From: an uncultured Bacteroidota bacterium
GTDB taxonomy: Bacteria > Bacteroidota > Bacteroidia > Flavobacteriales > Flavobacteriaceae
Length of the DNA: 42,274 nucleotides
Reading direction: 5' to 3'
NCBI GenBank assembly: GCA_902561795.1
Contig: CACERG010000016.1
Coordinates: 1-42,274 of the forward strand
The stretch's first letter is position 1. Each line of letters starts with the position of its first letter. Positions 1-42,274 of the stretch are shown here, piece after piece. The notes beneath the pieces were generated by a model. The model was given only the letters and a program-made list of their open reading frames with translations, did not search any database and was not told the DNA's origin. The translations under genes and the position numbers were made by a program.

Positions 1-2
1 TG

Positions 3-656
3 TTAGCTTTTTTAGCTAGCTATCCATTAAAATATCTAATTAGTATAATAATTTTAGGTTTAATATCACTTTTAATTTTCATAAGCCTTGCTAGAACTTT
101 CCCCGAAATTTTTCCAAACAGAATTGATACTTGGATTAATAGAATTGAAAATTTTAAAACAGGCGAAAGCACTGATGGTAATTATCAATTGTCTAGAGCA
201 AAAACGGCAATAGTAAGTGGTAAACTTCTTGGATTAGGAGCCGGTAAAAGTAGAATGAAAAATTTTTTACCTCAGAGTTCTTCTGATTTTATTTATGCAA
301 TTATAGTTGAAGAATTTGGACTTATTGGAGGCGTAGCACTAATTTTACTCTATGTTTTATTGTTATACAGGATAGTAGTTATTTCTTATAGAACTAAAAG
401 TTCATTTGGTAAATTAACTGTAATAGGATTAGGAGTACCTGTTGTAACGCAAGCATTTGCTAATATTGGTGTGGCTCTTCAAGTAATACCAGTCACCGGA
501 CAAAACCTACCGATGATAAGTAGTGGTGGAACATCTGCGTGGGTAACCTGCATAGCTATGGGAATTATTTTGAGTGTAAGTTCCAAAATTGAATCAGATA
601 ATGATTTAAGTATAGAAAATAATAATCCTTTAAATATTTTAAGTGAGATCCATTAA
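3..656 (+). CDS. ftsW: FtsW, C-terminal part (partial, inverted segment)
   Basis: This is the C-terminal half of the SEDS-family septal peptidoglycan glycosyltransferase FtsW, an inner-membrane protein that polymerises lipid II at the division site. The frame is open from base 3 with no start codon. It begins in a membrane segment (SYPLKYL), then shows the extracytoplasmic loop with [15 protein letters not shown], the [20 protein letters not shown] signature, and the final transmembrane helices with [11 protein letters not shown]. It ends in a stop at 654-656. The N-terminal 161 residues of the same gene lie on the opposite strand at 1109-1591. By comparison with family members I remember, only about 15-20 residues are missing between the two parts. 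The gene is therefore one ftsW split by an inverted join, not two paralogues. The following murG overlaps its end, as in the usual dcw order. Confidence 0.9.
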
Positions 657-1119
657 ATTTATAATATCTGGAGGGGGTACAGGTGGCCATATCTATCCAG
701 CATTAGCTATTGCTTCTGGGATAAAAGATAATTACAAAAATCCTGAAATATTATTTGTTGGTGCCAGAGGGAAAATGGAAATGGATAGAATACCTAAAGA
801 AGGATTTCCAATAAAAGGTCTTTGGATAAGTGGATTTAAAAGATCGCTATCATTATCTAATTTATTATTTCCTTTAAAATTAATAGTCAGCTTGTTACAT
901 TCTTTGCTTATTATTTTAAGATTTAAACCACATATAGTTATTGGGACAGGCGGATTTGCAAGCGGACCTCTTTTACAAGTCGCTACATGGCTTAATTATC
1001 CAACTCTTATTCAAGAACAAAACTCTTATCCAGGTGTAACTAACCGTATTTTAAGTAAAAAGGTAGACCGTATTTGTGTAGCGTTCGATAATATGGAAAA
1101 ATTTTTTCCAAAATCAAAA
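643..1119 (+). CDS. murG: MurG, N-terminal part (partial, cut by the inversion junction)
   Basis: MurG is the GT28-family UDP-GlcNAc:undecaprenyl-pyrophosphoryl-MurNAc-pentapeptide transferase, which makes lipid II at the inner face of the membrane. The N-terminal domain is clear: the glycine-rich loop [19 protein letters not shown] near residues 7-25, [12 protein letters not shown] at about 100-111, and [14 protein letters not shown] at about 122-135. The likely start is GTG at 643, overlapping the ftsW stop by 14 bases. Homology runs to about residue 158 (MEKFFPKSK). After that the frame runs into reverse-strand ftsW sequence and ends in a chance stop at 1165-1167. The donor-binding C-terminal domain, about 200 residues, is absent. 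I read this as truncation by a chimeric join rather than a decayed gene. Confidence 0.88.
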
Positions 1120-1120
1120 G
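1104..1120. other. Inverted junction between murG (plus) and ftsW (minus)
   Basis: Plus-strand reading follows MurG up to roughly base 1119. Minus-strand reading follows FtsW down to roughly base 1109 ([11 protein letters not shown], where family members continue with PANFST). About ten bases (AAATCAAAAG) could belong to either side, so the join has short microhomology. Everything left of it is inverted relative to the dcw cluster. The exact breakpoint cannot be fixed from one sequence. Confidence 0.8.
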
Positions 1121-1591
1121 CACAATTACAAATACAGGAAGCCAAAAATGTAATAATGAATTTTTAAGGTTAAAATTTAAAGTTTGCAATTTTGATAAAT
1201 ATTTCGCGGAGTAAACCATTAAAACTATAGATGCAAGTGTAGAAGTTTGAAAACTTATCCCTACAATAGGAATTTTAATCCATCTACTCGCATTAGCTCC
1301 AGAAATTATTGTACCCTGGGAGAGAGTATATATAAGCAAAAGAATTACAATTGGAAGCATAAGAATTGAAATTCCCTTAAAGTATTTAAATGGAATTTTA
1401 TGGGTTGAAAACATCAAAAGGAACCCTATACTTAGAATAATAAAATGTTTAAAGAAATATCCCCAGGGAGTTCCTTTACCAACTACATATACTAAATTTG
1501 TACTCGAACTAAAGATTGGTAAAAATGAAAATATGGCTAATAATGCTATAATACCCCATAAAACTTTATCACCCTTTAATGAATCTAACAT
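1109..1591 (-). CDS. ftsW: FtsW, N-terminal part (partial)
   Basis: This is the first 161 residues of FtsW, starting with ATG at 1591, three bases after the murD stop. It contains about five hydrophobic segments, a periplasmic loop with [11 protein letters not shown] at about residues 98-108, and [12 protein letters not shown] at about 114-125, a pattern typical of Bacteroidota FtsW. Homology ends with LLIL at residue 161. The following residues ([14 protein letters not shown]) are the reverse complement of murG and continue as a chance frame to base 1040. The rest of the protein is on the plus strand at 3-656. An intact copy would have about 400 residues. Tight spacing after murD indicates co-transcription with the dcw operon. 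Confidence 0.9.
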
Positions 1592-1594
1592 TAA

Positions 1595-2929
1595 TTATAA
1601 ATTTCTTACCGCTTCTTTGAATTGATTACCTCTGTCTTCATAATTCTTAAATAAATCAAAACTTGCACAAGCTGGTGAAAGAAGAACTGTTTCTTTAGCT
1701 AATGCTATCTTATTTGAAATTTTCACTGCTTCACTCATTGATTGAGTTTCAACCAAAATGTTAACCACATTTTGAAAAGTATTACAAAGTTTTTCATTAT
1801 TTATTCCTAGGCATATAATAGCTTTAACTTTTTTTCTAACTAGAGGCAAAAGAGACTTATAATTGTTTCCTTTGTCTACTCCTCCAGCTATCCAAACTAT
1901 AGGCGTATCGATGCTATCAAGAGCGAAAAATGTGGCATTAGTATTTGTTGCTTTAGAATCATCTATATACTTAACTCTTTGTATTGTTAGTACTTTTTCC
2001 ATCCTGTGAGGAGCACCCTTAAAATGGGTTAAGCTTTCTCTAACAGAGTCTTTGCTAATGTCTAATATACTGGCTATTGTAGATGCTGCCATTGCGTTTA
2101 GTAAGTTATGTCGGCCAGATAAAGTAAAATTTGTATAGTTTATCATAGTTGTTTTGTTTTTTAGTTTAACAATAAAATTTTTATTTTTTGTGTACACACC
2201 CTCATTTATAGGTATTTCTGAAATTGGAATCTTTCTTGCTTTAACATTTGTATGTTCTAATGCTTTCATTATTGTCTTATCATTGGAGTTAAAAAGAAAA
2301 AAATCTTTTCTAGATTGATTCTTTATGATTTTCAATTTGGCTTTTACATAATTTTCAAAATTAAAATTGTAGCGGTCCAAGTGGTCATCAGTTATGTTTG
2401 TAATTACTGCTATATGAGGTGAAAATCTATGAATATCATCTAGCTGAAAACTGCTTATTTCAAGTACATATATATCAAAATCCATTTTGGCTACTTGTAA
2501 TGAAAAACTATTTCCTATATTTCCTGCAATTCCAACATTAAGCCCAGCATCCTTCAATATTTGATAAGTTAAAAGCGTAGTTGTAGTTTTCCCATTTGTA
2601 CCTGTAATCCCAATCAAAATTGCAGATGTATGTAATGCAGCAAATTCAATTTCAGAAATTACATTTTTGCCTTTTTCTTTTAAGGATTTAATTACTTGAG
2701 TATTAGATGAGATCCCAGGGCTTTTTACTACATAATCAGCCGAAATTAAATTTTCTATTGAATGTTTGCCTGATTCCCATTTAATTCCCTCTGTAGATAG
2801 TATATTTTTTAATTTAGTGTCAATTTTTTTCTTCTCGGAAACAAAAACTTCGTAACCATTTTTCTTTCCTAAAATAGCTGCACCAACTCCACTTTCACCT
2901 GCACCCAAAACTGCTAACTTTTTATACAT
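1595..2929 (-). CDS. murD: UDP-N-acetylmuramoylalanine--D-glutamate ligase
   Basis: MurD is the cytoplasmic Mur ligase that adds D-glutamate to UDP-MurNAc-L-Ala. The 444-residue length fits the family. An N-terminal UDP-binding Rossmann domain opens with AVLGAGESGVGAA, the ATP-binding loop [12 protein letters not shown] lies near residues 107-118, NITDDHLDRY sits in the central domain, and the C-terminal domain has SPACASFDLFKNYEDRG near residues 415-431. I chose ATG at 2929, whose A overlaps the last base of the mraY TGA stop. A GTG one codon earlier (2932) is also possible. It sits between mraY and ftsW in the standard dcw order, with near-zero spacing on both sides, so it is almost certainly co-transcribed. 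Confidence 0.95.
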   Translation of the reverse strand: MYKKLAVLGAGESGVGAAILGKKNGYEVFVSEKKKIDTKLKNILSTEGIKWESGKHSIENLISADYVVKSPGISSNTQVIKSLKEKGKNVISEIEFAALHTSAILIGITGTNGKTTTTLLTYQILKDAGLNVGIAGNIGNSFSLQVAKMDFDIYVLEISSFQLDDIHRFSPHIAVITNITDDHLDRYNFNFENYVKAKLKIIKNQSRKDFFLFNSNDKTIMKALEHTNVKARKIPISEIPINEGVYTKNKNFIVKLKNKTTMINYTNFTLSGRHNLLNAMAASTIASILDISKDSVRESLTHFKGAPHRMEKVLTIQRVKYIDDSKATNTNATFFALDSIDTPIVWIAGGVDKGNNYKSLLPLVRKKVKAIICLGINNEKLCNTFQNVVNILVETQSMSEAVKISNKIALAKETVLLSPACASFDLFKNYEDRGNQFKEAVRNL

Positions 2930-4149
2930 CACCTAATTTTTAAGGTTACAATTGTTAGAACTGCAAGTACGATACCTATAATCCAGAACCTCGCAACTAT
3001 TTTACTCTCATGAAAACCTAGCTTTTGGTAATGGTGATGTAATGGGGCCATTTTAAAAATTCGTTTTCCAACTCCTGTCTTTGATCTCGAATATTTGAAA
3101 TAGGTTACTTGAAAAATTACAGATAATGTTTCTATAAAAAATACACCACAAAGAATTGGAATAAGTAATTCTTTTCTAATAATAATTGAAATGACTGAAA
3201 TAACAGCTCCAATTGTAAGACTACCGGTATCACCCATAAAAATTTCTGCTGGATAGGCATTAAACCATAAAAAGCCAATTAGAGCTCCTAAAAATGCAGA
3301 TATAAAAACAACTATCTCACCTATGTTCGGTATGTACATGATATTTAAATAAGAGGCAAAATTTATATTACCTGATACAAATGAAAATATTGCCAATACA
3401 AATACAATTATAGCAGAGCTTCCAGCTGCCAATCCATCAATGCCGTCAGTCAGATTTGCGCCATTAGAAACAGCCGTAATTATAAATATTACAATTGGAA
3501 TAAAGATTATCCAAGTATATTTTCTATTAATACCTGACCATTTAATTAAGTTGTAATAATCAAATTGATTATTTTTAAACAAAGGAATGGTAGTTAAGCT
3601 AGCTTTGACATTTTTCTCAACAGTACTAGTACTACTGGTTACAATTTTATTAATACTTGATTTTGCCTTAGTCCTCAAGGTCACCTCTGGATGAAAAAAT
3701 AGAATCGTCCCTACAAAAGCACCTAATAGTATTTGACCAAAAACTTTAAATTTCCCTTTTAATCCTTTTTTATTTTTTTTGAAAATCTTTATGTAATCAT
3801 CAAGCCATCCGATAAAACCAATCCACAAAACTGTTGAAATCAATAAAACAATATAAATATTATCGAGTTTTGCTAATAAAAACACTGGTATAAGAGTTCC
3901 AAAAATAATAATTAAACCTCCCATTGAAGGAGTTCCCTGTTTTTCAATTTGCCCCTTTAATCCCAGATCTCTTATGTTTTCACCTATTTGTTTTTTCTTT
4001 AAAAATTTTATGAATTTTTTACCAAAAAGCATCGAGAAACTTGTTGAAAATATTACCGCTATTGATGCTCTGAAGGAAATATATTGAAATAAACTAGCTC
4101 CTGTAAGATTATATTGTTTTTCAAAAAATTCAAATAAGTAATAAAACAT
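2929..4149 (-). CDS. mraY: Phospho-N-acetylmuramoyl-pentapeptide-transferase
   Basis: MraY transfers phospho-MurNAc-pentapeptide from UDP to undecaprenyl phosphate, forming lipid I in the inner membrane. The protein has about ten hydrophobic segments and the family signatures: [12 protein letters not shown] near the start, [32 protein letters not shown] and the HHHYQK motif close to the C-terminus. The frame is open upstream to 4215, but those extra residues lie inside murE and lack family similarity. ATG at 4149 gives 406 residues ([14 protein letters not shown]), the usual length for this phylum, and follows the murE stop by one base. It overlaps the start of murD by one base. Confidence 0.95.
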
Positions 4150-4150
4150 A

Positions 4151-5608
4151 CTATCCCGTTTTAAAATATTTTTTTGCAATGTTAAAATCATTAAAAGGAT
4201 AAAGGTTTCCATCAATTTCTTGATAGGATTCGTGCCCCTTTCCAGCTATAAGGACAATATCACCCTTTTTGACTAATTGTTTTGACATCATAATTGCTTC
4301 TTCTCTTAGTGAAATTTTGAGTGTTTTTTTATAGTTTTCAGCTGCGACACCTTCCATCATTTCAGATATTATTTTAGAAGGATCTTCATCTCTAGGATTA
4401 TCTGAAGTGAATATTACCTTGTCACATAATTCGGAGGCAATTTTACCCATCATTGGTCTTTTTTCACGATCACGATTACCGCCACAACCAATTAGAACTA
4501 GAAATGTTTCATTTCGTGTTCTAATTTTATTAATTGTTTCTAAAATATTTTCTAGAGCCTTTGGTGTATGGGCATAATCAATTATAACAGTAATATCATC
4601 TTCTGAGGTAAATGTTTGAAAACGACCATCAGCAGATTTTAATAGACTAATATTTTTCAAAATCTTTAGTTTAGGAATCTCAAATATATCCGCTACTGCA
4701 AAAGCAGCTAAAAGATTTTGGCTATTATAATTTCCAACCAAATTAGTCCATACCTCCTGGTTTTCAATTTTCAACAACATACCCGAAAATTGACACTCTA
4801 GAATTTTTAATTTAAAGTCTGAATTTTGATTTGTTGAATATGTATATTTTTTTGCTTTGGTGTTTTGGATCATAAATGGTCCATTTTTATCATCAAGATT
4901 TGTTAATGCAAAAGCATTGTTGGGAAGAATATCAAAAAAATGTTTTTTTACATCTCTGTAATTTTTGAAAGTACCATGGTAGTCAAGATGGTCGTGAGTG
5001 ATATTTGTAAACACTCCACCTGAAAAGTTTAGACCTTCTATTCGATTTTGTGAAATACCATGTGAAGAAACTTCCATAAAACAATATTTTATACCAAAAT
5101 CAACCATTTGCCTTAAATAATGATTAATAGATATTGAATCAGGTGTTGTGTACTTGTTTTCGAACTCATTATTAGAAAATTTAACTTTAACTGTAGAAAT
5201 CAAACCACTCATTAAACCCAAGCTAGAAAATAATTCATATAATAACCATACTACCGATGTTTTACCATTTGTACCAGTAATACCAACTAAACATAGTTCT
5301 TTAGATGGGTTAGAATAAAAATTTGATGAAATTATCCCTAAAGCCAAAGACGCATTCTTAACTAATATAAACGTCACATCAAAATCTAGTATATCAGGTA
5401 TTGATTCACATACAACTGCTGTCGCACCATTTTCAATCGCTTTAGAAATAAATTGATTGCCGTCAAATTGATTGCCCTTTTGAGCAATAAACAAACAATT
5501 TTTTTTAATGTTTCTACTATCAAAGCTTATGGAAGATATTTTGACTTTTGGATTTCCAAAAATTCCTTCAATAGGCACTTTATATAGTATGTCTTGTAGT
5601 TGTTTCAA
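4151..5608 (-). CDS. murE: UDP-MurNAc-L-Ala-D-Glu--2,6-diaminopimelate ligase
   Basis: MurE adds the third stem-peptide residue to the peptidoglycan precursor in the cytoplasm. Its 485 residues match the family. The ATP loop [10 protein letters not shown] is at residues 109-118, [13 protein letters not shown] lies near 201-213, and [10 protein letters not shown] near 341-350. DNPR at 403-406 is the established signature for meso-diaminopimelate rather than lysine, so this organism should have Gram-negative-type diaminopimelate cross-links. The start at 5608 overlaps the end of ftsI by four bases (ATGA-type coupling). It lies in the dcw cluster between ftsI and mraY. Confidence 0.96.
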
Positions 5609-7596
5609 GTTAACTCAAGTAAAATTTTTTGATTGATTTGTATCTTAGACCCTGGTTTTATTGATTGTGATTTTACTTTTCCTTTTCCTCTAACTTCTAC
5701 TCTTAAACCAATTTTTTTTAGAACTTTTATTGCATCTTTATCTGAAAGACCAGCAACATCAGGTACACCATTATTTATTTTTAATCTGCTATCAATTTTA
5801 TCAAGATTAGAAACCGATTCTGAACTTATTTTAACTTCAAACGGAATATTATTGTATATTTTTTTTGCAATCGATTTAAATACTGGTGCAGCGACTGTAG
5901 CACCATAGTAACCCATTGATTTATCAGGTCTATGGATTACAACTATACAAGAATATTTTGGCTTGTCTGCTGGATAATATCCAACAAAACTAGAGATGTA
6001 TTGAACATCATTTTTATGATAGTCTATCTGACAAGTTCCTGTTTTACCAGCCATTTTAAGTAACGAATCTTTGATTTTATGTGCAGTTCCCCACTTTTTT
6101 TCAACCACATTTAACATCATTTTTTTTACCTTTTTCAAAGTTTTTTTTGAACAAATTGATGGGTTTAAAATTTGTTTTTTAAATATTTTTGCAGGTGAAT
6201 TTCCTTTGTTACTAATTTTACTTAAAAAACGAGGTTTTACTAACTCACCATTATTTGCAATTGCATTATAGAATGCTAAAAGCTGTAATGGAGTTAAGCT
6301 AACACCATAGCCATATGCCATCCAGGGTAAGTCTAGACCATCCCAATCAGAATCTGAAGGGTGTGGAATTTTAGGTATTCCCTCACCAAGTATAGGGAGT
6401 TTGAGACTTTTGTTCAAGCCCATATTATAAAGTCTATCTACAAATTTTTCAGGATATTTTTTGTAATTATCATAAATAATTTTAACTAATCCTACATTTG
6501 AAGAAACCTCGAAAGCTTTTGCAGCAGTTATAAGACCATAACCTCCTTTTTTAGAGTCTTTAACTTTATATTTTTTGAAAAAAATCAATTCTCCTTTACC
6601 AGTATCTACGATTGATTTTTCGTCAATTACATTATCTTCTAGAGCCGCAATAATAGCCATTAGTTTAAACGTTGATCCTGGTTCATTTGTTTCTCCCACT
6701 GCATAGTTTAATTTTTCAAAGTATTTTCCTTCGTGAGTTCTTCCAAGATTTGCGATAGCTTTTATTGCACCACTTTTAACTTCCATCAGAATAGCAGTTC
6801 CATGTTCAGCCTTGTACTTCTCAAGTTGGAAAAGGAGTGCATTATGAACAATATCCTGAAATTTTATATCTATGGTTGTGTGTATGTCATAGCCTTCTGT
6901 CGGTTCTTTTTCGTTGGAATCACTAATTGGTTTCCATTGTCCATTCGCAATTTTTTGTTTCAATCTTAGCCCGGGGTTACCTCTTAAAAATTCTGAAAAA
7001 GCTCCTTCTAGACCAACTCTAAAAAAAGAACCATTTTTACCTTTTATTTCATAGCCTATGGTTCGCTCAGCTAATTTACCAAGTGGGTTTTCTCTTCTAA
7101 TATCTTGTTCAACAATTAATCCTCCACGGTATAGACTTTGATTAAAAATGGGAAAGGATTTGAACCTTTTGTACTCAGAAAAACTTAATCCTTTTGCAAT
7201 TAGTAAATATCTATTTTTTTCTTTTCTGGCGCTTTCGAGTTTATTTATAATTATTTCACTTGGTACCTCTTTAAAAGCTGATATAGAATCTGCCAAATCA
7301 TTTTTTTGTGTGTTGAATAAATATTGTGAGGGAATTATTGCATCCCAATATAAATCAAAACGAGGAATAGAAGTTGCTAGAATATTTCCGTCTGCTGAAA
7401 AAATATCTCCTCTACTTGGTTCCAGGACTACATTCTTCACAAGAGTATCAGGTTGAATGTCAAGGCCTTCATTATTTTGATAAAATTGAATATATACTAA
7501 CTTTCCTATTAATAGAAAAGAGAAAAATAAAAGTAATGATGTGAAAAAGTAAAACCTCAACATTAATCTTTTAAAAAAATTTTGTTTATCATTCAT
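5605..7596 (-). CDS. ftsI: Septal transpeptidase FtsI (PBP3) with a C-terminal PASTA domain
   Basis: This class B penicillin-binding protein cross-links septal peptidoglycan in the periplasm and partners FtsW. ATG at 7596 (MNDKQNFFKRL) overlaps the ftsL end by eight bases and puts one membrane anchor near residues 14-35. The open frame extends to 7638, but the added residues lie wholly within ftsL. A PBP dimerisation domain follows (LEPSRGDIFSADGNILA). The transpeptidase domain has the serine nucleophile in STFK (about residue 308), SSN (about 365-367) and KTGT (about 518-521). A single PASTA repeat covers about the last 55 residues (VPDVAGLSDKDAIKVLKKIG). The length of 663 residues and the position fit Bacteroidota FtsI. 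Confidence 0.95.
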   Translation of the reverse strand: MNDKQNFFKRLMLRFYFFTSLLLFFSFLLIGKLVYIQFYQNNEGLDIQPDTLVKNVVLEPSRGDIFSADGNILATSIPRFDLYWDAIIPSQYLFNTQKNDLADSISAFKEVPSEIIINKLESARKEKNRYLLIAKGLSFSEYKRFKSFPIFNQSLYRGGLIVEQDIRRENPLGKLAERTIGYEIKGKNGSFFRVGLEGAFSEFLRGNPGLRLKQKIANGQWKPISDSNEKEPTEGYDIHTTIDIKFQDIVHNALLFQLEKYKAEHGTAILMEVKSGAIKAIANLGRTHEGKYFEKLNYAVGETNEPGSTFKLMAIIAALEDNVIDEKSIVDTGKGELIFFKKYKVKDSKKGGYGLITAAKAFEVSSNVGLVKIIYDNYKKYPEKFVDRLYNMGLNKSLKLPILGEGIPKIPHPSDSDWDGLDLPWMAYGYGVSLTPLQLLAFYNAIANNGELVKPRFLSKISNKGNSPAKIFKKQILNPSICSKKTLKKVKKMMLNVVEKKWGTAHKIKDSLLKMAGKTGTCQIDYHKNDVQYISSFVGYYPADKPKYSCIVVIHRPDKSMGYYGATVAAPVFKSIAKKIYNNIPFEVKISSESVSNLDKIDSRLKINNGVPDVAGLSDKDAIKVLKKIGLRVEVRGKGKVKSQSIKPGSKIQINQKILLELT

Positions 7597-7900
7597 CCGA
7601 TACAATAATTTTGATAGGTGGTATGGGTGCTGGAACAATACCTTTAGATAATAATTTTTGGCTCACAGATGATTCTTTTTTTAAAATCAAAAGTTCTTGT
7701 TTGACTTGTATGAAATCACTTTTTAAAGATTTTATACTAGTGTTCAGTGACGAAATTTTAAAAATCTTTTTGTCTGCACTGTGACCACTTGAAATCATAA
7801 TAACGGCAAGCATTGAAATAAAAAGAATCATTTTCCAATTTTTTGAAGAATTGTCTCTAACCAAAAAGTCAATGTTTAAAAAAGATTTTAATTTTTTCAT
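7589..7900 (-). CDS. ftsL: FtsL-like division protein
   Basis: This is a small bitopic membrane protein of 103 residues. It has a charged N-terminus of about 25 residues, one hydrophobic helix (ILFISMLAVIMISSG, about 25-39), then a polar region with heptad-like spacing (about 45-85) suggesting a coiled coil, and a proline-rich tail. Sequence conservation in FtsL is always low, so the call rests on topology, size and position: it lies exactly between rsmH and ftsI, where ftsL is found across bacteria. FtsL is known to form a complex with FtsB and FtsQ that activates FtsI and FtsW. The start overlaps rsmH by four bases and the end overlaps ftsI by eight, showing translational coupling. Confidence 0.8.
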   Translation of the reverse strand: MKKLKSFLNIDFLVRDNSSKNWKMILFISMLAVIMISSGHSADKKIFKISSLNTSIKSLKSDFIQVKQELLILKKESSVSQKLLSKGIVPAPIPPIKIIVSDE

Positions 7901-8796
7901 TTTTTTTGAGCAATTCTAAGTTTAGCACTTCTAGACCTTGGATTTGATTTTATCTCCTCACTAGAGGGGATAATTAATCTTCCGACTCTATTAAGAAGTT
8001 TTAGTGGGTTTCCAAAAAAATCTTTGTCCTCTTTCTTATCGAAATTTCCATTTTGAAAAAAATGTTTTACACAGCGATCTTCTAATGAATGGTAGGATAT
8101 ACAAACCAAACGCCCCCCTGGTTTTAGTAGACTGGAAGATTGTTTTAACAGTGATTTTAAAACCCCAAGTTCATTATTCACTTCAATTCGAATTGCTTGA
8201 AAAATTTGTGCTAAAAACTTATTTTTCAGTCTCTTTGGAGTCAGTGGTTTCAATACATCAATCAAATCAAAAGTTGTACATATATCATTTTTTTTTCTAG
8301 AGTCAAGAATATTCTGTGTAATTTTTTTTGCACTTCTTAATTCACCATATCTTCTGAATATTTGATTTAATGATTTCTCATCATAAGAATTAATTACCTT
8401 ATGAGCATCTAAACTTTGACTTTTATTCATCCGCATATCTAATCTGCCAGATTTTCGAATTGAAAACCCCCTTAATTGTTGATCGAATTGATGTGATGAA
8501 ACACCCAAATCAGCAAGTATCCCGTCTACAGAATCAATTTGATAATATTTTAAATATTGTGTTAAGAAAGAAAAATTTGCGACTATTAATTCAAAACGAC
8601 TATCGTCTATTTTGTTTATAGCAGAGTCTGGATCTTGATCAAAGCCAAATAATTTTCCATCTTTATTTAACTTTTTTAAAATTTCTCTTGAATGCCCTCC
8701 ACCCCCATATGTAGCATCAACATATACACCACTTGGATAAATTTTTAGTCCTCTTAATACCTCTTCAGTTAAAACTGATTTATGATATACTTCCAT
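7897..8796 (-). CDS. rsmH: 16S rRNA (cytosine(1402)-N4)-methyltransferase
   Basis: RsmH (formerly MraW) methylates N4 of C1402 in 16S rRNA using S-adenosylmethionine. Family marks are YHKSVLTEEVLRGL at the N-terminus, the SAM-binding YVDATYGGGGHS, FGFDQDPDSA, ILADLGVSSHQFD, and the late motif VCISYHSLEDRCVK. The C-terminus (NPRSRSAKLRIA) is also typical. ATG at 8796 gives about 299 residues and overlaps mraZ by 17 bases. A GTG at 8808 in the same frame would add four residues. It is the second gene of the dcw cluster, directly after mraZ as in most bacteria. Confidence 0.95.
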   Translation of the reverse strand: MEVYHKSVLTEEVLRGLKIYPSGVYVDATYGGGGHSREILKKLNKDGKLFGFDQDPDSAINKIDDSRFELIVANFSFLTQYLKYYQIDSVDGILADLGVSSHQFDQQLRGFSIRKSGRLDMRMNKSQSLDAHKVINSYDEKSLNQIFRRYGELRSAKKITQNILDSRKKNDICTTFDLIDVLKPLTPKRLKNKFLAQIFQAIRIEVNNELGVLKSLLKQSSSLLKPGGRLVCISYHSLEDRCVKHFFQNGNFDKKEDKDFFGNPLKLLNRVGRLIIPSSEEIKSNPRSRSAKLRIAQKK

Positions 8797-9247
8797 AATT
8801 TTTGTCACCCATTACTTCTTCGGCTAATGCTCCAAAATTCAAAGTAGCCTCATTAATTACTTTTTCGTATGTAGATTTATTCCAAATTTCTAGAATATTG
8901 ACTGATGACGATACTACAATTTCTTTATCTATGGAAGCATATTTTATTAAATCTTTAGAGATTAGGAATCGTCCAGAATTATCCATTTCAACTGATTTAA
9001 CACCAGCAGTAAACCGACGTATAAAGTCGTTATTTTTCTTGTTGAACCTATTTAAGCTATTTAACTTGTCCATAAGTTTAGCCCACTCACTCAAAGGATA
9101 CATTTCAATGCAATGGTTAAATACTGATCGTTTCAAAACAAAACCTTCATTAATTAATTTTGAAAGTTGCTTTTTTAAAGCAATCGGCATCATTACCCGA
9201 CCTTTAGTATCAACTTTACATTCGTATGTACCGATAAGATGTTCCAC
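8780..9247 (-). CDS. mraZ: Transcriptional regulator MraZ
   Basis: MraZ is the conserved first gene of the dcw cluster and a DNA-binding protein with two AbrB-like half domains. Both repeats are visible: YECKVDTKGRVMMPIALKKQL at the N-terminus and VEMDNSGRFLISKDLIKYA near residues 86-104, each with the typical D-x-x-G-R core. The length of 155 residues fits Bacteroidota MraZ. Family knowledge says it binds tandem repeats upstream of its own gene and represses the cluster. Three such repeats are visible at 9281-9310. The start ATG at 9247 lies about 20 bases downstream of a consensus -7 element. Confidence 0.95.
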   Translation of the reverse strand: MEHLIGTYECKVDTKGRVMMPIALKKQLSKLINEGFVLKRSVFNHCIEMYPLSEWAKLMDKLNSLNRFNKKNNDFIRRFTAGVKSVEMDNSGRFLISKDLIKYASIDKEIVVSSSVNILEIWNKSTYEKVINEATLNFGALAEEVMGDKNYGSIS

Positions 9248-9266
9248 TCAACATTATGATTTATAT

Positions 9267-9274
9267 CAAATATA
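9267..9274 (-). promoter_or_regulatory. Predicted -7 promoter element of the mraZ/dcw operon
   Basis: The minus strand reads TATATTTG, a full match to the Bacteroidota -7 consensus TAnnTTTG. Transcription would start about 12-15 bases before the mraZ start codon. No clear TTG -33 element is visible, because that region is occupied by the MraZ box repeats at 9281-9310. MraZ binding there would cover the promoter, which fits autorepression (inference). Confidence 0.55.
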
Positions 9275-9280
9275 AATTTA

Positions 9281-9310
9281 ATTTACCACATTTTACCACA
9301 TTTCACCACA
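9281..9310 (-). promoter_or_regulatory. MraZ operator: three 10-base direct repeats
   Basis: Three consecutive 10-base units lie 34-63 bases upstream of mraZ. On the minus strand they read TGTGGTGAAA, TGTGGTAAAA and TGTGGTAAAT. The exact 10-base period places them on one face of the helix. Known MraZ sites in other bacteria are tandem GTGG- or TGGG-type repeats with the same period, so this is very probably the autoregulatory operator. Confidence 0.8.
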
Positions 9311-9395
9311 TTGTTAATAAGTTTTGACACTTTTCAATCATATCCATCATACTTTTTGGCTTGAAATAAAAAGTATTAGCTATGTTGTAAATGTC

Positions 9396-9403
9396 TATAT
9401 TTG
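9396..9403 (+). promoter_or_regulatory. Predicted -7 element for the alpha/beta hydrolase gene
   Basis: TATATTTG matches the Bacteroidota TAnnTTTG consensus, 29 bases before the start codon at 9432. No good TTG element stands at the expected distance upstream, so support is partial. It would drive the hydrolase and ysxC, divergently from the mraZ promoter. Confidence 0.4.
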
Positions 9404-9431
9404 AATTTAAATTTTGTAGGATTAAGGGATA

Positions 9432-10193
9432 ATGAATAACATAATTCAAAAACATAAATTCCGTTACGTGGAATCTGGTGCTGGACAACCGATCATTATT
9501 CTTCACGGCTTAATGGGTGGATTGAGTAATTTTTCGGGTGTGATGAATCACTTCCCAGGTAAAAAATATCATGTAATTATACCAGAACTTCCAGTTTATT
9601 CACTGCCAATTCTTGATACTTCCGTAAAATCACTTTCAAATTACCTTTACAAGTTTATATCATTTAGAAAGCTTAGTGATATTATTTTGCTCGGTAATTC
9701 CTTAGGAGGCCATGTAGGTCTTCTTTTTATAAAAAGCTATCCTAAGTTAGTAAAAGGTCTTGTTTTAACTGGTAGTTCAGGTTTGTATGAAAACAATATG
9801 GGTGATGGATACCCTAAACGAGGAGATTATGAGTATATTAAGAAGAAAAGTGAGGCTGTATTTTTTGATCCTAAAATAGCAAGCAAAGAAATTGTCGATA
9901 GAGTATTTGAATCAGTCAATGATAGAAATAAGTTGTTACGAACTTTAGCACTCGCGAAAAGCGCAATTAGACATAATATGGCAAATGAATTACCAAAAAT
10001 AAAAACTCCTACTGCAATAATCTGGGGTAAACAGGATACAGTAACACCTCCTAATGTAGCTAAAGAATTTCATGAACTGCTTCCTAATTCAAATTTGTAT
10101 TGGATTGATAAATGTGGACACGCCCCTATGATGGAACATCCACAAAAATTTAATACAATTTTAGAGAATTGGCTTGAGGCTAGAAATTTCTGA
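9432..10193 (+). CDS. Alpha/beta-fold hydrolase
   Basis: A cytoplasmic alpha/beta hydrolase of 253 residues with no signal peptide. The oxyanion-region motif ILHGLMGG is near residues 23-30, the nucleophile elbow GNSLGGH near 89-95 supplies the catalytic serine, and the acid precedes the C-terminal histidine in DKCGHAPMMEHP near 230-241. The substrate cannot be told from the sequence. Related proteins are annotated as esterases, haloperoxidase-like or MhpC-like hydrolases. It is followed after six bases by ysxC, an arrangement I recall from other Flavobacteriia, so the two are probably co-transcribed. The catalytic triad looks intact. Confidence 0.88.
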   Translation: MNNIIQKHKFRYVESGAGQPIIILHGLMGGLSNFSGVMNHFPGKKYHVIIPELPVYSLPILDTSVKSLSNYLYKFISFRKLSDIILLGNSLGGHVGLLFIKSYPKLVKGLVLTGSSGLYENNMGDGYPKRGDYEYIKKKSEAVFFDPKIASKEIVDRVFESVNDRNKLLRTLALAKSAIRHNMANELPKIKTPTAIIWGKQDTVTPPNVAKEFHELLPNSNLYWIDKCGHAPMMEHPQKFNTILENWLEARNF

Positions 10194-10199
10194 AAAAAC

Positions 10200-10817
10200 A
10201 TGCAAGTCAAATCAAGTCGCTTTATTATTAGTAACACAGATGTAGAAATGTGCCCAAAAAATGATTTGCCAGAATACGCTTTCATTGGAAGATCTAATGT
10301 TGGTAAATCATCGTTAATAAATTCGATTTGTAATAAAAAAAAATTAGCCAAAACATCTTCCACTCCTGGAAAAACAATCTTAATTAATCATTATCTTATC
10401 AATGAAAGTTGGTACTTAGTTGATCTGCCTGGTTATGGATTTTCTAGATTATCTAAAATTCAAAAAAATAAAATTGAAGCACTCATAAAAAACTATTTTA
10501 AAAAAAGAAAACAATTAATAAATGCTTTTTTATTGATTGACATTCGTCATCAGCCACAAAACTTTGATCTTGAATTTATGTTATGGCTAAATAAAAATTT
10601 GATTTCTTTTTCAATAATTTTTACGAAGTCTGATAAACTGAAAATTAATGTAATTGAAAAAAATATTCTTGAATACAAAAACACAATGTGCCAGAATAAT
10701 TGGGAATCTATCCCTCCCATTTTTGTGTCATCTTCAAAAAAAAACACAGGGAAAGAAAAAGTTTTAGGCTATATTAAAATCCTTAACTCTGAATTTTATA
10801 AGTATAAGAAAAATTAA
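10200..10817 (+). CDS. ysxC: Ribosome biogenesis GTPase YsxC/EngB (YihA)
   Basis: This TrmE-Era-EngA-EngB-Septin-type GTPase of 205 residues is needed for late assembly of the large ribosomal subunit. Nucleotide-binding motifs are clear: G1 FIGRSNVGKSSLIN at residues 28-41, a G2 threonine region (STPGKTILIN), G3 DLPGYGF at about 75-81, G4 TKSDK and a G5-like SSSKK near 175. The start ATG at 10200 lies six bases after the hydrolase stop. The stop codon shares bases with the stop of the convergent gldC (TTAA at 10814-10817), so no terminator fits between the two genes. Confidence 0.95.
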   Translation: MQVKSSRFIISNTDVEMCPKNDLPEYAFIGRSNVGKSSLINSICNKKKLAKTSSTPGKTILINHYLINESWYLVDLPGYGFSRLSKIQKNKIEALIKNYFKKRKQLINAFLLIDIRHQPQNFDLEFMLWLNKNLISFSIIFTKSDKLKINVIEKNILEYKNTMCQNNWESIPPIFVSSSKKNTGKEKVLGYIKILNSEFYKYKKN

Positions 10818-11152
10818 TTTTTTTTTAACTTAAAAGCTTCTGCATAATAATCGCAGAAGTCTCTAATTGTTTGGGTCATCTTCTCGTCATTAGTCGCTTT
10901 ATAAAATGTATCACTCATTGACACAAAAGTCTGATGAAAAAATAATTTCATCTGATCCAATGGCATATCTTTAACCCATAAATCCATTTTAAGCGTTTCT
11001 TGATTTTCTGAATCCCAAAATGAAAGTAATATAGCCTTAGATTCCATTTTTGAAATACCACCATCTTTAGCTGACCAACTTATTTTTTCTGGTACTTTAT
11101 TTTCATCTAAATTAACATCAATTGTAATTTGAGTTTTTTTGTTTGTTGTCAT
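10814..11152 (-). CDS. gldC: Gliding motility protein GldC
   Basis: A small, acidic, probably cytoplasmic protein of 112 residues resembling GldC of Flavobacterium over its whole length: ITIDVNLDENKVPEKISWSA near the start, AILLSFWDSENQETLKMDLW in the middle, and the C-terminal FCDYYAEAF. GldC is linked to gliding motility in Flavobacterium johnsoniae, but homologues also occur in non-gliding Flavobacteriia, so motility does not follow. The biochemical role is unknown. The start codon overlaps the gldB stop by one base (TAATG), so the genes form an operon. Confidence 0.9.
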   Translation of the reverse strand: MTTNKKTQITIDVNLDENKVPEKISWSAKDGGISKMESKAILLSFWDSENQETLKMDLWVKDMPLDQMKLFFHQTFVSMSDTFYKATNDEKMTQTIRDFCDYYAEAFKLKKN

Positions 11153-12150
11153 TATTGTTTTGGTTTGTATTTTGAAAGATTAAAAAGTTCTTGTGAAGAA
11201 AGATTTAGAAGTTCTATTATTTTTGTCTCTGGGTTTTGCTTGCAATAGCTTCTGACTATTTGCCAACCTAGCCAAACACCTATTTTCCCTGGAGATTCAT
11301 TATCAATTTGCAAATAAAATTTAGAAAATGGTGCCGGCTCTAAGAAACGTCCCACTAAATCAGAATCCGTTTTAAATAAAATTTGTTTTTCTACAAAATA
11401 CTGCCAAATTAAACGTTCATTTTCTTGTGCCCATTTTATTTCTTCTTCAGTGTAAGCAATTTTTATATTATCCTTTAAATGCGGTAGAAATATATCTTTC
11501 AAATACATTTTTTTACCCTCATACAATATTTTTGCAAGAAAAGTTCTTTCATTTGGAGGAGGGAAACTATACATTGCAAATTTATCTAAAATTTGGGATG
11601 TAATATATTTTCTATCTAATTCTTTCTTAATATAACTTGGAATGCCTTCATAAAGAATATGATTGGGACCCAAGAAAGTATCTAGAGAAATCAAAAGTAT
11701 ACTGTCAGCAAACACAGTCTTTAATTGATAGTCAACATTATTAGTTAAAAATATAACTCTTGATAGATTAATTTCAGGAAATTGAAATTTTATTCTTTCA
11801 AATAAATCTGTTATATCACTTTCAACATCCAATAAATCTGGAAACTCATTTTGAACAGCATTTTGGAGAATTAATTGTAAACTATCTTTTTGTCTATTTT
11901 CCCAGATACTATCCGAAAATTGTTTTGGAAATAAAAAAGAATAATCTTTTTTTAATTTTGGAATCACACTTGGTGGTTGATTATAAAACTTTAAATCAAA
12001 GCGTTCAAAACTCAATGAAATTGGTTTTCTTTTTTCATTATTATTTCGATTATTACATGAATAAAAAAAAATAAATAAAACAAAAATAATATGGTAGAAG
12101 TGAGAAAAAGAAAAAAAAACTTTAAGTACCGTTTTAAGATTTGCTATCAT
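11152..12150 (-). CDS. gldB: Gliding motility lipoprotein GldB
   Basis: A predicted lipoprotein of 332 residues. A hydrophobic signal segment (about residues 18-29) ends in FFYSC, a lipobox whose cysteine is at about residue 31, followed by an asparagine- and lysine-rich linker. The body matches GldB as I know it: ISLSFERFDLKFYN near the start, LISLDTFLGPNH around 150-160, the FPPPNERTFLAKILYEGK segment, and KIGVWLGWQIVRSY near the C-terminus. GldB is essential for gliding in Flavobacterium johnsoniae, and its molecular function is unknown. It is coupled to gldC downstream and divergent from nadE, with only 50 bases between them. Confidence 0.9.
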   Translation of the reverse strand: MIANLKTVLKVFFSFSHFYHIIFVLFIFFYSCNNRNNNEKRKPISLSFERFDLKFYNQPPSVIPKLKKDYSFLFPKQFSDSIWENRQKDSLQLILQNAVQNEFPDLLDVESDITDLFERIKFQFPEINLSRVIFLTNNVDYQLKTVFADSILLISLDTFLGPNHILYEGIPSYIKKELDRKYITSQILDKFAMYSFPPPNERTFLAKILYEGKKMYLKDIFLPHLKDNIKIAYTEEEIKWAQENERLIWQYFVEKQILFKTDSDLVGRFLEPAPFSKFYLQIDNESPGKIGVWLGWQIVRSYCKQNPETKIIELLNLSSQELFNLSKYKPKQ

Positions 12151-12171
12151 ATTTACAAAAATGTAATTTTG
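12140..12171 (+). promoter_or_regulatory. Predicted nadE promoter (TTTG-N20-TAATTTTG)
   Basis: TTTG at 12140-12143 is followed after 20 bases by TAATTTTG at 12164-12171, a full match to both elements of the Bacteroidota housekeeping promoter. The predicted start of transcription is about 20 bases upstream of the nadE ATG at 12201. The promoter overlaps the first codons of the divergent gldB. Confidence 0.6.
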
Positions 12172-12200
12172 TGCAAATTTAATTTTTTAACAATAAAAAA

Positions 12201-12992
12201 ATGAAATCAGGAGAAAAAGTAGAAAGACATATTATAAAATGGTTAAAGGATTATTTAAATAAATCTAAAATGCAAGGCTTCGTTGTAGGTGTTTCTGGAG
12301 GAATTGACTCTGCAGTAACCTCTACACTTTGTGCAAAAACAGGTTTTAAATTACTTTGTTTAGAAATGCCAATTAAGCAACAATCATCACAAGATTCTAG
12401 AGCTTCTGATCATATAAACTGGTTAAAAAAGAATTTCAAAAATGTATCGTCATCAAGAATATCTCTTGATAAAGTCTTCTCCTCTTTTATAAAAATAATT
12501 CCTAAGACAGAAAATCATGATGCGCAATTTCATAGCTTGGCCAATACCCGTGCTAGGCTAAGGATGACAAGTTTATATTATTTTGCTGCACTAAATAATT
12601 ATTTAGTTACAGGGACAGGAAACAAAGTTGAGGACTTTGGAGTTGGATTTTATACAAAATATGGGGATGGAGGTGTTGACATTAGCCCTATAGCTGATTT
12701 AAATAAAACTCAGGTTTTTTCATTGGCAGAACATTTAAAAATACTAGATTCAATACAAAAAGCTGCACCGACCGACGGTCTATGGGAAGATAATCGAACT
12801 GATGAAGAACAAATAGGAGCCAGTTATGCTGAACTTGAGTGGGCTATGGAAGCTCATAAGAATAAGTTATCCAAATCTAATTTTACAGCACGAGAAACAG
12901 AAGTATTCGATATATATCTAAATTTCAATAAGAAAAATCAACACAAAATGAATCCAATTCCGGTATGTTTTATACCAAAAAACTTTATTTGA
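12201..12992 (+). CDS. nadE: NH3-dependent NAD(+) synthetase
   Basis: NadE amidates nicotinic acid adenine dinucleotide to NAD in the last step of NAD synthesis. The PP-loop SGGIDS is at residues 32-37. TGTGNKVEDFGVGFYTKYGD carries the deamido-NAD and ATP contacts, and the C-terminal part has APTDGLWEDNRTDEEQIG. At 263 residues it is the short, ammonia-dependent form without a glutaminase domain, so ammonia must come from elsewhere. It is transcribed divergently from gldB-gldC, a neighbourhood I recall from Flavobacteriia. The 159-base gap to dnaG (12993-13151) is convergent and AT-rich. I see no strong hairpin there and no gene. Confidence 0.95.
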   Translation: MKSGEKVERHIIKWLKDYLNKSKMQGFVVGVSGGIDSAVTSTLCAKTGFKLLCLEMPIKQQSSQDSRASDHINWLKKNFKNVSSSRISLDKVFSSFIKIIPKTENHDAQFHSLANTRARLRMTSLYYFAALNNYLVTGTGNKVEDFGVGFYTKYGDGGVDISPIADLNKTQVFSLAEHLKILDSIQKAAPTDGLWEDNRTDEEQIGASYAELEWAMEAHKNKLSKSNFTARETEVFDIYLNFNKKNQHKMNPIPVCFIPKNFI

Positions 12993-13151
12993 AATTTGAG
13001 TAATAATTAAATAAAATTTTTAAAAGTTGTTCAAGTTGACCCTTATTAAGTGGTTTTGAGGGTATTTAAAACTTATTGCTATAAAAATAAATTCATCAAA
13101 TTAATACGATCTTTCTAAGGGAAAAATTAACGATAATTTAGAAACAACATT

Positions 13152-15119
13152 TTATAGTACTCTATTTAATTTTCGCGAAAGTAATTTTTTTAAGTTTTGA
13201 TACTGAATTACTTCTTCCAAAAATTCCACTTCATTGTAATTGCCCCCTTGATTTTCCGCCATTTTTACAATATTTTGAATTTTTTGGTCAACGAGATGTC
13301 TCCTAAAAGTTAAAATGGTTTCACTCACAAGCTGACCTACAACACTTTTTCGATCTTTTACAAATATATTTTTCTTTTCCCAAGCGTGAAGCTGATGTTC
13401 TTCGTCAGATAATAATATGTCTGTGAGTAATTTTACTGTATTAATATCTTTTTGTTGAACTATTTTTTCAGTTCTAATTTTACCCTCTCTTTGATAAGAG
13501 TCTATTATCTGTGTATACAAAGATTGATATTCAGGTTGAATCATTTCTATCTCATCCTGCTGTAAATCTAAAAATACTTTCTCATAAACTTTTGATTGCA
13601 CTACTTTAGATTCTTCAACTAAATTTCCGTCTGAGTCAGAGAAAATAAGAACTTCATCAAAAAAAGCCTCGTAACTTCCATAATGAACAAGTATACTTAA
13701 AATCTGTTTCTCAAGATTTAAAATAGGATTATATAAATTTGATTTTCTTTTTTTTTCAGTTGCAAATGTATTGTTTTTGGTCTCGGGAATCATCATTTTA
13801 TTTTTGCCCAGCTTATTTTTTTTGCTTTTTTCTTGGGCAAGTGCATCAAACAAAACTTGTTCTGAAACTTCCATTGCAAGAGCACATTCTTTTATGTAAA
13901 TCTCTTGTTTAATCGCATCAGGTATTTTAGATATACTAGAAACAATATCTCGAACAGTCTGCGCTTTTTTAATTGGATCACCGTCAGAATCTTTAAGAAG
14001 AAGTTCTATTTTAAATTGAATAAAGTCATTTGCTTGTTCTGAAAGGTATGTTTTTACTTTTTCAAGTTCGTTGCTTTTAACAAAGCTATCTGGGTCTTCT
14101 CCACTAGGGAAAAAACAAACTCTTACATTCATGCCTTCCTGTAAAACTAAATTTATTCCTCTTAATGCTGCCCTTTGCCCTGCTAAATCACCATCAAATA
14201 AAATAATTATATTAGAAGTTAATCTTCTTATCAATCTAATTTGCTCAAGGGTAAGTGAGGTTCCAGATGAAGAGACCACATTTTCAATTCCCTTTTGATA
14301 CATTTGAATAACATCAGTGTATCCTTCAACTAGATAGCATGAATCTTCCCTTGCTATTGCTTTTTTTGCCTCATGTAAACCATATAAAACTTCTCCTTTG
14401 CTGTATGCATCACTTTCTGGTGAATTAATGTATTTGGCTACTTTAGTGTCAGAAATAAGTGTTCTTCCTCCAAATCCAAGAATTCTTCCTGCCATGCTCT
14501 TAATTGGAAAAACAACTCTACCTCTGAAGCGGTCAATATATTCTTTATCATTTTTAATAACTAAGCCTGTTTCCAATAGGTATTTATTATCATAGCCATA
14601 ACCCAATGACTCACTGTACAAATTGTCAAATTTTTTTAGTGAATATCCCAATCCAAAAAAACGTATTGTATTTTCTTCAAATCCTCTTTCCTTAAAATAA
14701 CTTAGACCAATTGACTTGCCTTCAGATGATTCCCACAAATTTTTTGAAAAGTTTTCTTGGGCAAATTGATTAACCAAATAGAGACTTTCTAAATGATTCC
14801 GTTTTTCTTTTTCCTCTTCATTAGTTGATGTTTCCTCAATTTCAATATTATACTTATTTGCCAAATATTTTATTGCCTCAGGATAGCTAAAATGTTCATG
14901 CTCCATTAAAAATGCAACGATATTTCCACCTTTTCCGCTACTAAAATCCTTCCAAATTTGTTTGACTGGTGATACCATAAAACTTGGGGTGCGTTCCTGT
15001 GTGAAAGGACTTAGTCCTTTGAAATTTGCACCTGACTTTTTTAATGCAATAAAGTCTCCTACAACCTCTTCTACTCTAGCTGTTTGAAATACTTGATCTA
15101 TTGTTTTTTTTGATATCAA
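13152..15119 (-). CDS. dnaG: DNA primase with degenerate zinc-binding domain
   Basis: DnaG makes RNA primers for replication. The 655 residues carry the N-terminal CHC2-type domain (about 1-100), the catalytic core with the TOPRIM motifs YLVEGYTDV (about 261-269) and FDGDLAGQRAA, and a C-terminal helicase-binding region. All four expected zinc ligands are replaced: the site reads GLSPFT (Ser37, Thr40) and KDFSSGKGG (Asp58, Ser61) where typical primases have Cys, His, Cys, Cys. The rest of the domain is well conserved, so this is not decay, and I recall the same pattern in other Flavobacteriia. The start is TTG at 15119, supported by the conserved beginning MISKKTID. Confidence 0.95.
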   Translation of the reverse strand: MISKKTIDQVFQTARVEEVVGDFIALKKSGANFKGLSPFTQERTPSFMVSPVKQIWKDFSSGKGGNIVAFLMEHEHFSYPEAIKYLANKYNIEIEETSTNEEEKEKRNHLESLYLVNQFAQENFSKNLWESSEGKSIGLSYFKERGFEENTIRFFGLGYSLKKFDNLYSESLGYGYDNKYLLETGLVIKNDKEYIDRFRGRVVFPIKSMAGRILGFGGRTLISDTKVAKYINSPESDAYSKGEVLYGLHEAKKAIAREDSCYLVEGYTDVIQMYQKGIENVVSSSGTSLTLEQIRLIRRLTSNIIILFDGDLAGQRAALRGINLVLQEGMNVRVCFFPSGEDPDSFVKSNELEKVKTYLSEQANDFIQFKIELLLKDSDGDPIKKAQTVRDIVSSISKIPDAIKQEIYIKECALAMEVSEQVLFDALAQEKSKKNKLGKNKMMIPETKNNTFATEKKRKSNLYNPILNLEKQILSILVHYGSYEAFFDEVLIFSDSDGNLVEESKVVQSKVYEKVFLDLQQDEIEMIQPEYQSLYTQIIDSYQREGKIRTEKIVQQKDINTVKLLTDILLSDEEHQLHAWEKKNIFVKDRKSVVGQLVSETILTFRRHLVDQKIQNIVKMAENQGGNYNEVEFLEEVIQYQNLKKLLSRKLNRVL

Positions 15120-15176
15120 ATTGATCTTTTTATAAATTTATCAATTTATTACCAAACTTAAAGAAGAAAAAATTTG

Positions 15177-16156
15177 TTAAACGTTTCTCTCGATAACGTA
15201 GTTTAGCATTAGTTCAAGTGAATCACGATAATCATTCTTTGGAAATTCATGCAGAATTTTAATTGCATTTTGACGGTAAAAATTCATTTTTTTTTCAGCA
15301 AATTCTATACCCCCCTTTTTCCTTGACTAAATGAATTAGCTTATTAACTTTAATTTTATTTTTATTACTATTTTTTATAGTATTAATTATAAATCTTTTT
15401 TCTGATTTACTAGATTGATTTAAAACATGAATTAGTGGGAGAGTCATTTTCTTTTCTTTTATATCAATACCAATGGGTTTCCCAATTTTCTTTTTCCCAT
15501 AGTCAAATAGATCATCTTTAATTTGAAATGCCATACCAATTAATTCACCTAATTTGTACATTTTCTGGACTTCTTTTTTATTACAGTTTACGGCCTTTGC
15601 ACCAATCGCAAAACATGAAGCTAACAAAGTTGCAGTTTTTTTGACGTATAATTTCAAAATAGGTGTCTAATGTAATATCTAGTGATCTTGATTTTTCAAT
15701 TTGCAATAATTCGCCTTGACTCATTTCTCTCACGGCTACTGATATAATTTTTAATATGTCAAAATCTTCGTTCTCGATAGACAACAATAACCCTTTTGAC
15801 AAAAGATAGTCACCAACTAGTACCGCAATCTTATTTTTCCATAATGCATTTATTGAAAAAAAACCTCTTCGTTTGTAACTTTCATCAACCACATCGTCAT
15901 GGACCAGAGTTGCAGTGTGAATCAATTCAATTACAGCTGCTCCCCTGTAAGTTCTCTCATTAACCTTACCATTTCCGAACATTTTAGATACTAGAAAAAC
16001 AAACATAGGTCGCATTTGTTTACCCTTCCTATTTACAATAAAATGAGTTATTCTATTGAGTAACGAAACATTTGATGACATGGAATCTCTGAATTTCTTT
16101 TCAAAGACTTCCATCTCATCATAAATTGGTTTTTTGATTTTTTCAACAACTTTCAT
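15177..16156 (-). CDS. ispB: Polyprenyl diphosphate synthase (IspB-like), two frameshifts
   Basis: A trans-polyprenyl diphosphate synthase that would make the side chain of the respiratory quinone. It shows the GKQMRP motif, the first aspartate-rich motif VHDDVVDE and the second QIKDDLFDYG. The reading frame is broken twice: after IIRQK in an A7 run near 15642, and after VKEKGG in a G6 run near 15311. Shortening each run by one base gives IIRQKTATLLASCFAIG and VKEKGGIEFAEKKM and a continuous protein of 325 residues ending with NYVIERNV at 15177, the normal family length. The gene is probably intact in the organism and the shifts are sequencing errors. It lies 49 bases downstream of rlmN. Confidence 0.85.
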
Positions 16157-16205
16157 TTATATTGATATATTATTCACTGAGAATCATAAAATTCAAAAAA
16201 AGGTG

Positions 16206-17255
16206 TCAGTTTGAGATTAATTTATTTGCTAATTGACCGCATGCTGCATCTATATCTTTACCTCTAGATTTTCTGTATGTAACTTTTATATTAGAAAAGG
16301 TAAGAGCTTTAATATAAGCATTTATGATGTCTTGGCTAGCCTCACTTATTTTAAAATTATCTACAGGGTTATATTGAATTAAATTTACTTTAGAAGGAAT
16401 TTTTTTGCAAAATTCAACTAAAGCCTTTATGTCAGTAACTTTGTCATTAATTCCTTCCCATACAATATACTCAATAGTTACAACACTTTTTGTCTTAGTA
16501 TACCAATATAGAAGGGAATCTAGCAATTCGTCCAATTTAAATTTATTCGCAAAAGGCATAATCTTCTCTCTTGCATTCTGTATCGCACTGTGCAATGAAA
16601 CAGCAAGTTTAAATTTTACCTTTTCATCAGCAATCTTCCTGATGATCTTGGGAATACCTGAGGTTGAGAGTGTAATTCTTCTTGGTGACATTCGTAATCC
16701 ATCATTACTTGTCAATTTTTGAATTGCTTTTAAAACATTATTATAATTCATAAGAGGTTCACCCATCCCCATAAATACAATATTGGATATAGGTCTTTTA
16801 AAGTTCAATAAGCTTTCTTGATTCATCAAAAAAACTTGATCAAAAATTTCATCTATATTTAAATTACGCATCCGTTTTAAAATTGAAGTTGCACAGAAAA
16901 CGCAATCTAAACTGCATCCAACTTGGGAAGAAATACATGCTGTTATTCTCTTTGAGGTAGGAATTAAGACCGATTCAACTGCTAAATTATCATGAAGAGC
17001 GATAGAATATTTTATAGTTTTATCGTTGCTGTATTGTTTATTATTTATTCTTACATACCTTATTTGAAAGTTTTTTCTCAATAATAATCTATGGGATAAA
17101 GACAGATTTGTCATTTCATCAAAATCATGAATTCCTTTTTCCCAAAGCCATTTATAAACCTGTGTTCCTTTATATGGTGAAATTTGATTTGAAAGAAAAA
17201 AGTTCTGTAATTCAAGTTTGCTAAGACTCCTAATGTCTTTTTTGAAATTTTTCAC
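16206..17255 (-). CDS. rlmN: Dual-specificity 23S rRNA/tRNA adenine-C2 methyltransferase RlmN
   Basis: This radical SAM enzyme methylates C2 of A2503 in 23S rRNA and of A37 in tRNA. The 349-residue protein has the 4Fe-4S cluster motif CSLDCVFC (cysteines about 114, 118 and 121), the preceding ISSQVGC, the FMGMGEPLMNY motif near 163-173, and the C-terminal DIDAACGQLA whose cysteine is the catalytic one in the family. The start is GTG at 17255, which fits the usual N-terminal helix. A later start would cut it. It sits between queA and the polyprenyl synthase with short gaps. Confidence 0.95.
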   Translation of the reverse strand: MKNFKKDIRSLSKLELQNFFLSNQISPYKGTQVYKWLWEKGIHDFDEMTNLSLSHRLLLRKNFQIRYVRINNKQYSNDKTIKYSIALHDNLAVESVLIPTSKRITACISSQVGCSLDCVFCATSILKRMRNLNIDEIFDQVFLMNQESLLNFKRPISNIVFMGMGEPLMNYNNVLKAIQKLTSNDGLRMSPRRITLSTSGIPKIIRKIADEKVKFKLAVSLHSAIQNAREKIMPFANKFKLDELLDSLLYWYTKTKSVVTIEYIVWEGINDKVTDIKALVEFCKKIPSKVNLIQYNPVDNFKISEASQDIINAYIKALTFSNIKVTYRKSRGKDIDAACGQLANKLISN

Positions 17256-17292
17256 AAATAAAAATAAAATACGAAAATCTGATATTATAAGT

Positions 17293-18342
17293 TTACATTA
17301 TAAACATTGCATCTCCATATGAATAGAAATTATATTTTTCTTTAATAGCAGTTTTATATGCATACTTTATAAAGTCTGCCCCGCCAAATGCAGATACCAT
17401 CATCATTAGTGTAGATTTAGGTGTATGGAAGTTTGTAATCATGCTATTTGCAATAGAAAAATCATAGGGTGGAAAAATAAATTTATGAGTCCATCCTTCA
17501 AATTGATTTAACATTCCTGAAGAAGACACTGAACTTTCAAGGCCTCTCATGACTGTTGTTCCAACTGCACATATTTTTTTTCGTTTTAGTTTTGCTTTAT
17601 TAACTTTTTCAACAGCTAAATTATCGATAATCAACTCTTCTGAATCCATTTTATGTTTAGATAAATCTTCTACTTCCACTGGGCTAAAAGTTCCTAATCC
17701 AACATGCAAAGTGAGTTCCGCAATGTTAATACCTTTTATCTCTAAACGTTTGAGTAAATGTTTTGAAAAATGAAGTCCAGCAGTTGGTGCCGCAACCGCA
17801 CCTTCATGCTTTGCATAAATTGTTTGATAGCGTTCTTTGTCATCCTCTTCTAAGGGTCTTTTTATATATTTTGGTAGAGGTGTCTGACCTAGCTCCTTTA
17901 ATTTTATTCTAAATTGTTCATAACTTCCATCAAAAAGAAAACGAAGAGTTCTTCCTCTTGAAGTAGTATTATCAATAACCTCAGCAACTAAACTGTCGTC
18001 ATCTCCAAAATAAAGCTTATTACCAATTCTAATTTTTCTCGCTGGGTCAACTAATACATCCCAAAGTCTTTGTTCCTTATTCAATTCTCTAAGTAAAAAG
18101 ACTTCAATTCGTGCTCCTGTTTTTTCTTTATTTCCAAAAAGACGAGCAGGAAAGACTTTGGTGTTATTTAAAACCATTACATCATCTTCATCAAAAAAGT
18201 TAATGATATCTTTAAATATATGGTGCTCAATTTTTTCTTCTTTTCTATTAAGGACCATTAATCTGCATTCTTCTCTGTCTTGAGAAGGCCTCTGTGCCAA
18301 AAGTTTATTGGGGAGTTCAAATTGAAAATCGGAAAGCTTCAT
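17293..18342 (-). CDS. queA: S-adenosylmethionine:tRNA ribosyltransferase-isomerase
   Basis: QueA transfers the ribosyl part of SAM to preQ1 in tRNA, giving epoxyqueuosine. The family beginning [19 protein letters not shown] fixes the start at ATG 18342. The frame is open nine codons further, but those codons overlap the predicted promoter. Conserved segments include [52 protein letters not shown] and the C-terminal [15 protein letters not shown]. The 349-residue length is normal. A consensus promoter lies directly upstream, so queA may begin a queA-rlmN-ispB transcript. Confidence 0.95.
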
Positions 18343-18357
18343 TGGTTTTTTTGTCTG

Positions 18358-18389
18358 CAAATATACCACCTTGATTAAGACGTTGTCAA
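18358..18389 (-). promoter_or_regulatory. Predicted queA promoter (TTG-N21-TATATTTG)
   Basis: On the minus strand TTG (18389-18387) is followed after 21 bases by TATATTTG (18365-18358), matching the Bacteroidota -33 and -7 elements. Transcription would begin within about ten bases of the queA ATG. The -33 region also contains a short inverted repeat, CTTGA-N11-TCAAG on the plus strand (18370-18390), of uncertain meaning. Confidence 0.5.
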
Positions 18390-18401
18390 GTAAAATTGCA
18401 A

Positions 18402-19625
18402 TTATCTATTTTTAACATCAAAATTTAATTGAATAAGATCGTTCCAAAAATCAGGATAAGATTTTGAAACAACTGATGCGTCTTGAATGGATAATGGAAC
18501 TTTGAGTGATAATGGAGCAAAAGCCATTGCCATTCTGTGGTCATCATAAGTTGCAATAGAACAATTATTAATAAATGAGCTGTTGGATGACAAATAAAGA
18601 CTTTTATCAGTAACTATAATATTAGCACCCAATTTTTTTAATTCAGTGTAAAGTGCAAAAAGTCTATCTGTTTCTTTTAATTTTAAAGTATGCAACCCAA
18701 CTAATTCACATTCTATACCCAAACCAAAACAGGTTACGGTAATAGTCTGAGCTATGTCTGGTGAATTTGATAAATCGTAATATATTTTTTTGGGTAGTTT
18801 TGAATTCTCCTTTTTTAATAAAAGTTCATTACCGTTGAAAAAAGATGACACACCAAGTTTTTTGTAAATTTTTAATATAACAGAGTCTCCCTGTAAACTT
18901 TTTGGCTTAAAAGTTTTTAAAAAAATTTCAGACTCTTTAGAAAGTGCAACAATACTAAAAATGTATGATGCTGAACTCCAGTCTGACTCGACTGTTTGAT
19001 CTATTTTTTTTGGGCTATTATTAAATTCAACCTTTATCGTTTGCCCTTCAAATTTTGCTTGTATTCCAAATCTTTCTAACAATAATAGAGTCATTTTTAT
19101 ATATGACTTTGAAGTAATTTCTCCAGTCAATTTCAGCTCAATACCCTTTTCCACAAATGGGCCAAGCATAATCAAAGCTGAAATAAATTGACTGCTTATA
19201 TTCGCTGGAAGAGTTATTAAGCCACCCTCTAGCTTTTTTCCTCTAATTCGCAATGGAGGATAACCATTCTTTTTGTCATATCTAATATCAGCACCGATCG
19301 AATTTAAAGCGTCAACAAGTATTTTAATTGGTCTTTCTTGCATTCTTTTTGAGCCGGTAATTAAAACTTCTCGCCCATCAATTTGAGAAAAATAGGCAGT
19401 AAGAAAACGCATTGCAGTCCCGGCATGATTTACATTAATAATTTCATCCTTTGACCTGAGGGCGGCACTCATTAACTTGCTATCTTCAGAGTTGGATTTA
19501 TTTTTTATTTTAAATCCTGGTATAAATGCTTGTAATAGCAATAATCTGTTTGTTTCGCTTTTTGAGCCGGTAATATTTAGTTTGCCTCTACATTCTTTGG
19601 TGATATGCTTAATATCAAGATGCAT
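18402..19625 (-). CDS. aroA: 3-phosphoshikimate 1-carboxyvinyltransferase (EPSP synthase)
   Basis: AroA joins phosphoenolpyruvate to shikimate-3-phosphate in aromatic amino acid synthesis. The 407 residues show the substrate-binding [11 protein letters not shown] near 21-31, the [14 protein letters not shown] segment near 65-78 (family [13 protein letters not shown] type), [20 protein letters not shown] and the C-terminal [14 protein letters not shown]. The start ATG at 19625 lies seven bases after the MazG-like stop, so it is co-transcribed with upstream genes. Divergence from the canonical NxGTAxR motif is slight and typical of Bacteroidota. Confidence 0.93.
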
Positions 19626-19632
19626 TGATGAC

Positions 19633-19962
19633 CTATGATTTTAACTTTGGGTTGTTATGATGGCGTTGGTGGTCGCGTATTTTCTTTATGTTTAGTTTTT
19701 TTTCAAATGCCTCACTAAGATTTATTCCAGTTTGGTTAGCAAGACAAATTGCAACAAAAATTACATCTGCTAATTCCTCACCAAGATCTTTATTTTTATC
19801 TGATTTTTTATGAGATTGTTCCCCATATTGTCTTGAAATTATTCGTGCAACTTCACCAACCTCCTCAGTAAGTTGAGCCATATTTGTTAATTCAGAAAAA
19901 TATCTTACCCCATGGGATTTGATCCAATCATCAACTTGTTTTTGAGCACCAGTTAAATCCAT
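19633..19962 (-). CDS. MazG-like nucleotide pyrophosphohydrolase
   Basis: A small all-alpha NTP pyrophosphatase of 109 residues. The metal-binding pattern is seen in QLTEEVGEVARII (ExxE) and LGEELADVIFVAICLA (ExxD), as in the MazG/iMazG superfamily. Such proteins hydrolyse non-canonical or excess nucleoside triphosphates in the cytoplasm, but the exact substrate cannot be read from the sequence. I use ATG at 19962 (MDLTGAQKQVDDW). A TTG two codons upstream is in the same frame. It sits between the HAD phosphatase and aroA. Confidence 0.88.
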   Translation of the reverse strand: MDLTGAQKQVDDWIKSHGVRYFSELTNMAQLTEEVGEVARIISRQYGEQSHKKSDKNKDLGEELADVIFVAICLANQTGINLSEAFEKKLNIKKIRDHQRHHNNPKLKS

Positions 19963-20007
19963 TATCAAAAATAAGCATTATAGTTGGCATTCTACAAATA
20001 ATATATT

Positions 20008-20703
20008 TCATTCAAATATTTGTTTAATGTCTTTTAAAGAATATTTGATAGCACAACTCTTATGTTCAGGTTCATTGTGTGAATTAAAATGTAATGCTTG
20101 CATTCCCAGTTTCAATGCTCCTTTAACATCAGCTTCAAAACTATCACCTATCATTAGTGAAGAATAAGGAGTGGAGCCAACAGTATTCATTGCTGTTTCA
20201 AAAATTTTGGGATGCGGTTTTTTGAAACCAACTTTTTCTGCTGTAAATATGAAATTGAAGTAAGGCTTAAGTCCAGAATTTTTTATTTTAAAATTCTGGA
20301 CTTTATGAAATCCATTAGTTATTATATGTAATCCGTAATTTTTCTTAAGATGTTTTAACAAATCATTTGCCCCGTCAAATAAATTAGTAAACTTGGATAG
20401 GTTTTCAATGTACAGGTTTGATATCTGGTTTAACTTTTTCTCTTTAATATGAATATTCATAGAATTGAAAGTTTGAACTAATCTTTGTAATCGCAATTCT
20501 TTTTCACTTATTTTATTTTCTCTATATAACTTCCAACAGCTTTGATTAATCGGATTATAATAAGCTAGAAAATCTTCAACTTCTACTTTACAATTTAATT
20601 TACTGAAAATTAATTCAAATGTGAGTGCTGAATTTTTTTCAAAATCCCACAGAGTATGATCTAAATCAAAAAAAATATCTGTAATTCGATTTACATTAAT
20701 CAC
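20008..20703 (-). CDS. HAD-family hydrolase, YjjG type
   Basis: A haloacid dehalogenase-like phosphatase of 231 residues. Motif I is FFDLDHTLWDF (about residues 11-21, with the nucleophile and general-acid aspartates), motif II IITNG, motif III lysine in KPHPKIF, and motif IV MIGDSFEADV. The helical cap insertion after motif I and the LWDF context fit YjjG-type nucleotidases (noncanonical pyrimidine 5'-nucleotidase), but the substrate is an inference. Translation probably starts at GTG 20703, eight bases inside the end of the upstream deacetylase-like gene, so the two are coupled. Confidence 0.88.
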   Translation of the reverse strand: MINVNRITDIFFDLDHTLWDFEKNSALTFELIFSKLNCKVEVEDFLAYYNPINQSCWKLYRENKISEKELRLQRLVQTFNSMNIHIKEKKLNQISNLYIENLSKFTNLFDGANDLLKHLKKNYGLHIITNGFHKVQNFKIKNSGLKPYFNFIFTAEKVGFKKPHPKIFETAMNTVGSTPYSSLMIGDSFEADVKGALKLGMQALHFNSHNEPEHKSCAIKYSLKDIKQIFE

Positions 20704-21988
20704 TAATAAAATCTAATATACATTTTTGTAAGTTATTATTTTTCAAATTGGGATCCAAAAAACCATTTGTTAAAACTATAGTGAGAATTGAGGATTTCAA
20801 TGGAAGCATTTCATAAGCTGCTCTCAATTTTTCAAAAGGAAAAGGATTGTTCATTTTTTTTAAGGACTCTTCTGTAGCAAAAATAGGTGTTAATTTTAAT
20901 GAAAGTTGAAATTCTCTCGAAACATCATAAAAATAATATGGGGTCGCAGTACCAGCACGAAAACCAACTCGATCCAAATAGCCCATGCTGTAGTCATTTT
21001 TAAATTCATTTTCATAGAGCATTTCATAATCCTTTCTTAAGTTGACAATACCGTTACTTAGTCGGACATCAAATATTGTTCTGTTGGTCAATTTTTGGAA
21101 ATCATTTTTTTCTCTTAGGATTTGTTTTTTTGAATCAATTTGAGCTTTAACTGAAGTAAGTAGACCTAAAGAAAAAAAATCACCTGTTTTTTTAATAATT
21201 TTTCTAAATCTATGATTAAAAATTGAAGTCGTAACTTGATAGGATGAGCTTTGAGAAAAAAGAAAGAATACTTGGGGTTTAATTGAACTCTTATTAAACC
21301 ACTCTTTCCAAAAGTCAAAAGTGTCAAATGGATCATTTTTTAATCGGATCAATACTAAAATTTGGATAATTAATTGTTTAAAATTTAGCTTCCATGTAGA
21401 AAAAATAAAGTCCTCTAAATTTTCTAGAAATGAACGATTAGAGTATCTAAATGCCAGAGGGACTTCTAATAAAATCTTTCTAGATGCCTTGTGGTCTTTT
21501 CTCTTCACTATTTGATGGAAATTTGAAACTAATTGTTTTTGAAACTTAGATACCCATAAATCAATAATTGGTAATTCTAAAAAATCAAATTTCGTTGAAA
21601 TACTTTGAGATGAATCAAAATTCCCCGAATTTGTTTTTAAATATGGCATAAACTCTTCGTAACGGCTCAGAAGAAAAAAACTAGCAGCAAATATGTCAAA
21701 AGGACAATTATATTTTGCATTTGTAAAAAAAAAGATTGGAAGTTCATCCCAAAAATCAAGTTTTAATTTTTGTGCTATTATTCCCTGCTCAAAAAGTAAC
21801 GAATGTGATTTTATAAAAAATTCATCCCCTAAGGGTTTATGTGAATAACTAAGTTTTGGTCCAGAATACTCAACAAAAATTTCAACATCATTAGTTATAT
21901 CTAAATTGATCATGAGCATGTTTTCAAATATGTGTTTGAAAATATATCTTATCCGAGGAGTAATTTTATGAGTGTAAACTAGAAACAT
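20696..21988 (-). CDS. Polysaccharide deacetylase-like protein (DUF7033 type), probably degenerate
   Basis: A 430-residue protein with no signal peptide, matching a family found across Flavobacteriia that I recall annotated as polysaccharide deacetylase family. The N-terminal domain begins FLVYTHKITPRIRYIFKHIF and has the SYSHKPLGDEFFIKSHSLLF segment. The C-terminal part has GYLDRVGFRAGTATPYYFYDV, matching the deacetylase barrel. The metal-binding positions I would expect from relatives (a HPS-type histidine after the glycine-leucine pair and a second histidine in an RQH context) read GLLTSV and FDVRLS here, so catalysis is doubtful. It lies between the Mpl-like ligase and the HAD gene and is coupled to the latter. 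A role in envelope polysaccharides is only inferred. Confidence 0.75.
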   Translation of the reverse strand: MFLVYTHKITPRIRYIFKHIFENMLMINLDITNDVEIFVEYSGPKLSYSHKPLGDEFFIKSHSLLFEQGIIAQKLKLDFWDELPIFFFTNAKYNCPFDIFAASFFLLSRYEEFMPYLKTNSGNFDSSQSISTKFDFLELPIIDLWVSKFQKQLVSNFHQIVKRKDHKASRKILLEVPLAFRYSNRSFLENLEDFIFSTWKLNFKQLIIQILVLIRLKNDPFDTFDFWKEWFNKSSIKPQVFFLFSQSSSYQVTTSIFNHRFRKIIKKTGDFFSLGLLTSVKAQIDSKKQILREKNDFQKLTNRTIFDVRLSNGIVNLRKDYEMLYENEFKNDYSMGYLDRVGFRAGTATPYYFYDVSREFQLSLKLTPIFATEESLKKMNNPFPFEKLRAAYEMLPLKSSILTIVLTNGFLDPNLKNNNLQKCILDFISD

Positions 21989-22044
21989 TTAAAACCTTTA
22001 AATAATCTTAAAAAATAAAACGGTAAAAGTAATTTTTAAAAAAA

Positions 22045-23406
22045 TTAAAATTTCTTAATATGTGATTTAATTATTTCCCAATCTATGCCACCAAAATTCC
22101 CAGAGCTCATAAAAACTAGAACATGTTTAACATAATTTTTTTCAATTAAATAATTCATTAGAGCATTTTTATCGGTGAATAATTTTAGAGTTGAGTGCTC
22201 GAAAGCCTTTTTGATATAATCCTCCGAAATTGGTATTCTGCTTTTATTTTTTAAAACAACCGGATCATAAAAAATAATTGAATTACTTGTTTTTTTTAAC
22301 GTATCAGCGTATTGATTTAGGAACTCCAAATCTAAACTACTAAATGTGTGCAGCTCAAGGCAAAATGTAATTTCAAAATCAAAAAACTGTATATCAACTG
22401 CGTCCACTGTCGCTTTTACTTTACTCGGAGCATGAGCAAAGTCTTTAAAAAGAAGTGAAGTTTTACCTTTTACTAGGCATTCTAAACGCTTTGAGGCTCC
22501 CCTAAAAGTAGGAATAGCTTCATAAAAATCAGAAGAATTTACACCCATCATTTGTGCAACCCACATAGCTCCAGATAGATTTGATAGGTTATGATTCCCG
22601 AAAATAGATAAAGGTATTTTTCCTTCTGATGTCTCGAGATAAGTTATACCCTTATCGATTAAAAAATTAGAAATTCTGTATGGAATTTTTTTAATGAGAC
22701 TTGAATTTTTTTCAACCAGTTCTTTAAGTAATTTATCTTGCTCATTAAAAATTAAAACACCACCTGGTCGAATCGATGAAATGAAGCTATTAAATTGTTC
22801 TATATATTCATCAAATACTGGGTACACATTAACGTGGTCCCAGGCAATCCCACTTATTAATGCTATTTCAGGTTTATACCACAAAAATTTTGGCTTAGTG
22901 TCAATAGGTGAAGACAAATATTCGTCTCCTTCAATCAAAATGAAATTATTTTTTTCTGAAATTTCAAATGTTTCATTAGTATTTATTTGAGGTGCACCAA
23001 CCATGAAATCTATATCAACACCATGATATTTTAGAACATGTATAATCATTGATGTAATAGTTGTCTTTCCATGACTACCTGCTATAACTACTTTTGTTTT
23101 ATTCTTTGAAATTTCTGATAAAAACTCGGGATAAGATTGAATATTTAATCCTATATTTTGAGCTTTTAATAATTCAGGATTATCTTTTTTAGAATGCATT
23201 CCTAAAATCACAATGTCGATTTCTAAATTTATTTTCTTAGGAAACCAACCCAAACGTGATGGTAGTAATCCAGCATTTTTTAAATTACTTTTCGATGGCT
23301 CAAAAATTGAATCATCACTTCCACTAACTTTATGTCCAAGACGATCCATTGCTATAGCCAAACTATGCATTGCACTTCCACCTATTGCTATAAAATGTAA
23401 ATTCAT
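22045..23406 (-). CDS. mpl: Mpl-like Mur ligase (murein tripeptide recycling ligase)
   Basis: A 453-residue Mur-ligase-fold protein of the MurC/Mpl branch. It starts with the UDP-binding HFIAIGGSAMHSLAIAM, has the ATP loop AGSHGKTTITSM near residues 109-120, the AWDHVNVYPVFDEY segment near 190-203, and a FRGASKRLECL domain boundary near 300. Mpl joins recovered L-Ala-D-Glu-mesoDAP tripeptide directly to UDP-MurNAc, bypassing MurC-MurD-MurE. The WDHVNVYP pattern and the absence of a dcw context favour Mpl over MurC, and the true murC would lie beyond the missing part of the dcw cluster. Its start overlaps the upstream TPR gene by four bases (ATGA). Confidence 0.82.
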   Translation of the reverse strand: MNLHFIAIGGSAMHSLAIAMDRLGHKVSGSDDSIFEPSKSNLKNAGLLPSRLGWFPKKINLEIDIVILGMHSKKDNPELLKAQNIGLNIQSYPEFLSEISKNKTKVVIAGSHGKTTITSMIIHVLKYHGVDIDFMVGAPQINTNETFEISEKNNFILIEGDEYLSSPIDTKPKFLWYKPEIALISGIAWDHVNVYPVFDEYIEQFNSFISSIRPGGVLIFNEQDKLLKELVEKNSSLIKKIPYRISNFLIDKGITYLETSEGKIPLSIFGNHNLSNLSGAMWVAQMMGVNSSDFYEAIPTFRGASKRLECLVKGKTSLLFKDFAHAPSKVKATVDAVDIQFFDFEITFCLELHTFSSLDLEFLNQYADTLKKTSNSIIFYDPVVLKNKSRIPISEDYIKKAFEHSTLKLFTDKNALMNYLIEKNYVKHVLVFMSSGNFGGIDWEIIKSHIKKF

Positions 23407-24314
23407 TGTTGGATCAATCCATTAATTAAATTGGAAATTGAAGGATAGTCATTTTCATATGGTTTGACTTTGGAAATAAAAATTTTCATTCGTGATATAT
23501 CACCTTTCATTTTTTCTAATTTAGCAATATGGTAATAAACCCAAGGTAAGGGAATTGAATCCCGAAGAATATGTCTTTCTTCATAAAATGAAAGTGCACA
23601 AATACCCCACTCTGGTTCTAATTGATAGTCAGATGCAATTCTACCTATATCATAGGCTAAATTTCTTCTGTTCCTTTTTAAATAACCTAAAAAAGAATCC
23701 GAACAACTGTTAAAGGTTGATAACAAATTATGAAATAATTTATTGTAAGTTTTAGCTGCTTCTTCAATATCATTCGTTTTTTCATAAAAAAGCCCCTCAG
23801 CGACTAGACCTTCTATTGGATTTAATTCTTTGATTCTGTTAATGTAACTTTTTGCTTCATCAATGCTTCCGCCAAAAATTGATGGTATTGAAACGAGAAC
23901 ATCAACTTGAGCGATTAAAAAAAGTATATTTTTTGGTTCGAGATTAACGGCTTGCTGAAATGCTCTCTTCATGATTTTGAGATACTTTGTAGATGAAAAT
24001 ATTGATACCTCTAGCGATCTAAATCCTGAAGCAGCACCAAGTAAAAAAAAGTATTTTGAGTTTGGTTTGATCTTTAAACTCATTTGCAAAAATTTTATTG
24101 AATTTTCCCAATCTTTGTGAGTAAAAGATAGTTGTGCAATAGAATCTATTAGCTTTTTATCTTTTGTTTTGTTATAAGACGTTTTTAAATTATTTAGTGT
24201 TTTCTGATAATTAAGATCTGATTTAAATGAATAAAACACTTTGGGTGTTGAGTCTTGGGATCGCGCAAAACTCACAAAAAAAAGAAATAAAAAAACTTTA
24301 ATATTAATATCCAT
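23403..24314 (-). CDS. Secreted TPR-repeat protein
   Basis: A 303-residue protein of unknown function with an N-terminal signal peptide (hydrophobic residues about 5-18, SFARSQ cleavage region). The mature part is helical, with tetratricopeptide-like repeats: DWENSIKFLQMSLKIKPNS around 70-88, MKRAFQQAVNLEPKN around 114-128 and IEEAAKTYNKLFHNL around 182-196. It should be periplasmic. TPR proteins usually act as protein-binding scaffolds, and no enzymatic motif is visible. It lies between obg (one base away) and the Mpl-like gene (overlapping), so it belongs to the same transcript, which hints at an envelope-related role without proving it. Confidence 0.8.
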   Translation of the reverse strand: MDINIKVFLFLFFVSFARSQDSTPKVFYSFKSDLNYQKTLNNLKTSYNKTKDKKLIDSIAQLSFTHKDWENSIKFLQMSLKIKPNSKYFFLLGAASGFRSLEVSIFSSTKYLKIMKRAFQQAVNLEPKNILFLIAQVDVLVSIPSIFGGSIDEAKSYINRIKELNPIEGLVAEGLFYEKTNDIEEAAKTYNKLFHNLLSTFNSCSDSFLGYLKRNRRNLAYDIGRIASDYQLEPEWGICALSFYEERHILRDSIPLPWVYYHIAKLEKMKGDISRMKIFISKVKPYENDYPSISNLINGLIQQ

Positions 24315-24315
24315 A

Positions 24316-25318
24316 TTACTTATTTAACACTTTCCAAAGGAGGTCTTTCAATTCATTCAAATTATGTCGTGTAATACTTGAAACAATTAGATAAGGAATA
24401 TCTTTAAATATTGATTTCATTTCCTCAGTATACTCCTTTTCTAATTCTAAATCGAGAAGGTCGGACTTTGAAAGAATAACGACATAATCTTTGTCTAGCA
24501 ATTCTAGATTATAAGTCTTAAGCTCATTTAAAAGAATATTATATTCTTCTTTAAGATTTTTTGTATCTGAGGGGATGACAAAAAGTAAAATAGAATTTCT
24601 CTCAATATGCCTTAGGAAATAATGCCCCAAACCTCTCCCGCTAGAAGCCCCTTTTATAATTCCTGGAATATCAGCAATTACGAAAGATTGAAAATCATAA
24701 TTTTGAACAATACCCAGATTTGGTTTCAGCGTAGTAAATTCATAGTCTGCAATTTTTGGTTTGGCAGAAGTTAAAGATGCAAGAAGTGTAGATTTCCCTG
24801 CATTTGGTAAACCCACCAAACCTACATCAGCAAGTAATTTTAATTCTAAAGTAATCTGCAAACTCTTGCCTCCCATACCAGGTTGTGCATATCGTGGTGT
24901 TTGTCTTACAGAAGACTTATAATGCCAATTTCCTTGTCCTCCCAGACCACCTTCAAGAAGAATCTTTTCTTGGTTATTATCAGTTATTTCGAAAATGATT
25001 TTATTTGTTTTTGTATCTCTCACAACAGTTCCTAGTGGAACTTCAATAATGCAATCATCTCCTTGTGACCCACTTTTTCGATTTTTGCTACCATGTTCTC
25101 CATTACCTGCTGAAAAATGTTTTTTTAAATTTATATTTATAGAGAGTCCACATTTGATGGTTAGCACGAATTATAATGTGACCTCCACGGCCACCATCTC
25201 CTCCATCTGGCCCTCCTTTATCGATATATTTTTCTCTATGAAGATGAATTGAACCTTTGCCTCCATTTCCTGAGCAAACAAATAGCTTTACATAATCAAC
25301 AAAATTACCCTCAGTCAT
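24316..25318 (-). CDS. obg: GTPase Obg (CgtA), one frameshift
   Basis: Obg is an essential GTPase linked to 50S subunit assembly and stress control. The glycine-rich N-terminal domain ([22 protein letters not shown]) is on one reading frame and the rest on another. The break is in an A7 run near 25122-25128. Removing one A changes KFKKTFFSR-stop into [19 protein letters not shown] and restores a 333-residue protein. The GTPase domain has G1 [12 protein letters not shown], the G2 region with TTLKP, G3 [10 protein letters not shown] and G4 SKSD. There is no long C-terminal extension, as is usual in Bacteroidota. It follows adk after eight bases. I consider the gene intact in the organism. Confidence 0.92.
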
Positions 25319-25326
25319 TTTTAGAT

Positions 25327-25899
25327 TTATAAACTGTCTATAACCTCAACTAAACGATTGGTTATAATATCTATACTGCCAATACCACTTACAGTATAAA
25401 ATTTGTTTTGGTCATTATAATATGCCTTTAATGGAGCTGTTTTCTCATTGTATTCTTTGAAACGATTTATAATTTTTGATTCATTTTGATCATCAATTCT
25501 TCCACTTGATTTGCCACGCTCTAATAGTCTTTTTATTAAAACATTATCTTTGGCTTCCAATGAAATTGTTGCACTAATTTCCATTTTGTTTTTGTCTAAA
25601 AAATTATCTAATGCTTCAGCTTGGGATTTAGTCCTAGGAAATCCATCGAATAGAAATCCTTTTGCATTTGTATTTCTCTTTACTTCTTCTTCTAACATTT
25701 TAATTGTTACCTTATCGGGAACCAAATCCCCTTTATCCATAAATGATTTTGCCAGTTTCCCTAATTCAGTTTTATTTTTAATATTATAACGAAATAAATC
25801 TCCAGTAGAAATGTGGATTAGACTGTATTTTTTTTTTAGAAAATTAGCTTGAGTCCCTTTTCCGGCTCCAGGCTTACCAAATAAAACTATATTGATCAT
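25327..25899 (-). CDS. adk: Adenylate kinase
   Basis: Adk converts ATP plus AMP to two ADP in the cytoplasm. The P-loop [11 protein letters not shown] is at residues 7-17, [11 protein letters not shown] near 30-40 binds [19 protein letters not shown] lies near 83-98, and the lid region is short ([11 protein letters not shown]), giving 190 residues, the short-lid form common in Bacteroidota. It is upstream of obg with eight bases between, and divergent from purK across 83 bases. Confidence 0.96.
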
Positions 25900-25964
25900 A
25901 AAGACAATTTTGTTTAAATATACCTATTTTGCATGGCTTTTTTCCTATCCAAAAAACTTATCCG

Positions 25965-25972
25965 TATTTTTG
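25965..25972 (+). promoter_or_regulatory. Predicted -7 element for purK
   Basis: TATTTTTG fits TAnnTTTG and lies ten bases before the purK ATG, implying a very short or absent leader. No TTG stands at the usual distance upstream, so the call is tentative. Confidence 0.35.
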
Positions 25973-25982
25973 ACAAAAGTAG

Positions 25983-27140
25983 ATGATGAGTTTCTTTTCA
26001 GGAAAGCAAAAAATTGGAATTTTGGGAGGTGGACAGTTGGGTAAAATGCTACTTAATACCACAACGAAATGGGATATATATACAAAAGTAATGGACTTGA
26101 ATATGGAAGCACCTTCTAAAACATCATGCAACGAGTTTGTTAAAGGAGATTTAATGGACTATCAGGATGTATTCAGATTCGGTAAAAGTGTTGATATTCT
26201 TACAATCGAAATAGAAAATGTAAATACTCATGCACTAAGTGATTTAGAAAAAGAGGGAATAAAAGTATATCCTCAACCAAACATAATTAAAACTATACAG
26301 AATAAGTGTAGCCAAAAGAAATTTTACAAAAAAAATAAAATTCCAACTGCTCAGTTTAAATTATTTGATTCAAAAGAAAAATTAAAAGATGAAGTTGCTC
26401 GTGGTCTTGTTTCTTTTCCATTTGTTTGGAAATCTGAATCAATGGGATATGATGGATTTGGAGTAAAAATTGTTAGGTCAAATCAAGACCTTGAGGAAGT
26501 AAGCCCAGGAGCCTGTCTTGCTGAAGAGTTAGTAAATATTGACAAAGAGTTAGGAATTATTGTATGTAGAAGTCCCAAGGGTGAAACTAAATTTTATCCA
26601 TCTGTTGAAATGGAATTTCATCCTCAAGCAAATCAAGTAGAATATGTTTTGAGCCCAGCTCGAATATCAAAAAGCATATCTAAAAAAGCTGAAAAAATCG
26701 CACTTGCTGTTTCCAAGTCATTTAATCATGTAGGTTTACTAGCTGTTGAGTTATTTCTAACTTCAGATGGAGACATATTAGTAAATGAAGTGGCTCCAAG
26801 ACCCCACAACAGTGGTCACTATACTATTGAAGCAGCATACACATCTCAGTTTGAACAACACATAAGAGCAATTCTTGACTTACCACTTGGAGAAACTTCG
26901 AACAAAGTAGCTGGTGTAATGGTTAATTTGGTTGGAAAAGAGGGTTATTCTGGATTAGTGAAATTCAAAAATATTGAACACATTTTAGCTATTGAAGGTG
27001 TAAATCCGCACATTTATGGTAAGAAAAAAACACGTCCCTACAGAAAAATGGGACATATAACGGTTATAAATAAAGATTTAAATACAGCACGTAAGATTGC
27101 GGAAGAAGTAAAACAGACAATTGAAGTAATTACAAAATGA
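25983..27140 (+). CDS. purK: N5-carboxyaminoimidazole ribonucleotide synthase
   Basis: PurK is an ATP-grasp enzyme that carboxylates AIR at N5 in purine synthesis, feeding PurE. The N-terminal KIGILGGGQLGKMLL, the ATP-grasp FPFVWKSESMGYDGFGVKIV near residues 138-157, and ILVNEVAPRPHNSGHYTIEA near 261-280 are family signatures. The length of 385 residues is normal. Either of two adjacent ATGs (25983, 25986) may be used. purE follows after one base, so they are co-translated and act in consecutive steps. Confidence 0.96.
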   Translation: MMSFFSGKQKIGILGGGQLGKMLLNTTTKWDIYTKVMDLNMEAPSKTSCNEFVKGDLMDYQDVFRFGKSVDILTIEIENVNTHALSDLEKEGIKVYPQPNIIKTIQNKCSQKKFYKKNKIPTAQFKLFDSKEKLKDEVARGLVSFPFVWKSESMGYDGFGVKIVRSNQDLEEVSPGACLAEELVNIDKELGIIVCRSPKGETKFYPSVEMEFHPQANQVEYVLSPARISKSISKKAEKIALAVSKSFNHVGLLAVELFLTSDGDILVNEVAPRPHNSGHYTIEAAYTSQFEQHIRAILDLPLGETSNKVAGVMVNLVGKEGYSGLVKFKNIEHILAIEGVNPHIYGKKKTRPYRKMGHITVINKDLNTARKIAEEVKQTIEVITK

Positions 27141-27141
27141 T

Positions 27142-27639
27142 ATGACAAAAGTTAGTATAATTATGGGAAGTCAATCAGACCTACCTGTGATGAATGAAGC
27201 AATAGAAATTCTTAATGAATTCAAAATAAAAGTTGAAGTAGATATAGTCTCAGCCCATCGGACGCCTGAAAAAATGTCATTATTTGGAAGTGAGGCACAC
27301 AAAAGGGGTATTAAAGTTATTATAGCTGGAGCTGGAGGTGCAGCACATTTACCTGGTATGATAGCATCCCTATCACCAGTTCCTGTTATTGGAGTACCAA
27401 TTAAATCAAAAAATTCATTAGAAGGTTGGGACTCAATTCTATCAATATTGCAAATGCCTGGAGGTGTACCTGTAGCAACAGTTGCTTTAAATGGAGCTAA
27501 AAATGCTGGCATTCTTGCCGCACAAATACTAGGAATTGAAAATAAGGAAATTCAAAAGAAAATCTTAAAGTATAAAAACAGTTTGAAAGAAAAGGTTATT
27601 CAAAGTGGAAGAGAAATTAAAAACAATAACCTTGAGTAA
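27142..27639 (+). CDS. purE: N5-carboxyaminoimidazole ribonucleotide mutase
   Basis: PurE class I rearranges N5-CAIR to CAIR. The 165 residues include IIMGSQSDLPVM at the start, SAHRTPEKM (catalytic histidine), AGAGGAAHLPGMIAS and PVIGVPIKSKN, all class I marks. It is directly coupled to purK and its end overlaps the beginning of the M3 peptidase frame. The neighbourhood adk-purK-purE-M3 peptidase is common in Flavobacteriia as I remember it. Confidence 0.96.
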   Translation: MTKVSIIMGSQSDLPVMNEAIEILNEFKIKVEVDIVSAHRTPEKMSLFGSEAHKRGIKVIIAGAGGAAHLPGMIASLSPVPVIGVPIKSKNSLEGWDSILSILQMPGGVPVATVALNGAKNAGILAAQILGIENKEIQKKILKYKNSLKEKVIQSGREIKNNNLE

Positions 27640-29647
27640 TCCTTTACTATCCCACTTCAAAACTGATTTTGAGTCAATCCCTTTCGATAAAATAAAATCG
27701 AAACATTTTATTCCAGCTATCAAAAAAGGTATAAACCTAGCTCTAGATAATATTAGCGTAATTTGTAACAATGCTGACAAACCAACTTTTGAAAATACAA
27801 ATCTAGCATTAGAGTCATGCGGAAGTATTTTGGGCAGAAATAGCTCTATATTATTCAACTTGAACAGTGCAGAAACAACAGACGAAATTCAACTTATTAC
27901 CAGTCAAGCTGCTCCGTTGTTAACTAAATTTCAAAATGATATTAATCTTAATGAAGTTTTATTTGATAAGATTCGCTATGTGTATGAAAATAACGACCAA
28001 AAAAATTTAAATTCTGAACAGAAAACTCTTCTGGAAAAACAATACAAGAGTTTTGTTAGAAATGGAGCATTACTTGGCAAGAGTGAGAAGAAAAAACTAC
28101 GGATAATCGATGCTAAATTGGCTAAATTATCTTTGTCTTTTGGCCAAAATATTTTAGCAGAAACTCAAGCATATGAGCTCCATATTAAAGATGAAAAAAA
28201 ACTTAGAGGTTTACCAGAGTCACTAGTTGAAATGACAAAATCAATAGCCGAAAAAAAAGGTAAAAAAGGATGGATTATTACTCTTGATTATCCTATATAT
28301 ATTCCTTTTATAACATATTCAGAGGAAAGAGAACTTAGAAAAGAAATTACTCTCGCTTTTGGGAAAAGAGGTTATCAAAAAAATAAAAACAATAATACTG
28401 AGATAATTATCGAAATCATTTCACTCAGAAAAGAAAGGGCAAAACTCTTGGGATACATTTCACATGCTGAGTTTATTTTAGAGGAAAGAATGGCTAGCTC
28501 TGTTTCAGAAGTAAAAAAATTTTTAGATGACTTAGCAATAAAAGCGTTCCCTGCCGCTGAAAAAGAATGGAAGGCTATGAATACTTTTGCTAAAAGCAAA
28601 TTAAACTTAAAAAAACTTGAGAAATGGGATAGTGCTTTTGTAAGTGAAAAAATGAAAAAAGCTCTACTTGACTTAGATGAACTGGAATTAAAACCCTTTT
28701 TTTCTCTCGATAATGTTTTAAACGGACTTTTTAAAATTGTAAAAAAACTTTATGAGCTCGATTTTAATGAAAATTATGACATTCAAAGATATAACAATGA
28801 GGTTCGAGTTTTTGAAGTTTTTAAAAATGGTAAATTCTATGCCCTTCTTTATGCAGACTTTTTCCCAAGACCAGGAAAAAGGAGTGGAGCGTGGATGACG
28901 AGTTTTCGCTCTCAGAAAAGAAACCAAAGACCTCATGTTTCAATTGTTTGTAATTTTTCGAGACCTACAAAAACCAATCCTTCACTACTAACATTTCAAG
29001 AGGTTACTACTTTATTTCATGAATTCGGACATGCACTTCATGGAATTTTAGCGAATACAAGCTATGGTAGTTTAAGTGGTACAAATGTTTACTGGGATTT
29101 TGTAGAACTTCCAAGCCAAATAATGGAAAACTGGTGTTATGAAAAAGAAGCACTTTTAATTTATGCAAAACATTACAAGACCGGAAAAGCACTGCCTCGA
29201 AAATTTATTGAAAAGATAAAAAAAATTAAAAATTTTCAACAAGGCCTACATACGCTACGCCAGCTAAGTTTGGGATATCTTGATATGTCCTACCACACAA
29301 AAATTTCTAACAAGATAAAAAATGTAAAAAAACATGAAAAAAGTGTTATTGAAAGATTTCAATTTACAAAAGATATTGATGAAAATTGTTTAAGTACTTC
29401 CTTTTCGCATATCTTCCAAGGAGGATATGCAGCAGGATATTATAGCTACAAATGGGCAGAAGTTATAGAAGCAGATGCATTTGAACTTTTTTTGGAAAAT
29501 GGAATTTTTGACAAAAAAACCTCAGCTAAGTTTCACGATAATATACTTTCAAAAGGAGGAACTGAACACCCTATGGTTTTATATAAAAACTTTAGAGGTA
29601 AAGTGCCTAATTCATCAGCACTTTTGAAAAGAGCTGGATTGATTTAA
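27605..29647 (+). CDS. M3-family zinc metallopeptidase (oligopeptidase A / Dcp type)
   Basis: A large thimet-oligopeptidase-family enzyme of 680 residues. The zinc site HEFGHALHG is at residues 472-480 (two histidines and the catalytic glutamate) and the third ligand is probably the glutamate of MENWCYE further on. The N-terminal NPLLSHFKTDFESIPFDKIK and the C-terminal GGTEHPMVLYKNFRG are typical of the Dcp/PrlC branch. No signal peptide is visible, so it should act on peptides in the cytoplasm. The start is uncertain: GTG at 27605 overlaps purE by 35 bases, while TTG at 27632 would overlap by 8 and matches the usual beginning better. No nearby ATG is available. Confidence 0.93.
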   Translation: MEEKLKTITLSNPLLSHFKTDFESIPFDKIKSKHFIPAIKKGINLALDNISVICNNADKPTFENTNLALESCGSILGRNSSILFNLNSAETTDEIQLITSQAAPLLTKFQNDINLNEVLFDKIRYVYENNDQKNLNSEQKTLLEKQYKSFVRNGALLGKSEKKKLRIIDAKLAKLSLSFGQNILAETQAYELHIKDEKKLRGLPESLVEMTKSIAEKKGKKGWIITLDYPIYIPFITYSEERELRKEITLAFGKRGYQKNKNNNTEIIIEIISLRKERAKLLGYISHAEFILEERMASSVSEVKKFLDDLAIKAFPAAEKEWKAMNTFAKSKLNLKKLEKWDSAFVSEKMKKALLDLDELELKPFFSLDNVLNGLFKIVKKLYELDFNENYDIQRYNNEVRVFEVFKNGKFYALLYADFFPRPGKRSGAWMTSFRSQKRNQRPHVSIVCNFSRPTKTNPSLLTFQEVTTLFHEFGHALHGILANTSYGSLSGTNVYWDFVELPSQIMENWCYEKEALLIYAKHYKTGKALPRKFIEKIKKIKNFQQGLHTLRQLSLGYLDMSYHTKISNKIKNVKKHEKSVIERFQFTKDIDENCLSTSFSHIFQGGYAAGYYSYKWAEVIEADAFELFLENGIFDKKTSAKFHDNILSKGGTEHPMVLYKNFRGKVPNSSALLKRAGLI

Positions 29648-29684
29648 TATATTAGGATTTTATTCTTATTTGATAAAAAATATT

Positions 29685-29715
29685 AAAAGTTAATTATTAT
29701 TAAATATACTTTTTT
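29685..29715. terminator. Candidate bidirectional terminator between convergent genes
   Basis: AAAAGT (29685-29690) and TAAT pair with ATTA and ACTTTT (29708-29713), with a short loop and a five-base bulge, followed by a T run on the plus strand. It lies between the convergent M3 peptidase and rhodanese genes and ends directly at the rhodanese stop. The stem is AT-rich and weak. Confidence 0.4.
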
Positions 29716-30057
29716 CTACCAAGAAAGGTATCCTCCTTTAAGATCATATATTTCTTTAAAACCAAGTGAATCAAATATTATGGAAGCCTTAGCACTTCTT
29801 CCTCCTGCGGAACAGTAGAGAAGTACAGGTTTACTTTTATCAAGCTTTGAGATTTGTGATAGAAAATTCTTTGATTTAAAATTTATATTTTGTGCATTAG
29901 CAATAAAACCGTTGCTATATTCATTTGGAGTTCTTACGTCTATTAATTGTACCTCTTTATTTAACAATATTTGAAAATCTTTTTTTTCTACAATATGAAT
30001 GTTAGATTTTTTTTGTGAGCAAGATAAAAAGATAAATATTATTAAGATTTTTTTCAT
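29716..30057 (-). CDS. Rhodanese-like domain lipoprotein
   Basis: A 113-residue exported protein: hydrophobic signal (residues 3-12) ending in the lipobox LSCS with cysteine about residue 13, then a single rhodanese domain with VQLIDVRTPNEYSNGFI and the active-site loop LLYCSAGGRSA (catalytic cysteine about residue 83), ending DLKGGYLSW. Single-domain rhodaneses transfer sulfane sulfur or bind redox thiols. The physiological substrate is unknown. The active cysteine is present, so activity is plausible, probably on the periplasmic face of a membrane. It follows the amidase gene after 20 bases. Confidence 0.88.
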   Translation of the reverse strand: MKKILIIFIFLSCSQKKSNIHIVEKKDFQILLNKEVQLIDVRTPNEYSNGFIANAQNINFKSKNFLSQISKLDKSKPVLLYCSAGGRSAKASIIFDSLGFKEIYDLKGGYLSW

Positions 30058-30077
30058 TTTCTAGTTTATTAAATTAT

Positions 30078-31775
30078 TTAGTTTACACTTTCTCCAATTC
30101 TATAATACAATGGAGGATATTTTAGATGATGATTAGTAATTTTTTGAAAAAAGTTAGCAAATTCAAGAATTTTTTCTTCCTGATACAAGTTGCCTAAAAA
30201 ACTTATACTAGTAGGATGATTTTCAGAATCAAAACCTGTTGGTACACATACAACTGGATGGCCTGTTAAGTTTGTAATCATTAATTGGTTTCCACCTGAA
30301 GTTGGACTAATTAAGACGTCAATTTCTTTCATTATCGAATGCATCTCTTCAATTAATTTAGATCTAAATCTATTTGCTTGAATATATTCAACAGCGGGGA
30401 TAAATCGCGATTGTCTTAGACTATTAGCTCTAGATTTCTGATTTTGTTGAACCATATTGTCTACTTTACCACTTCGCACCAATTCATCAAAATATGCTCC
30501 TGATTCAGATCTTAAGATTATATCAAAAACCTTAAAAGGGTAATCTTTTGGCAGATTTATTGGCAAGAGACTTATCCCCTTTTGTTTTAATAATTTAATT
30601 ACATCGCGAATGTTGTCTCCACTATCAGTTGTATCTTTTTCAATTAAATCCTTCAAATATCCAATTTTATATTTCTCAGGCTTTGATTTAATATTAAAAA
30701 AATAAGAAGCATCAACAGAAGTTGGGTCCAAAGGATCTTTGCCATAGATAGCTTCAAAAACGATAGCACACCCTATGGCTGAGCGACACATTGGCCCAAC
30801 CTTATCCATAGACCAAGAAAGGCTCATTATTCCATTTCTGCTTACTCTCCCATAAGTGGGTCTTAATCCAGTTATACCATTACGAGTGCTTGGTGAAACT
30901 ATAGACCCAAGGGTCTCTGTTCCAATTGAAAATCCTACCAATCCAGCTGCAGTTGCTGATCCCGAACCAGCAGAGGAACCACTCGCACCTTGTTTAGGAT
31001 CCCAAGGATTTCGTGTCATCCCTCCAAACCAAACATCTCCTCTTGCCAATGAACCAGAAACTAATTTAGCTACAAGTACAGCACCTGATCTCTCTAGCTC
31101 CCTAGCAATTGTTGCAGTTTTATTAATTCTTTGATTTTTATACGGATAAGCGCCCCAGGTTGTAGGATAACCCTCAACTGAAATAAGATCCTTCAAGCCA
31201 TAAGGTATTCCGTGTAATGGCCCCAATATAATTCCATTTTTAAGCAAACTGTCAGCCCTTTTTGCTTGCTTAAGAGCTAAGTCTTCCGTTAAATTTATTA
31301 CACAAAAAAGAGAGGAGTTATGCTGCTTAAGTCGCTTTATGTATAGTTTAGTTAGTTCTAAGGACGTAATCTTTTTAGACTTAATTAGAGCATGAAGTTG
31401 TGGTAATGTATAAAACGCTATCTCATCTAAATTTTTTGGAAGTCTTAGTTTTTGAATATTACCAAAGTTCGATTTTATTTCTTTGTTTTTTGGTATATTA
31501 AATTTAATTGGATGCGGATTAAACAAAAGGCTAGGTATCTGATCGTAGCTTAATGAAAAATTTCTCATACTGTCATATCCAGCTCTGTTACGCTGCAAAT
31601 ATGGATATAAAGTATCCAACTCCTTTTTGTTGAAGTTAACACCTATTAAGGATTGACTTTTTCTGATATGCCTTTTAGAAAAGAATTTATCTCCTGCAGA
31701 TTTACACGAAATAAAAATGAAGATTATAATTAATAGGTAACAAAGTTTTTGATTAAAAGAAAGCTTAAAAAACAA
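30078..31775 (-). CDS. Amidase-signature family lipoprotein
   Basis: A 565-residue amidase-signature enzyme with a lipoprotein signal (hydrophobic stretch ending IFISC, cysteine near residue 24). The catalytic Ser-cisSer-Lys set is visible: lysine in GIPYGLKDLISVEG, and the glycine-serine-rich GASGSSAGSGSATAAG carrying both serines, followed by GFSIGTETLGSIVSPS. Such enzymes hydrolyse amide bonds. The N-terminal extension of about 110 residues before the amidase core is common in exported Bacteroidota members. The substrate is unknown, and this is not a GatA, which would lack a signal. The start codon is TTG at 31775, the only one that keeps the whole signal peptide. Confidence 0.9.
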   Translation of the reverse strand: MFFKLSFNQKLCYLLIIIFIFISCKSAGDKFFSKRHIRKSQSLIGVNFNKKELDTLYPYLQRNRAGYDSMRNFSLSYDQIPSLLFNPHPIKFNIPKNKEIKSNFGNIQKLRLPKNLDEIAFYTLPQLHALIKSKKITSLELTKLYIKRLKQHNSSLFCVINLTEDLALKQAKRADSLLKNGIILGPLHGIPYGLKDLISVEGYPTTWGAYPYKNQRINKTATIARELERSGAVLVAKLVSGSLARGDVWFGGMTRNPWDPKQGASGSSAGSGSATAAGLVGFSIGTETLGSIVSPSTRNGITGLRPTYGRVSRNGIMSLSWSMDKVGPMCRSAIGCAIVFEAIYGKDPLDPTSVDASYFFNIKSKPEKYKIGYLKDLIEKDTTDSGDNIRDVIKLLKQKGISLLPINLPKDYPFKVFDIILRSESGAYFDELVRSGKVDNMVQQNQKSRANSLRQSRFIPAVEYIQANRFRSKLIEEMHSIMKEIDVLISPTSGGNQLMITNLTGHPVVCVPTGFDSENHPTSISFLGNLYQEEKILEFANFFQKITNHHLKYPPLYYRIGESVN

Positions 31776-31788
31776 TTATTTTCAGATT

Positions 31789-32612
31789 TTATATAGTCAT
31801 ATTAAAGTTAAGTAAATAGTAAATAATACTCCAAAAAATCGGTATTGATTCAACCCAAAAACTTGTTAAGTATTTTGAATGCTTAGGAGTGACCAAGCAA
31901 ATTAAAAAGATTAATAATAAAAAACTAATAACTGAACTTAAACTAAAAGCAGAAAAAATTCCAAATGAAATAAATATAAAAATTAGATTTATTATCAAAA
32001 GAATATAGCCCAATAATTTTACATTATATATTCCTAAAATTTGAGCTACAGTTAAAGCATTAGGTTGATCCTGCTCTAAATCCCTAATTTCAAATGGTAT
32101 CGTAGCAACGAAAATATAAATTCCTTGAATCATTAAAAGCTGAAAAAATAATTCGATATCAAATTTTTGTGCCATTGAAATTGGAACTCCAACAACAAGT
32201 GATAACCAGCCAACAACTACAAGAAAAATTTTAAACCCCTTAACATCTCTTAAATTTTTATTGTTCTTCAAAGGGATCGTATATAATAGTACTATAATAG
32301 CTCCAAAAAAAACAAAAATTTTTGTTGCAAATTTTAAGTTAAAAAATTGTTGAGCAGCTAACAAAATGCATCCTATCGATATAAATAAAATAAGTTTTAA
32401 GCGAAAATTTTTTTTTTATTTAAAAAGACAGGGAAAAACTTTATGAAATTGTACGAAAAACAGGCACAACAAAAAATAAATATTAACAATAGAGGAGTTG
32501 CATTCTTATAACTTAGAGCAATTGATAAGTAGGATAATGAAACTACTGATAAAGCTACGTGAATACTGGAGTTTATATAAAAATCAAAAAGCTTTTTTAG
32601 AAAATTTTTCAC
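31789..32612 (-). CDS. UbiA-like multi-pass membrane protein, one frameshift
   Basis: Two consecutive frames form one protein: a 70-residue part with two membrane segments (FYINSSIHVALSVVSLSYLS and the following one ending FSYNFIKFFPVF) and a 190-residue part with about six more. The shift is in an A10 run near 32408-32417. Adding one A gives FLNKKKNFRLKLILFISIG and joins the parts into about 274 residues. IPFEIRDLEQDQPNALTVAQ near the middle resembles the second aspartate motif of UbiA prenyltransferases. The first aspartate motif (NDxxD) is not seen, so prenyl transfer is doubtful. Similar proteins occur across Flavobacteriia without known function. GTG at 32612 is the likely start, with an in-frame TTG at 32618. 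It is divergent from gcvP. Confidence 0.7.
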
Positions 32613-32734
32613 ATGCAAATATCGAAACTTTCGAAAAAGTCAAATAATTTTTCATAAAATTTTTAAAATATGAAAAAATCCATCTTTAAAATGTTGCGTG
32701 GAAAATGTAAATTTACTATTGAAAAAGAAGATAT

Positions 32735-35598
32735 ATGAAAAGAGAAATGTTTGTAAATAGACATTTGGGTCCAGATGAAAATCAAATAAAAAAAATTCTA
32801 TCTAAAATTGGAGTAAAATCAATTGAGAATTTACTCGATGAGACAATACCTTATTCAATACGCTTAAAAAAACCATTAGATTTACCAGAGGGAATAAGTG
32901 AAGCGGAATTTACAAAACACATTAATTCTTTAGGAAGAGATAATAAGGTATTTAAGACATATATTGGCTTGGGGTACCATGATACAGAGACTCCTGCAGT
33001 TATTCAGAGAAACATACTTGAAAATCCAAGCTGGTATAGTGCTTATACTCCATATCAGGCAGAAATTGCTCAAGGTAGATTAGAGGCTCTGTTTAATTTT
33101 CAAACTATTATTTGTGAATTAACCGGAATGGAACTTGCTAACGCATCGCTTTTAGATGAGAGTACTGCTGCAGCAGAAGCCATGACAATGCTTTTCGGGG
33201 CACAAACTAAAGAACAAAAAAAAACACGAGGCTTTTAAATTTTTTGTAGATGAAAACGTACTACCCCAGACACTTTCAGTTTTAAAAACAAGGAGTGCTC
33301 CATTAGGAATAAACCTTGTAGTTGGTGATGCTAATAAATTTGAATATGACTCTACTTTTTTTTGGCTCAATATTTCAATACCCTGGAGCAAAAGGCGAAA
33401 TCCCAAATCTAAAGAGTTGGATTAACAATGCGAAAAATAGCCATGTTTGCTCAGTTGTTGCTGCTGATATTATGAGTCTTATACTGTTAGAAAGCCCTGG
33501 CAAGCTTGGTGCAGATGTTGTGGTAGGTACAACACAAAGGTTTGGGATCCCGATGGGTTATGGTGGTCCCCATGCAGCTTTTTTTGCAACTCATGATAAA
33601 TACAAGCGCAATATACCTGGAAGAATTATAGGCAAAACAAAAGACCTTAATGAAAATCCAGCTTTACGCATGGCATTGCAAACTAGAGAACAACACATAA
33701 AAAGAGATCGTGCTACCTCAAATATATGCACTGCGCAAGTCCTTCTAGCTGTTATGGCAGGAATGTACGCCGTTTATCATGGTCCCAAAGGTTTATACAA
33801 CATTTCTAACTCAATACATCAAAAGGCTGTTGATCTAAACTTAAAACTTTCCGAGCTAGGGTTTAAGCAAATAAATAAACATTTTTTTGACACACTACAA
33901 ATTAATACAAACGTTCTAAAGATTAAAAAGCAAGCTGAGCTAAACAAGATCAACTTTTATTATCCAGACGGAAATACAATTTGTATTTCATTAAATGAAG
34001 CTGTCACAGATAAAGATATTGATAAAATAGTATCAATCTTTAAAAGTTCATCTAACTCAATTAAAAAGAATAGTGGATTAAAATCTAAAGAGGATTACAT
34101 TCCAAAATCACTAATTAAGTCAGGGGAAATTTTAACACATAAAATTTTCAACAGTTATCACTCCGAAACTGCATTGATGAGATATATTAAATATTTAGAA
34201 AGAAAAGATTTAGCTCTAAATCATTCTATGATTTCGCTAGGTTCATGTACAATGAAATTGAATGCTGCTGCAGAAATGCTACCACTAAGTGATTCAAATT
34301 GGGGTAACATTCATCCATTTGTACCCTTAGATCAAGTTATCGGGTATGAGAAAATGCTCAATGAATTAAAATTACAATTAACCGAGATCACCGGTTTTGC
34401 GGACACATCTCTACAACCAAACTCAGGAGCACAAGGAGAATATGCAGGATTAATGGTTATTCGCGCTTATCATGAAAACCAAAACCAAAAAAAACGAAAT
34501 ATTTGTTTGATACCAGCTTCTGCTCACGGAACAAATCCAGCTTCTGCAGTTATGGCTGGTATGGAAGTGGTGGTAGTAAATACAGATTCAAAAGGAAATA
34601 TTGATTGGAATGATATTAACGAAAAAGCACAAATTCACAAAGACAGATTGGCAGCTTTGATGATAACCTATCCAAGTACCCACGGAGTTTTTGAAACCAG
34701 AATCAAAGATATAACGCGGCTTATTCACGATTGCGGTGGTCAAGTATATATGGATGGAGCTAATATGAATGCACAAGTCGGTTTGACAAGCCCTGCTCAA
34801 ATTGGAGCTGACGTTTGTCACTTAAATTTACATAAGACTTTTGCAATCCCACATGGTGGTGGTGGACCAGGAGTAGGCCCTATATCAGTTGCATCTCATC
34901 TGAAACCCTTTTTACCTGGAAATCCTATGGTAAAGACCGGAGGTTCAAATGCAATAACATCGATATCTGGAGCTCCATATGGATCTGCTTTAGCATGTCT
35001 CATTTCCTATGGGTACATTAAAATGCTGGGTGGTGTCGGACTTCGAAAAGCTACAGAAGTAGCAATTTTAAATGCAAACTATATTCAAAAACGCTTAGAT
35101 GGAGCATATGATATTCTTTATTCAGGTGAAAAAGGCCGCTCTGCACACGAGCTAATTATCGACTGTAGGCCATTTAAAAATAAAGGAATTGAAGTGGTTG
35201 ATATTGCAAAACGTTTAATGGATTATGGCTTTCATGCACCAACAGTCTCTTTTCCTGTGGCGGGAACTATGATGATAGAACCAACAGAAAGTGAAAATCT
35301 AGAAGAAATAGATCGCTTTTGTGACGCGATGATTTCTATTAGGATGGAAATTGCTTCAGGTAATGAAAATGATATTGCTATATTAAAAAATGCACCTCAC
35401 ACCCTTGAAATGCTTACTTCAGATGTTTGGGAATTTCCATATTCAAGGCAAAAAGCTGCATTTCCTCTAGAGTTTGTTTCTAAAAATAAATTTTGGCCCT
35501 CTGTTAGACGCGTTGATGAAGCTTATGGCGATCGTAATCTAGTTTGTACGTGCGACCCTATAGAGTCATATATAGGCGTCTCATTATCAGATATTTAA
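32735..35598 (+). CDS. gcvP: Glycine dehydrogenase (P-protein of glycine cleavage), two frameshifts
   Basis: GcvP is the pyridoxal-phosphate decarboxylase of the glycine cleavage system. This is the fused, full-length type: FVNRHLGPDENQIKKIL at the N-terminus, YTPYQAEIAQGRLEAL, and the cofactor lysine in NLHKTFAIPHGGGGPG near residue 700. The frame is broken twice in homopolymers: an A9 run near 33216-33224 and a T8 run near 33356-33363. Removing one base from each gives EQKKHEAFKFFVDENVLPQT and YDSTFFGSIFQYPGAKGE and a single 953-residue protein, the normal length. Both breaks are within 150 bases. I consider it a functional gene with sequence errors. No glycine riboswitch is seen in the 116-base leader region. 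Confidence 0.93.
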
Positions 35599-35706
35599 AT
35601 TTTTATATAAAAATTTAATTTGGAACTTTAAAAGGCTTAGACTTCGTAGCACTTTTAAGACTTTATATATTTTGGCTCTTTATTAAATTACTTTCGTGTC
35701 ACAATC

Positions 35707-36762
35707 ATGAACATAAAAATTACAGGTACTGGCAGTGTAATCCCTTCAAAAGTAGAGCAAAATAATAGTTTTTCTAATCACCTATTTTTCGACAGTAATG
35801 GTGAATCAATAAAAAATCCAAACGAGGTCATTATTGAGAAGTTTAAGTCAATTACAGGTATAGAACAAAGGAGATATATTGAAGATAACCAAACTGTGAC
35901 TGACATTGCCATTGAAGCAGCCAACAAATCAATTGATAATGCTAAAATTAATCGTGAATCAATTGATTATATAATAGTTGCGCATAATGTAGGTGACATA
36001 ACTTTTGAATCAAATCAAATAGATACTCTCCCATGTCTTGCATCTAAGGTAAAAGCTGGATTAGAAATTAAAAATCCAAACTGTGTTGCTTATGATATTT
36101 TATTTGGTTGTCCTGGATGGGTTGAAGGTGTTATACAAGCAACAGCTTTTATTAAAGCCGGAATGGCTAAAAAATGTCTTGTAATAGGGGCAGACACTTT
36201 ATCAAGGGTATTGGATCACACAGACAGAGACTCTATGATATATGCTGATGGAGCTGGAGCAACAATAATTGAAAAATCAAATGAGCAGGGAGGAATATTA
36301 TCTCATAAAACAGTAACATATACAAGTGAAGGTGAAGTAGATTTTATATTTTACGGTACTGCAAATGATAAAGTTGGGAATTCAAAATATATAAAAATGC
36401 AAGGTAGAAAAGTTTATGAATTTGCCCTAAGTAAAGTCCCAATAGCTTTAAAAAGTTGTTTGGAATCATCAGGAAGACCATTAAGTGAACTTAAAAAAAT
36501 ATTTTTACACCAGGCAAACTTAAAAATGGACGAAGCTATAATTAAAAGATTTTATGGTCTTTATAACAAAGAAATGCCAGAAATGATATTGCCAATGAAT
36601 ATTCAAGAGTTTGGAAATAGTTCCGTAGCTACAGTTCCTACTTTATTCGATCTAGTAATAAATAAAAACTATTGCGGACATAGTTTAAGGAAAAATGATC
36701 TAATAATTTTTGCTTCTGTTGGTGCAGGAATGAACATAAACGCAATTACCTATCAAATGTAG
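35707..36762 (+). CDS. 3-oxoacyl-ACP synthase III family protein (FabH-like)
   Basis: A 351-residue thiolase-fold condensing enzyme of the KAS III family. The catalytic triad is intact: cysteine about residue 135 in DILFGCPGWVEG, histidine in FLHQANLKMDEAI and asparagine in EFGNSSVATVPTL. Such enzymes start fatty acid chains from acetyl or branched acyl-CoA, but the family also includes beta-ketoacyl synthases for specialised lipids, and this one differs from housekeeping FabH by its longer N-terminal part (SITGIEQRRYIEDNQTVTDIA). It stands alone, 108 bases after gcvP and 65 bases before the lipid transporter genes mlaE-mlaF. Confidence 0.88.
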   Translation: MNIKITGTGSVIPSKVEQNNSFSNHLFFDSNGESIKNPNEVIIEKFKSITGIEQRRYIEDNQTVTDIAIEAANKSIDNAKINRESIDYIIVAHNVGDITFESNQIDTLPCLASKVKAGLEIKNPNCVAYDILFGCPGWVEGVIQATAFIKAGMAKKCLVIGADTLSRVLDHTDRDSMIYADGAGATIIEKSNEQGGILSHKTVTYTSEGEVDFIFYGTANDKVGNSKYIKMQGRKVYEFALSKVPIALKSCLESSGRPLSELKKIFLHQANLKMDEAIIKRFYGLYNKEMPEMILPMNIQEFGNSSVATVPTLFDLVINKNYCGHSLRKNDLIIFASVGAGMNINAITYQM

Positions 36763-36812
36763 TTAAGTGTTTAAATTCAATTTTTTAAATTTAAGTTTTT
36801 GCTTAAAATTAC

Positions 36813-36820
36813 TAACTTTG
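36813..36820 (+). promoter_or_regulatory. Predicted -7 element for mlaE-mlaF
   Basis: TAACTTTG fits TAnnTTTG exactly, seven bases before the mlaE ATG, so the transcript would be nearly leaderless. A TTTG upstream at 36798 is too close for a normal -33 element, so confidence is limited. Confidence 0.35.
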
Positions 36821-36827
36821 ATAGGGT

Positions 36828-37565
36828 ATGAGGGTCATTTCAAACATAGGGAAATATTTCTTGATGCTACAAAATGTGTTTGGAAAATTCACTAAATGGA
36901 AAGTACTCAGACAACTTATATTTAAGGATATAGAATCTTTAATAATCGGATCACTAGGTATTGTTTCATTTATATCGTTTTTTGTTGGAGGTGTTGTTTC
37001 AATCCAAACAGCTTTAAATCTTGAAAATCCGTTTTTGCCAAAAAACTTAATCGGCTTTGCTACCCGGCAATCGATAATTTTAGAATTTGCTCCAACTTTT
37101 ATTTCAATTATAATGGCTGGAAAAGTTGGTTCTTATATCACCTCAAGTATTGGAACAATGAGAGTAACAGAACAAATTGATGCACTTGAAGTAATGGGAA
37201 TCAATACATATAACTACCTTATCTTTCCAAAAATTATCGCACTTTTACTTTATCCTTTGGTGATATGCATATCTATGTTCTTAGGAATTTTTGGTGGCTA
37301 CATAGCTTGTGTTTATGGAGGATTTTCAAGCAGTGGTGAATTTATTCAAGGCATACAATTAGATTTTACTCCTTTCCATGTTACCTATGCATTCATAAAA
37401 ACTGCTTTTTTTTCATTCATTTTAGCAACAATTCCTTCATTTCACGGATATTTTATGACTGGAGGAGCCTTAGAAGTTGGAAAGGCTAGTACAGTCTCAT
37501 TTGTTTGGACTAGCGTAGTAATTATTTTACTTAATTACCTTATAACTCAGCTTTTATTAACATAA
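36828..37565 (+). CDS. mlaE: MlaE-family ABC transporter permease
   Basis: An inner-membrane permease of the Mla (phospholipid transport) family, 245 residues with about five or six hydrophobic segments. Conserved family parts are FFVGGVVSIQTALN, the LEFAPTFISIIMAGKVGSYITS segment, the coupling motif GTMRVTEQIDALEVMGIN near residues 106-123, and FHGYFMTGGALEVGKA near the C-terminus. With MlaF it should move phospholipids between the inner membrane and a periplasmic MCE-domain carrier. No MCE protein (MlaD) is encoded nearby. mlaF starts directly after its stop. Confidence 0.92.
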   Translation: MRVISNIGKYFLMLQNVFGKFTKWKVLRQLIFKDIESLIIGSLGIVSFISFFVGGVVSIQTALNLENPFLPKNLIGFATRQSIILEFAPTFISIIMAGKVGSYITSSIGTMRVTEQIDALEVMGINTYNYLIFPKIIALLLYPLVICISMFLGIFGGYIACVYGGFSSSGEFIQGIQLDFTPFHVTYAFIKTAFFSFILATIPSFHGYFMTGGALEVGKASTVSFVWTSVVIILLNYLITQLLLT

Positions 37566-38337
37566 ATGATAAAGGTAAAAAACATATCCAAAGAATTTGA
37601 TAAATCACCTGTTCTTTCAGGGATATCAACAATCTTTGAAAAAGGTAAGACCAATTTAATAATTGGGCAAAGTGGATCTGGAAAAACAGTTTTCTTAAAA
37701 TGTTTGTTGGGTCTTTTTGAAACTAACTCAGGTCAAATCTTTTTTGAAAACAGTCCAATAAATCTAATGAGTACAAAAGAACGTACTGTGCTTAGACAAG
37801 AGATAGGAATGGTTTTTCAGGGTAGTGCGCTGTTTGATTCAATGACAGTCGAGGAAAATATAATGTTTCCCATGCAAATGTTTACAAAAAAAGATGATGA
37901 TGAAGTACGTGAGAGGGCAAATCAAGTAATTAAAAGAGTTAATTTAATTAATGCTAATGAAAAGTTTCCTGATGAAATATCTGGCGGAATGAAAAAAAGA
38001 GTTGCTATAGCAAGGTCAATCGTTATGAATCCAAAATATCTTTTTTGTGATGAGCCCAACTCAGGCTTGGATCCTAAAACAGCAATTCTTATAGACAATT
38101 TAATTCAAGAAATTACAGAAGAGTACAACATAACGACTGTAATTAATACTCATGACATGAATTCCGTAATGGAAATTGGAGAAAAAATAGTTTTTTTTAC
38201 TTAATGGAAAAAAAGCTTGGGAGGGATCTAATAAAGATATTTTCAACACAGATAATGAAGCTGTTTCCAATTTTGTTTACTCTTCAGATTTGTTTAAAAA
38301 AGTGAGAAAAATGTATCTGAAAAAAAATAAGTCATAA
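37566..38337 (+). CDS. mlaF: MlaF-family ABC transporter ATPase, one frameshift
   Basis: The ATPase partner of the MlaE permease. It has Walker A IIGQSGSGKTVFLK near residues 33-46, the Q-loop MVFQGSALFDSMTVEEN, signature EISGGMKKRVAIARS, Walker B YLFCDEPNSGLDP and the switch histidine in NTHDMNSV. The frame breaks in a T8 run near 38191-38198, giving a false stop at 38204. With one T fewer it reads GEKIVFLLNGKKAWEGSN and continues to LKKNKS with stop at 38335-38337, 256 residues, normal for the family. The true end overlaps the convergent sprT stop by six bases. Confidence 0.92.
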
Positions 38338-38925
38338 ACTTGGTATTACCTCTGCTTGAGGACTAAAAAGATAAATTCTATTAGAACTCACTTCTCTGCA
38401 TTCATAAAGTTTTCGTCGCTTATTCAGTTTAATGAATTTTCTACCACCTTTTATTCTAAAGCTCTGACCTTTTTCAATTTCAAGAATGAGTGAGCCAATT
38501 TCATTTTTATCGTATTTTCTTAATGCCATAAAAAGATTTAAATCTCTATCTGTACTTGCTTTTGGGTTTTTTATATAATGTGCTAAAGATCTGCATATTT
38601 GGTCTGGGAAAATTTGGTTATTTAAAAATGGAAGTAATATTTTTCTGTATGCTAACTTCCATTCTTGGCCATGAGGTTTTGATATATTTGGGTACTTCTT
38701 GTAAACAATATAATGTGCTATTTCATGAAGTAAGGTGATCAAAAAGCGATATGGGTTTTTTGACTCATTTATTGTAATAAAAAAGTCGCCATTTGCTTTT
38801 TTTCTAAAGTCTCCATGTTTGGAAATCCTTTTTTTTGTAACTCTAACAATTACAGGTTCTAATTGTAAAAGATTAAGTACCTTTTTTTTTGATTTTTCTG
38901 GAATAAGTTGCAAAAAGTGTTCCAT
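38332..38925 (-). CDS. SprT-like zinc metalloprotease-domain protein
   Basis: A 197-residue protein with the zinc peptidase motif LLHEIAHYIVY (HExxH at about residues 67-71) and the SprT-like context KRISKHGDFRKK before it and KPHGQEWKLAYRKIL after it, where the third histidine lies. The related eukaryotic Spartan protein degrades DNA-protein crosslinks. The bacterial role is unknown. ATG at 38925 (MEHFLQLIPEKSKKK) is preferred because the frame open to 38970 would run into the end of the upstream short-chain dehydrogenase, and homologues begin here. Confidence 0.87.
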   Translation of the reverse strand: MEHFLQLIPEKSKKKVLNLLQLEPVIVRVTKKRISKHGDFRKKANGDFFITINESKNPYRFLITLLHEIAHYIVYKKYPNISKPHGQEWKLAYRKILLPFLNNQIFPDQICRSLAHYIKNPKASTDRDLNLFMALRKYDKNEIGSLILEIEKGQSFRIKGGRKFIKLNKRRKLYECREVSSNRIYLFSPQAEVIPSL

Positions 38926-38932
38926 TAAACTC

Positions 38933-39611
38933 TTATGGTGTAGTTGAAGATACAGGTATGATTTTGCCATTAAAATATTTCTGCCCCTTTAAAGAAAAAT
39001 CAAATACAAAATCAGCAATTTCTTTTGCTGATATTGGTGCTTTTAGACCAGGAAAAGCTTCTTCCAACATTTCAGTTTTGAACAGCTCCAAAAGCAAGAG
39101 CATTAAATGATGGCCCTTTTTCTTTGTATTCTTCAGCTAATAATTCAGTTAAAATATTAACAGCTCCCTTGCTACTACTGTAGGCAGTTAACCCAGTAAA
39201 TTTTGTAGATCCATTTATTCCACCCATACTGGTTATATTAACAATATGTCCTTTGCGGTCAATCATCGGTAAAACTTTCCTTGTAATCAAAGACAAGCCA
39301 ATAACATTTACTTGAAAAATATATTCAAACTCTTTTTTCGAAATTTTTTCAAAGGGTTTGTTTAAAAAAGCACCAGCATTATTTATAAGTGCATCTACCT
39401 TCACACCATCACTTTTAATTTCCGAAGAAAATTTATCAATTGAATCTTCATTAGCTAAATCAACTTGTCTTGGATATTTAAAGGAGTAATCTTTGAGTGC
39501 TTTTATATTTCTTGAAATAGAATAAACCCTGTGACCTTTTTTTTCTGCAATTTTTACAACTTCATTACCGATTCCTCTACTAGCACCTGTTACAATAATA
39601 GTTTTTGACAT
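38933..39611 (-). CDS. Short-chain dehydrogenase/reductase, one frameshift
   Basis: An NAD(P)-dependent SDR. It shows the cofactor loop VTGASRGIGNE near residues 6-16, NNAG near 86-89, the catalytic serine in VNITSMGG, and the YSSSK motif (YxxxK) near residue 145. The frame ends early at GAVQN because of an extra base in an A4 run near 39072-39076. With one A fewer it continues GAVQTEMLEEAFPGLKAPIS to the stop at 38933-38935, giving 225 residues, close to the normal SDR length. The substrate is not evident. It lies between pdhC and sprT, 34 bases downstream of pdhC. Confidence 0.88.
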
Positions 39612-39645
39612 TTTAATTTATATAATGATAAACAAGAATACTACA

Positions 39646-41256
39646 TTATAAAATCATTTTTAATGGATTTTCAATGTAATCTTTTAGTGTTTGTAAAAAT
39701 TGAGCTCCCATAGCTCCATCAACAACTCTATGATCGCATGCTAAAGTTAGTTTTAATGTATTTCCTACAACTATTTTATCATCTTTAACTAAAGGTTTTT
39801 TAACTATTGCACCAACTGATAAAATTGCTCCATTAGGTTGATTGATGATAGATGTAAATTCTTGTATTCCAAACATTCCAAGATTGGAAATTGTAAATGT
39901 ACTAGCGTCCATTTCTTCTGGTTTCAATTTTTTCCCCTTGGCACGTAAAGCAAAGTCCTTTACAATGGCTCCTATTTGAGGAAGATTTTGCTCATCAGCA
40001 AACTTAACAACTGGAACTAATAATCCTTCTTCAACAGCTACTGCAACACCTATATGGACGTGATGGTGTTGAGTTATTTTATCGTCTTCCCATTTAGCAT
40101 TTACTTCAGGATGATGTTTTAATGAAAGTGCACAGGCTTTAATTATAATATCATTAAAAGATATTTTAGTATCAGGCAAAGAATTAAATTGATTTCTAAA
40201 AGAAATAGTATTATCCATATCAAATTCCACACCAAGATAATAGTGTGGTGCAGAAAACTTAGAGCTAGATAATCGCTTTGCGATTGTCTTCCTCATTTGG
40301 GAATTTGCAATCTCTGTTATAGATTCCTTACCTTTTGGTTCGTTAGGATTAAATACTTTACTTCCATAAGTTTCTAATTTAAAGTTGTCTATATCGCGTT
40401 TAATAATCCTTCCAAACTCTCCCGAACCTTTCACAGAGTTTAAATTAATTCCCTTTTCCTCAGCTAACTTTTTTGCCAGAGGAGAGGCGATAATTCTTTC
40501 ATTTGAATTTATTTTGGTTTCAATCAATTGAGATTTAGATTCTTGCTCTACAGGTAAACTCTCTTCTGGCTTATCTTCAATTTCACTAGATATTGGTTGT
40601 GTCGCTTCACTTAATGAATTTTGATTCTTATTCAATGAAGAAATTATCTTTTTTATGTCAGTCCCTTTTTTTCCAACAATTGCTAACAGACTGTCAACTG
40701 CAGCTGACTGTCCTTCTTCAAGTCCAATGTGGAGAAGTTCGCCTTGATAAAATGATTCAAATTCCATTGTTGCCTTATCAGTTTCTATTTCAGCTAAAAT
40801 GTCTCCCTCGTTAACCTTATCACCAACTTTTTTAAACCATTTCGCAACAGTTCCCTCTTCCATAGTATCACTCAACCTTGGCATATTTATAATTTCTACT
40901 TCGTCGGGTATAACAGTTTCGGAATCCTCTTCTGAAACAGTTTTTGTTATTTCAGAAATATTATCGTTTTCTTTTTTTTCACTAAAATCTCCATTAATTA
41001 TATTAGAAATATTTTCTCCTTTTTCTCCAATTATTGCTAAAAGAGTATCCACTGGTGCCGTTCCACCCTCTTGAATTCCAATATGAAGTAATTCTCCCTC
41101 ATTGAAAGATTCAAACTCCATTGTTGCTTTATCAGTTTCAATTTCAGCTAATATATCTCCCTCATTTATATGATCACCAACTTTTTTGAACCATTTTGCA
41201 ACAGTACCTTCTTCCATAGTATCACTCAACCTTGGCATATTTATAATTTCAGCCAT
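39646..41256 (-). CDS. pdhC: Pyruvate dehydrogenase E2, dihydrolipoamide acetyltransferase
   Basis: The 536-residue core of the pyruvate dehydrogenase complex transfers the acetyl group from lipoate to CoA. There are two lipoyl domains (about residues 1-90 and 120-205), each with the lipoylated lysine in ETDKATMEFES, joined by acidic and serine-rich linkers. A peripheral-subunit-binding domain follows (ASPLAKKLAEEKGINL, about 260-295). The C-terminal catalytic domain carries CDHRVVDGAMGAQFL near the end, with the active-site histidine and aspartate. The start ATG at 41256 follows the pdhA stop by three bases, so E1alpha and E2 are made from one transcript. The two lipoyl domains are nearly identical in DNA over 41 bases. 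Confidence 0.95.
   Translation of the reverse strand: MAEIINMPRLSDTMEEGTVAKWFKKVGDHINEGDILAEIETDKATMEFESFNEGELLHIGIQEGGTAPVDTLLAIIGEKGENISNIINGDFSEKKENDNISEITKTVSEEDSETVIPDEVEIINMPRLSDTMEEGTVAKWFKKVGDKVNEGDILAEIETDKATMEFESFYQGELLHIGLEEGQSAAVDSLLAIVGKKGTDIKKIISSLNKNQNSLSEATQPISSEIEDKPEESLPVEQESKSQLIETKINSNERIIASPLAKKLAEEKGINLNSVKGSGEFGRIIKRDIDNFKLETYGSKVFNPNEPKGKESITEIANSQMRKTIAKRLSSSKFSAPHYYLGVEFDMDNTISFRNQFNSLPDTKISFNDIIIKACALSLKHHPEVNAKWEDDKITQHHHVHIGVAVAVEEGLLVPVVKFADEQNLPQIGAIVKDFALRAKGKKLKPEEMDASTFTISNLGMFGIQEFTSIINQPNGAILSVGAIVKKPLVKDDKIVVGNTLKLTLACDHRVVDGAMGAQFLQTLKDYIENPLKMIL
40856..40896 (-). repeat. Second copy of the lipoyl-domain repeat in pdhC
   Basis: These 41 bases are identical to 41210-41250, lying exactly 354 bases (118 codons) away in the same frame. 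They encode the start of the second lipoyl domain (EIINMPRLSDTMEE). The similarity continues less perfectly across the rest of the domain, as expected for a tandem domain duplication kept alike by gene conversion. Confidence 0.85.
41210..41250 (-). repeat. First copy of the lipoyl-domain repeat in pdhC
   Basis: This is identical over 41 bases to 40856-40896 and encodes the start of the first lipoyl domain of the E2 protein. Long exact repeats inside a gene can also collapse or expand in assembly, but here both copies have distinct flanks. Confidence 0.85.
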
Positions 41257-41259
41257 AAA

Positions 41260-42258
41260 CTATAATTTATGTTTTATAAATGGATAATCGTTATCTTCAT
41301 AAACAGCTTCATACATTAAACTCTTTTCTGGATAAGGAGAAGATTCAGCAAATTTTTCACACTCGCTGACATGTTCTTTAACACTAGCATCGATAGATTC
41401 TAACTGTTTTTGAGTCGCATATTTTTTTGTTAGAATAATCTCTTTTACTTGAGTTATTGGATCAATTTTTCTATACTCTTCTACCTCATCTTTAGTTCTA
41501 TAATGTTGGGCATCAGACATTGAGTGTCCTCGATATCTATAAGTTTTCATTTCTAAAAATGAAGGCCCTCCACCTTTTCGAGCGAGATTAATTGCCTTGT
41601 CCATTGTTTTAGCTACAGCAACAGGATCCATTCCATCGCACGGTTCACAAGGCATATCATATCCCAAGCCTAGCTTCCAGATTTCTACATGCGAAGCTGT
41701 GCGTGCTACAGACGTTCCCATGGCGTATCCATTATTTTCCACAACAAAAACAACTGGAAGTTGCCAAAGTGTTGCCAGGTTTAAAGTCTCATGAAGAGAT
41801 CCTTGCCTAACAGCTCCGTCACCCATAAAACAGAGAGTCACATTATCACGATTGAAATATTTATCACCAAAAGCCATTCCAGCACCTAGAGGAATCTGAC
41901 CTCCAACGATTCCATGTCCTCCATGAAACTTGTGTTCTTTAGAAAAAATATGCATTGACCCACCAAGCCCTTGAGATGTGCCTGTAGCCTTACCATATAG
42001 TTCTGCCATTACATGCTTTGGATCAACCCCCATGCCAATAGGTTGGACATGATTTCGATACGCAGTTATCATTCGGTCTTTGCCTATTTCCATTGCGTGT
42101 AACGAGCCTGCTAGAACAGCTTCCTGCCCATTGTACAGGTGAAGAAAACCTCTTACCTTTTGTTGGATGTAAACTCCAGCAAGTTTATCCTCAAACTTCC
42201 TCCAAAAAAGCATGTTCTCATACCAATCTAAATAAGTTTGTTTTGTTATTTTCTTCAT
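41260..42258 (-). CDS. pdhA: Pyruvate dehydrogenase E1 component, alpha subunit
   Basis: This thiamine-diphosphate-dependent subunit decarboxylates pyruvate together with E1beta. The 332 residues include ITAYRNHVQPIGMG, MHIFSKEHKFHGGHGIVGGQ, the ThDP-binding CFMGDGAVRQGS followed by VVENNGYAMGTS, and the mobile-loop YRYRGHSMSDAQHYRTKDEV near residues 240-259. The start at 42258 lies 16 bases from the end of the window, so its promoter is outside. The E1beta gene is not adjacent on this side. pdhC follows after three bases, an alpha-E2 pairing common in Bacteroidota. Confidence 0.96.
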   Translation of the reverse strand: MKKITKQTYLDWYENMLFWRKFEDKLAGVYIQQKVRGFLHLYNGQEAVLAGSLHAMEIGKDRMITAYRNHVQPIGMGVDPKHVMAELYGKATGTSQGLGGSMHIFSKEHKFHGGHGIVGGQIPLGAGMAFGDKYFNRDNVTLCFMGDGAVRQGSLHETLNLATLWQLPVVFVVENNGYAMGTSVARTASHVEIWKLGLGYDMPCEPCDGMDPVAVAKTMDKAINLARKGGGPSFLEMKTYRYRGHSMSDAQHYRTKDEVEEYRKIDPITQVKEIILTKKYATQKQLESIDASVKEHVSECEKFAESSPYPEKSLMYEAVYEDNDYPFIKHKL

Positions 42259-42274
42259 AAAATCCTAATAATAC

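Follow-up and report, generated by a model that had tools for sequence, protein, structure and literature searches.

The closest described counterparts of the structure reported here are the inverted chimeras that arise during multiple displacement amplification (MDA) of DNA. In the 2007 report by Lasken and Stockwell, 406 of the 475 chimeras seen after single-cell MDA were inverted. The segments joined in these were mostly less than 10 kb apart; of the inverted chimeras within that distance, 93.5% had complementary bases, the joins showing 2–21 of them, and the authors attributed such joins to displaced 3′ ends that prime on strands close by (PMC1855051). For the MDA products of two marine flavobacteria, Woyke and others give one chimera per 13–27 kb (PMC2668756).

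Here we analyse a join of similar form at the start of contig C16 from a flavobacterial draft genome (G000; 41 contigs, 1.73 Mb, 80.8% complete). The whole contig, 42,274 nucleotides long, is referred to as the window. As reference we used L005 (CACMZR010000004.1), from a close relative, which corresponds by position to contig C4 of the genome G030 (129033 bases) and in which we take the order of the dcw cluster to be mraW, an ftsL-like gene, ftsI, murE, mraY, murD, ftsW, murG, murC, ftsQ, ftsA and ftsZ. The names murD, ftsW and murG come from NCBIfam profiles run on the window copies, and the other dcw names were assigned by us from the ORF translations.

The split genes and the join

At the left end of the window, ftsW is present as two pieces on opposite strands. 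On the plus strand, positions 3–656 encode the C-terminal part of FtsW (residues 178–394), open at the contig end, with 94% identity by tblastn (3–653) and a match to positions 171–355 of the 357 in TIGR02614; on the same strand, 643–1119 encode the N-terminal part of MurG (residues 1–159; positions 6–153 of 353 in TIGR01133). The N-terminal part of FtsW (residues 1–161) is on the minus strand at 1110–1591, with 98% identity by tblastn (1591–1109) and a match to positions 1–149 of TIGR02614, and beside it lies an intact murD (1595–2932, minus strand; TIGR01087, 397.8 bits against a cut-off of 211.95), which precedes ftsW as it normally does. The tblastn query, searched against the window, was the intact 394-residue FtsW of L005, and the best NCBIfam match was FtsW for both ftsW arms, MurG for the murG arm and MurD for the neighbour. 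Both interrupted frames continue past the join: that of MurG to 1167, adding 15 meaningless residues out of antisense ftsW, and that of the N-terminal FtsW piece to 1040, adding 22 meaningless residues out of antisense murG.

Base-by-base comparison with L005 places the chimeric junction at 1110–1119, where 10 bases, AAAATCAAAA, are common to both arms and exact. By blastn, window positions 1110–8418 align to the minus strand of L005 (7311–3) and positions 1–1119 to its plus strand (7359–8477), the latter match extending to 1138 with a 5-base gap; on the left of the shared bases six match murG alone, and on the right four match ftsW alone. The two sites of the shared 10-mer are at 7302–7311 and 8468–8477 of L005, about 1.17 kb apart, and the 47 bases between the arms (approximately FtsW residues 162–177) are absent from the window. 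The preliminary description, drawn from the letters and their reading frames, had placed FtsW residues 1–161 on the minus strand (1591 to 1109) and had assigned the remaining ftsW with the start of murG to the plus strand (3 to 1119), joined by about ten shared bases. These coordinates are correct. The tblastn search with the L005 protein returned the same first piece, the second proved to be FtsW 178–394 plus MurG 1–159, and the shared bases number exactly 10.

In a Monte Carlo simulation of random inverted junctions (2,000,000 draws, L005 5000–10500), the mean shared run was 0.83 bases and a run of at least 10 occurred at a frequency of 5.65e-5, so infrequently that complementarity most likely contributed to the joining. 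Between ftsW and murG of L005 there are nine inverted exact 10-mers; suitable sites for joining, and thus shared 10-mers as such, are not rare. An inverted 10-base pair at both ends of the segment is also what would be expected if the 1.17-kb ftsW-murG segment had really been inverted in place between TTTTGATTTT in ftsW and AAAATCAAAA in murG, either fixed or in part of the population. The window ends ahead of the second junction that such an inversion would have and hence holds nothing that directly contradicts this junction: the contig end lies 47 bases short of it, and the C-terminal part of MurG was not found in the readable genome. A real inversion leaves this stop, just short of the second junction, unexplained.

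The codons of the two arms also bear on this alternative. Relative to L005, the silent and replacement differences number 19/3 in the N-terminal part of ftsW, 27/12 in its C-terminal part and 21/7 in murG, as compared with 51/16 in murD and 35/12 in mraY. The changes in both arms are mostly silent, like those of the neighbours, which suggests no clear sign of decay or of prolonged gene inactivity; this ordinary constraint argues against an inversion carried by the cell.

Relatives and the rest of the genome

In four genomes of the same genus (G030, G006, G028 and G036), chosen for having given matches to both arms in the junction search, the arms are colinear (4/4) and in the usual order, with an interval of 47 bases between them in every case. 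Both arms are in colinear order in a fifth genome (G024) too, 1.15 kb apart. The whole junction, used as a 161-base query against 38 genomes of the genus, had a full-length match in G000 alone and in none of the 37 others (0/37), 16 of which gave a partial match and 21 no match. Among 557 related stretches confirmed with a MurG query, the best 80, L005 included, were retained; 79 of these best 80 hold all four parts (the N- and C-terminal parts of FtsW and of MurG), and in 79 of 79 the parts are in order, on one strand and within 4 kb, as scored by order and not by open frames. The one other locus (L067) is without the N-terminal part of FtsW, at its edge. It had been proposed in the preliminary description that undoing the inversion gives murD-ftsW-murG and that related genomes should be compared for an intact ftsW-murG order; this comparison bears the proposal out, relatives being colinear wherever the order could be tested (4/4 genomes, 79/79 loci).

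We also searched G000 itself, in which seven contigs shorter than 3 kb were masked (N). Neither an intact ftsW nor a second murG was found in the readable contigs, the single murG match being the one in the window. The only other FtsW/RodA gene, on contig C22, was considered as an intact ftsW and rejected: it is a RodA by NF037961 (496.2 bits; cut-off, 150), and it is 27.6% identical to FtsW. The gene beside it is one that we take to resemble PBP2. This RodA falls below the cut-offs of the narrower RodA model TIGR02210 (324.2 vs 336.7) and of FtsW (222.6 vs 337.5). A plasmid search for FtsW relatives returned matches that were all below 60% identity, and was uninformative.

The DNA beyond the join was sought in the same way. 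In L005 the next 8 kb downstream (8480–16477) presumably comprise the rest of murG, then murC, ftsQ, ftsA, ftsZ and beyond; no equivalent was found in the readable contigs of G000, which gave matches of 31–35 bases only, and small pieces of it could be concealed in the seven masked contigs. The true continuation past MurG codon 159 was probably not recovered in the assembly, which would have left the chimeric molecule as the sole path for the assembler.

Both ftsW and murG are held to be essential. A real inversion would cut the two of them with no second copy in the readable contigs, has been seen in no relative examined (neither as the junction nor in the testable loci) and leaves the absence of the next 8 kb unexplained, and we regard it as very improbable. 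Even less credence can be given to a switch in which the segment flips back and forth at the 10-base repeats and some cells thereby shut down cell division and wall synthesis, with the window representing the off state.

The remainder of the window is ordinary in its arrangement. From 1110 to 42274 it follows G030:C4 in one alignment (53232 down to 12034) at about 94% identity with 21 small gaps; no other break in order or rearrangement was found over these positions, and the right end is colinear as well. Seven of the 21 gaps (15315, 15642, 25126, 33220, 33356, 38191 and 39076) shift the reading frame within genes; each of them is an insertion of a single base in a homopolymer run or next to one. 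A polyprenyl diphosphate synthase-like gene (15295–16156) and gcvP (32735–35598) are each split into two ORFs, and an ORF that we take to be Obg-like (24316–25167) is probably shortened by the insertion at 25126. For these seven insertions, decay of the genes seems a less likely cause than errors in sequencing or assembly. Against the overall identity of about 94%, the intergenic interval 13103–13150, between genes that we take to be nadE-like and dnaG-like, carries five deletions relative to G030 (41 bases in total). The N-terminal part of a dihydrolipoamide acyltransferase-like ORF contains two tandem stretches, 40664–40896 and 41018–41250, with 82% DNA identity; presumably these are lipoyl domains, ordinary for such a protein.

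Probable laboratory origin of the join

The join is almost certainly an artefact and not a biological feature, and we put at roughly 0.96 the probability that a fold-back chimera made in vitro accounts for the first 1.1 kb of the contig, whatever the laboratory step. As for that step, the isolate name given for L005, AG-920-B11, has the form of names given to single amplified genomes, and MAG is the term in the title of its record. Because this close relative bears a single-cell type of isolate name, we infer that G000 was amplified by MDA; MDA is the probable step at which the join arose.

The events would be as follows. As copying proceeded out of murD into ftsW, the growing strand would lose its place after TTTTGATTTT, at FtsW codon 161; the freed 3′ end would pair with its complement, AAAATCAAAA, on a strand lying close by, at a site in murG 1.17 kb downstream; and the annealed end would then be extended back via murG and ftsW on the opposite strand. 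The contig would end 47 bases before re-entry into ftsW sequence already used, and the living cell would have an ordinary colinear dcw cluster. In this account we infer the displaced 3′ end, the phi29 amplification and the reason for the contig stop.

Chimeras from ligation, PCR template switching or assembly also occur, and the usual assembly k-mers and overlaps are longer than 10 bases. An origin at a different step, be it adapter ligation, template switching during the PCR of library preparation or an assembler error, is unlikely in our judgement, though more probable than a real inversion. The seven frame-changing insertions within window genes indicate a generally imperfect sequence, whereas the joining of close segments in inverted orientation at short complementarity is the typical MDA form (PMC1855051). 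The choice left by the preliminary description, between a fold-back MDA chimera and a misassembly, can accordingly be narrowed. The chimera is supported by the relatives, by the lack of a second copy in the readable contigs and by the form of the join. Since the 10 shared bases are too few for the usual k-mer or overlap assembly, a join made by the assembler alone is less likely.

Five other contig ends of G000, selected because the strand changed or ORFs on opposite strands overlapped close to the end, were all colinear with G030 and G006 (0/5 chimeras), the first 19 and 8 bases of contig C28 being unaligned; no general excess of chimeras was therefore seen at the ends sampled. Self-comparison of 73 stretches (71 contig-end or short-contig stretches plus the two ends of the window, seven of the 73 masked) gave no inverted match within a stretch at E 1e-8. 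The fold-back of the window was missed too, and this comparison therefore cannot reveal a collapsed fold-back. Long direct repeats were observed at the starts of two other contigs, C14 (1–949 and 2401–3349, 91% identical) and C2 (1–810 and 841–1650, 99% identical); possibly these are repeat-protein genes where the assembly broke.

The default top k of SPAdes is 55. A published pipeline used SPAdes with --sc, trimmed 100 bp from the ends and kept contigs >2000 bp (PMC5519541). The smallest contig of G000 has 2020 bases, compatible with a 2-kb cut-off and not specific to it. An explanation of the contig end by k = 55 and a 100-base trim predicts a gap of 45 bases as against the 47 observed, and was not relied on.

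Comparison with an ordinary cluster and with known chimeras

Compared with the ordinary Bacteroidota dcw cluster of L005, the window keeps the same order upstream of the junction, whereas at its contig end both ftsW and murG are interrupted by the fold-back, and the DNA past MurG codon 159 was not found in the readable contigs of its genome. In an annotation of the window, ftsW and murG would appear broken and whatever follows murG would appear to be missing, yet the cluster of the relatives compared is ordinary. The case warns that gene loss, split genes and rearrangement at the contig ends of incomplete genomes can be laboratory artefacts.

The inverted chimeras of phi29 MDA were seen in raw reads of documented MDA (PMC1855051), while that of the window is in one assembled contig for which MDA is the probable step. 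In form the two are alike: (i) the join is inverted; (ii) the segments come from the same locus and are less than 10 kb apart, here 1.17 kb; (iii) complementary bases are present at the join, the 10 found here lying within the 2–21 described; and (iv) the intervening bases are deleted.
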